From a virus: a stretch of DNA of 64,000 nucleotides. This document shows positions 1-64,000 of this stretch, piece after piece (positions within the stretch are counted from its first letter, which is position 1; every line of letters starts with the position of its first letter). A program made the position numbers and the translations under genes. The notes under the pieces are model-generated. The model made no database searches. It worked only from the letters and a program-made list of their open reading frames with translations, and had not been told where the DNA came from. The DNA is taken from positions 64,001-128,000 of the IMG/VR virus record IMGVR_UViG_3300044959_000348. One strand, given 5' to 3'.

Positions 1-2
1 CA

Positions 3-587
3 CAACCTAAATGGTTTAGAGCGCCATATTTCCCACAGAACATTAAACACATAATGTTACACACCACGGCTTCTTGGTCTGATTGTCAGTATAAGCATAT
101 AACGCCTGAGTTTTTTTTGAATTATTTCTTTAATCAGCTCAAGTGGGGCAAGCCCGGTTACAAGTTTATGATATTTTGTGATGGGCAAGTTTATCAGTTT
201 GGGCCGTTGAATAAAGATGAAGTTTTGCTTTGGGAAGAAGTCACTTACGGAGCTAGTGGTGGATATAACGGGAATACTATACATATATCCTGGGTTGGTG
301 GGTATAATCCTAGAGACCCTATGGGAGGTATATTAAATATAAACAGAGTGCAAGCGGACACGATGTTTGAATTGGCCAAGGCTCTATTAACGTTGTTTCC
401 TAAGGCTGTGTTGATGGGGCACAATCAGGTTAAAGTTGACCACAAGCCGTGTCCTCTATTTAGTGTGCCCAAGGAAGCCATTAGACGTGGTATTAGTAAA
501 GACAGAATACTGTTTGACGACCCTCTGGGGTATGTGCGGAAGTTGCCTGATTTGTCAGGATTGTATAACAAAGACATTTTAGCATAA
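3..587 (+). CDS. N-acetylmuramoyl-L-alanine amidase (T7 lysozyme type), 5' partial
   Basis: The reading frame is open from the first bases of the window, so the true start lies upstream; the Met at base 54 falls inside the conserved strand just before the first zinc ligand. Visible motifs fit the zinc amidase_2/T7-lysozyme family: LHTTAS (His ligand), GHN (second His) and KPCP (Cys ligand), with a YNGNTIHISWVGG strand between them. The family cuts the bond between MurNAc and the stem-peptide L-Ala, for lysis or for entry. A second amidase follows 13 bases downstream, so the two are probably co-transcribed. The short spacing between motifs suggests a compact catalytic domain with no cell-wall binding domain. 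Confidence 0.85.
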   Translation, partial: QPKWFRAPYFPQNIKHIMLHTTASWSDCQYKHITPEFFLNYFFNQLKWGKPGYKFMIFCDGQVYQFGPLNKDEVLLWEEVTYGASGGYNGNTIHISWVGGYNPRDPMGGILNINRVQADTMFELAKALLTLFPKAVLMGHNQVKVDHKPCPLFSVPKEAIRRGISKDRILFDDPLGYVRKLPDLSGLYNKDILA

Positions 588-600
588 TGGTACTTATGTA

Positions 601-1398
601 ATGGCAGATGTAAGCAGTACAGTAGTCGCTCCTTCAGAGGTGCCTCAGTTTTTGAGGCACATTGTAAAGATGTATGTTAAATATTGCAGTGCCACTTCTA
701 CCTACGGTTATCCTGATGCTCCACTTTGGCAAATAGAATATTTAATGCACCACACCACCGCAAGTGCTCATTATATGCCTGAGCAGATACAACAGTTGTA
801 TGATGTATTTCGAAATCAGAGAAATGCAAAAGGAGAAATAGAACCTTGGAGCAGACCGGGTTATAAGCTAATAATATTTAGCGATGGCACAGTGGTACAA
901 ACCAGTCCTTTCCCTAAAATAAAAGACAATCTTATGTATCACAACCACAACACTGTAACTTGGGGAGTGGCGTCAGGTCAAGTTTATCAAGATACTTTTC
1001 GCAGTAATTTGTCGTACAGTTCTTATCCTGTGCCATACAACCAAAATACTTTTCACATATCTTGGACAGGTGGTTATAAAAGTTTTGATATGAACAGAAC
1101 CCAAAAAGAAGTTATGTTAGCTTTGACGAAAGAGCTAATGACAAGATTTCCTAATTTGAAACTTGTTGGTCATAATATGGTAGAACAAACCTATAAGGAG
1201 TGTGTGGAATATGCAGATAAAGAAAAGAAGGAATGCTTACGTACCAGAGATGTTCCTTATTATAAGCAGTGCCCTTGGTATCGAGTGCATGATGTGGCAC
1301 AGTTGCTAGGTTTTCCACTTGAACGTGTTCCTCCATTTAAGGTGGGGGCACCCAATTTGCCTCCGTTTAAGGGACCAAACGAAACTCTGGTTGTTTAG
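601..1398 (+). CDS. N-acetylmuramoyl-L-alanine amidase, second copy
   Basis: 265 residues with the same zinc amidase signature as its upstream neighbour: HHTTAS near residue 51, a FHISWTGGY strand, GHN near residue 193, and KQCPWY carrying the Cys ligand. An insertion rich in Lys/Glu/Cys lies between GHN and the Cys ligand, so this copy is longer and diverged. A Pro-rich tail follows. The upstream box CATAAT is 12 bases from the ATG and overlaps the stop codon of the previous gene. One copy may act in lysis and the other in a virion or tail; this is inference from duplication and divergence only. Confidence 0.85.
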   Translation: MADVSSTVVAPSEVPQFLRHIVKMYVKYCSATSTYGYPDAPLWQIEYLMHHTTASAHYMPEQIQQLYDVFRNQRNAKGEIEPWSRPGYKLIIFSDGTVVQTSPFPKIKDNLMYHNHNTVTWGVASGQVYQDTFRSNLSYSSYPVPYNQNTFHISWTGGYKSFDMNRTQKEVMLALTKELMTRFPNLKLVGHNMVEQTYKECVEYADKEKKECLRTRDVPYYKQCPWYRVHDVAQLLGFPLERVPPFKVGAPNLPPFKGPNETLVV

Positions 1399-1431
1399 AT
1401 TATAAGTTTTTTAATATAGTACAATTTTTGC

Positions 1432-2319
1432 ATGGAACAACCAATAGAAGGTACTGAGCAGTTACAAGCCCAAATAGGCGTAAATAATATTGCAAGATTA
1501 GAATATGGAAATCATGGGTGCATTATTAAATATATATCAGACCAGTATTATAATATAGGTGACCGTGTGGATATTGAGCATAGTTTGAGGACAACATTCA
1601 ATTTTAAGGAATTGGTTTTTGATGTCAGAGGCGCTTGGTATGTTATAAGTAGAGCTAATGCTTTTTATATGAACAAGTTCTATTATTTGCTAATACGAGG
1701 TTCTCCTGCTCTATGTCAATATGGTGAAGGAGAAGTTATGCGTAATGATGAGGCAGCTGATCTTTTTGACATTGTAGATTTAAAGATGTCAGACCAGTTT
1801 TTTTATATCACATTCACTCCTGGTGTTAGACGATACTATACTTTAGTTAAAGCGCTACATAGAGTTCGGAGGTATCATATACCTATATTTTATCCAGATG
1901 GTGGTATAAGGCTAGTAAACATATATCATGCAGACAAGGCATTTTATGACAATCCTTTATTAGTTGAGGTCGTAAATAAACTAAAGTATCCGGGTAATTC
2001 AAAGCCTATTTTTGACAGGCAGTCAAACTACGAGTTGGCAGCGTCTATTTCAGATGAGTATGCGGTTACGGAGTTCTTTGAGGAGCCTGGAACTGTTTTT
2101 ATGATGCCTAAGCAAGGTGAGAATTTGGGTGTTAGCAATGTGACAATCAATAAAAGATATATTTTGATTACTAAGTGTATAGTTACTTTAGAGCAGCAAA
2201 AACACAAAGGTACAATTTATTTTGTTGAGTATATGGATAAACAGTTGTTTGGTGAATATGATGAATATCATAGTAGGAGAGCATCCGGTGGTGGAGAACC
2301 GAGTGCTGTCCCGATTTGA
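1432..2319 (+). CDS. hypothetical protein, structural-region
   Basis: 295 residues, no recognised domain. The start is fixed by TACAAT, six bases, ATG. The protein is rich in Tyr, Phe and Asp with alternating hydrophobic strands, and ends in a Gly/Ser/Pro tail. It lies between the amidases and a 1117-residue Tyr-rich protein on the same strand, so a virion or tail role is plausible but unproven. Confidence 0.7.
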   Translation: MEQPIEGTEQLQAQIGVNNIARLEYGNHGCIIKYISDQYYNIGDRVDIEHSLRTTFNFKELVFDVRGAWYVISRANAFYMNKFYYLLIRGSPALCQYGEGEVMRNDEAADLFDIVDLKMSDQFFYITFTPGVRRYYTLVKALHRVRRYHIPIFYPDGGIRLVNIYHADKAFYDNPLLVEVVNKLKYPGNSKPIFDRQSNYELAASISDEYAVTEFFEEPGTVFMMPKQGENLGVSNVTINKRYILITKCIVTLEQQKHKGTIYFVEYMDKQLFGEYDEYHSRRASGGGEPSAVPI

Positions 2320-2342
2320 TTTTACAATAGCATAATTCTATT

Positions 2343-5300
2343 GTGTTTGCTGGCAATACTACTGTTGTAAAGATAGAATACATTAAGCCTTCTGGTAGTG
2401 TTGAACGTGGTGGCACAGGCAGTGCAAGATTTGACATTAGGCGATACATATCCGACACCAAAGACGTTATTGGTGTTTCGCAAACTATACTGTACAGAAA
2501 AGCGGATTTTGACCAGGACAGATATATTGTTGTATCTATTCCTAATGTGCCTAAGAGAGCCATAGAATATTATCGTGCTGGTGATTATAAAAATCTATAT
2601 GATATTACCAATTATTTTCCGTGGATATATGATTACTATGATGCTAAACTAAAAGACCACATAGCTCAATCAAATCAAAATCCGAATCCTTATGTCAATC
2701 TCATGTCCTCTTTGCAGATATATAGTTACATAGTGGCCTGTCGCGTACAAAAAGATGTGTTGTCTCTTCTTCGTAATATAGAATATAAATCCACAGCTAC
2801 AGATGTAAGTGATACTGTGTATAGTTTTATCACTAATTCGTATAACACTTTGAATGATTATGATAAAAATAACGTATGTTCTATTATTTCAGCAGTGTAT
2901 GAGATGGCTGTTAGGCAATATGCTTTTAAGTCTTTATTAGACCAAACCCGAGAACCAGAAGCGTATGTGTTTTTGCATTTTATATATCCTTTTGAAGAAA
3001 TAGTAGGACACACTATACAATATGTAGAGAAAATTCAAAACAAAAGAGTTACGGATGACCCGTATGACTTTGACTTTTGGAATAATGATATAAGCATATA
3101 TAGCACTTTTTTATATAATGTAACGTCTCGTACGTTGTACCAAAATAGTTATAATGTAAGCCCTAATACAAGTGCTGGTGTTTGTTTTTCGTGTGAAAGC
3201 AGTAGGTATAAGCTATTGAGTAATCCTTTCAATTTCATATCTCTGCCTACTTCTTATAGCAGTGGAAATGGTGTTGAAAAGTATGATGATATGCTCACCT
3301 ATCTATTTATGCGCATAGCACGGCATTTTGATGCCGTCAAATCTGGCAATTCACTAAAACTCAGGCGAAAAACCAGTTACTTGTTTGATAATACATATGT
3401 TGAGCCACTTAGCGTAGATTGGCAAAATCCAACGGACATATTTATCTTAGAGATTTACTACGACTCCTATTGGGGCCTTATAAGAGACTATAAAAATAAC
3501 TTACGAACATATTATAAAAAAGACGGGTGGGTTTTTTCTAACCCAGATAATATATTGATTTCTGACGTGAACAGCATACTGGCAAACAGCGATTATGATA
3601 TAGCTTTTCTAAGTGAAATGCACTTGATTGGTGATGTTAATTCTGCTGTCTTTGATACATTCTTTGTAACCAAATATTTAAGTACAGATTCTCTTGACAA
3701 CTGGAATGTTAGTGATTTTTATAGATATCGTCCTGATTATTTTACAGACACCTATGGTATTACCACAGATTTCAATAACAATGGTTACTACAAAGCACTT
3801 GATGATAGGATAAAGAATTTCATTTATTATGTCAAAGACTATCACGAGTATTATGATGATGCGGCACAATATATCTTAGAAAAAGAAGCATGTAACAAAA
3901 AACCGGCTTTTATATTCTTATCTAAGGCTTATAATTTAGTATATGATGAAGTTTTTCGTGATAGGAAGTATTGTTATTACTTACATAACAACATACACAA
4001 CACATCTGTGATAGGAGATGTCATGGAATTAGACTATCTGTTATATTTCTTGGTTTTCTTGGCTTTAGGCTTTCAGGTATTTTATTATATTTCTGAAACG
4101 GATAATACAACTATCACAAGTAGTTCAGGTTTATCTATAGATTACAAGTATAAGTATATAGATGGCAGTTCTCCAAATCAAAGTCTTAGTGATAGTGAGA
4201 TTGGAGTTAGGGAGATATATACTACTTTACGCTATGGCACATCTGGCAGAGTTTATTGGCATGCTGTTCCTGCTGGTGTATATACAGAAGACGAGAAGTC
4301 TATCATGATAGTTTATAATAATAATGTTATTTCTTCTATCAACATATATGAATACTTGTATAATGTTTTATACAGCAATAGGTTCTTTGGTGATGTTTAT
4401 GAGTTTGATACGGATAAGCGTTTTGAGGATATTTATAATCTAATACGGTGTGGCAGTTTATATGGGTATGTTAACTTATTACCAATGACTTTGAACGTTA
4501 GAGACGGTGTGTATGCAGAAATCGAATATAATGTAAAGAAAAACATTGTAAGCAGCAACATGGATTTTGGTGGCATATTGATGTTTATAGAGCTTCCTTC
4601 GCAAACATTCACGGGTATAAGAAATTTAGAGTACAACAAAATCATTGCGGCTGTAACGGGTGAGGATAACCCTATAAAGACTGGGATTGCTACTTTAGAT
4701 GTAAATATTTTAGACAGACGATTATATGCGTATGGGCTTCCTCCATTTTTTGTGGTTGACCCAAGAGATTTTAGGCTACCAAACTATAGAGGCAAGAGAG
4801 ATATGGATACTTATACAGACAGACATTTTGCTTTGACGCATTATCAAGATCCAAAAAATTCCAAATATGTAAATGCTATGGGAATACCTATCACAGGGAA
4901 TGAAGAAGATGATTTTACATACATAGTTGTTAGTGATGATTATGATGTTAATGGACAACCTATAAAGAAATATCATTATTTGATCCGTTGTTTAGATGCC
5001 AACGGAAATGAGTTATACAGAGCAGCTAAGAAAGTGCAGGATGTTTTAGACCATTTTTTTGTGCGAATACCTGAGTTCAATGAGTTATATCATTATGAAG
5101 ATTTATTCAATATTACTACACCACCTATCAACTTTTTAAATCCAAACATACTAAATGAGTTTTTTATGGAAAATGTATTTTATTTAGTCACGCAAAACAT
5201 AGGTAAAATAAAGATACCACTTATCAACTTAGAGCATATGGTGGATAGGAGTGCTACAAGACTTACTAGCTTTGATTTTGTGACTTCTGTAGCGTATCAA

Positions 5301-5696
5301 GATTATCCTTCCATATATGAAAAGTTAGACGCTGGGTTATCTACATATAGTATTGAGCATGATGATGTTACGAACCTGTATTTCAGGGAAATACTTTTAG
5401 AGAAGTATATTAGAGGCATGTTGATTGCAGCTAATCAATCGTTATACAATATTATTCGTTCAGAGAATAACACAAGTGGCGTTATAGCTTTTCCTGATTG
5501 GAACTTAACGTACGAGATAAAGACAGGGAAGTATGCTGATTTAGAGTTAGAAGAAAATGCGTTAGTGTTATCTGATTTGACACAGTATTATGGGCCTAAT
5601 ATTACTTCTTTGCCCATAAAACTTGTGAAAGCCACTTTGAGTATAAAGATATTCACTTCTGGCATGATAGGTGAAGTGTATGTAAGGTTGTACTGA
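2343..5696 (+). CDS. very large Tyr/Asn/Asp-rich protein, probable virion component
   Basis: 1117 residues. The start is a GTG exactly six bases after CATAAT. Composition is strikingly rich in Tyr, Asp and Asn with very few Cys, and there is no signal peptide or clear membrane segment. No catalytic motif was recognised. Length and neighbours (amidases upstream, Lys/Glu-rich protein downstream) suggest a tail, baseplate or fibre component. A large injected protein is an alternative. Codon use resembles its neighbours. Confidence 0.7.
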   Translation: MFAGNTTVVKIEYIKPSGSVERGGTGSARFDIRRYISDTKDVIGVSQTILYRKADFDQDRYIVVSIPNVPKRAIEYYRAGDYKNLYDITNYFPWIYDYYDAKLKDHIAQSNQNPNPYVNLMSSLQIYSYIVACRVQKDVLSLLRNIEYKSTATDVSDTVYSFITNSYNTLNDYDKNNVCSIISAVYEMAVRQYAFKSLLDQTREPEAYVFLHFIYPFEEIVGHTIQYVEKIQNKRVTDDPYDFDFWNNDISIYSTFLYNVTSRTLYQNSYNVSPNTSAGVCFSCESSRYKLLSNPFNFISLPTSYSSGNGVEKYDDMLTYLFMRIARHFDAVKSGNSLKLRRKTSYLFDNTYVEPLSVDWQNPTDIFILEIYYDSYWGLIRDYKNNLRTYYKKDGWVFSNPDNILISDVNSILANSDYDIAFLSEMHLIGDVNSAVFDTFFVTKYLSTDSLDNWNVSDFYRYRPDYFTDTYGITTDFNNNGYYKALDDRIKNFIYYVKDYHEYYDDAAQYILEKEACNKKPAFIFLSKAYNLVYDEVFRDRKYCYYLHNNIHNTSVIGDVMELDYLLYFLVFLALGFQVFYYISETDNTTITSSSGLSIDYKYKYIDGSSPNQSLSDSEIGVREIYTTLRYGTSGRVYWHAVPAGVYTEDEKSIMIVYNNNVISSINIYEYLYNVLYSNRFFGDVYEFDTDKRFEDIYNLIRCGSLYGYVNLLPMTLNVRDGVYAEIEYNVKKNIVSSNMDFGGILMFIELPSQTFTGIRNLEYNKIIAAVTGEDNPIKTGIATLDVNILDRRLYAYGLPPFFVVDPRDFRLPNYRGKRDMDTYTDRHFALTHYQDPKNSKYVNAMGIPITGNEEDDFTYIVVSDDYDVNGQPIKKYHYLIRCLDANGNELYRAAKKVQDVLDHFFVRIPEFNELYHYEDLFNITTPPINFLNPNILNEFFMENVFYLVTQNIGKIKIPLINLEHMVDRSATRLTSFDFVTSVAYQDYPSIYEKLDAGLSTYSIEHDDVTNLYFREILLEKYIRGMLIAANQSLYNIIRSENNTSGVIAFPDWNLTYEIKTGKYADLELEENALVLSDLTQYYGPNITSLPIKLVKATLSIKIFTSGMIGEVYVRLY

Positions 5697-5713
5697 TTTT
5701 ATGCATAATTAAT

Positions 5714-6979
5714 ATGATTATGAAGCTGAGACGACGGCAATATAGTTATACAATCGCTCGCCTCAATCGTTCTTTTTATGCTAACACTGTTGTGCTTGAG
5801 AGAATAAGGTCTATGAAACCAACGAAGCAGGAAGATAAAAAAGAAGAAGATAAGCAAAATGAAGAAAAAGCAGAGGATGATGCCGGTCAAGTTGAAAGCA
5901 AAACAGAAAAAACACAAAATGATGCTGATAAGAAAGAAAAGACAGAAGATTCATCAGATATAAAACAAGAAGACGACAAACAAGAAAAAGAGAAGACAGA
6001 AGATAAAACTGATTCAGAGGCAGGTGACGATAAAGAGAAAGAAGAAAAGAAAGATAAGAAGTCTGATGACAAACAAAAGCCTCCGTTATTATATGTTTCT
6101 AACATTTTCCAATTAAGGGAACACGAGATTTTGTATCCTGTATTTGACAAAGAAAGAATGGCTATTGTTGTTTCTGCTGTCAATGGTCATGAGTTTGGGC
6201 ATCTCATAGTAGGCAATGGTAACATAGATTTTTTAGTTATTGCACACCTTAAAAATGCGAGAACTATGAATGAGGCGAGAACTAGGTATATAGACCTTCA
6301 AAGAATCAATATGAAAGAGATTTTAGAGGGTTATCTGTATGATGTGCTTAATCTAGTAGGTTATGGCATTGGTGTGCCTCCGGATGAAGGGTGTGAAGAT
6401 GTTTTGAAGTTATTAGCTGCATTTTCACCTTTTTGCAAAAAGTTCAAAATAGATTTCAACGGAATTCCAGAAAAACAAATGAAAATTCTAAAATCTTTTA
6501 TGTCCTGCATAATGGATATGAATTTTAGAGACATAAAGATTGATAAACCTATGCGAAGAACGCATTTATTAGTGCTTATATCGTTAGACCAATATGGGCA
6601 GACAACACAACCCAAGTATAAACAAAGGAGATATTCTGATATAGAAGACGATACATATGATCCACAAAAGGGACATGATTTTTATTATTTCATAAAAGCT
6701 TATGATGTTAGCAAATATGATATAGATGAAGATAGTGTCCCTGAACCCAAGGATATCTTAGATGCCAGAAGCGAGTTGTTGTTCGCTTACTTGTTGTTAT
6801 TTATGGCAATGGATATCAATGAATATGTTGTGTCTCCTAATGATGTAGTTATGTTTGAAGAAGTATTCACATACTTATCAGACACTGTTTTCACAGATGA
6901 TTGCGAAATGAATAGAAAATTGAAAAATGCGATGGTGAGCACTTTAAGAACAGAAGAGGAAGAAGATGAAGACACATGA
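5714..6979 (+). CDS. charged coiled protein with putative N-terminal targeting peptide
   Basis: 421 residues from the first ATG; an in-frame ATG at 5720 gives MKLRRR, matching the Met-Arg/Lys-Leu starts of other genes here. CATAAT lies 4 bases before the first ATG and 10 before the second. Residues 1-30 are basic and contain RSFYA at 19-23, the recurrent candidate processing motif. Residues 35-125 are a low-complexity Lys/Glu/Asp region, followed by a globular half and an acidic C-terminus. A second copy of the motif, RRYSD, lies downstream. A head-internal or core protein is plausible. Confidence 0.7.
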   Translation: MIMKLRRRQYSYTIARLNRSFYANTVVLERIRSMKPTKQEDKKEEDKQNEEKAEDDAGQVESKTEKTQNDADKKEKTEDSSDIKQEDDKQEKEKTEDKTDSEAGDDKEKEEKKDKKSDDKQKPPLLYVSNIFQLREHEILYPVFDKERMAIVVSAVNGHEFGHLIVGNGNIDFLVIAHLKNARTMNEARTRYIDLQRINMKEILEGYLYDVLNLVGYGIGVPPDEGCEDVLKLLAAFSPFCKKFKIDFNGIPEKQMKILKSFMSCIMDMNFRDIKIDKPMRRTHLLVLISLDQYGQTTQPKYKQRRYSDIEDDTYDPQKGHDFYYFIKAYDVSKYDIDEDSVPEPKDILDARSELLFAYLLLFMAMDINEYVVSPNDVVMFEEVFTYLSDTVFTDDCEMNRKLKNAMVSTLRTEEEEDEDT

Positions 6980-7497
6980 GACACAAACATAGCATAGAGT
7001 TCATTGGCTATTTTACTCAATTCCATATTCGTGTTGTTTAAATCTATTTCACCAGCTACTATCATCAGTTCTAAGACAGTCATACCATAAAATTGATTTG
7101 AACTAATAGATGTTTATTTGAATTAGTGTTATGTAAAATGTGCGTGTTTTGATATATCTCAATATTTTTTGAGCCTTTATGTTGTGTGGCTTCCTTGATG
7201 ACTGCATCAATTACCAATAGTCTGTGCAGGTCCTTTTCTTCACCATCTATTTCTTCCAAAAATGTATCTATAATATGATTATAAAAACACAAAGGTATTT
7301 GACTTGTGATATTGCAATCTAAGTCTTTGACCGTTCGTATAGCTATTCCATTTGCCCACTTATTCAACAATACTTCTACTTCAATAGACGTACTATGCTT
7401 TATGTTAGACTTGAATCATACTTTTCGGCCACTTCGAATGCAAGAAAGATATGAATCAGAAGTGAATAACATACTGTGTGTGATATTATGACTGTGT
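6980..7497. other. stretch without a convincing gene; degenerate minus-strand reading frames
   Basis: About 500 bases between the charged protein and a lipoprotein. On the minus strand one frame is open from about 7424 to 7080, encoding a plausible protein segment (a DLDCNITSQIP then EEIDGEEKDLHRLL stretch), but it has no ATG or GTG near its beginning. A second frame opens with ATG at 7083 and runs back into the 3' end of the upstream plus-strand gene. These look like pieces of one decayed minus-strand gene. I see no RNA gene here. Confidence 0.35.
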
Positions 7498-7521
7498 ATG
7501 CCGAAGTTGTATAATTACAAA

Positions 7522-7941
7522 ATGCGTTGGAGATATGTTTTAGTGTCGCTTATGCTCATGTTTCTTTACGGATGTTCTGCTGGGCGAACAGCTGTGACTG
7601 ATGATGTTTATTTGACTAAAGAAGAAAGAGTTACACGTCAAGACGGTACCTACACAAAACATGAAGTGGATAACCGAGACGATAATTATGAAACACAAGA
7701 TGATTATGATACTATAAGAACACGCAGGTATATTTATGCGCCGTATTGGTCTAATACATGGCCACAGTTGTATTATCCATCATATTGTTCTCCGTGGCCA
7801 ACGTACTATAGCTCATTCAACTATTGGTATGTATTTCCTACATATGAAACATACACACAAAGCAACTCACCTCAACCTACAGTTATCAGGCGTACTCCTA
7901 ACAGACAAAGCATCGGCATAACAACATATAATCCAAGATAA
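7522..7941 (+). CDS. small lipoprotein with DxYLTxxER motif
   Basis: The start is taken at ATG 7522, exactly six bases after TATAAT, rather than an ATG 24 bases upstream. This gives MRWRYVLVS, a hydrophobic segment, and a lipobox LYGC, i.e. a signal peptidase II substrate. After the Cys comes a polar stretch with DVYLTKEERV, then an aromatic-rich (Trp/Tyr/Pro) tail. The next gene is also a lipoprotein and carries two copies of the same DTYLTxxER motif. Function unknown; outer-membrane anchoring such as superinfection exclusion is a possibility. Confidence 0.75.
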   Translation: MRWRYVLVSLMLMFLYGCSAGRTAVTDDVYLTKEERVTRQDGTYTKHEVDNRDDNYETQDDYDTIRTRRYIYAPYWSNTWPQLYYPSYCSPWPTYYSSFNYWYVFPTYETYTQSNSPQPTVIRRTPNRQSIGITTYNPR

Positions 7942-7975
7942 AGATAAAAAATTTAGGAATATTGCCAATAGATAT

Positions 7976-8260
7976 ATGTCATTGCGTATTATTGGGCTTT
8001 TACTTTTGTCAGTACTGATTGGATGTAGTTGCTTAAAGCGGCTTGCAACTCAGCATGTGTTGTATGATACATATCTTACACAGAAAGATCGGATAAGCAT
8101 GACAGCTATAGAAACCAAAGATAGTTTGCATGTTTATGATACGTATCTCACTAAAAAAGAACGACTTTTGTTTGGAGATGACAGTTTTGTTGATTATTTG
8201 AAACACTATTATGAAGAAGATGACGATTGGGATTATTGTTATATTATAAAGTGGGAATAA
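7976..8260 (+). CDS. small lipoprotein with two DTYLTxKxR motifs
   Basis: 94 residues: a short hydrophobic signal, lipobox LIGC, then YDTYLTQKDR and YDTYLTKKER about 30 residues apart, and an acidic/aromatic C-terminus. It is adjacent to a lipoprotein carrying one copy of the motif, so the pair probably arose by duplication or acts together. The ATG is preceded by an A/T-rich stretch without a clean TATAAT-N6 arrangement. No enzyme motif seen. Confidence 0.7.
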   Translation: MSLRIIGLLLLSVLIGCSCLKRLATQHVLYDTYLTQKDRISMTAIETKDSLHVYDTYLTKKERLLFGDDSFVDYLKHYYEEDDDWDYCYIIKWE

Positions 8261-8273
8261 GTATAATTGTCAC

Positions 8274-9458
8274 ATGCGTCTTATTGCCAAGTCATACATT
8301 AAAAAGAACAAACCTAAAAGTCTAAGATATAAAGTATTTAGTGACATTGTTGAAGATATTCAAGAAAAGAAAAAACAGATATTGAATAATATACTTAAAA
8401 ATAACAAAGAAACTTTACATGAGTTAGCAGAGAACCTGCAAGAACAAGCAAAAGCAGAATCTAAAAAAGGGGTAAAGCAAAAAAGTTATGCAGATAAGAA
8501 TGAGAAAACGGATATAGAGCTAAAGCCTGTGAATGATTTAAGTACGGAGGAAGGGTTAAAAGCTTTTGCAAACAATGTGGCTGAATTGTACTTGTTGATT
8601 TCGAAATCTTCTAAAAATGAAAAGGATTCTGCCACTGGCGATGCTAAAAAGACTTATGCGGATGAAGATAACGTAGAAGTTGTTGATTTTGATACTGCAT
8701 TAGCTGAAATTGCAGAAAATAGTGGCAAAAATTTAGCTCAACTGGGGCAATTGGAGTTTATCAATAGTGTTGTGGCTGCTGAAGAAGTGGTAGATGAAAA
8801 CGGAGAAAACGCAAATAGCAAGGCTTCAAAAAAGCTTAGAAGGTATTTCGCTGAAAATAATGTAGCTGGCATATCTAAAGAAATACTGGAAAACGAGAAA
8901 GTGCAAAAACTCATGAAGTTTATTGATGAACAAGTAAAGAAGAAAAAAGAAAGATCGAAATTTTTTAGCATTATATCTAAAATCTCTGATGTAGTAGGTA
9001 TCTTTTTTAGTGTTATAGGTGGTCTTGGAATATTAGCGTCAGCTTCTGGACTATTTTTAAAAGAAAGTGGACATGGACTTCATATATTATCTGAATTGCT
9101 CAAAAGTCGCTCTTCTGATATATTGCTTTCTTTGTCTTCAATTTTATTTGCTGTTGGCAAATCAACCGAATTAACGGCCTATGCTTACAAGATATTCAAA
9201 GGTGGCAAGTTGTTCGTTTTAGCATCCGTGTTTGGTTCCCTCGTTTTAGCCATAGCTGCCGGTCTAACTATAACATCGTTACTGGCAAGTTTGCAAAAAA
9301 GTCGCATAGAGAAAGCTATTGAAAAAATAGATTTGTCTAAGTCTGAATGCTTGAAGAAAAATGATATTACAGAAGTGCAAAGTTGTTTGACAAGTGTAAT
9401 AACAGAACAACTAACTGCCAATCTATCAGAGCTAAGCGAAACAGAAGAAGAAAAGTAA
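8274..9458 (+). CDS. membrane protein with repeated [KR]xYAD motifs and basic N-terminus
   Basis: 394 residues; start fixed by TATAAT, six bases, ATG. The N-terminus MRLIAKSYIKK is basic and of the recurrent Met-Arg-Leu type. Motifs KSYAD (about 70-74), KTYAD (about 126-130) and RRYFAE (about 188-193) fit the candidate processing consensus. The first 230 residues are Lys/Glu/Ala-rich and helical. The C-terminal third has two or three hydrophobic segments, then a short soluble tail. The gene on the minus strand ending at 30650 has the same plan (basic start, RYFAD/RRYAD motifs, C-terminal membrane segments), so the two may be distant paralogs. Confidence 0.7.
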   Translation: MRLIAKSYIKKNKPKSLRYKVFSDIVEDIQEKKKQILNNILKNNKETLHELAENLQEQAKAESKKGVKQKSYADKNEKTDIELKPVNDLSTEEGLKAFANNVAELYLLISKSSKNEKDSATGDAKKTYADEDNVEVVDFDTALAEIAENSGKNLAQLGQLEFINSVVAAEEVVDENGENANSKASKKLRRYFAENNVAGISKEILENEKVQKLMKFIDEQVKKKKERSKFFSIISKISDVVGIFFSVIGGLGILASASGLFLKESGHGLHILSELLKSRSSDILLSLSSILFAVGKSTELTAYAYKIFKGGKLFVLASVFGSLVLAIAAGLTITSLLASLQKSRIEKAIEKIDLSKSECLKKNDITEVQSCLTSVITEQLTANLSELSETEEEK

Positions 9459-9525
9459 AGATATATTTAGTATTATTTATGATTGTGCCGTTTTTCGGAT
9501 ATATGCCACCGTATAAATTAAACTT

Positions 9526-10754
9526 GTGGGAAACAATAGTGACGCACATAACAAAATAAGAGACAAAGCGTTTGATTTCAAAAATATCCCAGCCACTACT
9601 GGCATTTACCAAATACATCCTTATCCTGCTATGTTTCATTACATGTTAGTGCGGAAGGTTATATCCGAATATTCCCGAGAAGGTGATTATGTTATTGACC
9701 CATTCATGGGTTCCGGTGTGGCTGGTACTGAATCATTGCTTCTAAACAGAAACTTCTTTGGATGTGATATTAATCCTCTTGCTGCCGAAATAGCTCGTGT
9801 CCGTACAACGCCGTTAGAAACAAAACAAGTAAAGGATATCTTTGCTCTCTTGCACAATGTTTATAAAAATGCAAAAGAAGGTTATGTGCCACAAGTCAAA
9901 AATCTCCGGTATTGGTTTGATGAGGTGACAATACAAAATCTTAGCAGATTACATACTGCTATCAGTCAAGTGGGTGATAAAGATATTGCTCGTTTCTTTT
10001 GGATTGCCTTTTCAGAAGTAGTTAGAGAAACTTCACTGGCAGATAAAAATGAATTCAAATTAGTTAGAAGAAAAACACAAGCATCGTGTGATGTTTGGGA
10101 AGTTTTTGAAAAGATAGTCCATAAAAACATAGAAGCAATCCGTACATTAGACATATGTAAAGAAAGCCAAGCGCAGATTTCAATAGTAGAAGGCAATGTT
10201 TTTGATGTACTGAAAACTTTGCCTCATGAAGGTTTGATTTGCCTATCACTTCACCACCGTATGGTGATTCTAAAACCACTGTCGCATATGGTCAGTTCTC
10301 TCGTTTGTCTTTATGGTGGATGAGACATGGCAATGTGAACTTAGACACAATATCTTTGGGTGGCAAAAGAAAAGAAATACATACTCATTTGCCGTCTCCA
10401 TCCTTGTATAAAGCGTTAGAAGAAGTACAAAATAAAAACCATAAAAGAGCACAAGAGGTTTTCGGGTTTTATGATGACTTGTGGGAGACATGCAAACTTA
10501 TGGCTCCATTAGTGAAGAAAGGTTCTTTCGCTTTCTTGCTTGTTGGAAATCGTAGAGTACAAGGCGTAGAACTGCCTACTGATATAATTATGGCTGAGTT
10601 CTTTGAAAGCTTAGGGTATAAACACGAAGTCACATATGTGAGGGAAATCGGTAATAAGAGGATGCCTTACAAAAACAGCCCTTCCAATGTTGCTGGCGAA
10701 AAAGATGTGACAATGCGATATGAGTATTTAGTGAAGCTAAAGAGAGTGGGTTGA
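9526..10754 (+). pseudogene. DNA methyltransferase (N4-cytosine/N6-adenine type), frameshifted
   Basis: Two overlapping frames together make one amino-methyltransferase of about 409 residues. The first frame carries motif I DPFMGSG near residue 58. The second carries the catalytic TSPPYGD motif and a typical C-terminal half. The break lies at about 10231-10245: the first frame reads on past GGTTTGATTTGCC, while FDLPITSPPYGD is in the -1 frame. The start is GTG after a TATAAA-like box. Either a real inactivating frameshift or a sequence error; no slippery heptamer is obvious. Motif order (I before IV) fits alpha or gamma class enzymes. Confidence 0.75.
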
Positions 10755-10761
10755 ACCGAAC
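10754..10761 (+). promoter_or_regulatory. AACCGAAC box upstream of tRNA-Tyr
   Basis: Exact octamer AACCGAAC 20 bases before tRNA-Tyr, followed by a TATATA sequence. One of nine exact intergenic copies in the window. Confidence 0.45.
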
Positions 10762-10781
10762 TGTGTGGGATATATAGAAAA

Positions 10782-10864
10782 GGGAAGGTGCCGGAGTGGT
10801 CAAACTGGCCTGACTGTAAATCAGGTGGCGTATGCCTTCAGTGGTTCGAATCTACTCCTTCCCA
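10782..10864 (+). tRNA. tRNA-Tyr (GTA)
   Basis: Seven-base acceptor stem GGGAAGG/CCTTCCC, anticodon loop CTGTAAA with anticodon GTA, a longer variable arm, T-loop GGTTCGAATC and discriminator A. The class II-like length fits bacterial tRNA-Tyr. Confidence 0.9.
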
Positions 10865-10900
10865 CTAAGCATGAGATCTTTGACATAATGTTCAATATGT

Positions 10901-10974
10901 GCCCCGCTCGTCTAGCCTGGTCAGGACACCTCTCTTTCAAGGAGGAAACAGAGGTTCAAATCCCCTGTGGGGTA
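10901..10974 (+). tRNA. tRNA-Glu (TTC)
   Basis: Acceptor GCCCCGC pairs with GTGGGGT (two G-U pairs), anticodon loop CTTTCAA with TTC, T-loop TTCAAAT, discriminator A. The T-stem contains one A-C mismatch. Confidence 0.85.
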
Positions 10975-11009
10975 CGGTCTAGTGAGAGTTCTTTGACACA
11001 AAGACATAA

Positions 11010-11160
11010 AACCGAACCGGTCAGCATATATATATGTAAGTGGTCTTTGAAATAAGGTTAGTACAAAGAGACATGTGTATATGCGCGAGTGCGCAAAGCC
11101 CCAAACCCGCGGGTATTCCCTTGCTGATGGTGGGCTGGGGACTTGCCCACCACAGTGAGG
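11010..11160 (+). other. GC-rich hairpin island with upstream AACCGAAC box
   Basis: Begins with an exact AACCGAAC box (11010-11017). It contains GCGC-GAGT-GCGC, the palindrome ACCCGCGGGT and, at about 11126-11152, an eight-base-pair hairpin with arms TGGTGGGC and GCCCACCA. G+C is much higher than in surrounding DNA and no reading frame is convincing. It may be a structured RNA or processing leader for the tRNA-like element that follows. Confidence 0.4.
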
Positions 11161-11165
11161 GAGGT

Positions 11166-11235
11166 GGCCTAGTGGTTCAAATGGTTAGAACGCTGGCAAG
11201 TGCCAGAAGTGTGGGTTCGAGTCCCACCTAGGCCA
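11166..11235 (+). tRNA. tRNA-like gene with shortened anticodon loop
   Basis: Folds as a tRNA: acceptor GGCCTAG/CTAGGCC, D-stem GTTC/GAAC, T-arm GTGGG-TTCGAGT-CCCAC, discriminator A. The anticodon arm CTGGC/GCCAG is closed by only four bases, AAGT, so no normal seven-base anticodon loop exists and no identity can be assigned. Total about 70 nt, three short of normal. Either a decayed tRNA or a tRNA mimic. Confidence 0.6.
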
Positions 11236-11455
11236 CATGTTGTTGCAGTCGAAAACCCTGGCCTGAAAAGTCCAGAGGTTAATTTGAAGTTTTCGGATTT
11301 TGATGTTGCGTATGGATGCAATCTACGGGGGTATTCAATCAACCATTGGGGAATTGTAAGCGCCCATTCCGACGAAGCTCCATGGCCACAGTTCAATGGA
11401 TCTTAGGAAGTCTTCGGCTCCACGGATTACCTCTTCTTCTTTTCCTTGTATTTGT
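11236..11455. other. non-coding structured stretch, unassigned
   Basis: No supported gene. Contains CGAAAAC...GTTTTCG arms enclosing a CTGG...CCAG stem (11250-11300), and several short complementary stretches near 11345-11420. It directly abuts an IS200/IS605-type end on the minus strand, so it may be part of that element's RNA scaffold or an independent RNA. Confidence 0.3.
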
Positions 11456-11625
11456 ACGAACTACTCCTATCCTTCTCAGATAGAGTTTTCTGAGGAGTTT
11501 GCAGGTCTCATGCCTACCTTATCCTCAGAGGGCGGTTCACTTGCGCCCACTACTGCGTATGCCCAATCAGAGACACTCCGCCATACTTTTGCCCTTAACG
11601 GTACAGGCATGTGATAAAATTCAGA
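11456..11625 (-). mobile_element. IS200/IS605-type right end, solo relic (copy H)
   Basis: On the minus strand it ends in a hairpin followed by GTAGTTCG, similar to the TAGTTCAC/TAGTTGAC ends of IS200/IS605 (TnpB) elements. About 170 bases are clearly homologous to 21831-22000, including the shared segments CCTTATCCTCAGAGGGCGGTT and GAGACACTCCG. No tnpA or tnpB is adjacent. In this family the right end overlaps the guide-RNA (reRNA) scaffold, so the relic may preserve an RNA structure. Confidence 0.6.
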
Positions 11626-11726
11626 ATCTATACTTACTTTTTTATAATTCTGCGCTGTATTTACGCTTTATGCCTATACCTTACGCTATTTGTTTCCCAT
11701 GCATTTTGTATTCGATGATGCCCCAT

Positions 11727-13265
11727 TCATTTTGTAATGCAATCTCTATGGCTTCTTCTATGTAAGATGGTAAAAGGAAGAGCATAACTCTCAAAAACAT
11801 CACTAAAACTACATTTCACAGGGAAATTTTCAATCACTTTCTTACTGCACGAACGCCACCCTCCTCTAAATGGCCTCCCATGGATTTGCAAATATTCATA
11901 CATTCTCTTAGAGTTTAGCTGCTCTAATAGCTCTTGATAGTCACCGTCGTACTTGATAAAATACCCGGAATACACTGTGCATTCTTCTAAGCATGATAAA
12001 ACAAACCGTGGTTCTAAGCACATAGGCGGGAATATAATCTTCTTACCAAAAGACCTTTCTAAGTTTTGATGCCTACCAAAAGCATACCATCCCTCTGGAT
12101 TAGATTTGCCACCATCCCTTTTCAATAGTCTATCTTTCCGAGAGCATAAGTAAGAATACGCCAATGGATACTGCATAAGCTCGTCCTCTGTCATTATCTT
12201 ATATTTGCCATCTACAAGCTTATACGGAAAAATAATGTATTCCTTTGGATGCCCATCATCTCCTTTAAATGTAGAAGCCTTTATAATAGGTTTCAGTATA
12301 TTGGTTTCCACTTCGACAATCTGACCAGAACGTGTTTTTAGCGTTTGCACTGTATGCTCGTTAGATATTGGTTTGTCAGACTGTAATATAAATACCTCAT
12401 CTGCCAAAGTGGTTATACCTACTCCTATATATGCCACTTCCCCTAAGGGCTTATATCCTGGTGTCACAGCATTATCACGCACCCAAACACCAGCAGGCAT
12501 CACTTTGTGTATTATACTTTTACCTCTTCTTTCATATCGCCATGTTGTAGGCTTTTGCTTATTAAGCACGGTAATAGCTATATAGGCTCCAAACCCATCA
12601 AACGGCATCTCATCATCGTAATCTATAACCGTTTCTAACAGGCTCTCTTTTAGCAAGTATTCCCGTAGTTTTTGTGCTGCTTGCGTATAAAGCCAGGAAT
12701 TGGAAGTAACAAACGCTAACTTTCCATTTTCTTTGAGTAATCCTATGCTCATCTCAAAAAAGGCGATATACAAATCCGTAGAACCACTTCGACAGAAAAT
12801 GAAGTTATCATAAATAAACTTTTTATACTCATCAGGCATATGTTGTATCCTAACGTATGGTGGATTGCCGATTATGAAATCGTACTGTGACTTTGTGTTT
12901 TTTGTATCTGCATAGAAGTGCAAGCTATCTCTAATGTATAGTTTGCAAGGCACATCTAAGCCATAAGGTTTTAAGATTTGCTCTAAGCGCTCATGTGCTC
13001 TTTGGATTGCTTGTGCATCAATGTCCCATCCCTCTATTTTAGATAGTGCATTATGCCACTGCTCTGATGGCAACTGCTGTAAAATACGTTTGACAATAGC
13101 CACTAAAAACTGACCATCACCACACGCTGGGTCGAGAATCATAGCATCCGGATACCTCTGTGGGTTATAACCAACCACATACAATACCTCTTCCACTAAA
13201 ACATCCGGAGTATATACACTACCAAAGTATTTCTCCTTACCATGTTTGCGTACCAAAGAAGGCAT
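11727..13265 (-). CDS. N6-adenine DNA methyltransferase, TaqI/Eco57I-like
   Basis: 512 residues with gamma-class motif order: YTPDVLVEEV, motif I DPACGDG (45-51), an acidic motif II region (GWDID), catalytic NPPY (134-137), then a long C-terminal target-recognition region. It transfers methyl from S-adenosylmethionine to adenine N6. There is no fused nuclease domain and no restriction gene adjacent, so it is probably a solitary self-protection enzyme. The stop of the next minus-strand methyltransferase lies 7 bases upstream, which suggests one operon. The degraded homolog at 57067-57765 matches its first half. Confidence 0.88.
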   Translation of the reverse strand: MPSLVRKHGKEKYFGSVYTPDVLVEEVLYVVGYNPQRYPDAMILDPACGDGQFLVAIVKRILQQLPSEQWHNALSKIEGWDIDAQAIQRAHERLEQILKPYGLDVPCKLYIRDSLHFYADTKNTKSQYDFIIGNPPYVRIQHMPDEYKKFIYDNFIFCRSGSTDLYIAFFEMSIGLLKENGKLAFVTSNSWLYTQAAQKLREYLLKESLLETVIDYDDEMPFDGFGAYIAITVLNKQKPTTWRYERRGKSIIHKVMPAGVWVRDNAVTPGYKPLGEVAYIGVGITTLADEVFILQSDKPISNEHTVQTLKTRSGQIVEVETNILKPIIKASTFKGDDGHPKEYIIFPYKLVDGKYKIMTEDELMQYPLAYSYLCSRKDRLLKRDGGKSNPEGWYAFGRHQNLERSFGKKIIFPPMCLEPRFVLSCLEECTVYSGYFIKYDGDYQELLEQLNSKRMYEYLQIHGRPFRGGWRSCSKKVIENFPVKCSFSDVFESYALPFTILHRRSHRDCITK

Positions 13266-13272
13266 CTTTTTC

Positions 13273-14775
13273 TTATGGATTTAGCTCTTCCGTCTTTATG
13301 TATTTTCTAACTATACTATCAATATCATCTAATGCCTCTACACCTCCCTGACATAAGTAAGACAACTCAGTTTTATCTTGTTCGTCAAAAACAGGAACTG
13401 GTACAGTTTCAAATAATCTTTGTGTTATCACTCTCCTGCCTCCTCTTCTAATGCCTAATCCATCGTAGTACATCTGGAAAATCCTGCTATTCAAATACGC
13501 CGTAAGCCAATAAATGTCATCTGGCTTATACGGTTGTATAAATAATACATCGACTGATGGAAACAAATTTGCTCGACCAATAGAAAAATTTAGGCTTTTA
13601 CTTCTGCTTAGTGTAGGCACATAAATGCGTTTTCTATAAAAGTTCTGGTACAAAAACTCGTAGTTCCACAAAGCTTGCCAATCCCACCACTTCTTTTTAT
13701 CAGACAAATATCTCTTCTTTAGCTTGTCTGCATAATGACTAAGCTTTTCATAAAATTTTGGGAAAACAACGCGCAGCTGTTCTTCAGTTTGTATTTCATC
13801 AGGAATAATAAAATACCAAGCACATTCATCTAAAACAAATGGTTTACAGTATTTGGCTTTTGCAAAAGGATAAACACACTGTATCTCATTCTCCGATAAA
13901 TTCCATATGTCTTCGTCTTTCAGCAAAAAAGCTTCATCACACCCAGACACAAAACCTACACCTACCTTAGCAATATTACCAAGAGATACTATATCACACG
14001 TATACGACATTTGTGGTTGTAATGTCCAGGGTCCATCTCCTGAAAAGGGTTTCAATTCCGTGTAATGAAATAAGTCATTTTCGCCTTTTCGACTAATAGC
14101 GTCCAGTGCCTTTTCATATATGTCTTTATCTGTACAATCCGTTTTCTTTGTCTTCAAATACAATACATAATCTGCTTTCCTGCCTTTTATAAATCGCAAA
14201 ATAATAGTCTCTGGACTTTCACCTTTGAACAATTTCGTTTCATCTAAATCAATAATCAAATCAATAGTACCAGCCTCCGAAAGAAACTTGCGCAAATTTT
14301 TAGCATATGTGTTATACAAAAAACTATAAGGCACGATATAAATAAGCTCTTCGCCATCTTTCAGCAAAGAAACAGAACGCATGATGAACGCATAATATAT
14401 GTCGCTTTCAGCAGTACTAACTATACTCAATACATTTTGCTTTAGTACCTCCGTCAAATCATTATAATGTATATACGGAGGATTCCCAACTATCAGATCA
14501 AATGGTTCTTTAAAAGGATAAGTCAAAAAATCACCGTGAATAACAGTTGTGTCAATATATTTATCTTTACATGTAGAACATAGTTTATCATCTAATTCAA
14601 TGCCTGTTATATTTGTAAATCCTTTCTCAATCAATGCTTGTATGAAAGCGCCATCACCACATCCTGTGTCTAAAACTCTAACATCTGTATTTTGAAATTG
14701 AGATAAACCCACCATCAACTTAGTTATGTAATAAGGAGTTTTGCAAAAGGCTAAACCATTGCCATCATACGTCAT
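13273..14775 (-). CDS. N6-adenine DNA methyltransferase, TaqI/Eco57I-like
   Basis: 500 residues: FCKTPYYITKLM, motif I DTGCGDG (36-42), a GIELD acidic motif, catalytic NPPYIHY (98-104), then a recognition domain. Same general class as the downstream gene but clearly diverged in the C-terminal half, so a different target is expected. The two genes are 7 bases apart and probably co-expressed. The start ATG is followed upstream by RNA-like element A reading the opposite way. Confidence 0.88.
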   Translation of the reverse strand: MTYDGNGLAFCKTPYYITKLMVGLSQFQNTDVRVLDTGCGDGAFIQALIEKGFTNITGIELDDKLCSTCKDKYIDTTVIHGDFLTYPFKEPFDLIVGNPPYIHYNDLTEVLKQNVLSIVSTAESDIYYAFIMRSVSLLKDGEELIYIVPYSFLYNTYAKNLRKFLSEAGTIDLIIDLDETKLFKGESPETIILRFIKGRKADYVLYLKTKKTDCTDKDIYEKALDAISRKGENDLFHYTELKPFSGDGPWTLQPQMSYTCDIVSLGNIAKVGVGFVSGCDEAFLLKDEDIWNLSENEIQCVYPFAKAKYCKPFVLDECAWYFIIPDEIQTEEQLRVVFPKFYEKLSHYADKLKKRYLSDKKKWWDWQALWNYEFLYQNFYRKRIYVPTLSRSKSLNFSIGRANLFPSVDVLFIQPYKPDDIYWLTAYLNSRIFQMYYDGLGIRRGGRRVITQRLFETVPVPVFDEQDKTELSYLCQGGVEALDDIDSIVRKYIKTEELNP

Positions 14776-14809
14776 AGAACTCTATGATTTTTGTACCGAA
14801 ATAATAAAA

Positions 14810-14925
14810 GCGTAGGGCCGGTCCGAAGTCGCGCCTGTGTAGAGATGAGTCTCTGTATGTGTGATGAGCAATCATCAGTATGCAACCTCACCCTATAAAA
14901 CAGGAAGCCTCGAATAAATAGAATG
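14810..14925 (+). ncRNA. IS605-scaffold-like RNA element A
   Basis: Shares GTAGGGCCGGTCCGAAGT then CGCCTGTG..AGAGATG and CAGGAAGCCT with elements D (46618) and F (52877). The order and spacing match the region before the right end of the IS605-type copy at 37642-37738, but the terminal TAGTTCAC hairpin is missing. Lies directly upstream of a broken member of the paralog family. No nuclease gene is nearby. Confidence 0.5.
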
Positions 14926-14935
14926 GTCACAAATG

Positions 14936-14941
14936 TATAAT
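14936..14941 (+). promoter_or_regulatory. TATAAT box, leaderless arrangement
   Basis: TATAAT, six bases, GTG at 14948. It drives the relic paralog that follows, so the promoter outlived the gene. Confidence 0.6.
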
Positions 14942-14947
14942 TGTACC

Positions 14948-15490
14948 GTGATAACAGCACCTCCTTTTTTATCTTGTGTTATGAAACAAAGAAAAGTTTA
15001 TTTTAGGCAAAACTACATGATGAAATCAAATCAAAAAGGTATCGGATTATGCGGTTTTTGTTGCCGATAAAACCAATCTTGTTACGGAGCCTCGTTTTCA
15101 GTGTGGTGAATGTGGGCCAGAAGTTATTAGTGCATTAGAGGAATTTTATACAAAGAAGATAGAAACCAGCTTTCCAGATGCCATGTTCACGCACAATACA
15201 CAAGACATGTACATAGACTTCTCATGTTGGAGTCATGCATTTATGTTGTATGATTATATGGTATTCGACTTTTCTATTACGGTATCATATCATAATCAAG
15301 CTTCAAGAAAGATGGAATGGATATAGAGCGATTACACTGTATTTGGGAAAGAGCAATTGAGAATATAACAGGTGAAGTGTGTAAAGCCCCAAAAGTGAAT
15401 GTACCTGAAAACACGGATTCAGTTTTATGTGTTTTAGGATTTTTAGTTGTTTTGACTCAGGTGCGAAAAAATATGCGTACCTTAGCATAA
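14948..15490 (+). pseudogene. broken member of the about 350-residue paralog family
   Basis: The GTG start gives an N-terminus containing PPFLSCV and a basic stretch, nearly identical in plan to the intact next gene (15498). After about 40 codons the frame stops. Another frame then resumes with a family-type C-terminal segment (ALEEFYTKKI, then YDYMVFDFSITV), and a third holds IERLHCIWERAIENITG. The middle of the gene (roughly 150-200 codons) is missing and at least two frameshifts are needed. Tandem duplication followed by internal deletion explains it best. Confidence 0.65.
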
Positions 15491-15497
15491 TTGATTT

Positions 15498-16619
15498 GTG
15501 ATTATAGTGCCTCCATTTTTATCTTGTGTTTCAACACATAGAAAAAAAATAGCAGAAAAAATTCGTTTTTTAGGCAATGAACGAAAAATGAGTGCAGTTG
15601 TTAAAGCAATATCCTATACAGCAATATCCTATACAGCGACTAAGATTATGGCCGAAAATAAAATAGTTTATGGGAAACATACTGTTGGTGGATATGCAAA
15701 TAACTATAATGTAAAACATTACAATTTTATTTATGCGTTTATAATTACTAATTTAGTTGAAAACCGACGTGGCAATATTTCTCTTGTGTCTCATACATAT
15801 AAAAATGTTAGTGACAACAACACAGAGATAGGCATTGGTAGCATGATGAATATACAAGAAGCGATTATTCGTAAAAAGGGAAATATTATAAGAATCATAT
15901 TACAATTCCAAGAGCAAAAGTCTTTATCTAATAGCTATAAAGTGATACCTATAGAGTATGATATAGTTTTTGATGATCATTTTGTAAGATCAAATGATTT
16001 CGTACATTATATGCGTTTTATACCAGGCAAAGAACCGATCAAAACGATTGTAATCTCTATGGATAAAATCAGCGCAGTATTTTATAGAACAATATTTAAC
16101 GCAACGATATCTAAAATAGAGCAAATGTTTTGGAATATAAAACATTACACCCAATATGAAATAGAATTTTATATAGTTACTTCGCATATTTGGGAAATTG
16201 AGAGCATCTTAGAAAAAGTTCGGTCTAAGGTGAAAAGAAACATTGCTGTTGTCGATGGCATTTTGGTTGATTTTCTAAATGGTTTGGTAGATAAAATAGA
16301 ATATTATTATACTAAGTTGCTTCCTAATTATGGAATTTATGTTGTCTTAAACTTTTGGGCCAATCAAGTGGTACATATATGTGGATTATGCATCAGATAT
16401 TTTCAGATATACATCTTTTTTGATGCGTCTTCATGGAATCAAAAAAAGGTTGATATGATGATAAATATGTACACAGATATCATGAAATATGTTTTTCAAG
16501 CAGAAGTTATAGATGTTCACATACCTGACTATAAATCCAAAAGATTAAGAAGTGCTCATGCGCACATTGCTTTTACTGTTGTAAGCAAATCTCCTGATGG
16601 AAATGTGCATCATTCTTGA
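15498..16619 (+). CDS. paralog family protein (PPFLSCV N-terminus)
   Basis: 373 residues; GTG start exactly six bases after CATAAT, which itself overlaps the stop of the preceding pseudogene. Family N-terminal signature PPFLSC then STHRKK. The C-terminal signature is an alternating hydrophobic strand, then an amphipathic helix (MMINMYTDIMKYVF) and a final beta-like strand. No catalytic motif, signal peptide or membrane segment. Function unknown. It shares its fold plan with at least nine other loci between 14948 and 52798. Confidence 0.75.
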   Translation: MIIVPPFLSCVSTHRKKIAEKIRFLGNERKMSAVVKAISYTAISYTATKIMAENKIVYGKHTVGGYANNYNVKHYNFIYAFIITNLVENRRGNISLVSHTYKNVSDNNTEIGIGSMMNIQEAIIRKKGNIIRIILQFQEQKSLSNSYKVIPIEYDIVFDDHFVRSNDFVHYMRFIPGKEPIKTIVISMDKISAVFYRTIFNATISKIEQMFWNIKHYTQYEIEFYIVTSHIWEIESILEKVRSKVKRNIAVVDGILVDFLNGLVDKIEYYYTKLLPNYGIYVVLNFWANQVVHICGLCIRYFQIYIFFDASSWNQKKVDMMINMYTDIMKYVFQAEVIDVHIPDYKSKRLRSAHAHIAFTVVSKSPDGNVHHS

Positions 16620-16637
16620 TTTTGCCATTGACTTTTC

Positions 16638-16760
16638 ATGATACTTATTGACAATAAAGAAAGTCAATCGGTAAGATATATAGGTAAGAAAACTAAATAT
16701 CAAGATTTGCATGCATATATCAACTTTGTATTAGTAGTGAGTTCAGAAACGAGAGAATAG
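16638..16760 (+). pseudogene. C-terminal scrap of a paralog family gene
   Basis: A 40-codon frame from ATG to TAG. Its last part, LHAYINFVLVVSS, resembles the C-terminal strand of the preceding gene (AHAHIAFTVVSKS). No promoter box is at the usual spacing. Most likely the remnant of a deleted tandem copy. Confidence 0.35.
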
Positions 16761-16800
16761 TGAATAAGCACATAATGATATAACTACAACTTATATCGTA

Positions 16801-16878
16801 TTGATGAAACAAGAAGCTTTTGCATAAAAACCGAACTACTTGATGAAACAAGAAGCTTTTGCATAAAAACCGAACTAC
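16801..16878 (+). repeat. tandem 39-bp repeat, two identical copies
   Basis: Two exact head-to-tail 39-base units (16801-16839, 16840-16878). Each contains GATGAAACAAGAAGCTTTTG, close to the GATGAAGCAGGAAGC core of the IS605-like right ends, and an AACCGAAC box followed by TAC. The second copy ends 14 bases before the helicase start, so the repeat forms its promoter region. Confidence 0.8.
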
Positions 16879-16892
16879 ATATCATAAGTAAT

Positions 16893-18425
16893 ATGCATTC
16901 CTATAGTCTGTACGATTGGCAAAGGGAATGTTTGCAAGCCATATCCCAAAGCAATAGTGTCATTGTTTCTGCTCCTACGGGCTCAGGAAAAAGTTTAGTT
17001 GCTTACTTATGGGCTAATGTATTTGAGCCACAAGGCAGGGTCATCTTCACAGCACCTATTAAAGCTTTGTCTAATGAAAGATATTTAGACCTAAAGAAAA
17101 ACGGAGTAGATGTTGGCATAGAAACTGGAGATTTTAAGAAAAACACGGATGCTAAAGTTATTTGCTGTACTCAAGAGATATACACGAAAAAATATGCTTG
17201 CATTCCTTATCAAACTGTTGTTATTGATGAGTTTCATTATGTAACGCAAGACCCACAGAGATCCAGAGCTTATATAGATGGTATTGTAAGTACCCACGAA
17301 ACAAGCAGGGTATTAATCATGAGTGCTACTTTTGGAGATGCAAATAAAGTGAAAGATTACCTTGACAAGATAACTGGTAGGCAATTTGTTTTGTACCATA
17401 CGGATTTCAGGCCTACGAAGCTTGTGTTCATGGAAAATCCCGTTGATTTTGAAAATATCAAAGACGCTATTGTTTTTGCTTTTTCAAAAAGCGGGGTTAT
17501 CTCCGTCGCCCAAGCTTTATGGCGACAAAGAAAAAAGCTACCTAAAAATGTTGTAGATAATATACAGACTATCGCACAAAAACTAAGCATAGATAATGAA
17601 GAACTGTTGAATTTATCAAAAAGGGGCATTGGTGTTTACTACGGCAGCATGTTACCAAAGGAAAAGTTATTTGTAGAGGTTTCTTTCAGAAAGAGATTGA
17701 TTGATGTGGTAGTTGGCACAGATGCCTTGGCATTAGGTGTCAATATGCCTGCTAAGCACGTGATTTTTGCGCAGCTGGCAAAGTACTATGAAGGTCCAAT
17801 ATCTAAGAATGCTTTTTTGCAGATGGCAGGAAGAGCTGGCAGAAAAGGCTATTGGGACAATGGATTTGTGTCGTACATACAAAACTCTTTTGTAGAATCG
17901 TACGAATATGAAACCTCTGAGCTATATCTTGATCTTTTAAAAAGGCCACAAGAGGATTTTGCTATTTTGCTTAGTGTATCTATACCAGACTTATTGAATG
18001 GTAGAACAGCAGAAGAAGAAACAGAGTATATTGTAAAACATAGCTATCCTGTTATTGACTATGATTATGTGTATAAAGAAGCGTATGCTGCTGTGAATGC
18101 TATAGAATCAGCAGAAAAGGCATGGCCTGGTATCAAACAGATAATGATGGATACGTACTTCCACGAAATACCTTTGTCTGTAAATATAGCAGTAGCCCGT
18201 GAATTCCTGTATAAAGATGTGGTGCAGGCCGGAAAGTTGTTTGAACTAATACATTATATGCAAAAGAGTAAATCCATATTTTACTCTTTGCTGCAAACAC
18301 ATAGACTAATAATGCAGTTGCCTACGCATTTCAGGCAACGGGTTAGCAACAAAGAAGAAATAGTGGAGTCCATCATGCAAATAGACCCTACCGTATTTAG
18401 GTTTGACGAATTTTCAGATTTATAG
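16893..18425 (+). CDS. Ski2/Mtr4-like superfamily 2 helicase
   Basis: 510 residues with ordered helicase motifs: Walker A APTGSGKS (27-34), TAPIKALSNERY (Ia, 53-64), DEFHY (II, 112-116), SATF (III, 144-147), TDALALGVNMP (V, about 275-285) and QMAGRAGRKG (VI, about 309-318). DEFHY and the motif V/VI wording are typical of Ski2-like ATP-dependent RNA/DNA helicases (Ski2, Mtr4, Hel308) rather than of RecQ or UvrB. The C-terminal 190 residues are helical and unassigned. An AACCGAAC box lies 17 bases upstream. A role in virus replication or RNA turnover is possible. Confidence 0.88.
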   Translation: MHSYSLYDWQRECLQAISQSNSVIVSAPTGSGKSLVAYLWANVFEPQGRVIFTAPIKALSNERYLDLKKNGVDVGIETGDFKKNTDAKVICCTQEIYTKKYACIPYQTVVIDEFHYVTQDPQRSRAYIDGIVSTHETSRVLIMSATFGDANKVKDYLDKITGRQFVLYHTDFRPTKLVFMENPVDFENIKDAIVFAFSKSGVISVAQALWRQRKKLPKNVVDNIQTIAQKLSIDNEELLNLSKRGIGVYYGSMLPKEKLFVEVSFRKRLIDVVVGTDALALGVNMPAKHVIFAQLAKYYEGPISKNAFLQMAGRAGRKGYWDNGFVSYIQNSFVESYEYETSELYLDLLKRPQEDFAILLSVSIPDLLNGRTAEEETEYIVKHSYPVIDYDYVYKEAYAAVNAIESAEKAWPGIKQIMMDTYFHEIPLSVNIAVAREFLYKDVVQAGKLFELIHYMQKSKSIFYSLLQTHRLIMQLPTHFRQRVSNKEEIVESIMQIDPTVFRFDEFSDL

Positions 18426-18430
18426 ATGCT

Positions 18431-18967
18431 TCATTCGTCAAGCGTTATATACAAACTATCATCAATCGCAACAGCATTGTATATTTTGTTTGGTGTTTTA
18501 CTTAGATTAGTTTTAGAGAGCACATACAAGGTTTTCGCTTCTTGTTTTGAGTTGAGCTCAAACAGCCTATAGTTCAGTATCATGAAAAACACATTGTATG
18601 GGTGTTTATCTGTCAGATAAATCAGAAGCCATAGTATAAATACAGTGGTTAAACTTAGTATATAGATATGTGTATATGGTGCCAATGATAGCATAAATAC
18701 ATTCAAAATACCAACAGTGTTGATAAAAAACTGGAATATAGCATCTGGTGTTCCTTCGTTTATGTTGTATTTATCTATATTGATCTGCTCTTTTTTATCA
18801 TGGTGTTTGACTGCATAAATAGGTAGGAGTAGTCCTATGATACTAACCAATAGCAAAGACAGGTATATGCCGAACCATATGCTAAGTTGGGTTGTCATAA
18901 GGAGAAATAAAGAATCGATCAAGAATGTAGGAAAGAAGAAGGCTATGGATAAAAGTAATTTTTTCAT
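18431..18967 (-). CDS. small membrane protein, four predicted segments
   Basis: Read from ATG 18967 (MKKLLLSIAFFF); an in-frame ATG at 19003 would add 12 polar residues. Three to four hydrophobic segments (about residues 3-22, 30-50, 85-105, 110-128) are followed by a soluble C-terminus of about 45 residues. Ends close to the helicase stop (convergent) and is divergent from the methyltransferase at 19015. No family recognised. Confidence 0.6.
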   Translation of the reverse strand: MKKLLLSIAFFFPTFLIDSLFLLMTTQLSIWFGIYLSLLLVSIIGLLLPIYAVKHHDKKEQINIDKYNINEGTPDAIFQFFINTVGILNVFMLSLAPYTHIYILSLTTVFILWLLIYLTDKHPYNVFFMILNYRLFELNSKQEAKTLYVLSKTNLSKTPNKIYNAVAIDDSLYITLDE

Positions 18968-19014
18968 GTAACACATGTAATCCGAAAATGTTTCGGTTAT
19001 CATGTTTATAAAGT

Positions 19015-19776
19015 ATGGATGTGAAGATTCCGTCTGAGTTGTTAGATACTGTATTTTTAGGGGATGTGTTTGACTTGATGAAGCAGCTACCTGATGAGAG
19101 CGTGGCCATGATATTTAGTGACCCTGATTATAATGTAGGCATCAAGTATAATGGCAAAAGTTACACTCGTTCTTTTGAGGAGTACATAGAATGGTATATA
19201 GAGCTTGCCAAGGAATCTTTACGTGTGCTGAAGAAGGATGGGAACATGTTTCTTATTAACTACCCTAAACAGAATGCGTATTTGAGAGTGCTATTTTTAG
19301 ACAAGGCGTGTTATGATGTACATGACTATGTTTGGGTGTATAATACCAATGTTGGCCATAGTCCTAAGCGATTTACTACTGCTCATAGAAGTATATTGCA
19401 TGTTAGGAAAGATAAGAACAATCGTTTTTATAAAGAGCAGGTAGCACAGCCTTATCAGAATCCAACGGATAAACGTATTTTGGCCAGAATGGCACAAGGT
19501 CACAAGGGAAGGATGCCCTATAGTTGGTTTTACTTTGATTTGGTGAAAAATGTGAGCAAGGAGAAAACAGAGCACCCTTGTCAAATACCGCAAAAGTTGT
19601 CTGAGATGCTTATTTTGAGTTGCACCAAACCGGGGGATATTGTTTTAGTGCACTTTGGTGGCAGTGGCTCTGAATTGGAGGTGTGTAAAAGATTAGGAAG
19701 GCATTTTTTATCTGCTGAAATCGACCCAAAGTATCACGAGATTATATTAGATAGAGTTAACGCTTTGTCCGCATAA
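19015..19776 (+). CDS. beta-class DNA amino-methyltransferase with DPDY catalytic motif
   Basis: 253 residues. Beta-class order: motif IV SDPDYNVG near residues 37-44, then the middle region, a PQKLSEMLILSCTKPGDIVL segment, and motif I as VHFGGSGSELEVC. The usual DPPY is DPDY and the usual DPFxGSGTT is VHFGGSGSE. Both changes keep the shape but not the standard residues. Activity therefore needs testing. A bidirectional terminator-like hairpin follows immediately. Probably an orphan modification enzyme. Confidence 0.8.
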   Translation: MDVKIPSELLDTVFLGDVFDLMKQLPDESVAMIFSDPDYNVGIKYNGKSYTRSFEEYIEWYIELAKESLRVLKKDGNMFLINYPKQNAYLRVLFLDKACYDVHDYVWVYNTNVGHSPKRFTTAHRSILHVRKDKNNRFYKEQVAQPYQNPTDKRILARMAQGHKGRMPYSWFYFDLVKNVSKEKTEHPCQIPQKLSEMLILSCTKPGDIVLVHFGGSGSELEVCKRLGRHFLSAEIDPKYHEIILDRVNALSA

Positions 19777-19790
19777 GATACAACAGCAGT

Positions 19791-19828
19791 GTGAACTACT
19801 ACCACTTCAAGAAGTGGTAGTAGTTCAC
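19791..19828. terminator. perfect inverted repeat between convergent genes, built from IS ends
   Basis: 18-base arms GTGAACTACTACCACTTC and its exact complement separated by AA. Each arm equals the terminal sequence of the TnpB relics at 30316 and 55643, so this looks like two IS605-type ends head to head. It sits between the stop of a plus gene (19776) and the stop of a minus gene (19829), where it could end transcription both ways. Confidence 0.6.
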
Positions 19829-20674
19829 TTACTTGTTTTCACATTCACACCATTCAGCTCCTCCTGTAAGCTCTTCACATCTTAACGATCTAAGCAGTGC
19901 GTATCCGTACATGCCATGCTCGGCATAAAACTTTGCTAAGGCTGCATTCAGTATAGCACTATCTTCTTGGTTCCCGATTATTTGTTTTTCTTGATAGCGC
20001 AAAGACTCAGCTGTATGTTTGCCTATCAATTTGAAACATACTTTTTGAGAGCGTAAGGCAGGGTATTTGGAAGTGGCCACGTCGAAATAAAAGCAAGATG
20101 TTGTGTCTTTAGATAGTTGTGACATGTCAAACAATATGCTCTCGTGGTTTGTTTGTATAGTTTGTATTACATTGCCGTTGTTGTCGTATATTCTTACGTC
20201 GTATCCTTCTGCTCCTGCAACGCTTTGCCAAAATAGGATGACGCTATCAGCAAAAAATAGAGATTGAGGTTTCATCATAGGAACAGGAGCCAAGGTACTT
20301 CTAGTTACGGCTCCCAAAGTGCGGCCACTTGCACTTCCAGAACTGGAGGCAAGTGCTTGATTGAGAACATAGCCTGTGTAACGAGATTGAAAAGAATTAG
20401 TATCGTGTTTCCTTTGGAACAAGGAACTTATAATATATGTGCCGGGACGTTTTTCTTCTACTGCTTTGTTGTGTGCGTATACAGCCAAATAACTGTTGTC
20501 ACCTATTCTTACTCTGGCGTCTCCCTGTACTTTCATACCGGTTTTCGCTTTTATGTAGGACAAATCAGAAGCATCAGATACATAGACGTTCCCTTTGACC
20601 GCTATTATTGTGTAGATCTCTTGTGCAAATAAGAAAGAAAAGGACATGAGTACGAGAAGCAGCAAGTTTTTCAT
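19829..20674 (-). CDS. secreted FecR-like protein with Fn3-like region
   Basis: 281 residues; start fixed by TACAAT, six bases, ATG. N-terminal signal peptide (hydrophobic stretch ending FAQE). Residues 23-85 have the FecR-domain pattern VKGNVYV...GMKVQGDARVRIGDNSYLAVY. A Ser/Gly-rich linker follows, then a fibronectin-III-like segment (VILFWQSVAGAEGYDVRIYD) and a C-terminal domain with paired Cys. Looks like a host-type periplasmic or surface protein picked up by the element. Confidence 0.65.
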   Translation of the reverse strand: MKNLLLLVLMSFSFLFAQEIYTIIAVKGNVYVSDASDLSYIKAKTGMKVQGDARVRIGDNSYLAVYAHNKAVEEKRPGTYIISSLFQRKHDTNSFQSRYTGYVLNQALASSSGSASGRTLGAVTRSTLAPVPMMKPQSLFFADSVILFWQSVAGAEGYDVRIYDNNGNVIQTIQTNHESILFDMSQLSKDTTSCFYFDVATSKYPALRSQKVCFKLIGKHTAESLRYQEKQIIGNQEDSAILNAALAKFYAEHGMYGYALLRSLRCEELTGGAEWCECENK

Positions 20675-20722
20675 AGTGGAATTGTACTAAATCTCTTATT
20701 CGTTATCTGTAAAATTAAACAA

Positions 20723-21868
20723 ATGGCAAAGCAATACACAGGTTTTTTATCACAAGTTAGAAGTAATCGCAGGTTATTATCATCTTATCAAAAATATGAC
20801 AAAAGAATATTCAATATAAATTCAGCATATGATGATTCTTTTATCAGGATAAATTCAGTATATGATTTTTTTATCAGGTACTTTTCTGGAAGACGATTTG
20901 AATCGGTGAATGCTAGCTCTGATCGTGTTAAGTATTTGTTTTCTATGGCTTTTATCAACACTTTTGTATCAGAATTTCATCTTTTTCGTGCAAATTGTGG
21001 GGCCCATGCTCCTGAACGACATACTCATTCCAATACTTTTGCACAATATGAGATTGCGTCTGTTATCAATATAATGAGTGTTGTGTTTCCATCGAAGATG
21101 TTATTTGTAACGAGCATAGCGAGATATATTGGTGGAGAAGTTTTTCCTATAAATATCAAAGGCAGGAAGTGTTACATTGTCTATTTAAATGATGTATTCA
21201 TCTACAACTCTCCTATTCATGAAATGAGGGCTACTGTCTTTCATACGCAATGTGCTGGGTTGGGTTGTCATAAAGATAAGTTTATTTGTTATAAGGTAGA
21301 AGGGAACTATGATGATTTTCTTTCCCCTTTTACTTACATTAAAGCAATGCGAAGCATACCAGACCAGCAAATTTCGTATTATAACATGATATCTTTAAAT
21401 TCAATCAATCTTCGTGAGGAACAACCACTGGTCCATAAATACCTTTTCGCTTATGATTATGTGTTTGAAAACATAGTAATCAAATCAAATAAGCCTTATG
21501 CTGCCAAAGTCAGTCAGGTCTTGAGTGATATGTATAAACAGTATTTCAAACCACATTTGCAAAAACTAAACATTGCAGACGATACATATATGTTTTATGT
21601 TACCTACATAGCAAAAGTAAGTGATATGATTGTTTTTGATGTAGTTTTGACTTTCTCTCGCGGCACTCATGAATATAGTATTGAAGAAATGAAACAAATG
21701 GCTTATGATATTTTGCAAAATATGTTGGGTACCAATTCTGCCCACGTAAAAGTACATAATAACTTTATTCGTCATAGCACAGATCCATATATAAGATGTA
21801 CAATCAAATTTACGATGGTCGTAAATGATGACGAACTACTCCTATCTTTCTCAGATGGAGTTTTCTGA
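20723..21868 (+). CDS. paralog family protein, C-terminus read from an IS end
   Basis: 381 residues; TAAAAT, seven bases, ATG. N-terminal signature GFLSQVRSNRRLL. C-terminal signature: a hydrophobic strand (MIVFDVVLTF), a helix (MAYDILQNMLG) and the final strand IKFTMVV. The last dozen residues (DDELLLSFSDGVF) are encoded by an IS605-type end lying on the opposite strand, so the native C-terminus has been replaced. A short internal near-repeat (INSAYDDSFIRINSVYDFFIR) is visible near residue 35. Confidence 0.75.
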   Translation: MAKQYTGFLSQVRSNRRLLSSYQKYDKRIFNINSAYDDSFIRINSVYDFFIRYFSGRRFESVNASSDRVKYLFSMAFINTFVSEFHLFRANCGAHAPERHTHSNTFAQYEIASVINIMSVVFPSKMLFVTSIARYIGGEVFPINIKGRKCYIVYLNDVFIYNSPIHEMRATVFHTQCAGLGCHKDKFICYKVEGNYDDFLSPFTYIKAMRSIPDQQISYYNMISLNSINLREEQPLVHKYLFAYDYVFENIVIKSNKPYAAKVSQVLSDMYKQYFKPHLQKLNIADDTYMFYVTYIAKVSDMIVFDVVLTFSRGTHEYSIEEMKQMAYDILQNMLGTNSAHVKVHNNFIRHSTDPYIRCTIKFTMVVNDDELLLSFSDGVF

Positions 21869-22000
21869 GGAGTTTATAGGTCTCATGCCTACCTTATCCT
21901 CAGAGGGCGGTTCGTATGCACCCACTACTACGTATGTCTCATTAGAGACACTCCGCTATACCTTTACTCTTACAGGTACAGGTATACAAAAAAACTCTGA
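21831..22000 (-). mobile_element. IS200/IS605-type right end, solo relic (copy I)
   Basis: Strongly similar over about 170 bases to 11456-11625, in the same minus orientation, with point differences. No transposase gene is attached. It overlaps the last codons of the plus-strand paralog gene. Confidence 0.6.
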
Positions 22001-22155
22001 CTCTATACCTATTTTACTTATAATGTTGATAGCACCATAACCCTAAATGACACGCATTAATTATACTTTTTCCTATCATATGTAGCACGAAGTCTCTCCT
22101 ATTGTCTAATAAATCATCACTTCTACCTATTCTTTTTCGAAAGCTTCTTATCATT

Positions 22156-23199
22156 TCAAATGGCTATAACAACGGAAAAGTTGATTTGAATGTCCTGCAC
22201 ATCTTCCAAATGCTTGGTGAAAAACTTTATTATTCTATAAGATTTTATATTACTGCCAGCAATCCTATTAACAATCTTGCGTACATTTTTTATAATTTTC
22301 ACCAGTTTATCTCTTGTCAGTTTAACATCTAATGATATTTCAATTTGAACAAATGTTATATTGGCTATCTTGACTAGTGAAGTAACGCCATAGCGGTATT
22401 CCTCTTCTGCGTCCAGCAGTTTCAAAAATAAGCGATGTATCTTCTTGTAGTATATCTGTTTCACAGTTTTTTTTATGCCTAAGGTGTATATACCTTCATC
22501 ATACAGAGCAAAGTCTTTAAAAATACCTTCTGCATACACTTTAACTACATGCGCGCTATTTTCGCGATGCTGTGTTTTGATAGGGAGCAGAGCATATAAA
22601 CCTTTATCAGGCAATCTCTTGTATTGCATAGTCAACAGATTTAAAGGAAAATATTTGTTTCCTTGCGTTATATTGTCACATAATATCAAATATTGTGCAG
22701 GGATATCTGACATAACCAAATTTAAGTGCACAACATTTTGGTTACTAATGAGTATATCACTAACATTCATAACTGCATAAGGAATATTATTACAACTTTT
22801 TTGTAAATAACGATGTAAAAGTTGTATAACATAATATTTTGCGTATCCAACATAGCCAGACATATTCGTCAAAAAACCTATGATGTTTTGACTAAATACA
22901 CTATTTTGATCAGTTAGGTTCCAGTTTTCTGTAAGAAATCGTGTTACTGTATACACTTTGCCATAATTACTTAATACAGAAAGACTTCGCAATAAATCAT
23001 TATTTTTATTAGTTATATCCCGTGTATTATAATCGTGTATAAAATACCATTTCCTACTAAACAAATGTTCAACCAAAAAAGCGTATATAGGTTGTTTAGA
23101 GAAATGAGCAATACTGGCCTTATTATATCTATTGCTACCAAACAATAAGTTCCTACCAGATTTTTTTTGAGATAATATGCCATAAAAATAATCTAACAT
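22156..23199 (-). CDS. paralog family protein (GILSQKKSGR N-terminus)
   Basis: 347 residues. N-terminus MLDYFYGILSQKKSGRNLL has the family pattern. The C-terminal part has the strand FVQIEISLDV, a helix KIIKNVRKIVNRIAG, and the last strand INFSVVIAI. Unlike its relatives, CATAAT directly abuts the ATG, so the TATAAT-N6 rule fails here and a TAAAAT further upstream may be used. Two paralogs follow one another on the minus strand, with this one downstream. Confidence 0.75.
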   Translation of the reverse strand: MLDYFYGILSQKKSGRNLLFGSNRYNKASIAHFSKQPIYAFLVEHLFSRKWYFIHDYNTRDITNKNNDLLRSLSVLSNYGKVYTVTRFLTENWNLTDQNSVFSQNIIGFLTNMSGYVGYAKYYVIQLLHRYLQKSCNNIPYAVMNVSDILISNQNVVHLNLVMSDIPAQYLILCDNITQGNKYFPLNLLTMQYKRLPDKGLYALLPIKTQHRENSAHVVKVYAEGIFKDFALYDEGIYTLGIKKTVKQIYYKKIHRLFLKLLDAEEEYRYGVTSLVKIANITFVQIEISLDVKLTRDKLVKIIKNVRKIVNRIAGSNIKSYRIIKFFTKHLEDVQDIQINFSVVIAI

Positions 23200-23333
23200 A
23201 TTATGCCTAAATATTTTAGAATCAGACCTGGTGAGTTTTTCTTATATCGTGAAAACATCAGCATACCGTTGTCTTTCAACTTTTGTTTTGATTATAGCAC
23301 TACCGCAACAACCCGAAAACATATAAACCAATC

Positions 23334-24398
23334 TCATTCAACAATAGCTATAAGAATATCACAAGACGCAAAAACTCGACTACCTGACTTAGGTATTTCT
23401 TCATCTATTTTGTCTGGTTTCTTTTCATATGGCTTTCCTGATACGCTTTCTATAATGCTTCTAAGTATCTGCCAACTATTGTTTATATTATGAAGATGTG
23501 GATAAGTTTCAAAATAAATCTTGATATCAACAATAGTGTAATCACCTATTCTCAGTGCACTTGTAACATCTACAATATAATCATCTTGAAGATCTTTAAA
23601 TCTGCTCGCTAAAATTGGAGCCATTTTTTCTTGATATATACGCGCAACTGTCTTTGTGACTTTGGGAATATGATCAAGTGTGTTTGGAGCATGAAATATA
23701 CTAAGTATACCATGTTCTCCTTTTGGTTTTCGCACAGCATAAACCTCGTTTGTTCTTATCCAAATCTTTGGGAATAATAACTTAGATATCTTACTTCTAT
23801 AAATTTGCTCATTATAAGCTCGTGGCAATAGATAAAAAATTCCACCTATTTGTTTATATGAAGTCGTACCACATAATCCAAAATTCATAAGGTGTTGAGA
23901 CATATATTTATCACGTACATCACTTGACATCAAAATCCTTAAATCGCTATAAACTTGATACAGAACATTAACATTGATTACATCCAAGAAAATATAATCT
24001 AACGCCTCTTCTTTTTTGTCTGTATTTTTTTTGTTGTATATAGAGACTATGGCATATACTATCTTTTCTTTTATAAACCTAACTAATCTTGCTGTAATAT
24101 TCATTACTGGCAAAATAGCATAGTGTTCTTTGAGCATGTCATAAGTAAAAGAAAATTGGTGCTCACCAAAAACATATAAGTATTCAATACATAAGTTATA
24201 AAAAACTGCATTAAATCCAACAGATTCCGCAATCCTATACATACCTTCTCTCCACACTAATGAGTGACGATTGTAAAGTATTTCATAAGCGAAATTCTTC
24301 AAATCTTTCATTTGGTTTCCTCCTCGAACCATATAAGATAATAAGACTTTTCTCCTACTCCTCGATTGTGATAAAATGCCTATGTAATTGGGAAGCAT
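23334..24398 (-). CDS. paralog family protein (GILSQSRSRRK N-terminus)
   Basis: 354 residues; TAAAAT, six bases, ATG. This is the clearest copy of the N-terminal signature: IGILSQSRSRRKVLLSY. C-terminal signature: IGDYTIVDIKIYF, a helix ILRSIIESVSG, and the final hydrophobic strand CDILIAIVE. No catalytic or membrane motif. Lies between a tandem paralog and an IS605-type end. Confidence 0.78.
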   Translation of the reverse strand: MLPNYIGILSQSRSRRKVLLSYMVRGGNQMKDLKNFAYEILYNRHSLVWREGMYRIAESVGFNAVFYNLCIEYLYVFGEHQFSFTYDMLKEHYAILPVMNITARLVRFIKEKIVYAIVSIYNKKNTDKKEEALDYIFLDVINVNVLYQVYSDLRILMSSDVRDKYMSQHLMNFGLCGTTSYKQIGGIFYLLPRAYNEQIYRSKISKLLFPKIWIRTNEVYAVRKPKGEHGILSIFHAPNTLDHIPKVTKTVARIYQEKMAPILASRFKDLQDDYIVDVTSALRIGDYTIVDIKIYFETYPHLHNINNSWQILRSIIESVSGKPYEKKPDKIDEEIPKSGSRVFASCDILIAIVE

Positions 24399-24420
24399 GA
24401 GGTAATTTTACTCGATTCAC

Positions 24421-24490
24421 ACGAACTACTCTCATATTTCACAGATGGAGTTTCCCGATAAACTTGTAAAGAGACAATAAAGAGTTTTCG
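24421..24490 (-). mobile_element. short IS605-type end relic
   Basis: Matches the outer about 50 bases of relics H and I (ACGAACTACTC, CAGATGGAGTTT), then diverges. It separates a minus-strand paralog from a plus-strand gene. Confidence 0.45.
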
Positions 24491-24505
24491 GGTACAGAGC
24501 ATTAT

Positions 24506-25309
24506 GTGAAATACAAGTATTTTGACCCACATAAAATGGCTGTCCGTCGAATAAATAACTTGTGTGGTTTTATGATAGGAGAAATCATGCCATATCATCG
24601 TAGTGCTATATCGTTGCCTCACTGGGAAAATTTAGTTGGATGCATAGCCATATATACCACTGACATAACTAATAAGTCGTCAGCAAAAATGCTTATGCAG
24701 TACCATTTCGACTTTAGTCTATGGAGCTTGCTCTATGAGTCTGATGTGGACTTTATAGACCGTGTGAATACAATAGCTATAATAAAACCATGTTCAATAG
24801 AACATCTGGACAGTTTGAAATACCTAATAGATAATAAAGAAAAAATTGTATGGTATAATAATCTTATGGCGTTTGTTAGAAAAAGTGGCAAACACAAAAA
24901 TTGGTGGGAAGTACTTATGTGCAATCAAGATTGGTATAATCCCGAAGCTAAGACATGGATAATATACGCAGATTACAATCCTAATATAGCAGACAACGAG
25001 GTTATAGCAATAAATACCACAAATGATAGAGTAATATGCTGGACAAAAGAAGGAGATGATCGTTTTTACCCACTATGGCCAAACCAACTAATAGTAAAGA
25101 CAACAAATAATAGACAACAATATAAAGTGATTTCACTGGGAGAGGAAGCAAAGAAAAAATTCCCATATATAAAAGAAGGATATATTATTGAATGGGAAGT
25201 TGAAAAAACGTACTACTTTGAACCTAAATATTTCAACTACAACGATGAATTTATACTTTCCTTGTCATCCGAATGCATAACTATAAATAGATGCTATTGC
25301 AATGATTAA
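24506..25309 (+). CDS. hypothetical protein
   Basis: 267 residues starting at GTG, with TACAGA seven bases upstream and TTTTCGG just before that. Rich in Trp, Tyr and Asn; no signal peptide, membrane segment or recognised motif. A middle region WWEVLMCNQDWYNPEAKTWIIYADYNP looks like a compact beta domain. Ends 3 bases before the stop of the convergent paralog at 25313. Not a member of the paralog family as far as I can see. Confidence 0.65.
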   Translation: MKYKYFDPHKMAVRRINNLCGFMIGEIMPYHRSAISLPHWENLVGCIAIYTTDITNKSSAKMLMQYHFDFSLWSLLYESDVDFIDRVNTIAIIKPCSIEHLDSLKYLIDNKEKIVWYNNLMAFVRKSGKHKNWWEVLMCNQDWYNPEAKTWIIYADYNPNIADNEVIAINTTNDRVICWTKEGDDRFYPLWPNQLIVKTTNNRQQYKVISLGEEAKKKFPYIKEGYIIEWEVEKTYYFEPKYFNYNDEFILSLSSECITINRCYCND

Positions 25310-25312
25310 TTG

Positions 25313-26377
25313 CTAAAAATCAAACATAAACAAAAAAGATGCACTGCACATCAACTTGACGTTATTATTCTTTCCAACACTCATCATGTCCATTTTTTTG
25401 TTCAATAACACACCTTCACTGCCTATGCTGTGTAAAATCTTGTAGAACATTCGTATAACATCCCGTAAAAATGTATCGTCACTTTGCAAAGCATACCATA
25501 AACTCATAATCATTTCTATATCTACAACATATTTGTCACACAGCTTATCTATTCTCCGAATCACAAATCCTAATGTAGTATAAGTATTTTTGAAAAAGTC
25601 TGTATTTAGCTCCTCTTTCACATACATGGTATAGAACACTCTGAAAAAATCTATAATCTTAGACAAGCGTTCATCTTCATAAGTTTTGCTGACTCCATAA
25701 ACTTCTTTGTCTTCATATAAGCACTTAAAAGCAAATCTGATATCACTATCTATGTGCTCAACATGTGCAAAACTTCTAAGTAGTTCATTATTCTTCAAAC
25801 TCGACCTATAAGCGTTATAATTGTTGTTATCTCTATCAAAAGTAATCTTATACAACATTTCGTTACTATACGCCGTGACATTTACATAAATACTTTGCCA
25901 AAAAGAAAAAGGTATCACAACAGCCTTAGGCTTATCATGACAATAAACAACACAATTCCCAAAATACAAAGATGACAAAGTATTTTTATGACTACACAAT
26001 ACATGCAATAAATCACTTTTTGCAGAATAAGCTACAGAACACATGTTGAACAAAAGACTATGATTTAGTAAAACTTTCATAGCCTCTACATAAGCAAGTG
26101 GTTCTTTTACCAATTTCATCTCTTCTCTATCTTCGCACACTAAAAAATATTTAACCTCCAACTCAGTCATCGTTTTATGCGCCCATTTGATAGGAATACG
26201 AGAATATAAAAATCCATTATAACTATGTATAAAATCTTGATTACCACTCGACAATATAGATACAATTGATAGCAGAGTGCCATCTGACTTAGACAAATCA
26301 CAGGATAATTTCAAAACCTCCCTTTTCAAACATTTTCTTTTACTTGCGTTGCAAGCAAGCCAATGAAACCATATCAC
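25313..26377 (-). CDS. paralog family protein, divergent (WLACNASKRK N-terminus)
   Basis: 354 residues from GTG 26377. N-terminus WFHWLACNASKRKCLKR keeps the hydrophobic-Cys-x-x-basic pattern. C-terminal plan retained: strand YVVDIEMIM, helix VIRMFYKILHSIG, end strand MCSASFLFMF. The start is preceded by TTTCGGTTATATT rather than a clean TATAAT-N6. Middle of the protein poorly conserved. Confidence 0.7.
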   Translation of the reverse strand: MIWFHWLACNASKRKCLKREVLKLSCDLSKSDGTLLSIVSILSSGNQDFIHSYNGFLYSRIPIKWAHKTMTELEVKYFLVCEDREEMKLVKEPLAYVEAMKVLLNHSLLFNMCSVAYSAKSDLLHVLCSHKNTLSSLYFGNCVVYCHDKPKAVVIPFSFWQSIYVNVTAYSNEMLYKITFDRDNNNYNAYRSSLKNNELLRSFAHVEHIDSDIRFAFKCLYEDKEVYGVSKTYEDERLSKIIDFFRVFYTMYVKEELNTDFFKNTYTTLGFVIRRIDKLCDKYVVDIEMIMSLWYALQSDDTFLRDVIRMFYKILHSIGSEGVLLNKKMDMMSVGKNNNVKLMCSASFLFMFDF

Positions 26378-26415
26378 CTAAATAGCAATATAACCGAAAT
26401 AGAGTGACGAAATAT

Positions 26416-27468
26416 TTACTCCCTAATAACAATCGAAAAGACCAGGTAAGTAGCTAAAATTCTGTATGTATCAATAAAACTACGCAGACTATTTGTCATA
26501 TCTCTTGGCACAGGATAACCATAAATACTATCTAAAATGTTGAACCACGTTTCTATAATAAATCTTTTTGCATGGTCAGTGAAATTAGGTTGTAACGCCC
26601 AAATTGTATATAAATAGCAATCTATGATGTGCATATCACATATTTTTACGTGCGTCAATAAATCAAAATCGACCGCTACAAATATATTTTCGTATATGTT
26701 ATATGTACCCTTTCCTAAATGTTCCAATACATTTTGCTCATAGAAATGTTCCATAAAATCAGCTATCTTTTTATCTTGTATATCAAATTTTCTTGGTTTG
26801 TAAAAATCTTTATCATAACTGCTCACACTAACCAAATCAGATTCTCCAGACAACAGTTGCGCATTATAAAAAATACTATCGGCGCTCATGTGACCTAATC
26901 CATATTGAGAAATAACACGTACAGTTCTACCAGAAGCTAACTGTACATTCATTTTTTGACGAGAATTCCTAAAATTCCAAAAAGTCAAATTACCCCAACT
27001 TTCATATTTTGCTTGTGTTCCCGATGGGCGTTGATAATATACATGTACATTATACTTTATATCTCTATTTGACAATTTTAGAGACAAAGAAAATATTTTC
27101 AATATATTTTGCTTTTTCTTCACATAAAATCCACACATGTTGAACCAACTACATATATTAGCATACACATCACAGTTGATATACGCACTATCCGTTTTGA
27201 TTGTTTTTATTCGTGTGCCATTATTTTTGCCTACAAAAGTTACTTCTAGTTTATGAGCACTGAGGAAATATGACTTTATTACATATGTCGCCATTTTGTC
27301 GGTTTCATGTGATCCAACATACATATGTTTTGATGACAACAAGTCCAAATATAGACAAGCCATATCACCAGATTTGCTATCTTGTAAATCTTCTATACCC
27401 ACTAGCCTCCTTGCTACGCTCTTCCTTTTTGAAAATACACAAGACAAAAAAGCAGTGTACAAAAGCAT
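26416..27468 (-). CDS. paralog family protein (FLSCVFSKRKS N-terminus)
   Basis: 350 residues; TATAAT, eight bases, ATG. N-terminal signature MLLYTAFLSCVFSKRKSVAR; C-terminal strand MHIIDCYLYTI, helix FIIETWFNILDSIYG and final strand YLVFSIVIRE. First gene downstream of RNA-like element C, which reads the opposite way. Confidence 0.75.
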   Translation of the reverse strand: MLLYTAFLSCVFSKRKSVARRLVGIEDLQDSKSGDMACLYLDLLSSKHMYVGSHETDKMATYVIKSYFLSAHKLEVTFVGKNNGTRIKTIKTDSAYINCDVYANICSWFNMCGFYVKKKQNILKIFSLSLKLSNRDIKYNVHVYYQRPSGTQAKYESWGNLTFWNFRNSRQKMNVQLASGRTVRVISQYGLGHMSADSIFYNAQLLSGESDLVSVSSYDKDFYKPRKFDIQDKKIADFMEHFYEQNVLEHLGKGTYNIYENIFVAVDFDLLTHVKICDMHIIDCYLYTIWALQPNFTDHAKRFIIETWFNILDSIYGYPVPRDMTNSLRSFIDTYRILATYLVFSIVIRE

Positions 27469-27504
27469 GCAACAGAATTATACCACAAGCAAGATGAGAA
27501 ATCC

Positions 27505-27563
27505 ATACAGATAATATGTAAGTCCGTCCGATGAAACAGGAAGCCTGTTTTTAAGAGGAGGGT
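27505..27563 (+). ncRNA. IS605-scaffold-like RNA element C (short)
   Basis: Contains TAAGTCCGTCCGATGAAACAGGAAGCC, written here as overlapping parts TAAGTCCGTCCGATGAAACA and CAGGAAGCC, then a hairpin-like end AAGAGGAGGG. Aligns with the 3' half of elements D and F. No upstream half and no TAGTTCAC end are visible. Confidence 0.4.
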
Positions 27564-28626
27564 GTCATCTTGAACGACACCCAAAAAGATGTATATACTG
27601 TAACATTATTATGCTCTGATAGGTTCCTAAAAATTCCATCATAGTTCAACCTCACAACTGTGCCAAATATTTCTGACAAAATTGCTCCATAAGAATTAAG
27701 CGCTTCTTCAATGCACTTTTGCCCTATTGCATGTTTTCCAAGTTCAAGCGATAAAACACAATGTATTACATAAATATCTCCAAATCTGGTCACATCACAG
27801 ATCTCCAGAACAATTCTGATGTGTGTATTCCTGATGTTACGTATTTTTGCCCGTTTAAAGTCAGATAAAAAATCTGCTACCTCACGATTAGTTTCTTTTC
27901 TACAAATCCTATACCATTCCCTGTTAATTTCATCTTGTTCTGTTCGAAGAGCGCTGTTATAATATTCAAAAAATAATATATTTCTCTGTAACGTAATATT
28001 AGATTTTGAGACTTTTTTACTCCAATTTAAAATACGCATATAATCGTATAAATATTGAAGGCGTGTCTTGTCTGAAAAACGAAAAGCACAATATTCATAG
28101 CCCCATTTAGACATTATGGCAGATGTGTATTCATAATACCTTCTCTCTTCTTTTGATATGTATAAATGAGCTATCAAAATACCGCGGTATTCACCATTTG
28201 TTCTTTGTGTGATAGAAAGATGTGACATAGATTTCACATAAGCATATTTGTGTTTAAAAATACAACTATACAAGTTGAATATACTGCTATAATCTATCTC
28301 TTTCCAATAATTTGATCTTTCATATTCATTAATGTTAACTTCTGATAAAACATCTCTATTATAGTTCGCTAATAAATCATGAACATGAAAAGAATAACCC
28401 CCTTCAAAGTATAATCTGCATGAGAGAACATACGAAGCAAGTGAGGCACTACGTGACATTTTAAACACTGAGAAGGAACACAAACTTTCAAAAATGCGTG
28501 AGCTATATCCTGTTTCTCTCTTTTTTCTAAAAACGCACCATGTTTCCTTGTAGCATTTATAATACCTTGCACTACATATTTGTTTCTGGAACGCACGCAT
28601 GTCAAAAATGGGTAAGACAATAACAT
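27551..28626 (-). pseudogene. paralog family gene broken by a -1 frameshift near its start
   Basis: TATAAT, seven bases, ATG at 28626 gives the family start MLLSYPFLTCVRSRNKYVV. About 45 codons on, at about 28490-28530, the family-like sequence continues in the -1 frame, down to the stop at 27551 (strand YVIHCVLSLEL, helix SYGAILSEIFG). The switch region has T5-A-G-A6. It could be a decayed gene, a sequence error, or less likely programmed frameshifting. An ATG at 28600 in the second frame would give a product lacking the N-terminal signature. Confidence 0.65.
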
Positions 28627-28688
28627 ACGCAAAATTATACTATAGGTGTTTATGGTGTATATAGCAAAATAATGCAAAATGATGATAG

Positions 28689-28694
28689 TATAAT
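28689..28694 (+). promoter_or_regulatory. TATAAT box, leaderless arrangement
   Basis: TATAAT then six bases then ATG at 28701. No -35-like hexamer at the usual distance. Confidence 0.6.
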
Positions 28695-28700
28695 TATCAT

Positions 28701-28811
28701 ATGAAAGTCTATTCACAAGGGAATAAAAGTTACTATATAAGCATAGACGGGCAAAGAATATATTTTTCATCTGGCATTCATTACGAAGGAGAGATAACGC
28801 TAAAATCATGA
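28701..28811 (+). CDS. 36-residue small protein, leaderless
   Basis: Short frame MKVYSQGNKSYYISIDGQRI... ending ITLKS, placed exactly at a TATAAT-N6-ATG start. Its stop TGA overlaps the ATG of the next small frame (ATGA), a typical coupling arrangement. Sequence looks like a small beta hairpin protein. No family recognised; supported mainly by promoter spacing and coupling. Confidence 0.5.
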   Translation: MKVYSQGNKSYYISIDGQRIYFSSGIHYEGEITLKS

Positions 28812-28936
28812 GGATTATTCTAAACTTGATGTCAAACAATCCAGATATTAGAATAGAAACTCAATATAATGAAATAACGCAAATGCCACGAGACATACAA
28901 TGTGCAATTTGGGCGGATAGTTTGTTGTATGCATAA
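28808..28936 (+). CDS. 42-residue small protein, coupled
   Basis: Begins with the ATG of an ATGA overlap with the preceding frame and runs to a TAA that is part of the CATAAT-rich promoter of the next gene. Sequence MRIILNLMSNNPDIRIETQY and on; contains CAIWADSLLYA at the end. Could be a small independent protein or a scrap of a larger gene. Confidence 0.4.
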   Translation: MRIILNLMSNNPDIRIETQYNEITQMPRDIQCAIWADSLLYA

Positions 28937-28951
28937 TGCATAATTCCATAC

Positions 28952-30319
28952 GTGTTCGTAAATGGCATAGCATTCAACAAAGCTGCTCTATTATCCAATA
29001 ATGTTAGATGCATAACATTTAAATACTCTGAAACTCCTTCATGCGAACTCATAGGACAATACCTACACATCCGCGGAGATACACGCAGTAATATAAACTT
29101 AGTCGTCTCATTATCCACTAACACAACATTCAATACATTCTTTGAAAGCATCTACATCAACAACTACAAGATATTAGAAGGGTACTACTATATAGAAGAA
29201 AGAGAAGTAACTGTCAACGGCATAAGAATAATTTCTAACTCCCTGAAAGACCAATGCACCATAGTCTCCATTCTTTTTAGCGACAGCACAATACTATACG
29301 ACCCTGTCAGCGTGTTATCTGGTACTCCAGTACAAACGAATGTGTTTGTATTTGTCACCGAAGACTACTTATTTATTGCCAGAAGAGAAAGCTGTACTCC
29401 AACAGAGTTCGCTAACGCACTCCTATTCGCCGCAACACTCCCTAACTCATCTTACTTCTATCCGAGTACAACAACCACTAAAATATTCGAAATAACACTG
29501 CCACAAAACATAACAAATGACATATTCTTTACAACTGCTGGATTTGTGCCAGAATGGAGATACGCACAAAATATCACTCTGCCTAATAATCCATACGTGC
29601 ATTTCAAATACTACTATAACTATGCTATCGACTTCGCAGATTACCTGATAAAACTCAAAGAAAGAATGTACGAAATCTTACAATTTTCTATCTACCACAA
29701 ATCAGAAAACATACAAACCAGCGAAAGAGATGTGGCATTTATTACTTATAAAGTCGAATTCCAAGATAAACCTCTACACGCCATGTACATGAAAATACCA
29801 CCATGGGATACACACCACTTCATGCAAGCACGAATAGCCTTCACATTCCACACAACTGACTTTTTGATATACAGAGGCTTTATAAATGACATGATATGGT
29901 TTGAAAAATTGTCAAACAACCTGACACTTGTGTGCATACAAAAACAACCAAACGACTTAACTTATTGTGCTACCGTCAAATGGGGACTCGACGAAATATC
30001 ATTCGACGTAAATGAAGAAATAGAAAATGTATCCTCAGATAGAGGATACTACATGTACACAGTAGATTTCAACTGCGAACTTATGTACTTCTACGTCAGA
30101 ATACAAAGAATCAGAACTATCATACAAGATATACTCGGTTTACTAACAGAACCAACAACAATACAAGTAGACGACCAATGCAATTGGATACATAATACCA
30201 TAAGTGCATTTATCTACAATGTCAATACAAACCCAGTGACATATACACATAATCAACAAGGATTAGGATATGTGGAAGTTACAAGCAATACTATTACGGT
30301 AAGATCAACAAATCAGTGA
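28952..30319 (+). CDS. 455-residue protein, possible long relative of the paralog family
   Basis: GTG start seven bases after CATAAT. No signal or catalytic motif. Near residue 375 a stretch YTVDFNCELMYFYVRI then a helix IRTIIQDILGLL resembles the C-terminal signature of the about 350-residue family. The stop codon TGA belongs to the IS605-type end that follows (the GTGAAC terminus), so the original 3' end may be lost. Comparable in length to the genes at 53016 and 55661. Confidence 0.65.
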   Translation: MFVNGIAFNKAALLSNNVRCITFKYSETPSCELIGQYLHIRGDTRSNINLVVSLSTNTTFNTFFESIYINNYKILEGYYYIEEREVTVNGIRIISNSLKDQCTIVSILFSDSTILYDPVSVLSGTPVQTNVFVFVTEDYLFIARRESCTPTEFANALLFAATLPNSSYFYPSTTTTKIFEITLPQNITNDIFFTTAGFVPEWRYAQNITLPNNPYVHFKYYYNYAIDFADYLIKLKERMYEILQFSIYHKSENIQTSERDVAFITYKVEFQDKPLHAMYMKIPPWDTHHFMQARIAFTFHTTDFLIYRGFINDMIWFEKLSNNLTLVCIQKQPNDLTYCATVKWGLDEISFDVNEEIENVSSDRGYYMYTVDFNCELMYFYVRIQRIRTIIQDILGLLTEPTTIQVDDQCNWIHNTISAFIYNVNTNPVTYTHNQQGLGYVEVTSNTITVRSTNQ

Positions 30320-30577
30320 ACTACTACCACTTCAAGAAGTGGTAGCTTCTGTAGGAGTTTGTGTCTTATGAAACCTTATCCTACCCAGGTGGTCACCACA
30401 CCTTACTACCCCTATTTGCTTGTATACAGCAAACTCAGGGCTACCTTTTAGTTTCCCAAATACTCTTAATCTTACTGTTTGCTTTAAGCCAGTTATTACA
30501 TCATGCCAGCTCTTTTTGAACTTTCTCAGTATGTTTCTTGCTCCGTTTACATCAGCGTTTTTAAAAACATATATCAT
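30316..30577 (-). mobile_element. TnpB C-terminal relic plus IS605-type right end (copy J)
   Basis: An about 80-codon frame carries NADVNGARNIL, the RuvC-III signature of IS200/IS605 TnpB proteins, then a C-terminal tail and the terminal hairpin ending GTAGTTCAC at 30316. The last 142 bases (30316-30457) are nearly identical to 55502-55643. The rest of tnpB is absent, so there is no active nuclease. In TnpB systems the conserved 3' part also specifies the guide-RNA scaffold, which may be why just this part persists. Confidence 0.75.
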
Positions 30578-30649
30578 TCATGTTCATGAAATCACGGTCT
30601 GTTTGAAATCTGATTTTGCTATACAGAAAAATTTGCCATTTAAGTGTTA

Positions 30650-31546
30650 TTATGCTTCCGCGTATTCTATGAGTATCTTATACTCTTTATGCTCAATAAC
30701 CCCAGTTTTGAGTGCGGCATTTGCAAAAGGTACAAGATAGCCTTCGTTTTTCATTCTTCTACTTAAACATAAGGCCAGACTTGCTCTATCTTTAGATGTC
30801 ATATTGCAAATTATTATAATATCTGCAATACCGCGCTCTTGTTCTTTTTCTTTCTTTTCTCTCCATAACCCATGAAATACTTTAGACATAACAAGACAAA
30901 CAAGCCCAACAGCCACAAAAGCGGCGCTTCCGTGAGATAAGTTTTGCAATAAATATCGCAAGTCTAAATTGCCCGTACTCTCATATGCGACAATAAGAGT
31001 TGCCATAATAGCACCAGCAACCCCAAAAAGCCACCATGATATGCGTTCAGATTTTTTTGTTTTTTCAAGATGAGGGCTATACTTTTCTGCTATATATTCT
31101 CGTACTTCTTCACTAATATTTTGTTCTGCATATGTATCTGCCTTTTCCAGTACTTTCAAAATTACTTCGCCAGCCGAAACACCTAATTCTTCCGTCAATT
31201 TGTAACCGACATCTGCATATCTACGTTTTTTTATCTTGGGTGTACGGCCATTGCTAACAGCATTCTCTAACAACAATTCCTCTAATTTATCTATTATTTT
31301 GCTGTCAGCAAGCCTTTCCTCAGCAACCTCTATAACTTCTGGATTTTCCTCTACTGCTTCCACTGTGACCTCTATTGGATCTCCACTATCAGCAAAGTAT
31401 CTGCTTATTCTCTTCCGTCTTGACAAATGTTCAAGCCGCTCAACCAGTTCTTCAAAAGCTTCTTCCGCATCACTGGAAGCGAAGTGCGCCCTCAGATTAC
31501 GAATGTACGAATACTTGCGAATCATAGGTCTACGATACCGTCTCAT
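30650..31546 (-). CDS. membrane protein with basic N-terminus and RYFAD/RRYAD motifs
   Basis: 298 residues; TATAAT, six bases, ATG. N-terminus MRRYRRPMIRKYSYIRNLRA is strongly basic and is followed by HFAS (21-24). Further motif copies: SRYFAD (48-53) and RRYAD (108-112). Acidic helical region to about residue 165, then two membrane segments (WWLFGVAGAIMATLIVAY; HGSAAFVAVGLVCLVM), then a soluble tail. Same architecture as 8274-9458. A head-internal or membrane-associated injected protein is one possibility. Confidence 0.7.
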   Translation of the reverse strand: MRRYRRPMIRKYSYIRNLRAHFASSDAEEAFEELVERLEHLSRRKRISRYFADSGDPIEVTVEAVEENPEVIEVAEERLADSKIIDKLEELLLENAVSNGRTPKIKKRRYADVGYKLTEELGVSAGEVILKVLEKADTYAEQNISEEVREYIAEKYSPHLEKTKKSERISWWLFGVAGAIMATLIVAYESTGNLDLRYLLQNLSHGSAAFVAVGLVCLVMSKVFHGLWREKKEKEQERGIADIIIICNMTSKDRASLALCLSRRMKNEGYLVPFANAALKTGVIEHKEYKILIEYAEA

Positions 31547-31674
31547 AATGCAATTATACTAAATACATTTTCTCTATCATACATGCTTCTATTGTATACT
31601 AATCCTATTATCATCCTTATGACATATTGTCAGTATTTGAGTTTGGCACACGTATTGACTATATATCCTCTGCT

Positions 31675-32082
31675 ATGGTGAACGTACTTCAAAGAATGGA
31701 ACAGCTTACGAATGAGTTGTTCCGAGATGTATTCAACAGTGACATTCTCTACAACTACGAGTTTGTGCGCAAACAAAATGTTATCAAACCTTCCTATGAA
31801 GTGTATGATGCTAATGATTCTTACAAAGTGTTTGTGTATTTGCCTGGCGTAAAAAGAGAAGAAATTAACATTGTTCAACATGATGGTGTTCTAAGTATAT
31901 CGGCCAAGCGAAGTGTGCCAGAAGGAGAACTTATAAGAGCGTACGGCTGTTATTCAGATGTAAGTGAATATCGATTAGATTTGAATGTGCGTACAGAAAG
32001 TGTAGAAGCTAAGTTTGAAAACGGTGTTTTAGTGCTAAGTGTTAGCAAAACGCCAAACGGGAAGGTTATACAAGTGCAATAA
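31675..32082 (+). CDS. Hsp20/alpha-crystallin small heat-shock protein
   Basis: 135 residues from ATG 31675 (a TATATC-like box upstream; an alternative TTG 48 bases earlier is less likely). Alpha-crystallin domain from about residue 39 (PSYEVYDANDSYKVFVYLPGV) to the signature EAKFENGVLVLSVSKTP near the C-terminus. An ATP-independent holdase that prevents aggregation. Virus-encoded Hsp20 genes are known in large tailed phages. Followed by a strong terminator. Confidence 0.88.
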   Translation: MVNVLQRMEQLTNELFRDVFNSDILYNYEFVRKQNVIKPSYEVYDANDSYKVFVYLPGVKREEINIVQHDGVLSISAKRSVPEGELIRAYGCYSDVSEYRLDLNVRTESVEAKFENGVLVLSVSKTPNGKVIQVQ

Positions 32083-32104
32083 CTTATAAACGCCTATTCT
32101 TTCA

Positions 32105-32144
32105 GGGGTCATGGGGAAACTACTCCCATGACCCCTTTTGTTTT
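32105..32144 (+). terminator. rho-independent terminator after hsp20
   Basis: Eleven-base-pair perfect stem GGGGTCATGGG/CCCATGACCCC, nine-base loop, then TTTTGTTTT. Confidence 0.88.
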
Positions 32145-32196
32145 ACATTCCTAAAAATACATAAACATTTATTTCGGTTATAGTTATGGGTAATGT

Positions 32197-32343
32197 ATGC
32201 AGAATAATGAGGCCACAGTAGTTACGCAATATGATAAAAAGCAAGAATTCTTAAGGCGTATAAGTGGCAAAACTCAAAAGTACAAAAGATATTTGGGCTC
32301 ACCTTTAAGATATGCTGGTGGTAAAAGTAACGAGAGCGAATAA
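32197..32343 (+). pseudogene. N-terminal fragment of a Dam-class (D12) adenine methyltransferase
   Basis: 48 codons from ATG to TAA ending SPLRYAGGKS, the N-terminal signature of the D12/Dam class (PLRYPGGKS). The rest of that enzyme is missing. A TTTCGGTTATAGT promoter-like sequence precedes it. It is directly followed by the 3' part of an unrelated beta-class methyltransferase, so two methyltransferase genes have been joined by deletion. Confidence 0.55.
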
Positions 32344-33059
32344 AAGTAAAAGCCAGTGAAGATGGAGAAAGACAAGGATTCGGTGGTAAAAAGTACATAA
32401 CTGAAAAATATGATTCACCAGCTTTTCAAGATGCGTTTGACGACTACTTATCTTTTTTAGAACCACGACTCAAAGAGGCATATCGTGTATTAGCATCTGA
32501 TGGCTCTTTTTTCATTCACATTGACCCACACGAAGTGCATTATGTAAAAGTCCTGTTGGATAGTATATTTGGCAGAGAATGTTTTATGAACGAGATTATA
32601 TGGGCATATGACTACGGTGGCAGAAGCAAACGCTATTGGCCTAGAAAGCATGATAATATACTTTGGTATGTAAAAGACTCAGACAACTACACATTCAACT
32701 ACGAAGAAATAGACAGAATACCTTACATGGCACCAGACTTAGTGGGGCCTGAAAAAGCGGCAATAGGCAAAACACCAACAGGCGTGTGGTGGATGACTAT
32801 TGTGCCCACTAATAGCAAAGAAAAAACAGGATACCCGACACAGAAACCGTTGAAACTCTTAGAAAGAATAATCAAAGTGCATAGCAATCCCGGCGACTGG
32901 GTTTTAGACTTCTTTGCCGGAAGTGGCACAACAGGAGAAGCAGCAGCCAAACATGGACGCAAATTTGTGCTTGTAGATAACAAAGAAGAAGCAGTGAATA
33001 TCATGAAAAATAGATTGTCTCACTTGGTTCCTAACTTAGAGATACAAAAAGAAGAGTAA
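32331..33059 (+). pseudogene. beta-class DNA methyltransferase lacking its N-terminal catalytic motif
   Basis: The frame is open from 32331, with protein-like sequence (FEDAFDDYLSFLEPRL-type region, DGSFFIHIDPHEVHYVKVLLD, NEIIWAYDYGG) through to motif I DFFAGSGTTGEAA near the C-terminus. The segment that should hold the DPPF/DPPY motif IV is absent. The GTG at 32535 is internal to conserved sequence, so it is not a natural start. It looks like a typical phage or type III-like modification enzyme truncated at the 5' end. Probably inactive. Confidence 0.65.
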
Positions 33060-33064
33060 AGTAT

Positions 33065-33754
33065 CTATGTAATGCGTCTGTCCCTTTTTCTAATGTTTGA
33101 AGAATAATATTTGCGTTTTGCTCTTGTCGCTCTATTTGAGTAAGGTACGCTTATTTCTTTCCCATCTTCAGGTATTATTTCAATTTCATGTGCATCTCTT
33201 TTAAATTTGTACTCACCTTTTTTCAGTTTTACTTCAATAACAGGACGCCCGTTTTTCTTTATTTTGACTAACCAATGCTCTTTTGGGTCTTTAGGGTTTT
33301 CTACAATTAAATATTCAGAAGTCACAGCCATTACAATCTTCCCCATATCACGAGGCAATTCACCGCTGAATAACATCTTTTTATTTTTATCGTCCGGCAA
33401 AAAACCATATACCTTAAAAACATTCTTCCCTTTATCGGGAACTATTGCTACATATTCATACGGTGCTTGTGCTTCTAACACCGTGACGTCAGTATTTATT
33501 CCTTTCCCACTTTCTATATCAATAGCAGCAAATTTGCATTTATCTACTTCTTCTATCGTTGTTTCACAAGTAAATGCTAACGCAAAATCCCCCGTGCTTG
33601 CCATATAATGTCCATCATAATCTGACATCAAGTCCTGCACTTGCTTGGCATAATAAGAAGACAACCTATTGTCAAACTGGATTTTGTTCACTCGATTTCT
33701 TCTTTGAGAACATGAACATCCAGATTTTGCACTGTATTGTCTAACCAATCTCAT
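33065..33754 (-). CDS. protein with MRLVRQY-type targeting peptide, unknown function
   Basis: 229 residues; start set at ATG 33754, six bases after CATAAT (the box overlaps the end of the upstream methyltransferase gene). N-terminus MRLVRQYSAKSGC matches MRLLKSYESKCGC of the gene at 55661-57046 almost position by position, although the rest of the two proteins is unrelated. SSYYAK (32-37) fits the candidate processing motif; KRKYYSS lies at the C-terminus. The middle is beta-rich. Possibly packaged together with the upstream methyltransferase. Confidence 0.7.
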   Translation of the reverse strand: MRLVRQYSAKSGCSCSQRRNRVNKIQFDNRLSSYYAKQVQDLMSDYDGHYMASTGDFALAFTCETTIEEVDKCKFAAIDIESGKGINTDVTVLEAQAPYEYVAIVPDKGKNVFKVYGFLPDDKNKKMLFSGELPRDMGKIVMAVTSEYLIVENPKDPKEHWLVKIKKNGRPVIEVKLKKGEYKFKRDAHEIEIIPEDGKEISVPYSNRATRAKRKYYSSNIRKRDRRIT

Positions 33755-33761
33755 AAACCAA

Positions 33762-36020
33762 TTATGCAAATCTATTTATATTATCTTTCCCTACTTGCAT
33801 AAGTCTTATATGTTCAGGATTACTAACATCATATTTCTTCAAACCTACATAACTTATATTGGCAGGATTAATATGTTTGACAACAGTTTCACGAAGTATA
33901 TTTTTTACCTTATCACTATTTAAATACGCACAAACATAACATGCCTCTTCAAAACTATCAGCATTGATAGCAACCACTGCATGCGTGAATATAAGCATTT
34001 GTTCTTCACTGACATGTATAACCGCAGCTTTTATATCTTTCCCTACATCACGCCAAATAACCTTATAACCAGGTATCATCATCTTTTGTACAGGCCTTAG
34101 CATACGCTCAAATGCATCTATACCTAAATACTCACTCATCTTCACCAAGTATTCATAAGCTAATGGATATACACGCTTTATCTCCTCTCTACTCATCTTT
34201 CGTTTATTCACAAAATCATAAGGTAACAACACTTTATTCTTTACACTAACACGCCACGCATCAATATCTCTGCCATTTATCAAGTCAAATAAAATATCCT
34301 TTTCTATCATTTGCTCTATCCGTGGTAGCGGCTTTCTGCTATTTTTATACTCATTCGCTACTAATACATGCTTATCATCTATTTCCTGCAAAACCCTCAT
34401 AACTATTACGCCATGCAAGTTTTTCAAATGCATACCAGCATAAGCTTGATAATCGGACCGATCAGCAATACTACCTGTAGATTTAGCTACAAACATATAA
34501 TTGTCACTTATCACATCTCCATCCAATACTTTTTCCGTTGTCCCGTCACATATTATGTATTTGTAAGTTTTGTCTGCACTCTTATGCTTTCTCACGAATA
34601 AAACAAATGGATTGATAGATGCATCACGAAAAACAGAACGTTCCCTAATATCATACAAAGCTCGTAACTCAACTTCCCCGCTCAACAAACCTCTTCTAAA
34701 CGGAATAGAAGACTTAGCTGACTTAAACAAAATGTCCGGCAAAACTAAAGCCATATGCCCATCTTCACAAAGATACCTGTCCATAGCGATGTAAGTAACT
34801 AAAGAGGACACATCCAATCCTACATTATTAATAGCTCTGTCTTCATGCAATAAGTTATACTTTGCTGCTAAGGACAATAACCGTAGCCTATCTCCTTCGT
34901 TTAAATAGTTTATGTTGTACCACGGAGGATTGCCTACAACATAATCAAAACAACCAGCATATTTCATGTGTAAATAACCATCAATCTCCTGTCTTATAAC
35001 ATTATACATAACAAAAGAATGTGCCTTTATTGATTCCAACTTTTCATGCATACTTTTTATATATTGTCCATATAAGTCATCTGTATCACTGCTAAAACTT
35101 TGAAAAATAAGAAATGCTTTGTCTTTATCTACACCAAATGGTAACATAATCATACCTATAAACGGATGCACTGCCGCTTCAAAAGTGGAAAACATATCCA
35201 CGGTTGTTTGGAACCGATTCAAAAAATCTACATTATACACATTCAATCGACACTCAACATTCAAATCAATCAATTCCTTTATCATCTGAACTTTAACAGT
35301 AGCAACAGCCAATGGATTTAGTTCAAATCCATATAGGTTATGCGAAACAAAATAAGCCACATCACCTACATTATGCCATTTACTTTTTATTCTGCGCAAC
35401 ACAGATAACAAAAAAACACCATCACCACAAGTAGGGTCTAAAAACCTTTTCTCTACCCAATTACCATCATCTTGTAAAACCTTATCTAACACAAAATCCA
35501 CTAACTTCTCAGGTGTATAATACTCACCTAATATGCGTCTTATGTGTTTGGATACTAAATCTTGATAAATACCGCCTAAGCTGTTATCAAGAGAGATACT
35601 ATTATACAAAGATATAACATCTCCAACAATAATATCCCAGAAATCCATATAAAAAGAAAATGGAGTTAATAAAGAACTATTATAAAAGTTATCAAAAAAT
35701 CGTCCTTCATTAAGAGATATAAATACATCTAACATATTTTCCTTATGCATTACGAAATCCTTGCACACTCGTAATGCATACACTTTTATGATTATATCAT
35801 AAACACAAAATAACGAAACCAAAAACCTTACAAAATCTTCTCTGTTTTGCACTACAATTCCATATTCCTTGGAAATGCCATTCAAATACTTGGCAATGCT
35901 CTTACTATTCAAAAACCTGTCCTTTTTGATTTCGTGATAATGTTTTATAACATAATCTGAAGCATATGAATAATCTTGTGACTTTTCGACGCAACCATAA
36001 ATATTGTATAGCAATCTCAC
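33762..36020 (-). CDS. large N6-adenine methyltransferase with putative targeting peptide
   Basis: 752 residues from GTG 36020, exactly six bases after TATAAT. Type IIG/Eco57I-like layout: helical N-terminal region, GEYYTPEKLVDFVL, motif I LDPTCGDGVF (about 190-200), catalytic NPPW (about 360), then a recognition region. No nuclease motif seen in the N-terminal part. The first 21 residues, MRLLYNIYGC then DYSYAS, match the N-terminal motif shared by putative head proteins here. If that is a packaging signal, this enzyme would travel in the virion. Divergent from 36089. Confidence 0.8.
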   Translation of the reverse strand: MRLLYNIYGCVEKSQDYSYASDYVIKHYHEIKKDRFLNSKSIAKYLNGISKEYGIVVQNREDFVRFLVSLFCVYDIIIKVYALRVCKDFVMHKENMLDVFISLNEGRFFDNFYNSSLLTPFSFYMDFWDIIVGDVISLYNSISLDNSLGGIYQDLVSKHIRRILGEYYTPEKLVDFVLDKVLQDDGNWVEKRFLDPTCGDGVFLLSVLRRIKSKWHNVGDVAYFVSHNLYGFELNPLAVATVKVQMIKELIDLNVECRLNVYNVDFLNRFQTTVDMFSTFEAAVHPFIGMIMLPFGVDKDKAFLIFQSFSSDTDDLYGQYIKSMHEKLESIKAHSFVMYNVIRQEIDGYLHMKYAGCFDYVVGNPPWYNINYLNEGDRLRLLSLAAKYNLLHEDRAINNVGLDVSSLVTYIAMDRYLCEDGHMALVLPDILFKSAKSSIPFRRGLLSGEVELRALYDIRERSVFRDASINPFVLFVRKHKSADKTYKYIICDGTTEKVLDGDVISDNYMFVAKSTGSIADRSDYQAYAGMHLKNLHGVIVMRVLQEIDDKHVLVANEYKNSRKPLPRIEQMIEKDILFDLINGRDIDAWRVSVKNKVLLPYDFVNKRKMSREEIKRVYPLAYEYLVKMSEYLGIDAFERMLRPVQKMMIPGYKVIWRDVGKDIKAAVIHVSEEQMLIFTHAVVAINADSFEEACYVCAYLNSDKVKNILRETVVKHINPANISYVGLKKYDVSNPEHIRLMQVGKDNINRFA

Positions 36021-36088
36021 TACGCTATTATACACCCTTTGTGTCTTTCTTCCGAAAATTGTGCGATATTTCGGTTACAAAGAATACT

Positions 36089-36532
36089 ATGATTGAAGAA
36101 AATGATAACAGGCTAGAAATGGACGTTATGCAAAATTTATTGAACAAAGTATTTGGAAATGACAATGAAGGCTATATAAGAGGTGTGCGTTTTTTGAACA
36201 ACGATAAAGGCAAACCAGCGGCAATCGTTGAAATCATAGACTTTGACGCAAAAACAACAAATAATATACAAAGCATTAGATATGAAATACTGGCAAAACT
36301 AGCAGAAGACATAAACATACCCCTATGGATATTAATGATAGACTCCTTCAATAGAAAATTTTATTTGTATAGCGTCAAAAATGTGGAAGAACTAATGGCA
36401 TATAGAGAAGAAAATTACAAAGATTTTTTCATAGAATATAATGAAAAACAAATGCTCACAAAACTAAGGGAAATAGGTGTGAAAGCATCTTCTGTAGAAG
36501 AAGTGTTTGGACGATTTTTGTATCCACTTTAG
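36089..36532 (+). CDS. hypothetical protein, possible nuclease-like fold
   Basis: 147 residues from ATG 36089 (TACAAA, seven bases, ATG; TTTCGG just upstream). The stretch GKPAAIVEIIDFDAK then QSIRYEILAKLAED and IPLWILMID has the strand-helix-strand order of small PD-(D/E)XK-type domains, but the Lys of the (D/E)xK motif is not evident. Divergent neighbour of the large methyltransferase. It could be an inactive or unrelated partner; I would not call it a restriction enzyme. Confidence 0.55.
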   Translation: MIEENDNRLEMDVMQNLLNKVFGNDNEGYIRGVRFLNNDKGKPAAIVEIIDFDAKTTNNIQSIRYEILAKLAEDINIPLWILMIDSFNRKFYLYSVKNVEELMAYREENYKDFFIEYNEKQMLTKLREIGVKASSVEEVFGRFLYPL

Positions 36533-36554
36533 TAAAATTTGGTACAATTCCTTC

Positions 36555-36638
36555 ATGAACTACAAATATATATCTGCAATAATATCTAAGTTTTATCAAA
36601 AAAACCACAAGAAGACACCATCTTCTATAAGATGGTGA
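36555..36638 (+). pseudogene. gene start running into an IS end
   Basis: TACAAT, six bases, ATG, then 27 codons whose second half is the hairpin of an IS605-type end. The promoter and first dozen codons of a lost gene seem to remain. Confidence 0.35.
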
Positions 36639-36691
36639 TGAATTATATAATTATAACATGAGAGCTTTTTCTTGAAGTGGTAGTAGTTCAC
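36609..36691 (+). mobile_element. two IS605-type end hairpins
   Basis: First a hairpin CACCATCTTCTATAAGATGGTG followed by GATGAATT (a second end type, also at about 59796-59840); written as arms CACCATCTT and AAGATGGTG. Then at 36664-36691 a half-end finishing GAAGTGGTAGTAGTTCAC. No transposase gene. Confidence 0.5.
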
Positions 36692-36704
36692 TGATCTTAT
36701 AACA

Positions 36705-37613
36705 TCATAAAAAACCTACATCATTCAGCCTTTTTATCGTGAGTTCTAAATACTCTTGTTCTATATCTATGCCTATGTACTTTCTATTACCCACCATCAT
36801 CGCTGCTATACCTGTGGTTCCACTACCATTGAACGGGTCTAAGATAATATAGCCTTCCTTTGTAGATGCCATGATAATCCGTTTTAGTAGTGCTATGGGT
36901 TTTTGCGTTGGATGCTTACCATAGACTTTCTCCTTTGGCGTTGGCGTAGGTATGCTCCACACACTCCTCATCTGCTTCTCTGGTGCCTTAAGCTTGTCCT
37001 CAGGATAGTTCCCATGCTTCATAAGTTCATAGTTGAATAAGTGCTTTGCCTTCTTATCTTTCTTTGCCCAAATAATAATCTCATGTGCATGTGCAAATGT
37101 AGTACAACTGATATTTGGCGCTGCATTGGGTTTATACCAGCATATGTCGTTGAGTATGTGAAATCCAAGCTCCTGTAAAATGTAACCACACTTAAATATG
37201 CTATGTGAAGTCCCACTAATCCATATGGTACCTGTACTTTTCAATATCCTACGACACTCTGTAATCCAAGCTCTGTGAAATGCCACATCCTCTTCAAATC
37301 CTTTGCTCCTGTCCCACTCACCTTTATTGACCTTTACCCTTTTACCAGCATAACAAGTAGTCCCATCATTAGACAGATGATACGGAGGGTCGGCAAATAT
37401 CATGTCTATGCTTTCAGACGGAAACTGCTTCAAAATCTCTAACGCATCACCATGATATAGGCAAAAGAGACTATCTTTGACGTAATACAAGTTGCCTGCA
37501 CAAAATGTCATGATGCCCTCATCCTGTACAATTGTATTGTCGTTTGTATCACAAACCATAGGATTATTGTCATTTACAATATTGCGTCCCCGAAATACTT
37601 TATGTAAGTTCAT
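36705..37613 (-). CDS. beta-class N6-adenine methyltransferase, DpnA/DpnIIB-like
   Basis: 302 residues: catalytic ADPPYHLSNDG (74-84), a GKWD/GEWD-type segment, SGTSHSIFKCGYIL, HPTQKPIALL, and motif I DPFNGSGTTGIAA (about 258-270). This order and wording match solitary adenine methyltransferases of the DpnA group; GATC is a possible target, but that is inference. The 50-residue N-terminal extension is unusual and may mean a later start. No restriction partner adjacent. An IS605-type end is immediately upstream. Confidence 0.85.
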   Translation of the reverse strand: MNLHKVFRGRNIVNDNNPMVCDTNDNTIVQDEGIMTFCAGNLYYVKDSLFCLYHGDALEILKQFPSESIDMIFADPPYHLSNDGTTCYAGKRVKVNKGEWDRSKGFEEDVAFHRAWITECRRILKSTGTIWISGTSHSIFKCGYILQELGFHILNDICWYKPNAAPNISCTTFAHAHEIIIWAKKDKKAKHLFNYELMKHGNYPEDKLKAPEKQMRSVWSIPTPTPKEKVYGKHPTQKPIALLKRIIMASTKEGYIILDPFNGSGTTGIAAMMVGNRKYIGIDIEQEYLELTIKRLNDVGFL

Positions 37614-37641
37614 CTGGGTACATGTGCTCCTATAAGGAGGA

Positions 37642-37738
37642 GTGAACTACTCCCACTTATAGAAGTGGGAGCTTCCTGCTTCATCGACCACTTACTAGCG
37701 ATCTCCACAGGCGTAAATTCGAACCGTTCCAGCCCTAC
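37642..37738 (-). mobile_element. IS605-type right end with scaffold (copy G)
   Basis: On the minus strand: a GGAACGGTTCGAA segment, ACGCCTGTGGAGAT, then the core TCGATGAAGCAGGAAGC, and a perfect hairpin CTCCCACTT/AAGTGGGAG followed by TAGTTCAC. This is the complete version of the element whose truncated forms are A, C, D, E and F, and links those to IS605-type ends. Confidence 0.65.
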
Positions 37739-37860
37739 TAAGAATAGTATACACCGAAACCGAAATTTTTTAAACACATAAAATATGCCCGCTGTGCAGC
37801 CATCTGTATTTTAAGCACATGCACAGCGGCTTTGATAGTGCAGTACGGAACTTTGTGTTA

Positions 37861-38250
37861 TTAAGACTGGCCTGTGGATTCTTTTCTTATTTGCAACTTA
37901 TTAGGAGTAATACGAAGCCGCATAAGGTATTTTTCCTCTCTACATTCCGCACTGTAATCGTTGAGAGGCACTACAATAGAGCCATAGAAAACAATAGTCA
38001 CCCCTCTATTGTCTGCTTCTAAGGTATCTATGGCCTTAAAGAACAATCCACACCTTTCTGCATCATAGCCGAGCCTATCTAAAAGCTCATTAGACAATTT
38101 TTCAATCAGTGCTCGTGTAGGTTCATAGTGCCTCCAAGGCTCTAACTGACTTACTTCGCCAAGATGTTTAATGACATCCTGATACCTGTTGTTCTGGACC
38201 TCTAATTGCTCATCAGACGACTTAATCAGTTTTTCATCTGCGGTTTTCAT
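37861..38250 (-). CDS. hypothetical protein
   Basis: 129 residues, Glu/Lys/Arg-rich with a helical N-terminal half and a beta-rich C-terminal half (GVTIVFYGSIVVPLN). No motif recognised. Sits just downstream of the minus-strand tRNA cluster, 22 bases from the first tRNA-Met. Confidence 0.6.
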   Translation of the reverse strand: MKTADEKLIKSSDEQLEVQNNRYQDVIKHLGEVSQLEPWRHYEPTRALIEKLSNELLDRLGYDAERCGLFFKAIDTLEADNRGVTIVFYGSIVVPLNDYSAECREEKYLMRLRITPNKLQIRKESTGQS

Positions 38251-38272
38251 AGTGCTTACAGTTTAAGTTTTG

Positions 38273-38344
38273 TGTGCTCGGCAGGATTCGAACCTGCGAC
38301 CATCGGCTTATGAGACCGACGCTCTGCCTCTGAGCTACGAGCAT
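38273..38344 (-). tRNA. tRNA-Met (CAT)
   Basis: Anticodon loop CTCATAA, D-stem GCTC/GAGC, T-arm GCAGG-TTCGAAT-CCTGC, acceptor TGCTCG/CGAGCA with an A-C mismatch at the first pair. A CAT anticodon could be elongator, initiator or (after lysidine) Ile. An AACCGAAC box lies 17 bases upstream, so it may have its own promoter. Confidence 0.85.
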
Positions 38345-38420
38345 ATAATAAATAAATATAAGTTCGGTTATTGTTACATGTCACATATAATGCAAAAGAC
38401 CCTGAACGTGTCTAATGTAA

Positions 38421-38480
38421 ATTGAGCCCAAGCACCCAGATTTGCGGTCTGGTGCTCTGTCCCTGAGCACAGGCACTCAA
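38421..38480 (-). tRNA. tRNA-Cys-like (GCA) without a T-arm
   Basis: Good D-arm GCTC/GAGC and anticodon arm CCAGA-CCGCAAA-TCTGG with GCA. The acceptor is TTGAG/CTCAA with discriminator T, as expected for Cys. After the anticodon stem only about 15 bases remain, with no T-stem or TTCGAAT loop. Total 60 nt. Located inside a cluster of normal tRNAs. Confidence 0.6.
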
Positions 38481-38496
38481 ACATACCACAGAAAAG

Positions 38497-38570
38497 CGGG
38501 CCTACGTGGAATTGAACCACGGACCTCGACATTATCAGTGTCGCGCTCTAACCAACTGAGCTACAGTCCC
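38497..38570 (-). tRNA. tRNA-Ile (GAT)
   Basis: Anticodon arm CGACA-CTGATAA-TGTCG, T-loop TTCAATT, acceptor GGGACTG/TAGGCCC with one mismatch at the fourth pair. Confidence 0.85.
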
Positions 38571-38597
38571 GTCTGTAACTAATATACTATCAAGCAG

Positions 38598-38669
38598 CGC
38601 ACCCAGCAGGACTCGAACCTGCAACCCTCTGGTTAACAGCCAGACGCTCTGCCATTGAGCTATGGGTGC
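38598..38669 (-). tRNA. tRNA-Asn (GTT)
   Basis: Acceptor GCACCCA/TGGGTGC, anticodon arm TCTGG-CTGTTAA-CCAGA, T-arm GCAGG-TTCGAGT-CCTGC, discriminator G. Confidence 0.9.
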
Positions 38670-38678
38670 GTATTTTTG

Positions 38679-38751
38679 TGAGCCCGGAGGGCCTCGAACC
38701 CACGACCCCCAGATTAAGAATCTGGTGCTCTTCCAACTGAGCTACGAGCAC
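38679..38751 (-). tRNA. tRNA-Lys (CTT)
   Basis: Anticodon arm CCAGA-TTCTTAA-TCTGG, D-stem GCTC/GAGC, T-loop TTCGAGG, acceptor GTGCTCG/CGGGCTC with one T-T mismatch, discriminator A. Confidence 0.88.
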
Positions 38752-38773
38752 ATAAAAAAATCAAATAACTAAG

Positions 38774-38847
38774 CGCACCCGGAGGGATTCGAACCCCCAA
38801 CCGGCAGATTAGAAATCTGCTGCTCTATCCATTTGAGCTACGGGTGC
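38774..38847 (-). tRNA. tRNA-Arg (TCT)
   Basis: Acceptor GCACCCG/CGGGTGC, anticodon arm GCAGA-TTTCTAA-TCTGC, T-loop TTCGAAT. Reads AGA/AGG, useful in this AT-rich genome. Confidence 0.9.
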
Positions 38848-38859
38848 GTATGTTTTATG

Positions 38860-38933
<74 letters not shown>

Positions 38934-39114
38934 AATGATACACAACAACATATATTATAATAACAGGTTCGGTTGCAGAGGAAAACCGAAAACCCCTGCC
39001 TATGACGACATGAATATGCAGACTTAACTTATCTGTTTGCGATTAAAAAGCCAAAACATACCATGACGAGCAAAATATATGCTATTCTACACAAAACGTA
39101 TCAAAAAAGTGTAA

Positions 39115-39690
39115 CTATTTTGTTAGCCTTGTATTAAATCTTATTATCTGATGCAATTCACCTTCTGATAAAGCACCATCAGAAAGCACAATCAGCTCCT
39201 TTTCTTCTCTCCTTTTCTCCACAAGCTTGTGTTCTATAATAAGCATATCCTTATTCATCTTGTAGTGTCCTCGCAGGAAATGTTCCGGTATATATACATA
39301 TTTAAAGGATACATCTATGTGCTCTCCACCAACATAATAACCACTTTTATCAGGTTTTACTGTGTCATGTACATAGCCCATAAAACAAAGAGCATCCCCG
39401 TAAGGACTATCATTCAATATATAATCACCGGTCAAATCCACGAATTCGTATATGCAGTCACTATCAACTACATGTTCGTTATACAAAACAGGAGAAAAAT
39501 CCTCTATCATGCACGCTTCATGTAAAATATTAATCATGGAGCCATGCCCTATTGTATATAAATATACCCTTCTTTTCCCCCTAATGAAATCTTTAAGACG
39601 TCTCCCAAATATTGCCTCTAACCATGTTGAAGTCTCAAGCTCGTCTAGGTTAACAAAGTCAAAATGGAAAATGGCATCCTGTTCAGGCAT
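39115..39690 (-). CDS. hypothetical protein
   Basis: 191 residues; start ATG five bases after TACAAT, lying inside the end of the upstream gene (46-base overlap in another frame). Beta-rich, acidic, with a charged C-terminus (KLVEKRREEKELIVLSDG). No motif recognised. Because of the overlap, a frameshift fusion with the 39645-39929 gene cannot be excluded, but each has its own promoter box. Confidence 0.6.
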   Translation of the reverse strand: MPEQDAIFHFDFVNLDELETSTWLEAIFGRRLKDFIRGKRRVYLYTIGHGSMINILHEACMIEDFSPVLYNEHVVDSDCIYEFVDLTGDYILNDSPYGDALCFMGYVHDTVKPDKSGYYVGGEHIDVSFKYVYIPEHFLRGHYKMNKDMLIIEHKLVEKRREEKELIVLSDGALSEGELHQIIRFNTRLTK

Positions 39691-39929
39691 GTCATATTGT
39701 AAAATCCAGGAGCAGGACTATGATAATCTTCTTGCAATACCCAATCAATAGATTTGCGTATTTTTACATTTTGTTGAAGCAGCTCATGCAATTCAGTAAT
39801 ATCGTCATATTGCACAATCTCACCCGCCAAACTATCCTTACCATACACTTCTTGTATTAATCTGGTTACAGCAGCAACCAATCTTTTGGTGTTTGTGGTA
39901 GCATACTGATGCGCCAAATACTTTGCCAT
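39645..39929 (-). CDS. hypothetical small protein
   Basis: 94 residues; TATAAC, seven bases, ATG. Helical, no signal or membrane segment. The last 15 codons overlap the next gene in another frame and look unlike the rest, so the functional part may be residues 1-80. Confidence 0.55.
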   Translation of the reverse strand: MAKYLAHQYATTNTKRLVAAVTRLIQEVYGKDSLAGEIVQYDDITELHELLQQNVKIRKSIDWVLQEDYHSPAPGFYNMTCLNRMPFSILTLLT

Positions 39930-39947
39930 ATTCCCAGTTATACTAAA

Positions 39948-40490
39948 TCAATTCATAAAAGCCAAATCCATCCTACGCAGAATGTCATCTGCCTTGGACA
40001 TCAAGGCAACATCTATCATGAACAGTATCGGAGCCAAATAATGCTTTGGATAAAGCATCTTGGCCAACATATGCCTTTCGCTGCCTTTATCGATAATGAC
40101 TTTGAAAACATACGCCTGTTTACCCTGCAATTCTATCTCTTCATGGTCTATATACAGCTTTGCCCCCAAAGCCTCCACTATGTGTGGTAGGATTTGTAGT
40201 AGCTCATCTAAATGCTTATCTAAATACTTCATATCTCGTAAATCCGTGACTTTACTGATTATGCTGGATATTCCTCCAAGCAGAAATGTAGCAATATATT
40301 CTTTTATTTCTTCTGTTTCACCAGATAGCTTGCTTTCTATGAGCGAGTTAGCAGTAGCGTTTATCAGATCGGTGTCAGATGAATTGATATCATACCATTG
40401 CACTAAATCGTTTCTGAAGGTTTCAACAAAAGGCGCCATCTTAGGCGCAGACACAGGAAAGGTTGGTCCACACTGCTTTTCACTTTGCAT
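39948..40490 (-). CDS. hypothetical protein
   Basis: 180 residues from ATG 40490, which is exactly six bases after CATAAT; an ATG two codons earlier directly abuts the box. Helical protein with a middle hydrophobic helix (IATFLLGGISSIISKV). An AACCGAAC box lies 23 bases upstream. No family recognised. Confidence 0.65.
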   Translation of the reverse strand: MQSEKQCGPTFPVSAPKMAPFVETFRNDLVQWYDINSSDTDLINATANSLIESKLSGETEEIKEYIATFLLGGISSIISKVTDLRDMKYLDKHLDELLQILPHIVEALGAKLYIDHEEIELQGKQAYVFKVIIDKGSERHMLAKMLYPKHYLAPILFMIDVALMSKADDILRRMDLAFMN

Positions 40491-40497
40491 GCTCATA

Positions 40498-41027
40498 TTA
40501 TGTATATGAAATAGTTCGGTTTTCCTGAGGTAGTTTGGTGTCTGAACTACTTACACGATTTATTCTCCCCTCTGCTGCTTTAGCATAGGAGTATTCTTTC
40601 TCTATTAGAATGAAATGGCGGCCTAACCTTTTGGCTACTGCTCCTGTTGTGCCTGTTCCTGCCATAGGGTCAAGTATTATACCGTTAGGTGGAACCGAAA
40701 TTTTTATCACCCGTTCCAATAATGCTTCAGGTTTTTGTGTGGAATGCAGTTTCTTACCGTCCTCTCTTTTCAATCGTTCTTTCCCTGTGCATATAGGCAA
40801 ATGCCAAACACACGGTGCAATAGTAGAACCACCATATGCCTTTGCAGCCTCTCTGTCAAAGTAATAACCCTTAGCATTCTTATCTTTTACAGCCCAAACG
40901 AGGGTCTCTATCGCATTTGTAAAACGAACACCTACTTGGGTAATAATTGCTCAGCATTAGCATTTCCACTTTGCATGGCAACATATTGTTTGTCTGTGCT
41001 GAACATTCGTCTTTTTAGGCGTCTCAT
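40498..41027 (-). pseudogene. beta-class methyltransferase relic with targeting-type N-terminus
   Basis: TATAAT, six bases, ATG 41027 starts MRRLKRRMFSTDKQ, an N-terminus of the recurrent basic/processing type, but the frame stops after 31 codons. In another frame follows the C-terminal half of a methyltransferase: ETLVWAVKDKNAKGYYFD, KKLHSTQKPEALL, and motif I DPMAGTGTTGAVA. The catalytic DPPY half is gone. The promoter and leader peptide of one coding region now precede a truncated enzyme, so this is a relic. Confidence 0.65.
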
Positions 41028-41076
41028 TTTGCAATTATATTAAATTCCTTTTTCTTTTCGGAACCAATCACGGATA

Positions 41077-43569
41077 ATGGTATCTATAGACTATAGAAAT
41101 AAAATTCTGATTTTATTTGAACATTTGTTTGCTGAAAAAGAAGTTGAGGGCAAAGGTGGAAGGGTAAATCTAATCAAGTGCAAAAGGAAATACTTAGAAA
41201 GTTGTTTGCCAAAGGTGATTGAATTTATTGAGCACAAAACAAAAGAATGCCCTGATTTTAGAAATGAGTTATATGAAAAGCTGTGGTCGTTTTTTAGTTC
41301 TTATGTTAATGAAGTGGGCAACATATGTTACAGCTCTACTGCATACCCCAAAACGGCATATATAAAAATACCCACCGACAAGGATATGTATTTATTCACC
41401 AAAGTAGATGGATTGTATTACATAAAAACAGATGTGCTTGTTCAATCTGTTTCTATAAACTTAGGGAATGTGTCTCTGTATTTTGATGCCAGCGAATTTG
41501 AGTACAAAAAAGCCAATGAAAGGAAAAACTTTTTCTATGAACTATCAAAAGTAGATGACAATAAAATCGTAATCAAAGTATCTTATGTTACTGGAAATCA
41601 TAAGTTTGATATTGAAGAGCTGCATAAAAGAATAAAAGAACAGGGATATGATTTATCTATTGACGATTTAAGCAAATCGATACAAACCTTTGAGAAACAA
41701 TCAAAAGTTGATTACTTCTTGAATCCTAAAGCTAAAAGTTTTCTAAAAGAACAATTTAGTCTGTATCTATTGGATTACATACTCAAATCTGATGAAATAA
41801 CCGTGGATAGAGCAAATAAGATAAATATATTACGAGATGTTGCATTTTACATTATAGATTTTATAACTCAGTTTGAGGAGGAGGTTGTAAAGATATGGGA
41901 AAAGCCAAAGTTTGTGCTTAAATCAAACTATGTTTTGACTCTTAGCGAAATATTAGACAAAGGTGGCTTTGAAATAATCAAAAAAATAGAAACTCATGTC
42001 AATTGTGATAAACAAGTACAAGAGTGGTTCGACTTAGAACTAATAAACAACAAACCAGACTCTTTATTGAAACAAGATTTATTTGATGGGAATTTAGAGG
42101 AACAATACAGAAATCTGCCTATCGATACTAAATATTTCAAAGATTTAGAAGGTGATATACTCAGTTTATTTGACGACTTGGAGGAGGAGATTGATGGGTA
42201 TCTTATCAAAAGCGACAATTGGCAGGCTTTGAACATGTTAAAAAACAGATACAGAGGTCGTGTCAAGCTTATATACATTGACCCGCCCTTTAATCTAGGG
42301 TATAATGAAGCTTATGAATATTTGACGGATTATTTAGATTCCAGTTGGTCTGTTATGCTTCACAATCGAATAAAGTTAGCGTATGATATTTTATCTGAAC
42401 AGGGGCTTATGTTTGTGCGATGTGATGCTAATGGCGAGCATATTGTGCGTTTTATAATGAATGATATATTTGGAAAGGAAAATTTCAGAAATAATATCAA
42501 TATCAATCGTGCAAATAACGTGCTGCTTCAAAAGAGTCATAATGTTGCATTATGTTTGCCTCCTGTGCATGAATTTATAATAATGTATGGGAAGAGTGAA
42601 AAGGCTTTGATTAAGAAGCTGACTATACCTATAATAGATAGAAAAACGGGAGAGATGATAGATAAAATGCCTGGTCAATGGAGGAGACTGGAGATTGGTG
42701 AGAAGGCGAGTGGCCGGCATATAAGTTTGGAATACGATTTTTATGGTTTGAAGCCTGGAAAAGGAAAGTGCTGGCTATGGTCTAAGGATAGAGCGTATAA
42801 AGCATATGATAACTATCAGGAATATTTAAAGGTTGCAGAACAGACAGGAGAAGATATTGAAATGTATGCCCAAAGGACTGGAATAACCGACTTTGCTAGG
42901 ATAATAGAAAAAAATGGTAAGCGAATAGCGGAGTACTACGCACACAGTAGATATGCTGATTTGCTAAGTGATGATTGGTATGATATTCCAAGTTATGGAG
43001 GTAATGTAGGCTTCAAAACAGCAAATGCACCTAAGTTGTTGGAGAGAGTGATATCCCTTGCTTCGGATGAAGGAGATATAGTCATGGACTTCTTCTTAGG
43101 CAGTGGCACCACCGCTGCTGTTGCACATGAACTTAAAAGAAAATGGATTGGCATAGAAATGGGAGAACATTTTTATACAGTTATAATACCTAGAATGAAA
43201 AAGGTGTTATATAAATGTGGAGGCTTTTTCAAATATTTTGAATTAGAACAATACGATGATGTATTGTCAAAAGTTGTATATAGAGATAGTGAATTCATAG
43301 ATTTAGCACAGGCAGGCATTCTAACTTATGCATTTATGTTTGACGACAAGCTTTTATCGTATGTGGATTGTTCAACGAATGGCAATTATTATGTGACTGA
43401 CAGACTATCTAATCTTTATGATAGTATAGATATAGCTGAAAGTTTATCTTTACATACTGGAAAAGCAATAAAGAAGATAGTAGGTGATAGGGTCACTTTT
43501 TCGGACGGGAAAAGCATTGATATGAGGCATGTGTCTCTTTCAGAACTCAAAAACTTCTTGTTCTGGTAA
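41077..43569 (+). CDS. type III restriction-modification methyltransferase (Mod)
   Basis: 830 residues. A long N-terminal region (about 400 residues, unassigned) is followed by catalytic IDPPFNLGY (about 401-409), a FxRCDANGEH segment, and motif I MDFFLGSGTTAAVAHE (about 670-685), i.e. beta-class order. The next gene, 5 bases on, is a helicase-nuclease with Res features, which identifies the pair as type III R-M. Mod methylates adenine in an asymmetric site and gives Res its specificity. The N-terminal extension is longer than in typical Mod proteins. Confidence 0.85.
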   Translation: MVSIDYRNKILILFEHLFAEKEVEGKGGRVNLIKCKRKYLESCLPKVIEFIEHKTKECPDFRNELYEKLWSFFSSYVNEVGNICYSSTAYPKTAYIKIPTDKDMYLFTKVDGLYYIKTDVLVQSVSINLGNVSLYFDASEFEYKKANERKNFFYELSKVDDNKIVIKVSYVTGNHKFDIEELHKRIKEQGYDLSIDDLSKSIQTFEKQSKVDYFLNPKAKSFLKEQFSLYLLDYILKSDEITVDRANKINILRDVAFYIIDFITQFEEEVVKIWEKPKFVLKSNYVLTLSEILDKGGFEIIKKIETHVNCDKQVQEWFDLELINNKPDSLLKQDLFDGNLEEQYRNLPIDTKYFKDLEGDILSLFDDLEEEIDGYLIKSDNWQALNMLKNRYRGRVKLIYIDPPFNLGYNEAYEYLTDYLDSSWSVMLHNRIKLAYDILSEQGLMFVRCDANGEHIVRFIMNDIFGKENFRNNININRANNVLLQKSHNVALCLPPVHEFIIMYGKSEKALIKKLTIPIIDRKTGEMIDKMPGQWRRLEIGEKASGRHISLEYDFYGLKPGKGKCWLWSKDRAYKAYDNYQEYLKVAEQTGEDIEMYAQRTGITDFARIIEKNGKRIAEYYAHSRYADLLSDDWYDIPSYGGNVGFKTANAPKLLERVISLASDEGDIVMDFFLGSGTTAAVAHELKRKWIGIEMGEHFYTVIIPRMKKVLYKCGGFFKYFELEQYDDVLSKVVYRDSEFIDLAQAGILTYAFMFDDKLLSYVDCSTNGNYYVTDRLSNLYDSIDIAESLSLHTGKAIKKIVGDRVTFSDGKSIDMRHVSLSELKNFLFW

Positions 43570-43573
43570 AGCT

Positions 43574-46429
43574 ATGAAGGTGAAAACCGTAGAAAATATA
43601 CTCAGCAAAATCTTAGAGAACAGCAGTCATTACTATGATTTATCTGAGTATTCTATGTTTTCGAGTCAGAAGCAATTATATGATTATCAAAAAAGTGCTA
43701 TCGAGCGTATCGCACGAGTGCTATGGAAGTATTATGCAAACTACAAAGCCGATAAGGAACTTTGGCATAATGAATATAAAAAGTTTGGTTTAGATGATGA
43801 TTATATTGTTGTGAATAGTCGATCTGCTGCGAATATATATGCTGAGGCAGGATATCCAATCGAAGTTCGCCATAATACATATCGGCTTTCCATAAAATAT
43901 GTTTTAAACAGGGCATGTTTGTGGATGGCAACAGGCTCAGGTAAGACCGTAGTAGCTGTGGCTTTAATAGATTTGTTGCTTGATCTGATAAAAAAAGGTC
44001 GATTGCCCAAAGGGGATATCTTGTTTTTGACGTACACTGATGTGCTCATAGATCAGTTTAAAAGTACATTAGATGAGTACAATAGAGGCCGTGATAGAAA
44101 GATAATATGTGAAAATTTGAAAAGATATACGGAAGCTAAGCATAGTGCCAGAGAGGAAGATAGAATTATCTTTTATTATCGTGCGGACAATATATCTGAC
44201 GAAAAGGGTATAGAGAGATTGGATTACAAAGATTTGCCTACTAATTTTTATTTGATATTAGACGAGGCCCATAAAGGGGATAACTCTGATAGTAAACGAA
44301 AAGCGATATTCTCTGTGCTTTCAAAGGATGGGTTTTTGTTTAACATGTCTGCTACTTTTGTAGATGAAATTGACCATATCACATGTGCCTATCGATATAA
44401 CTTAGCGGATTATGTTCAGAATGGATATGGTAAGAACATAGCTATTATGCAGTCTAATCTTGAAGAGCTAGAGCACAAAACAGATTTTTCTGATAAAGAG
44501 AAGAGAAGGGTTGTTCTTAAAAGTCTAATGCATTTAGCCTTACTAGGTAAAGTTAAAACAGAAGAGGCTAATGGTTATTATCCAGAACCTTTGATGTTGG
44601 TTCTTGGACATTCTGTTAACACAGAAGATGCAGATATTGAAGTGTTTTTTGAACAAATAGCTTCTATTGCCAAGAGATCTAACATAGAAGATATATTTGA
44701 AAGTGTCAAATCAGAGTTATTGGCGGATTTGTGTAATATGATGTTTCCATTTAAAGAATCCAAGAGCTTTTCATATGAATATTTTAGTGCTCTGCTAAAC
44801 AATCTAACCATAGATGATTTTTATAAATATGTCTTTAACACTTCTGGTGCTAGTGATGGAAATATTGAAGTAATAAAGATACGGAATAATGATGAAGAGT
44901 TATTATTTAAGCACACAAATGCAGATAGGCCTTTTGCTTTGATAAAGATTGGCAACATATCTCCTTGGCTTAAGGACAAGGTTAGTGGTTATTTTATCAG
45001 TGAGAACTATGCGGAGGAAAAGATATTTGAAGGCATTGATGATGAGTATTCACATATCAGAATACTCATGGGGTCCCGTGCTTTTTATGAAGGCTGGGAT
45101 ACACCAAGGCCGTATATAGTATTATATATCAACATAGGCAAAGGAAAAGATGCCACTAAGTTTGTTTTACAGTCGCTGGGCAGAGGTGTAAGACTGGTGC
45201 CTAAGGAAGGTATGAGAGGTAGTTTGAGAAAGAATGATATTAAGGCTTATGAAGACATAAAATATGCTGAGTTTTTGGAGGCTTTGTACATATATGGGAC
45301 AAGAGCACAAAATATAAAGGACACTACGAATATATTGAAGAAAGAAGAAGAAATGGTGCTGGCAAATCATTTGATTGAAGAAAACACATCCATAAAAGTA
45401 CCTAATGATTTACTTATACTGCCTTACTATGAAGAAGGTGAATATGTAGGAAATGTACATAAGTTTCGTTGCTCTGAGACGGAGTTGGATATACTTAGGG
45501 ATGTTATGATGAACTGCTCTGATGAGTGGTTGCATGTCAAATTTGGGTTTACGCCTAATGAGATTAGGTTTTTGAGAAAGTATGTTGAAGATGATAATAT
45601 GTTTGAGATAACTAATCAAGATAGTGTTCGCAGCGTGGAGACTCTATTTAGCATGTTGCGTAAACAGCTGTTGAGATGGTTGTTCCCAAAAGGATTTGTT
45701 CATTATGCTGAATGTATTATACATTATAAACATCTTAGGGTAAAGGCTTCTGTGTTGCATGAATTAGAAAACAAGTGTGCAGAGGTTATTAAGTCTAAAA
45801 GTGTTATAGGCAAAAGTTTGGGTAATATGAAATTAGTTTATGCGAAAGAGCATGTATATAATCCTATGTTCTTATCCGCGCAAGGGTACATACTTTATGG
45901 GATAAATACTGATAGTGAGAGAGAGTTTGTAGATGAAGTATTAGAGCCAGAAACTCTATTGTCGCAGTATTCATTTGTATTTGGCAAAATCCATGAAAAT
46001 ATAGATGATGCATATATACCTTACATTGACGAAAATGGTAACGTTCACCAATTCAAACCAGACTTTGTTTTTTGGATTTTGGACGGAAAAACTCTGCACA
46101 TAGTTTTTGTGGACCCAAAGAGCTTAGAGTTTGCATCGGCCTATAGGAAGATAGATGGATACAAGAAAAACTTTGAACAAAACGAAAAACCAAAAGTGTT
46201 CCAGTATGAAGGTTATGAAGTTAAAGTATGGCTTTTCATGTACAACAAACAAAGCACTGTTCCTGAAGAATATAAGCAGTATCATATTACACATGTGAAG
46301 GAAATATTTGAGAAAGTGTTGGGTAAATCTGAACACAATATGCTGCAAGCGCATATGGAAACAGCTGTGCATCATCATTATAAGTTATTTACGAGCTCTT
46401 GTAGCCGCGAATGTTCTTGGCGATATTAG
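43574..46429 (+). CDS. type III restriction endonuclease subunit (Res)
   Basis: 951 residues from ATG 43574, just after the Mod stop. SF2 helicase motifs: ATGSGKT (about 119-125), LDEAHKGD (about 229-236), SATF (about 258), LGRGVRLVP (about 535). C-terminal PD-(D/E)XK-type nuclease: KPDFVFWILDGK with VDPKS about 17 residues later (about 827-850). All expected Res parts are present and intact, so restriction may be active. Unusual cargo for a virus, as it could attack competing phages or unmodified host DNA. Confidence 0.88.
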   Translation: MKVKTVENILSKILENSSHYYDLSEYSMFSSQKQLYDYQKSAIERIARVLWKYYANYKADKELWHNEYKKFGLDDDYIVVNSRSAANIYAEAGYPIEVRHNTYRLSIKYVLNRACLWMATGSGKTVVAVALIDLLLDLIKKGRLPKGDILFLTYTDVLIDQFKSTLDEYNRGRDRKIICENLKRYTEAKHSAREEDRIIFYYRADNISDEKGIERLDYKDLPTNFYLILDEAHKGDNSDSKRKAIFSVLSKDGFLFNMSATFVDEIDHITCAYRYNLADYVQNGYGKNIAIMQSNLEELEHKTDFSDKEKRRVVLKSLMHLALLGKVKTEEANGYYPEPLMLVLGHSVNTEDADIEVFFEQIASIAKRSNIEDIFESVKSELLADLCNMMFPFKESKSFSYEYFSALLNNLTIDDFYKYVFNTSGASDGNIEVIKIRNNDEELLFKHTNADRPFALIKIGNISPWLKDKVSGYFISENYAEEKIFEGIDDEYSHIRILMGSRAFYEGWDTPRPYIVLYINIGKGKDATKFVLQSLGRGVRLVPKEGMRGSLRKNDIKAYEDIKYAEFLEALYIYGTRAQNIKDTTNILKKEEEMVLANHLIEENTSIKVPNDLLILPYYEEGEYVGNVHKFRCSETELDILRDVMMNCSDEWLHVKFGFTPNEIRFLRKYVEDDNMFEITNQDSVRSVETLFSMLRKQLLRWLFPKGFVHYAECIIHYKHLRVKASVLHELENKCAEVIKSKSVIGKSLGNMKLVYAKEHVYNPMFLSAQGYILYGINTDSEREFVDEVLEPETLLSQYSFVFGKIHENIDDAYIPYIDENGNVHQFKPDFVFWILDGKTLHIVFVDPKSLEFASAYRKIDGYKKNFEQNEKPKVFQYEGYEVKVWLFMYNKQSTVPEEYKQYHITHVKEIFEKVLGKSEHNMLQAHMETAVHHHYKLFTSSCSRECSWRY

Positions 46430-46617
46430 TAATAAACAATTGCAACCTTTCTAAGTCTATCTTGCATTAGACTAAATAATATGATGCCAGATTATATTTT
46501 ATTGTTCTATTCACACTGACAGAAAGGGCAATTTCCATAAGCATTTTAGATTCTAATCCTTATATTCGTGTTTCTTTTATAGAAGAAATAAATTTAGTAT
46601 AATTGGTGTACAGACAA
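46430..46617 (+). promoter_or_regulatory. intergenic with TATAAT promoter for element D
   Basis: No gene. ATTTAGTATAATTGGTGTAC carries TATAAT at 46598-46603 but no start codon follows at 6-8 bases. Instead RNA-like element D begins about 14 bases downstream. Nearly the same sequence precedes element F (52831-52850). Confidence 0.5.
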
Positions 46618-46745
46618 AGCGTAGGGCCGGCCGGTCCGAAGTCACGCCTGTGGAGAGATGGGCCTCTGCATGTGTGATGAGTAATCATCTACATGTAAGC
46701 CCGCTCGATGAAGCAGGAAGCCTCTGAAAAGAGGAGGGAGCCACC
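46618..46745 (+). ncRNA. IS605-scaffold-like RNA element D
   Basis: The best-preserved element: GTCCGAAGTCACGCCTGTGG, GAGATGGGCCTCTGC (a stem), TGATGAGTAATCATC (stem), the core TCGATGAAGCAGGAAGC, and a terminal hairpin CCTCT-GAAA-AGAGG then AGGG. Preceded by its own TATAAT. The core matches the IS605-type end at 37642-37738. No tnpB nearby. It abuts a 5'-truncated T9SS-domain gene. Confidence 0.55.
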
Positions 46746-46757
46746 AACTCAAACCTA

Positions 46758-47135
46758 TTGTATGTGTGCCAAGCGCCTGGTGCCACAACAAACAATTCCG
46801 GAAACTGGGGCAGCGCACAAGTATACCAAAATTGCACTTCTGGATGCAGTGCTTTGTTTTATCAAGAAAAAGAAACAGATAGCTTTCAACACACACAAAA
46901 TAAGATTTATGTTTATCCTAATCCTTTCAAAGACAAACTGAATTATCGTTACTCTGGCACTTTACCTGCTACGATACGAGTGTATAATGAGTTAGGTGTA
47001 TTGATTGCTGAGCAGACTATATATGACTATGAAGATGCTATACTACTCGACGAATATATATCTGATGGTGTTTATATCATTTGTTTTGCAAGTTCAGAAG
47101 AAAGCTATTGTCGTTTGGTTATCAAAACTAATTGA
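46758..47135 (+). pseudogene. C-terminal fragment of a type IX secretion cargo protein
   Basis: The last about 75 residues have the T9SS type A sorting-domain pattern: VYPNPFKDKLNYRY, IRVYNELGVLIAEQ, ISDGVYIICFAS and a final basic strand. Upstream residues (NSGNWGSAQVYQNC) look like a repeat of a secreted protein. The frame runs back into element D without a start, so an IS-type insertion or deletion removed the 5' part. T9SS is restricted to Bacteroidota and relatives, which points to the host range. Confidence 0.7.
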
Positions 47136-48225
47136 TACGTTTCTTCTTATCTTCTGTTATGATTGGGTTTTTTATAAGATCTTCATATTCTGGTTCTTCT
47201 ACCAATGTCTCTATGAGTTTGTGGTAGTAATCCCTATGTTCTTTGAATTCGTCATGGTATTTTTCTATTTCACTTAATATATTTTCATCTATGAGTTTAT
47301 CGTGTTGTATAATGCTTACGATATCTTCGATGATTTTTTCTTTTTTAGCCATCTCAAAAAGGCACAGCAGTGTCTCTTCTTTAGTGTCTATTATACAATT
47401 GGCAAAATGGAAAGTAAAGTAATCCGGCGCCATCATAGTAAATAGGATTACCCATGGAGTCACAGCATATATGAATGGTTCCTTTTGCGATTTGAGTGCT
47501 CTGGATATATTATACTGAGCCTTTTCAGATAAATCTATGTCTAACATATGTATATCTTGAATTCTAAAAGGATATTCAGTGTCTATCAATTTTATTCCTA
47601 ACCACACGCTTCCTAACGCAAAATAGGCAAAAGGCACACTTACATCATTCTTAGCAGCACATTCTTCCATTATACCATGTATTTCTTCATCTTGCTTGTG
47701 CATATCATTTATAAAATCTGATAGATATTTGAAATATTTGGATAAAACTTTATCCACAATCACCACTCCACTGTTGTGTTCTAAATCTAACAATTTGAAT
47801 TTAGTGTATAGTCTTCTCCTATCGCCTCTATTTATTCGACTAAAATACCTATTTCTTCTACGATTATATTTGAATACTTCTGCTTTCTGTGCATGTCGCT
47901 CTTTTGCTTTGATTTCTTCATACAGGTAATAAGCAAACATAGGAAACATATGTGTAATATTCTCTTTGGTCGATGATATAGCATTACACACAAATTCTAT
48001 AGCTTTCTTATCATTTTCTTTATGAATATATTGTACGAAATAAAAAGCCTCTGCAAAAAATGTGAATAGTTTTGAAAATTCTCCTTTCAGTTTCCATCTA
48101 ATAGAGCAAAGTCTCCTTTTAGGTTTTTGGATAGCAAGTGGTATCAAATAACTGAATCTTTTGAAGATTGAAAGAACAACTTTGTGGCTTGTGTTGGCTT
48201 TTTTGTATGTTCGTAATAAACGCAT
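47128..48225 (-). CDS. hypothetical helical protein with MRLLRTY N-terminus
   Basis: 365 residues; TATAAT, six bases, ATG. Basic N-terminus MRLLRTYKKANTS of the shared type; a second basic cluster RRRNRYFSRINRGDRRR at about residue 125 contains the candidate motif RYFS. The remainder is helical with hydrophobic segments (WVILFTMMAPDYF). No family recognised. Its 3' end overlaps the T9SS fragment by 8 bases (convergent). Divergent promoter shared with 48267. Confidence 0.65.
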   Translation of the reverse strand: MRLLRTYKKANTSHKVVLSIFKRFSYLIPLAIQKPKRRLCSIRWKLKGEFSKLFTFFAEAFYFVQYIHKENDKKAIEFVCNAISSTKENITHMFPMFAYYLYEEIKAKERHAQKAEVFKYNRRRNRYFSRINRGDRRRLYTKFKLLDLEHNSGVVIVDKVLSKYFKYLSDFINDMHKQDEEIHGIMEECAAKNDVSVPFAYFALGSVWLGIKLIDTEYPFRIQDIHMLDIDLSEKAQYNISRALKSQKEPFIYAVTPWVILFTMMAPDYFTFHFANCIIDTKEETLLCLFEMAKKEKIIEDIVSIIQHDKLIDENILSEIEKYHDEFKEHRDYYHKLIETLVEEPEYEDLIKNPIITEDKKKRIN

Positions 48226-48231
48226 TTGTCA

Positions 48232-48260
48232 ATTATACTGAACCGAACCGCGAGTATAAT
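48232..48260. promoter_or_regulatory. back-to-back divergent TATAAT boxes with AACCGAAC between
   Basis: Minus-strand TATAAT at 48232-48237 and plus-strand TATAAT at 48255-48260, 17 bases apart, each six bases from its start codon. AACCGAAC (48241-48248) sits between them. There is no room for separate -35 hexamers. Confidence 0.6.
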
Positions 48261-48266
48261 TTACAT

Positions 48267-48593
48267 ATGCGCTTACTCAAAAAGACGTTCTCTGAAGGGT
48301 GGGAGAAAGCGGGTTTTTCGGAGTCTGAGGCAAAGAGATGGAGAGATAAAGGATTTGATTTGAAGAGAGCTCTGGAATGGTCAAGTTTTGATTTTGCGCC
48401 AGATGAAGCACAGAAGTGGCGTGATATTGGCATCTCGTCAGCAGAAAAAGCCAGCTTGTGGCGTGAATATGATTTTACACCACAAGAAGCCAAGGAATGG
48501 CTCGAAGTTACAGACAACCCTGTCGAAGCATACATGTTTGCCACCGCACTAACACCCCAAGAAGCCAAAAACCTATTGGCTGATTTAGCATAA
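48267..48593 (+). CDS. small protein of Trp-containing tandem repeats
   Basis: 108 residues from ATG 48267 (TATAAT, six bases). After MRLLKKTF come about five degenerate repeats of 16-18 residues with the pattern W-x-x-x-G/D-F-x-x-x-E-A-x-x-W (e.g. GFSESEAKRWRDKGFD, FAPDEAQKWRDIGIS, FTPQEAKEWLEV). Helical repeats of this sort are known in some bacterial proteins of unclear role. Soluble, no signal peptide; possibly a protein-binding factor. Confidence 0.65.
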   Translation: MRLLKKTFSEGWEKAGFSESEAKRWRDKGFDLKRALEWSSFDFAPDEAQKWRDIGISSAEKASLWREYDFTPQEAKEWLEVTDNPVEAYMFATALTPQEAKNLLADLA

Positions 48594-48638
48594 AAACCGA
48601 ACCTGCTATTATATATTGTTGTCAAAAACACATGTGCT

Positions 48639-49271
48639 ATGAGGCGCAGTGTGAATGAAATCCATACGATTTGCCCTCTCACTTCTGAGCAAAAGGAAGT
48701 CTTATATGACTTTGTTCACATACACAAGCCACCATTTCCGCGACATATAAGTCAACTACTTCTGCCAAAAGATAAGAGCCATCATATACTTTCGTTTGCT
48801 GAAAAGGATGGCACATTAGGCGAGTATTTTTATAATGTGTTATGGGAGATTATAGTGAATGGCAGGAACACAGTTAAGTTTCCTGCACATGAGCTTGCTG
48901 TTTTAGTAAAGTATGCACATTCAAATGAACAAAAAGCAGAGATATACAACATATTGGACAAATATGCTCTTTCTGTGAATAACAAACCTATTGAGGCATT
49001 TTATAATCTGCTTTACATCAGGTTCATCAATAAGATTGGTAGGCATAAAATCAGTAAGGAGCTATTAGAGGAATATCTGATACCCAGGAAAATAGGGAGT
49101 ATATCATTACGGCTCAAGCATTACATGGATTTAGGTCTAATATATGTGGTAGAACATAATGGTCAGTTGTATGCACATATAACTCACAAAGCACAGGCTG
49201 TGCTCAGAAGAAGTCAGAGCAGTGTGTATATATACCCGTTTGAATACTATGTGAAGTGGAATCTGACATAA
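48639..49271 (+). CDS. hypothetical protein, possible winged-helix C-terminus
   Basis: 210 residues from ATG (MRRSVNEIH). AACCGAAC lies 36 bases upstream with TATTAT between. Helical N-terminal part; the C-terminal 60 residues (ISKELLEEYLIPRKIGSISLRLKHYMDLGLIYVVEHNGQLYAHIT) have helix-turn-helix plus wing spacing, which would suit a DNA-binding regulator. This fold call is inference from pattern only. Confidence 0.5.
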   Translation: MRRSVNEIHTICPLTSEQKEVLYDFVHIHKPPFPRHISQLLLPKDKSHHILSFAEKDGTLGEYFYNVLWEIIVNGRNTVKFPAHELAVLVKYAHSNEQKAEIYNILDKYALSVNNKPIEAFYNLLYIRFINKIGRHKISKELLEEYLIPRKIGSISLRLKHYMDLGLIYVVEHNGQLYAHITHKAQAVLRRSQSSVYIYPFEYYVKWNLT

Positions 49272-49349
49272 TGCATGTTCGTTTGTATTGCAGTATGACT
49301 GTTATGTCACAGAAGAGACTGTTATTTCGGACATAATTCGAAAAGAAAT

Positions 49350-49440
49350 GGTGAGGTGCCCGAGTGGTCGAAGGGGGCAGTTTGCTAAACTGCTACACGA
49401 GTAAAGGCTCGTGTCGCGGGTTCGAATCCCGCCCTCACCG
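49350..49440 (+). tRNA. tRNA-Ser (GCT)
   Basis: Acceptor GGTGAGG/CCTCACC, anticodon loop TGCTAAA with GCT, long variable arm ACACGAG/CTCGTGT, T-arm GCGGG-TTCGAAT-CCCGC, discriminator G. A TTTCGGACATAATTCG promoter-like sequence lies just upstream. Confidence 0.92.
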
Positions 49441-49450
49441 CGAAGGTATA

Positions 49451-50503
49451 TTACTTAACTTTCAAAACAAACGTCATGGGCATATAACATGTATAGTGGG
49501 TGTTGTAAGTTATTTCATGAGTGAGTATAAAGGTTCTAATATTTACAACTACACCACTAAGTGCATAAACAATTTTTTGTAAAATTTCCATAAACTGTTC
49601 TTCATTTGAACGTATTTGATGTTTCATGGTCAATATGCTAAACATAGTATTAACAATATACATATTTCTTACTTTTATTACATTTATTATCTCAAATCTG
49701 TCAATAAAATATTTCAAAACACTTTCAATTTCTTCTTTCATTTCTTCTCTAAGCGCAGGATATATGATTTGCTTTTCGAATCGGTTTTTAAAATCATTTG
49801 CTACATGCCATTCTTCGCTCTCTTTTTCTACAATTTTGTATCCATAAAGTATAAAGTTATTAGATTTTGGTAAATCAAATGCGTGATTTTTAGGACTTTC
49901 TGGCACAATCCTAGGCATTGCTTCTAAAACTATCAAATTGTCACCTTTTGAGTACAAAGTATATGAATAACGCACATATGTATTTAATAATATATGTATT
50001 ACCAGAAATGGATTATAGGTCAATCGCGTGTAATATGTAAATTTTTGAATTTTGTTATAATCCTTTTTGCTTTGGCTGTTTATTATGATGTCGATTAATT
50101 TTTGTTTTGCATTATATACAAAACTTGCCATATTTACACAGTATATTAGTGTTTTATAGGTTTCATCGTATTGTTTGTTAGGTGTGCGTGCATCTCCTTC
50201 ATATGTAATTCTCCTACTCCTATAAGTGAAGTATATACCAACACTTAATGGGTAAAAATGTGTATAATACAATTTTAGGTTATAAAAACACAAGTGACCA
50301 CGAGTCTTTTGTATCTCTATCGCTTTGAGAAAATCATAACGTTCTGAGATAGACACTATTCTATACATAAATATATCATATGGCAAACCATCAAGCTGCT
50401 CGTATAAGTTTTGCCCTAAGAATCTTTTGAGTTCTGGTAATCGATATGTAATACGTCTTCTGTTTCGTATTTGAGGCAAAAAATAAAGCATTCTATATGG
50501 CAT
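49451..50503 (-). CDS. paralog family protein (FLPQIRNRRRITYR N-terminus)
   Basis: 350 residues; TATAAT, six bases, ATG. N-terminal signature MLYFLPQIRNRRRITYR; a LDGLPYDIFMYRI segment is shared with the next two genes; middle NNFILYGYKIV; C-terminal strand MYIVNTMFSI, helix MEILQKIVYALSG, last strand MPMTFVLKV. This copy and those at 50623 and 51692 form a close subgroup in tandem. Confidence 0.78.
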   Translation of the reverse strand: MPYRMLYFLPQIRNRRRITYRLPELKRFLGQNLYEQLDGLPYDIFMYRIVSISERYDFLKAIEIQKTRGHLCFYNLKLYYTHFYPLSVGIYFTYRSRRITYEGDARTPNKQYDETYKTLIYCVNMASFVYNAKQKLIDIIINSQSKKDYNKIQKFTYYTRLTYNPFLVIHILLNTYVRYSYTLYSKGDNLIVLEAMPRIVPESPKNHAFDLPKSNNFILYGYKIVEKESEEWHVANDFKNRFEKQIIYPALREEMKEEIESVLKYFIDRFEIINVIKVRNMYIVNTMFSILTMKHQIRSNEEQFMEILQKIVYALSGVVVNIRTFILTHEITYNTHYTCYMPMTFVLKVK

Positions 50504-50520
50504 GTTGGAATTATACTCAA

Positions 50521-50590
50521 CTGTAGTAAGCGGTCATCTCCATATAAGTTGCTCGATGGAGCAGAATGCCTATAATGAGATATGGGTGCC
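50521..50590 (+). ncRNA. IS605-scaffold-like RNA element E (degenerate)
   Basis: Contains GGTCATCTCCATATAAGTTG, CTCGATGGAGCAGAATGCC and an end CCTATAATGAGATATGG that can still form a short hairpin. Aligns with the 3' half of element D with several changes. Lies between two tandem paralogs. Confidence 0.35.
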
Positions 50591-50622
50591 ACAGAAAACA
50601 TAACAACAAAGAAAAACTGTAT

Positions 50623-51684
50623 TTATATCTTTATGATAAAAATCATTGGAATGAAGAACATAAACTGCATTTCCTTACTATATCCATCACAGGCAAACGA
50701 AACTTGTACATAACAATCTGTTTCGCTTATCCCATGTACGATTTCTTGTAATGTTTTTCGTACTTGTTGTATATTCGCCCCCAATGGGTTAGGTCTATGC
50801 GCAAATATTTCAAACATTACGTCTACAATATAATAGTTGCCAATATTTGCACAATACAATACATCAAAAGTATGCATAAAGTCACTGGCAACCTTATATA
50901 TGAAAGACTTGATAGCAGGTTCTATAACCTTTTGATTTAAGGTTACAAAAAAGGAATGTATTTTTTGTCCTTCTTTTGTATTTTCATCTATAAATTTGTA
51001 TCCATAAAGCAAGTAATTTTCATTTTTAGGTAATCGTAGTATTTCTTTGTAAAACTTGTGCCACAATCGGATAGGCTTTATCGGATATGCGACAAAACCA
51101 TCTTCATTCAGATATAATGTATATAGTCGCTGGCAATTGACTTCATCTATATCGTGTGTTCTGTAAAGCTTTGTGCCCAGCAATATCACAGGATTATGTT
51201 TGATTTCTGCGAAATATGCACGCCTCCCTATTTTTTTGAATGGGATGCTTTTATACAACGATAGTATGCTGGTAACCAACCTGTATTTTGTATCATGTAT
51301 GCACGATACCATGTTGACAAAGTACATAATATTATGATATGGCAGATCGATATGTTCTAATATGTATGGATTTCTTCCTGAGTGATATAAAATTCCTCCA
51401 TCTTTACTAAAAATAGCATCAGCATTTAGCTTGTAAAAATAAGTATGGTATGACTTGATAATATAAGCATTCACTGAATTTTCTATGTATGTAGCAGGAA
51501 ACAATATAGGAACACTGCGTGATGTAAATATATGCAAATTCTTATACATAAGTATGTCGTAAGGTACATTATTGAGTCTGCTGAGCATTCTGTTTTCTGA
51601 AAAATGTTCTGCATTTTTGGCTCTATACGTAATCCTTCTTCTACTCCTCAGACACGGCAACAGTTGAAACAATATGCTGTCCAT
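50623..51684 (-). CDS. paralog family protein (LLPCLRSRRRITYR N-terminus)
   Basis: 353 residues; CATAAT, six bases, ATG. N-terminal signature LLPCLRSRRRITYR; NNVPYDILMYKN; the N-NMVS... segment YFVNMVSCIHDTKYRLV; NYLLYGYKFI; C-terminal strand YYIVDVMFEIF, helix TLQEIVHGIS, final strand FFIPMIFIIKI. Function unknown. Confidence 0.78.
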   Translation of the reverse strand: MDSILFQLLPCLRSRRRITYRAKNAEHFSENRMLSRLNNVPYDILMYKNLHIFTSRSVPILFPATYIENSVNAYIIKSYHTYFYKLNADAIFSKDGGILYHSGRNPYILEHIDLPYHNIMYFVNMVSCIHDTKYRLVTSILSLYKSIPFKKIGRRAYFAEIKHNPVILLGTKLYRTHDIDEVNCQRLYTLYLNEDGFVAYPIKPIRLWHKFYKEILRLPKNENYLLYGYKFIDENTKEGQKIHSFFVTLNQKVIEPAIKSFIYKVASDFMHTFDVLYCANIGNYYIVDVMFEIFAHRPNPLGANIQQVRKTLQEIVHGISETDCYVQVSFACDGYSKEMQFMFFIPMIFIIKI

Positions 51685-51691
51685 GGCACAA

Positions 51692-52798
51692 TTATGTTTT
51701 TACTATGACTACCAATGGTATTACACAAAGCAGCTTATTATACACACTCCTTGCTTTTGTTATCAGCAGCTGTGGCAATACCCATGTACCGGTCAATTCT
51801 TCAATCATATGTTGTATCTTATTTTGCACAAACTTTATATCATGATATGTAAAATCTTTGTCGATTGTTATAGATAAAGTGAAATTTACACAATATAAGT
51901 TTCGAAACCTTATAATGCCAAAATCTAAAACTTTTTTGCTTGTTGATTTATATAGTGTCTCATAACCTAAACGTGGTCCCAAACTAGATGTAACCATAGG
52001 ATATAATACTTCCCAAGCTAACAACTCTTCCAAGAACGCCTTAACTGGTTCTGCTGCTTTTCTCCTTTCTATTCTACGTTGCAGACTATCAGTATTGAAG
52101 GCTTTGGTAACAGTTTGGTAACCTACAACGGGATAAGTTGCGCTATCAGGCAAGTCAAACAGGCTTCCATAAGTTTGATTTATGTATAACAAAGGATAAA
52201 TGCTATAAACTATTGCTCCATCCTTCGATACATAGAGAGGGCTAAAGACTTTATAAGAATACGCTGGCACGTCACCATCTGTAATCATTGGCGCATGAAA
52301 TATCATAATGCGATAGTGATATCGTCCTATCAGTGGCTTGTACAAATTCTTAAATGCTTGATTTGACAATACTTCAAAAAACATTTTTACTAAACTCATC
52401 TTTTGACCAGATAAAAGGTCACACATATTGACTGCAAATAAAATAAATTCGTGAGACTCTTTCAAAGCATGTTTCACTATATTTTGAACAGGTTCAAAGG
52501 TTCTTGATTTGTTTTTGTATATCAAATCTATATAAACATTAGAATTTGTAAAAACAGTATAATAGTTTTTCGCATATAGAACATTTACATAACCCATTCT
52601 TCTTGCACTCCCTGCCACTTCACCTATTTGGTCATTATTGAGTATAGGTATAGTTCTATACATAAAAACATCAGCGGGTGTGTCCTCTAACTTTTCATAG
52701 GCAAATTGGTCTAAAAACATTTGTAGGTCTTTGATTTTGAATGTAACCTTTCTGTTATTTCTTGTTTGTGACAAAATCTGAAGCATTCTGTATATCAC
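51692..52798 (-). CDS. paralog family protein (ILSQTRNNRKVTFK N-terminus)
   Basis: 368 residues; start set at GTG 52798, six bases after CATAAT (an ATG 15 bases upstream overlaps a second CATAAT). N-terminal signature LQILSQTRNNRKVTFK; LEDTPADVFMYRT; FAVNMCDLLSGQKMSLV; ATYPVVGYQTV; C-terminal strand YCVNFTLSI, helix KIQHMIEELTG, last strand VIPLVVIVK. Its start codon region is followed 8 bases later by the next family stop, i.e. head-to-tail tandem. Confidence 0.78.
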   Translation of the reverse strand: MIYRMLQILSQTRNNRKVTFKIKDLQMFLDQFAYEKLEDTPADVFMYRTIPILNNDQIGEVAGSARRMGYVNVLYAKNYYTVFTNSNVYIDLIYKNKSRTFEPVQNIVKHALKESHEFILFAVNMCDLLSGQKMSLVKMFFEVLSNQAFKNLYKPLIGRYHYRIMIFHAPMITDGDVPAYSYKVFSPLYVSKDGAIVYSIYPLLYINQTYGSLFDLPDSATYPVVGYQTVTKAFNTDSLQRRIERRKAAEPVKAFLEELLAWEVLYPMVTSSLGPRLGYETLYKSTSKKVLDFGIIRFRNLYCVNFTLSITIDKDFTYHDIKFVQNKIQHMIEELTGTWVLPQLLITKARSVYNKLLCVIPLVVIVKT

Positions 52799-52836
52799 AC
52801 TGGAATTATGCACAATTATGGATAGAACAAATTTAG

Positions 52837-52975
52837 TATAACTGGTGCACGAAGTATAACTGGCATATGAACAAAATCGTAGGATCGGGTCGGCTCGAAG
52901 TCACGCATGTGGATAGATGAACCTCACGTAAGTCTGTTTGATGAATCAGGAAACTTCTGATAAGAGGAGGGCCAC
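52837..52975 (+). ncRNA. IS605-scaffold-like RNA element F with two promoter boxes
   Basis: TATAAC boxes at 52837-52842 (in ATTTAGTATAACTGG) and 52855-52860. Then GGGTCGGCTCGAAGTCACGC, ATGTGGATAGATGA, the core TTTGATGAATCAGGAAAC, and a hairpin CTTCT-GATA-AGAGG. Compared with D the hairpin arms differ but mostly still pair. Lies upstream of the gene at 53016. Confidence 0.5.
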
Positions 52976-53015
52976 TAAACCATATCACCGATTATTGCAT
53001 AATTCGTGAGCAACT

Positions 53016-54443
53016 ATGAATCTGGATTTGAGTCGTCGTGTCAGCAACACAAATGCCTCTTTTTATCAAGATATATTGACAGCTTATTCAATGGGTGCAA
53101 GGAAAGCAGATTATTATGACAAAATAAACTATGTGCGTGATAATAATGTATATGGCTTAGCTTCCATTACTATAGACACGAATATCAAATACACTACTAT
53201 GATTGTAAGATTAGAAAATAGATACACAGATAACTCGAATAATTCTTCTTCATCAAATACATTGTCTACTATTAGTTATTTAGTTACTATTGACGAAGGC
53301 TCAGTTTTTGTACAAAAAATAGGAGAAGAACATAACTATATTCGAGCAACAAGAAGACCTTTATATACATACGTTCAACAATTATCTGGTTATATTGCTC
53401 TTCCAGATTTAGAGCATGTTTGTACTAACCTGTTCTCTATTGTATCTAAAAATGACGACAGATTGGTATTTCTAATGGGAACAAATGATTTTTATGCTTT
53501 TACCAGTATTTTAAATCCTCCAGACGCATCAGACATAAAATCTATATACGCTGCTGTTTTCTTACTATACACTGAGGAAACTAAAAGTATAAATGAGTAT
53601 CTACATATAAACGATGACAACATCAATTCAACGGCTCTTGCTTTTTATGAAGGACAAAGTTTTGCAGCTCACGAACTTTTTTATGATGTGTTTTTGAAGA
53701 ATGCGGTAGATATAACACCTATCAAACTCACAGTAAAAGGCATCCATCATTTTGCAAATGTTCCATCTTTACAAATAAATCCTAACACGCCCTATGTCAT
53801 AACAGTATTGAATGGTATTTTATTGAAAGTTGATAACTGTGTAAATCATGTAGATTTACCTATATGGTTACATTCGGCGTATAATATATACACACAAAGT
53901 CCTAAAACTTTGAACTTAGGGAACAATGTATTAACGGCTTCACCGGCGGATAAGAATACCAGTATCAGTTTCATAGGTGGTTCCAATGAAAATGTGGTTA
54001 GAATATATTACGAGAACGACCCTAATATAGTGCATTATGGTTATAAGATGTCTGTACAGAGTATGCCGTGTATTATGACACAAGGTTTTGTACAAAGTAA
54101 TCGAGTAATATATTTTATAAGACATACAGCATATGTAAATCAGAACTATGCTTCTTACAATAACGATTTTTCACATATAACTTTCATTAGAGACTATTTT
54201 GCACACTGTGATTATTCTACAGGTCACGGTAGCAATGGTATCACTTTGGTTTATAACTTTGAGTATTTGCCTATTCATATGTTTTCGTATGCTTTTGATA
54301 TATTGGACTTTATAATACATTTATTATTCATTACACGCTCTACGAGCTCAATATCTGTATTACGCAACTATTACACAACAGAAGCATATGAGTTATTGTT
54401 TTTAAGTAACGTCAGTTTCATTTCGGTCACACCCACTATATAA
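53016..54443 (+). CDS. 475-residue hypothetical protein
   Basis: CATAAT lies 12 bases before the ATG, as for the amidase at 601. Asn/Tyr/Ser-rich; a Ser/Asn-rich linker near residue 75; a segment NIVHYGYKM resembles the YGYK stretch of the about 350-residue paralogs; the C-terminal half has a strand ITLVYNFEYL and helix FDILDFIIHLLF in the family-like order. Possibly a long relative. Its stop overlaps the ATG of the next gene (TATAATGG). Confidence 0.65.
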   Translation: MNLDLSRRVSNTNASFYQDILTAYSMGARKADYYDKINYVRDNNVYGLASITIDTNIKYTTMIVRLENRYTDNSNNSSSSNTLSTISYLVTIDEGSVFVQKIGEEHNYIRATRRPLYTYVQQLSGYIALPDLEHVCTNLFSIVSKNDDRLVFLMGTNDFYAFTSILNPPDASDIKSIYAAVFLLYTEETKSINEYLHINDDNINSTALAFYEGQSFAAHELFYDVFLKNAVDITPIKLTVKGIHHFANVPSLQINPNTPYVITVLNGILLKVDNCVNHVDLPIWLHSAYNIYTQSPKTLNLGNNVLTASPADKNTSISFIGGSNENVVRIYYENDPNIVHYGYKMSVQSMPCIMTQGFVQSNRVIYFIRHTAYVNQNYASYNNDFSHITFIRDYFAHCDYSTGHGSNGITLVYNFEYLPIHMFSYAFDILDFIIHLLFITRSTSSISVLRNYYTTEAYELLFLSNVSFISVTPTI

Positions 54444-55351
54444 TGGTCAAGTATATCGGCTCTAAAAGAGCACTTATACCATGGATTTGTGATGTTATAA
54501 CTAACATTATAAAAAGTGATGAAAAGTTATCTACAAAATCTTCCAATGCAATCAAAATATTAGAGCCATTTGCAGGCAGTTGTCGGGTTGGTCATGCGCT
54601 CAAAAAGTTGGGTTATTTTGTAATAGCTGGTGATTATTTACACTTTTCTTACACTATGGCAAAAGCTCTTATAGCATCTATTAGAAAAACTCCATAACGC
54701 AGGTGAAGTAAGTGAAGACCATTGGTTTGTACAAAAATACTCTGTACAAGCAAGATATTTTCAACCATTCAATGCAAAAAAGATAGCAAAGATACGAGAA
54801 ATTATTGAACAAGAATACAGCTACGACGACAATCTAAAGTCTATACTACTAACCAGTTTGTTATTAGCGGCTGACAAAGTAGATTCTACGACCGGAGTTC
54901 AAATGGCTTATCTTAAAAGTTGGGCTCCTCGTTCGTATAACCCTTTGAAGTTAGAATATACACCATTACTACCAGGAAAAGGACACGCTTATTTAGGAGA
55001 CGCTTTGGAAATGGCACCAAACTTTGAGGTCGATATTGCCTACTTAGACCCTCCATACAATCAACATTCTTATGCAGGTAACTATCATATATGGGAAACA
55101 CTAGTAAAATACGATAACCCAGAGACATACGGAGTAGCACAGAAAAGAATAGATGTAAAACAAATGAAAAGTCCATTCTACTCAAAAAAAGAAGCCAAGG
55201 ACGCATTATCACAACTTATACAAAATATCAAAGCCAAATATATCGTATTATCTTTCAATAACAAAGGACATATCAGTGAAAACGATTTGTTTGACATTTG
55301 TAGAGAAAGAGGGTATCCTATTGTATTTGTGATATATACAATAAAATCAAA
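54443..55351 (+). pseudogene. D12-class adenine methyltransferase, frameshifted and 3'-truncated
   Basis: N-terminal KYIGSKRALIPWI and motif I LEPFAGSCRVG (about residues 4-54), then a frameshift near 54670-54690 (ATT AGA AAA ACT in one frame, LLEKLHNAGEV in the other). The second part carries catalytic YLDPPYNQHSYAGNYHIWETLV, KSPFYSK and YIVLSFNN. The 3' end runs into a TnpB relic from about 55350, so the native C-terminus is gone. A FokI/Dam-type adenine methyltransferase, now probably inactive unless the frameshift is an error. Confidence 0.75.
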
Positions 55352-55643
55352 AATACTTCTATTCATAAAAAATCATTTGCAATAGAATACAAATCAAAAG
55401 AGTATGGTATAGAAACTGTATTAATCAATGAAGCATACACATCAGGTGTAAACAGCACTATTAATAGTGCTGTTTCAAAAGAAAACTATACACCTGATAA
55501 TGGGAAACTAAAAGGTAGCCCTGAGTTTGCTGTATACAAGCAAATAGGGGTAGTAAGGTGTGGTGACCACCTGGGTAGGATAAGGTTTCATAAGACACAA
55601 ACTCCTACAGAAGCTGCCACTTCTTGAAGTGGTAGTAGTTCAC
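55352..55643 (+). mobile_element. TnpB relic with internal deletion plus IS605-type end (copy K)
   Basis: Frame SFAIEYKSKEYGIETVLINEAYTS (given in two parts: SFAIEYKSKEYGIET and VLINEAYTS) is the TnpB RuvC-II region with its catalytic Glu. The following zinc ribbon and RuvC-III region are missing and the frame joins directly to the same C-terminal tail as copy J. The last 142 bases (55502-55643) match 30316-30457 almost exactly and end GTAGTTCAC. Not an active nuclease. Confidence 0.75.
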
Positions 55644-55660
55644 TTGTGTGATGCAATTAA

Positions 55661-57046
55661 CTATTCTATTTTGAACTCTCCACACAATTCAGCAGAGCTT
55701 CCTGCTTTTATTCTTTCTGCATCAGAGGCAAACTCCGTTTTAGGAGTGCTTTCTAAAAATGTTTTATAAACTCTTTCATGTATTTCTTCTGAATTTTCTT
55801 GTTTTATTTTTTGTACGTAATGACGCATTATTGATTCAACAAAATCTACATTTTCGTATTGTTTTCTGTGCTGAAAGCGATTTATATTGATAACTAGAGG
55901 ACTTTCTTTGAAGATTTCAAAATACTTTTTGAGTGAAGAACCTCGAATTCGTACATTACCCTGATTGACGATTATTTGTTTATAAGGTTCCATAAATAAT
56001 TTTTGCACTGAATTAATGATACTATTGTTCTGTGTACTGACGACTATATGCTGCAACAACACAAACAATAAGTAGTTGTAAAATAAGTAAGTTATGTATA
56101 ACAATAATCCATCAAAATACATCAAATAAAGATTACCATCATCACCCACAAATACCAAAATCGTCGGTGGGGTACATATCAAAGTTTGTGCTAAGGCACA
56201 TTGGCCTTCAACTTTATATAATTCATAATAGGACCTGTTAGAATACATCTTTTCAGCACTCATAATAATATCATTTGCTTTTTCCTTGAGCGCACTAATA
56301 ACTAACTTACCAATATTAGCCACAGCATTTTTTGACTTCTTGATTGGAATGCTATCATAAGAAACAGTATCTAATATATCAAACATTTCTTTTATAGTCG
56401 AATTGGTTTTATACGCATCAAAATAATCGTTGATAGGCTCAAAGTATGATGATCGGTGCAAAGCTTTTTGAAAACCTTTATTAGCAACTATACTTACAGG
56501 AGATACAAGTTCTCTGTGCTGTTCATCTAAGTCAGATACATCTGATATCTTTTCACAATTACGTGATAAACTTAAACTACCTCTAACATTATGTACATAT
56601 ATGTCAGAAAGTTTTGTTTTAGCCTTAATAGAATAACCAGCGCACATATTCTGATTGTCGCAAACAAATATATCGCATTTTTGCATTTCCTTATGCACAA
56701 CAAAATACTGTTTCTTACTGGTTTTGCCACTATTTAACATGTAGTTGATTAGAGCTGAAAGTATCTTTTCAATATTTATCCCAGCTTGGAATAGTAACAA
56801 AGAACTACTTACAGTAGAATAGTAGGATATATCATACATTTGAGTAAAAACCTCTAGAAACTCCTCATGCATTGGTGTCGTTTGTTTAATAATGTTGTCA
56901 TGCAATTTTATAAACAAACTAAGTGATAACAATCTGTTGTTGCAATCGTATTTTCTAATAGTAGGCTCAAATTCTTGTACGCCAGAAAAATACTCTCTCA
57001 TATGATTACAACCACACTTGCTTTCATACGATTTGAGTAGTCTCAC
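55661..57046 (-). CDS. 461-residue protein with MRLLKSY targeting-type N-terminus
   Basis: Start set at GTG 57046, six bases after TATAAT. N-terminus MRLLKSYESKCGC then REYFSG (17-22) fits the shared leader plus processing motif, and matches the gene at 33065-33754. The rest is helical with a hydrophobic stretch (GLLLYITYLFYNYLLFVLL). No enzyme motif. If processed at REYFS, the mature protein starts GVQEFEP. Divergent from the dead methyltransferase; the two -10 boxes overlap. Confidence 0.7.
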   Translation of the reverse strand: MRLLKSYESKCGCNHMREYFSGVQEFEPTIRKYDCNNRLLSLSLFIKLHDNIIKQTTPMHEEFLEVFTQMYDISYYSTVSSSLLLFQAGINIEKILSALINYMLNSGKTSKKQYFVVHKEMQKCDIFVCDNQNMCAGYSIKAKTKLSDIYVHNVRGSLSLSRNCEKISDVSDLDEQHRELVSPVSIVANKGFQKALHRSSYFEPINDYFDAYKTNSTIKEMFDILDTVSYDSIPIKKSKNAVANIGKLVISALKEKANDIIMSAEKMYSNRSYYELYKVEGQCALAQTLICTPPTILVFVGDDGNLYLMYFDGLLLYITYLFYNYLLFVLLQHIVVSTQNNSIINSVQKLFMEPYKQIIVNQGNVRIRGSSLKKYFEIFKESPLVININRFQHRKQYENVDFVESIMRHYVQKIKQENSEEIHERVYKTFLESTPKTEFASDAERIKAGSSAELCGEFKIE

Positions 57047-57052
57047 ACCATA

Positions 57053-57060
57053 ATTATACA
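57053..57060. promoter_or_regulatory. overlapping divergent -10 boxes
   Basis: ATTATACA contains TATAAT on the minus strand (57053-57058) and TATACA on the plus strand (57055-57060). Each is exactly six bases from its start codon (GTG 57046, ATG 57067). Confidence 0.55.
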
Positions 57061-57066
57061 TACAAT

Positions 57067-57765
57067 ATGAATACTAATATTATTTACAAAATAGATGAAA
57101 TTGCACTTTCTAATGTTATCACAGGGCAAAAAATATTAGATTTTCATTGTGAAAATACCGAGATTATAGCAAACATAGCAAAACACATATGCCAAACAAA
57201 AAACTGGCAAAAGGCTTATGAGATCCTGTGTCATGTAGAAGGATGGGTCTATGACACAACCTCTATTAAAAACATAGAAAATAAACTCAACCATATAGTT
57301 GAAAAATACCATCCAAACATCGCATATACTATTCCATGGCAAATATATCCGTACGAATCAGTACAGAAAAGAATAGAAAACAAAGACTACAAAATAATTA
57401 TTAGCAATATAACTAACATAAACACAAAAAATATAAAATACTTAGAAGCAAGTGTTTTATCAAAATACAGCATTCACAAAACACAAGAATACTGCTACTT
57501 ATCATTCATAGAACTTGGACTAAACCTCTTATCAGAAACAGGACAAATGATACTCACTATACCCCACACATTCCTAAACACAAAACCAGCTGAAAATATG
57601 CTACGAACACTCATCAACAATAATCTGATTGAACAAATAATAGATAAAGACAAATACCTCATACTACATATTGTTAAAAACAGAGAAAAACCATTTTGGA
57701 CATACATCCACAACAACACACCTAAACATATACCAAACGGATATTACATAAACGATAACATATGA
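57067..57765 (+). CDS. inactive methyltransferase-like protein
   Basis: 232 residues aligning by eye with the first half of the 11727-13265 methyltransferase: KILDFHCENTEI in place of motif I ILDPACGDGQF, HVEGWVYD in place of KIEGWDID, IIISNITN in place of FIIGNPPY, then LSFIELGLNLLSETGQMILTIPHTFL in place of IAFFEMSIGLLKENGKLAFVTSNSWL (each shortened here to recognisable parts). Both catalytic motifs are lost while the scaffold and reading frame are kept, and the promoter is intact. Possibly a regulatory or DNA-binding pseudoenzyme. Confidence 0.65.
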   Translation: MNTNIIYKIDEIALSNVITGQKILDFHCENTEIIANIAKHICQTKNWQKAYEILCHVEGWVYDTTSIKNIENKLNHIVEKYHPNIAYTIPWQIYPYESVQKRIENKDYKIIISNITNINTKNIKYLEASVLSKYSIHKTQEYCYLSFIELGLNLLSETGQMILTIPHTFLNTKPAENMLRTLINNNLIEQIIDKDKYLILHIVKNREKPFWTYIHNNTPKHIPNGYYINDNI

Positions 57766-57768
57766 TAC

Positions 57769-59268
57769 TTATCCCGCACCACCCAACAAAACAGACATGT
57801 TGGATTGCGCTTCAATCGCATGATACGCCTGCAACACTTGACTTATGAAGACATCATAACTACTGATATTATAAATATCATAATCCTTAAAACTTTCCTT
57901 TATAACAGAAACATCCGAACCATTGACAGTCATATAATACAAATTCACTAAATCTATCGAATTGCTCCTTACACTAAATAACGGTAATACATGTGATATA
58001 TTGTTCTTATTGATAAACTGATAACCTGAAACTATCAAAGCTATAATCCGTTTTTCCAAGTTATCAACCCTAATCGGCTTATAATCAAACTTACTCCAAT
58101 ACGATACAAAAGCCACTTTCAACGCTTCATATGAGGCACTAAAATCTCCGCCTAATGCTGCTTGCCTAACATACTCCTCAAACTCATTTCTATATCCCCA
58201 ATCACTGCGAACTCTCTCTAAAACCTGTTGTATGACAACATACTTATCCTCTCCTTCACTAAACGCATACTCTACAAAACTAACCTGATTATTCAAAACA
58301 TATTCCTTGTTTATCAACCCTTTTACATAAACCTCATTTATATCTTTGCAACTTTTATCAAAACGCAAAACCTGAGGCAAACCACCATAGCGAATAATAG
58401 CATAACCAGCTTTCAAAGATATATCACGTCCAGCTTTATCATTATCAAAACACATAACCACCACCTTGCCACGAAGCATATCTAAAACCCTATCATAGTT
58501 ATTGACACCATTCAAAGCAATAACAGCAAAACCCATCTGATATAAAGAAATAGCATCAAAAATACCCTCAGTCAAATATACATTCAAAGAACTAAACACA
58601 TCTCCTAAAGTATACACCGCGGAATCATCAGCAACCTTTATCGCATAATACCTCGCATCACTACCATCTAAAATCCTAACATTGCAAAACAATACCTTGC
58701 CATCTACAATACGAGGAATAATAATGCCATTACGATACCTCTGCCTTATAACATTGTTTATATCAACTGCAAAAAACTTAGATCCTAACAAAACATCATT
58801 GTCATATTTACCTATCAATCCACTAAGATCACCTAAATACCCTATCCTTAACTCCTTTATAACCCTATCTTCTACACCTCTTCTCCTTAAATAATCATAA
58901 GCATCCTTGTGTTTATGTAAATACTTATGACACAAATCTACAATCTCTAACATCAGATTATCCAAAGAACCATTCACTAAATGTGCCAATAAATCTGGTG
59001 CATACTTCTTAGCTAAAATAACCATAGCCTCCCTCTCACTTACTTTCTCTAATAACTCAACAAACTTAATGGCATTACCACCATGCCCACTCGCAAAACA
59101 CTTAAATATACCCTTGTTAGGCTCAACAAAAAAAGAAGGCGTCCTTTCGGCCTTAAAAGGACTTAGATATGCATACTGCTTACCTACTTTTTTTCCTTCA
59201 CCTAAATAATCTCGAACTATCTGCAGTATATCCAGCCGCTCCAATAATAAACTCTTTACATTCACCAT
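57769..59268 (-). CDS. DnaG-type primase with degenerate zinc-binding domain
   Basis: 499 residues. The N-terminal CHC2-like domain keeps the fold wording (YAYLSPFKAERTPSFFVEPNKGIFKCF) but three of the four zinc ligands are gone: SPFK (36-39) replaces CPFH and CFASG (57-61) replaces CFGCG. Catalytic core and TOPRIM follow: LTEGIFDAISL (about 230) and CFDNDKAGRD (about 270). It makes RNA primers at the fork. The C-terminal region is helical and may be the helicase-interaction part. No helicase gene is adjacent. Confidence 0.85.
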   Translation of the reverse strand: MVNVKSLLLERLDILQIVRDYLGEGKKVGKQYAYLSPFKAERTPSFFVEPNKGIFKCFASGHGGNAIKFVELLEKVSEREAMVILAKKYAPDLLAHLVNGSLDNLMLEIVDLCHKYLHKHKDAYDYLRRRGVEDRVIKELRIGYLGDLSGLIGKYDNDVLLGSKFFAVDINNVIRQRYRNGIIIPRIVDGKVLFCNVRILDGSDARYYAIKVADDSAVYTLGDVFSSLNVYLTEGIFDAISLYQMGFAVIALNGVNNYDRVLDMLRGKVVVMCFDNDKAGRDISLKAGYAIIRYGGLPQVLRFDKSCKDINEVYVKGLINKEYVLNNQVSFVEYAFSEGEDKYVVIQQVLERVRSDWGYRNEFEEYVRQAALGGDFSASYEALKVAFVSYWSKFDYKPIRVDNLEKRIIALIVSGYQFINKNNISHVLPLFSVRSNSIDLVNLYYMTVNGSDVSVIKESFKDYDIYNISSYDVFISQVLQAYHAIEAQSNMSVLLGGAG

Positions 59269-59327
59269 AGACCATAATCACCGAAAACTATACATACACT
59301 ATACAGTATAATTATGCATCCACACAT

Positions 59328-59657
59328 ATGAAAAAGCCAAATAAACAAAACCAAATCAACAAACATATAACCAATATGCTAAATTGCATAGATTTGTATG
59401 ACTTTATTACAGTACTGTCCAAAATATTATTACTGTCAGGCACTATTGATTTAGACACTGCCAACAAAATCACAATGAACAGAATCACAATAGATAACTG
59501 CCCCAGAATTATAGACATATACACTTACCTTCACCATAACATACCGAAACTTACAAAAACCAAATTCCTAAGAATACTAGCCAGATACATAGCTATAAAA
59601 GTCAATACAAGCATCTCCTACACACTGCACTGCATCAAAAAATCACTTAACTGGTGA
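59328..59657 (+). CDS. hypothetical protein ending in an IS end
   Basis: 109 residues, Lys/Ile/Asn/Thr-rich, helical. TATAAT lies 15 bases upstream of the ATG, so a short leader is expected. The stop TGA belongs to the GTGAAC terminus of the IS605-type end that follows, so the original 3' end may be lost. Opposite strand to the primase. Confidence 0.5.
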   Translation: MKKPNKQNQINKHITNMLNCIDLYDFITVLSKILLLSGTIDLDTANKITMNRITIDNCPRIIDIYTYLHHNIPKLTKTKFLRILARYIAIKVNTSISYTLHCIKKSLNW

Positions 59658-59845
59658 ACTACCCTCCACCTATAGAGGTGGAGGGTTCGTGAGAAGTTTG
59701 GTAGTTTTTACACTACCCTTATTCTCACAGGACGGTTCACACGCCCACTACTGGCTATCTGCTTCTTTGCAGACTCGCTAGATACTTTATTTTAGCAATT
59801 CATCCCCATCTTAAAGAAGATGGAGTCTTCTTGCTGAATTTTTGA
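59654..59845 (-). mobile_element. pair of IS605-type ends
   Basis: At 59654 GTGAACTACCCTCCACC and its complementary arm form one terminal hairpin; about 59796-59840 holds a second hairpin of the other type (ATTCATCCCCATCTT/AAGAAGATGGAGTC). Between them GGACGGTTCACACGCCCACT resembles relics H and I. No transposase. Confidence 0.5.
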
Positions 59846-59958
59846 TAAAAAGACGTATCTAACACTACAATTGCAAGTATTATTCACAACATACTTGACC
59901 TTGGTCCAATCATATGTTATAGAATATACATGCATATAAATCTATTTTACCGAAAACA

Positions 59959-60486
59959 CTATGGAACAAAAAACTTACTAATCTTAGACACAAAACGCAA
60001 AACAAGCAATGCAGCTAACAATAGTAAACCTACAATCAAAGCAATAAAAATCCATCGTAATGTACTGTTCAATTCCGTTATCTTCTTTATATTCTCTTCA
60101 TGCTTCAACATTTTCTCATAAGCATCAATAGCCTTATGCAACGAAGCTATCTTCTCTACATACACTAAACTATCAAGACAAGTCGCCTTTACATAAACAG
60201 TATCACGCACTTTATGAAGCTGTAACCTAACCCTGTTATTCTCTACTTGAATGACAGTATCCCTTCCTGGTAAATAAAACGTATCACTCACGGTTCTTTG
60301 TACAGTATCATGTTTTATAACCGTCTGCGTATCTAAACCGCCATACTTGGTGGCTATGTACCCAATAGACGGCCTCGGACCTATCAAAACAACAGCCCTA
60401 TCCAATTTACGCTCTGCTCTTTTTATATGACTGAAATAAGAGCAACCAGACAAAAATATGAGCAATAGTAACAACACAGATCTCAT
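59959..60486 (-). CDS. probable single-protein spanin (lipoprotein with C-terminal membrane anchor)
   Basis: 175 residues from ATG 60486 (TATAAT, six bases). N-terminal signal with lipobox LSGC for outer-membrane lipidation, a periplasmic beta/helical stretch, a helix with coiled-coil character (about 120-145) and one C-terminal membrane segment (WIFIALIVGLLLLAALLVL). Lipobox plus C-terminal inner-membrane anchor is the architecture of u-spanins, which fuse the two membranes at lysis. Assignment is by architecture only. The first downstream gene after the capsid gene. Confidence 0.6.
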   Translation of the reverse strand: MRSVLLLLLIFLSGCSYFSHIKRAERKLDRAVVLIGPRPSIGYIATKYGGLDTQTVIKHDTVQRTVSDTFYLPGRDTVIQVENNRVRLQLHKVRDTVYVKATCLDSLVYVEKIASLHKAIDAYEKMLKHEENIKKITELNSTLRWIFIALIVGLLLLAALLVLRFVSKISKFFVP

Positions 60487-60499
60487 AAGACAATTATAC

Positions 60500-60541
60500 A
60501 CAAAAAAATAAAAAAGCGGGAGAAGTTTGACTTCCCCCGCT
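60500..60541 (-). terminator. rho-independent terminator after the capsid gene
   Basis: Minus-strand hairpin with 12 base pairs (AGCGGGGGAAGT and ACTTCTCCCGCT, loop CAA), followed by TTTTTTATTTTTTT. Lies between the capsid stop and the spanin promoter. Confidence 0.9.
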
Positions 60542-60565
60542 AGCAAAATAACCAGTATTGTATTA

Positions 60566-62158
60566 TTATAGACCCTGCAGAACAGGTAACCCTCTGAACC
60601 TAAATGGCACTACCAGCTCTTTCACAAAAGGAATCGCATCAGATTGATGGAACAGCGCAAAAGCTTGTTGCACCGTGTTATTAAAATTACCCACAGTAGG
60701 ACCAGCAGTGATGGGTAGGAACGTAGCATAAAGAGCCGGAGATAGATTGTTTTCTACTAAATTATGAATAGCAAAACCACCGGCAGTATGCATGTTACTA
60801 CCAGCGGTAGCGGTGTCAACACCATCAAATACACTTTCAAGCGCCATATTTACTATCACAGGAACACCCCTATAATAACCAACAAGACCATTGATAAATC
60901 TTGAATCCTCACGCACGAAGTTAGAAGGGTCAATCAGCCCAGTACGAGCCAACCAATAGGCCATGCGAGGACTTACTAAGTAAGCATTGGCAGTAAGGCC
61001 TATGAAAGATCTTTTAGCTAACACATAATTGACCCCCTCAAGCTCACCCATAATCTTATCAACTATTGGGTTGTATTGATTATAAGAACTAGCAGCAGGA
61101 CCACCTGTGCCTATAGGCGTAGATGCATCAATTTCGATTATCCCAGCTTGAGGCAAAATCTGTCTTACATAAACCTGCGCAATGTATCTGTTAATCAAAT
61201 CCGTGAGCGTATTGCTGAGCCTTTCCGTCAGAAGCGACACAATATCTGTATTCATAGATTTTTGCAAACCATGCACTAAAAATAGATCAATCTCGGCTTC
61301 AATTTTATTCTGCTTGGTATTCACAGTAAACTCACGCATGCTCAGACGAAGACGAGTGTCGTTAGGATTCACAGGATAAGCATTTTGCCCAGGGAAATCT
61401 GCGTCAAAGGTAAGCGTGAAAACCACCGACGTCAAGTTACTAGAAGAACTTACTGTAAAAGTGCTGATGGCACCCCCATATACTAAGTTGCTTGAACCAT
61501 AACCTATTGTAATTTGTGACGGGAAAGTTATAGTTATACCATTTACTGTTACAGAGGGAGCAGGTATCAAAAATTGCCCATCGCCCGAATCTAAAATAGT
61601 ATAAGTGGCCTTATTCCCATTACTATCAATAGCAGTTATAGTAAGTTTATAACTGCGCGACAAACCAGGGATACCCACAGTGCTAAAAGGGGCAGCAGTT
61701 ACACTGGATGCTGCCGGACTTGGCGTAGCATCAAACTGAAGCACTTGCTGTGAAATACCTGTATCACTGTATTGATAAGCCCCAGCCACAGGATACACCG
61801 GAGGCGCACCAGTCACAGACACAAGGTCAGGCAAATAAATAGTCAAGTTAGGCATATCTACACTCTTCTCTAACGCCACTAACCCAGCAATAGAAGACAC
61901 TAAGGAAGTCAAAGAAGCCAACTGAATTACAGTACCAAAGTTTTGAAATCCACCACCGGAAGGATAACCTACCGCTCCAAGATTAGGCGCCGAGAAAAAT
62001 GATCTGACCTTCTCTATCTTTGCAGTGTTAGCCAACATACGACAAAACTCATCAAGTCTTTGTTTCGCATAGTGCTCCCGATTGAAGGAGCCCTGCATGA
62101 GCGCTCTGCGGAAATGTTGATTTCGAAGCGCTCGTTCGAGTATATCTTTTGTATTCAT
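60566..62158 (-). CDS. major capsid protein, HK97-like
   Basis: 530 residues. The C-terminal third has typical capsid wording (AYLVSPRMAYWLARTGL, RFINGLVGYYRGVPVIVN, ALYATFLPI). The first about 57 residues are helical and basic and contain REHYA (27-31) and RSFFSA (52-57), followed by a Gly/Pro-rich stretch: a scaffold-like delta domain that would be removed at RSFFS. A Ser/Thr-rich insertion (about 120-250) may be a surface domain. Unlike most genes here it has a perfect Shine-Dalgarno, GGAGGTG, three bases before ATG, fitting high expression. Downstream is a strong terminator. Confidence 0.82.
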   Translation of the reverse strand: MNTKDILERALRNQHFRRALMQGSFNREHYAKQRLDEFCRMLANTAKIEKVRSFFSAPNLGAVGYPSGGGFQNFGTVIQLASLTSLVSSIAGLVALEKSVDMPNLTIYLPDLVSVTGAPPVYPVAGAYQYSDTGISQQVLQFDATPSPAASSVTAAPFSTVGIPGLSRSYKLTITAIDSNGNKATYTILDSGDGQFLIPAPSVTVNGITITFPSQITIGYGSSNLVYGGAISTFTVSSSSNLTSVVFTLTFDADFPGQNAYPVNPNDTRLRLSMREFTVNTKQNKIEAEIDLFLVHGLQKSMNTDIVSLLTERLSNTLTDLINRYIAQVYVRQILPQAGIIEIDASTPIGTGGPAASSYNQYNPIVDKIMGELEGVNYVLAKRSFIGLTANAYLVSPRMAYWLARTGLIDPSNFVREDSRFINGLVGYYRGVPVIVNMALESVFDGVDTATAGSNMHTAGGFAIHNLVENNLSPALYATFLPITAGPTVGNFNNTVQQAFALFHQSDAIPFVKELVVPFRFRGLPVLQGL

Positions 62159-62160
62159 AT

Positions 62161-62167
62161 CACCTCC
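62161..62167 (-). promoter_or_regulatory. Shine-Dalgarno of the capsid gene
   Basis: GGAGGTG followed by AT and ATG, fully complementary to the usual 16S rRNA 3' end. A rare case among neighbours that appear leaderless. Confidence 0.8.
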
Positions 62168-62168
62168 A

Positions 62169-62510
62169 TTAGATCATTTTGTTGCTTTGTGCTCTCTTCG
62201 AGAATATCTTTCGTATCACATTCTCTACATCAACAGCATTAGACTTAGAATAAAATTCAGTCTCCATTTCCTCTTCTTCATCCGACATAAACTCCACATC
62301 TTCTTGTTCTACATCACTTGCAAGATCAACTTCATTGCCCCACAATAAATCAGAAAACTCCTCTTCTGATTCAGTAAATTTGGCTCCGCGTGTCTCAAAC
62401 TCGTGTTCTTGATTCTTAGTACGCTTTTTAGCCTCCTCAGAGGCATGAGCATCACCTTTCGAGTGATGCTTGCGCTCAATCTGAGATATTTTTCTTATCA
62501 GCGCTCTCAT
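62169..62510 (-). CDS. small acidic prohead-type protein
   Basis: 113 residues; start at ATG 62510, six bases after TATAAT. Basic start MRALIRKISQIERKHH, then HAS (candidate processing site), then a strongly Glu/Asp-rich body with EFYSK near residue 87. Position just upstream of the capsid gene and charge pattern suggest a scaffold or core protein. Confidence 0.65.
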   Translation of the reverse strand: MRALIRKISQIERKHHSKGDAHASEEAKKRTKNQEHEFETRGAKFTESEEEFSDLLWGNEVDLASDVEQEDVEFMSDEEEEMETEFYSKSNAVDVENVIRKIFSKRAQSNKMI

Positions 62511-62530
62511 ATCACAATTATACAAATAGT

Positions 62531-64000
62531 TTATCTTCTGCGTCTTTGTTGTTTTTTCCGTGCAAGCTCTTTGCGGCCTGAACGCCGTTTCTCAACTTCA
62601 TGTCTTCTATGTCTCTTTTCAACATCATGTTCCTTGTGATCTCTCTTTGTGTCACTGTAAAAGCCAGCTCTCTTCATCTTAAAATAATTGGGTGTGGGTT
62701 TTAGCTTCTTTCTAATTTTAGATATGTTGGATTGCCATTCTCTAACTTGCTCCTTGCCTAACGCACGTCTGCGCTTGGAAAATAACTTGCCTCGAGTCAC
62801 AAAAGCTCTTCTCTTGCGAGAGGCCGATTTCTTTTCTTCGCTTTCTTCTTCCTCTCCCTCTTCTTCTGATTCTGTGTCTTCACTCTTTTCTTCCTCTTCA
62901 CCTTTTTCCTCTTCTTCTTCCCAGCCCCAATCAAACTCTACCGATTCTTCTTCTTCACCTTCAGCTTCTTCCTTTTCTTCTTTTTCTTGCAACAGCAATT
63001 CAGCTAATTTTTCAGCTAACTCCTTCGCACTTTCTACAACTTCTGCAGCCTCCGCTTTAGCAATAAACACCTTAGACTCTTCTTCTATTTTTTCTTGCTC
63101 TTCATCACTGAAATACTTGGAAAAGTATTCTAACAGATCATTCACTAACCCACCAGCAGAAATAGACTTAGAAAACATACGTCTCTTATTAATCAGCCTT
63201 CTGACTATAGCCTTAGCCTCTTCACTCGGCTCAATAGCCACATATTCTTCTTCAAAATCTTCTAAAGGCAACTCAGAAGGAGTCAAATCAGAAACATCCT
63301 CACTTACATACTCAACATCATCATCTTCTAAATATTCATCATAATCCTCATAATCATCTTCATACTCTTCAGGATATTCTTCATCTTCATAATCCTCATA
63401 ATCATCTTCATACTCTTCAGGATATTCTTCATCTTCATAATCAGGATATTCTCCAAATTCCTCTTCTTCATGCCACTCCTCAGAACCTTCACGTGGTTCT
63501 TCTAAAGTCATATCTTCCATTTCTTCTATTGTCTGCTCCAAGTCGTCAAACTCAGAAGACCCTTCCTCCTCAAAATACGCACGATACAGCGGGTCAGTAA
63601 ATCTCTTTCTAGTCGAGAATGCTTTATTATGCTTTTTATTACGCATAGCCAAACCATACGCCTGAGACATCATCTCTTCAAACAGCGAATCAACTATTGC
63701 ATCAGACAACTCAGATATAAAACTTATATACACTGTCTGACCATTGAGTATCTGTCTAATGCTCCCAACACCTGAAAATCCAGTAGTAGCACCAGACGAG
63801 CTCACAACAAAAGCTAAATACATAGCCAGAAAACGCAATTGTGTTCTATCAGCAAAAGCCTGCATAAACCCAGTCCTCATAAGCACTTGTCGTATTACAC
63901 GGAAATACTGTCTTGTATTAGCAGGCAAATCAGCTCCCTCATCAATCAAATCACCATCCTCGCTGGCTAAACTTTCCTGCTCTAATGCCTCCACTTCACC
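62531..64000 (-). CDS. acidic prohead/scaffold-type protein, partial at window end
   Basis: The frame is open to the end of the window; a GTG at 63994 is possible but the true start is probably beyond. N-terminal about 110 residues are globular (RQYFRVIRQVLMRTGF, FLAMYLAFVVSSSG), then a long Glu/Asp/Tyr-rich region with an exact repeat, then alternating acidic and basic (Lys/Arg-Ser) blocks. Motif copies RAYFE, RRMFSK, KLFSK and RAGFYSD fit the candidate processing consensus. Order (this gene, small acidic protein, capsid) resembles scaffold-capsid blocks of tailed phages. Confidence 0.65.
   Translation of the reverse strand, partial: GEVEALEQESLASEDGDLIDEGADLPANTRQYFRVIRQVLMRTGFMQAFADRTQLRFLAMYLAFVVSSSGATTGFSGVGSIRQILNGQTVYISFISELSDAIVDSLFEEMMSQAYGLAMRNKKHNKAFSTRKRFTDPLYRAYFEEEGSSEFDDLEQTIEEMEDMTLEEPREGSEEWHEEEEFGEYPDYEDEEYPEEYEDDYEDYEDEEYPEEYEDDYEDYDEYLEDDDVEYVSEDVSDLTPSELPLEDFEEEYVAIEPSEEAKAIVRRLINKRRMFSKSISAGGLVNDLLEYFSKYFSDEEQEKIEEESKVFIAKAEAAEVVESAKELAEKLAELLLQEKEEKEEAEGEEEESVEFDWGWEEEEEKGEEEEKSEDTESEEEGEEEESEEKKSASRKRRAFVTRGKLFSKRRRALGKEQVREWQSNISKIRKKLKPTPNYFKMKRAGFYSDTKRDHKEHDVEKRHRRHEVEKRRSGRKELARKKQQRRRR
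63337..63432 (-). repeat. 48-bp tandem repeat inside the acidic protein
   Basis: Two adjacent copies of a 48-base unit coding for a 16-residue Tyr/Glu/Asp repeat (EYPEEYEDDYEDYEDE). A typical site for length variation. Confidence 0.75.

Follow-up and report, generated by a model that had tools for sequence, protein, structure and literature searches.

Among the closest described systems is DarB of phage P1, a head-located adenine methyltransferase that is fused to a helicase and protects DNA in cis (PMC5512222, PMC9024508). The first 30 residues of DarB suffice for its packaging (PMC9024508, PMC5512222), and homologues of DarB in the Thermus Lalka phages have been proposed to be packaged as well (PMC11437467). 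In phage T4, tags of about 10 to 20 residues are cleaved from the internal proteins and from Alt (PMC7411985, PMC9958956). Here, we describe a phage gene that encodes a predicted adenine methyltransferase and that was originally predicted to be packaged and injected, with the P1 Dar proteins as precedent. That precedent is closer than was claimed, since DarB is itself a virion-packaged adenine methyltransferase (PMC9024508, PMC5512222). Like DarB and its Lalka homologues, the protein described here is a phage adenine methyltransferase for which an N-terminal packaging tag is proposed; unlike DarB, it has no helicase domain, is 752 rather than more than 2,000 residues long, and is a candidate for packaging. 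In T4, too, late proteins with nothing else in common bear a short N-terminal tag, but we claim no similarity between the tag sequences, and a gp21-like protease was not found in this phage. A virion methyltransferase is in itself a known kind of protein; what would be new is one that is helicase-free, derived from a type IIG enzyme, equipped with a short tag, and encoded by an unrelated phage.

The gene lies in a 64,000-nucleotide window, which comprises bases 64001 to 128000 of a 170,695-bp virus record. Sequence matches identify the virus as a tailed phage: its terminase is ~28% identical to known phage terminases over ~85 to 90% of its length, and an Amidase_2 protein, a baseplate-hub match, and a transglycosylase-like tail protein are all encoded. 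Searches of IMG/VR with the methyltransferase, capsid, terminase, GroEL, primase, and a structural protein as queries found no close relative of the phage and yielded just distant terminases (best, 32%) and fragments, so the evidence on leaders presented below comes almost entirely from one genome.

The methyltransferase gene spans positions 33762 to 36020 on the minus strand and encodes 752 residues from a GTG start at 36020; the longest open reading frame (757 codons) begins at another GTG, at 36035, 15 nucleotides upstream. Pfam families N6_Mtase and Eco57I both match the protein, confirming the reading frame, coordinates, and identity that had been predicted for it. In PADLOC, the protein is matched best by a type IIG restriction-methyltransferase (PDLC03630; 7.7e-72), and the 757-residue frame matched methyltransferase families only, with no fusion to an SF2 helicase. 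Gamma-class motifs and a C-terminal recognition region are present in the one chain. Motif X (GEYYTP), motif I (DPTCGDG), and motif IV (NPPW) are kept, in columns that are largely invariant among 34 aligned sequences.

An HMM built from 33 relatives matched residues 150 to 745 strongly and residues 43 to 94 weakly, and nothing in it matched residues 1 to 42. These relatives are mostly single-chain "N-6 DNA methylase" proteins of 1,020 to 1,230 residues, both plasmid and genomic, and many carry a nuclease-type motif (GRxDSxYxxxIIEYK) near residues 55 to 100; they are offset from the phage protein by ~180 to 220 residues in the alignment. Thus, the methyltransferase core and C-terminal region of type IIG enzymes align with the phage protein over residues 43 to 745, but in place of their ~200-residue N-terminal PD-(D/E)XK nuclease, which is absent from the phage chain, it has ~42 residues without detectable homology. 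The nuclease part of the HMM matched neither the methyltransferase nor any other predicted protein of the record convincingly, and the genes adjoining the methyltransferase matched no nuclease family. By this alignment, the protein is a predicted orphan adenine methyltransferase that derives from a type IIG enzyme through loss of the nuclease domain. A divergent gene on the plus strand (36089 to 36532), whose start lies ~55 bp from the methyltransferase promoter on its upstream side, matches no family; by eye alone it resembles a nuclease, but the HMM ruled it out as the lost domain.

The predicted fold agrees with this assignment. An AF2 model made from the 34 sequences had a mean pLDDT of 77, with residues 1 to 38 below 50, a value that is expected where there are no aligned rows and that is only a weak sign of disorder. 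The nearest solved folds found by Foldseek were CamA (E value, 2e-22) and M.BseCI, followed by BrxX/PglX and MmeI. CamA and M.BseCI are orphan adenine methyltransferases, and the methyltransferase and recognition domains of the phage protein are predicted to fold like theirs; however, identity to them is just 13 to 14%, the N-terminal part differs, and the phage gene is viral and has a late-type promoter.

This promoter motif, which reads GYATAATT followed by five nucleotides and the start codon, was noticed in the DNA of genes that share an N-terminal leader. Its TATAAT begins 12 (sometimes 13) nucleotides ahead of the start codon, and spacings of 12 to 13 nucleotides stand out; at this distance, transcription would begin at the start codon, giving a leaderless mRNA. 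The strict form (GYATAATT-N5-RTG) occurs 16 times in the window compared to 0.36 copies expected, and consensus copies include those at 2330, 7509, 8261, and 15485 and, on the minus strand, 31559, 48238, and 57059. A slightly looser form precedes ~47 called genes. The copies have no conserved -35 box, and T4 late promoters likewise do without one (PMC2988020). Carriers of the motif include the head-core gene, the Amidase_2 protein, the transglycosylase-like tail protein, lipoproteins, and many long structural-looking open reading frames. It is absent from the genes for DnaG primase, helicases, GroEL/ES, DnaJ, and type III Mod/Res and from all eight other intact methyltransferase genes. Given how strong the motif is and what its carriers do, we infer that it is a late promoter. 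Since a TnpB-like fragment is among the carriers, the motif might be more general, such as a host-type promoter.

The copy at the methyltransferase (GTATAATA; 36026 to 36033, minus strand) leaves 6 nucleotides between TATAAT and the GTG and has a score of 6.2, rank 27 of 433 candidate starts. Because this promoter is shared with genes of the virion module and because all genes that start with MRL[LIV], the methyltransferase among them, carry it, we regard the methyltransferase as a probable late gene that bears a shared tag; its expression together with the virion genes is predicted from the promoter motif. The reading that we hold first, at slightly less than an even chance, is that this predicted orphan, type IIG-derived methyltransferase acts late and marks progeny DNA in the producing cell. 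Transcribed together with the virion genes from a late-type leaderless promoter, the enzyme would, late in infection, modify a single recognition sequence in the DNA of the phage itself, and progeny genomes marked before packaging would resist restriction in the next host. Several observations weigh against this reading. A non-late promoter, as on the other eight methyltransferase genes, would suffice for progeny marking, and a tag would not be needed. In addition, the late timing comes from sequence, the promoter could be of the general host type given the TnpB-like carrier, and the methyltransferase copy ends in A rather than T at an otherwise invariant base.

The tag may add packaging into the virion to the same protective job. 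It comprises residues 1 to 20 (MRLLYNIYGCVEKSQDYSYA; 35961 to 36020, minus strand) and lies outside the region that is homologous to relatives; DYSYAS occupies residues 16 to 21 of the 752-residue reading, as the original prediction had it. Six genes of the phage start with MRL[LIV] (at 8274, 33754, 36020, 48225, 48267, and 57046) compared to ~0.16 expected by chance (binomial P, 2e-8), and the excess remains if an arginine at position 2 is taken as given (P, 4e-7). The late-type promoter is found on all six. DNA-level copying of one 5' cassette is an unlikely source of the likeness because the codons for R, L, and L vary from gene to gene. The claim that the methyltransferase bears the leader found on head proteins thus holds in part: MRL[LIV] starts exceed chance and share a promoter, but the leader of the methyltransferase, when left out and scored with a profile of eight leaders, fit with a P value of only ~0.03 against random N termini. 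It scored no better because it lacks the basic residues of the other leaders, having almost no net positive charge, and even this value is optimistic since the leaders were picked by eye.

The gene next to the methyltransferase (33065 to 33754, minus strand; start, MRLVRQYSAKSGCSC) encodes 229 residues without a family match and has a late-type promoter of its own (GCATAATT; 33760 to 33767, minus strand). It had been said to have the same leader, and its ATG at 33754 does read MRLVRQYSAKSGC. Further leaders, each behind a late-type promoter, begin a 394-residue protein (MRLIAKSYIKKNKPKSLRYKVFS; 8274 to 9458, plus strand), a 298-residue protein (MRRYRRPMIRKYSYIRNLRAHFA; 30650 to 31546, minus strand), a 365-residue protein (MRLLRTYKKANTSHKVVLSIFKRFS; 47128 to 48225, minus strand), a 108-residue protein (MRLLKKTFSEGW; 48267 to 48593, plus strand), and a 461-residue protein with a GTG start (MRLLKSYESKCGCNHMREYFS; 55661 to 57046, minus strand). 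A putative major capsid protein of 530 residues (60566 to 62158, minus strand) was assigned by gene order and layout only; PHROGs, Pfam, and PDB sequence searches gave no match for it, and its single-sequence AF2 model was too poor to use. Directly before its gene are encoded two acidic proteins with MRAL and MSIK leaders, also behind late-type promoters. These are a head-module protein of 113 residues (62169 to 62510, minus strand; leader MRALIRKISQIERKHHSKGDAHA, followed by SEE) and a head-core-like protein of 637 residues (62531 to 64000, minus strand; leader MSIKTKRICFGGKCTIAPKGVRKNYA, followed by SIS), whose start lies beyond the window at position 128444 of the record. Gene order, then, is what would tie this leader type to the head module. 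It supports just the MRAL and MSIK proteins as head proteins, and the MRLL carriers, which had also been taken for head proteins, are putative ones.

These leaders raise the possibility, which we take seriously but place some way below even, that the methyltransferase is delivered in the virion. A tag of ~20 residues would bring it into the prohead core, and after injection it would methylate the DNA before host restriction acts. Perhaps the tag is a capsid-targeting sequence like those of T4 and P1, clipped after YA by a prohead protease. In favor of delivery, the methyltransferase has the promoter of the head-core and leader genes, it shares the MRL[LIV] start with five other genes, all six being late-type and differing in their synonymous codons, its tag lies outside the conserved region, the adjacent gene starts alike, and precedents exist in P1 DarB (PMC9024508, PMC5512222) and the T4 internal proteins (PMC7411985). 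That only one of ~9 intact methyltransferases combines a late promoter with a tag favors delivery over progeny marking. Delivery, a prediction from sequence, is held back by the atypical tag, which is hardly basic and among the least typical of the set. Furthermore, ~9% of random interior stretches have a boundary between YA and S at about that position. [YF][AS] boundaries are mildly enriched in late genes (P, ~0.05; 0.002 for the MR/MK starts, which include the methyltransferase). Over the whole proteome, a prohead-protease motif of the form [RK]x(0-2)[YF][AS] was not convincingly enriched (115 compared to 89 expected), and a few leader proteins stood out. Searches of the record's proteins found neither an S77 or S78 family prohead protease nor the T4-type protease (gp21-like) and Gp23 families; a search for portal families also gave no match but was silent in its controls too and is hence uninformative. 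Relatives that could bear on the leader were not found in IMG/VR. Collectively, these results make the leader a weak candidate for a packaging signal. What stands of the predicted virion-delivered methyltransferase is an intact-looking, nuclease-free enzyme whose tag and late-type promoter are shared with virion-module genes; no prohead protease or cleavage motif was established, the tag is atypical, and late expression would serve progeny methylation too. With a little more reserve still, we consider it possible that the phage has a compact, helicase-free virion methyltransferase in which the nuclease of a type IIG enzyme was replaced by a short capsid-targeting tag, and, equally tentatively, that this occurred in a phage unrelated to P1 and T4 that uses the tag on a set of late proteins. 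Progeny marking and delivery agree on anti-restriction methylation of phage DNA and differ in where it takes place.

The likeness among the tags may also have a simpler source. An [AC]G-starting codon directly follows the promoter in 9 of its 16 copies in the window, two lipoprotein genes included, which suggests that Arg-2 (the "MR" start) is largely a feature of the promoter and takes some weight from the delivery reading. Accordingly, the tag could be a by-product of leaderless start sites (promoter, arginine codon, and hydrophobic codons) on an interchangeable anti-restriction methyltransferase from a fast-turnover set, as the ~9 intact and several broken methyltransferase genes of the phage would suit. 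We find this rather unlikely: MRL[LIV] is over-represented even with Arg-2 given, the codons vary, and two carriers of related leaders adjoin the putative capsid gene. Because the by-product reading overlaps with progeny marking, our confidences in the readings do not sum to one. A role for the methyltransferase in controlling packaging or some other late step, comparable to that of methylation in P1 progeny production, rather than in countering restriction is improbable: the late-type promoter would fit such a role, but the type IIG-derived specificity suggests restriction avoidance.

A relic at 41027 had been described as the same leader in front of another methyltransferase half, and its anatomy is correct. 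A leader-like open reading frame of 31 codons (MRRLKRRMFSTDKQYVAMQSGNANAEQLLPK; 40932 to 41027, minus strand) has TATAATT before its ATG at the usual distance, and it abuts the C-terminal half of a beta-class methyltransferase (40498 to 40926, minus strand) from which the DPPY half is missing. Positions 40552 to 40926 are homologous to two intact methyltransferases of the same phage, from residues 119 and 173 onward. A second, broken methyltransferase beside a leader-like frame would favor delivery; however, the leader frame (MRRLKRRMFSTDKQ...) ends in a stop ~6 nucleotides before the methyltransferase homology begins and is out of frame with it. A deletion may thus have brought the two together, and the leader could originally have been that of a different gene.

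The phage has ~9 intact methyltransferase genes and several broken ones, suggesting rapid turnover of the set. Broken or split genes were seen at 32535 to 33059, 40498 to 40926, and 9526 to 10754. The enzyme class studied here is ordinary; its regulation is the interesting part, and its delivery tag is, from sequence, plausible but unproven. If the tag works, an ordinary restriction enzyme would have become an injected protection enzyme within one phage, losing its nuclease and gaining a packaging tag, and 20 residues would be at hand as a tag that brings cargo into the head of a large phage. Should the tag have no such role, the regulon would still suggest that one of ~9 methyltransferases is timed with the particle genes, a point relevant to when phage DNA is marked.

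Several other features of the record were observed. A type III Mod and Res pair is encoded at 41077 to 43569 and 43529 to 46429, and a second Mod, 37% identical, lies at record positions 44119 to 46725. By sequence, Hsp20-like, DnaJ-like, GroEL, and GroES chaperones occur together in this one phage (31627 to 32082; record positions 14867 to 15721 and 52660 to 54610). Two identical 93-residue open reading frames lie ~3 kb apart (record positions 40017 to 40298 and 43066 to 43347). Three proteins encoded at record positions 46746 to 49364 (L005:8746-11364) are built of EYFDDPEEAxEW-type repeats and resemble the product of 48267 to 48593 in the window. Short sequences like ends or remnants of IS605/TnpB-type elements, with a promoter-like start (TATAATTATAACATGAGAGC) on them, were found at 36646 and at record positions 150019 to 150419. 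Finally, ~10 proteins of 350 to 380 residues, most of them otherwise hardly alike by BLAST, share the N-terminal motif [FIL]L[SP][QC]x[RK][SN]x[RK][RK] (15498 to 16619, 20723 to 21868, 22156 to 23199, 23334 to 24398, 25313 to 26377, 26416 to 27468, 49451 to 50503, 50623 to 51684, and 51692 to 52813, with stubs near 14948 and 28625). Several of them have the late-type promoter, and the motif is possibly a second candidate leader, for ejected head proteins.
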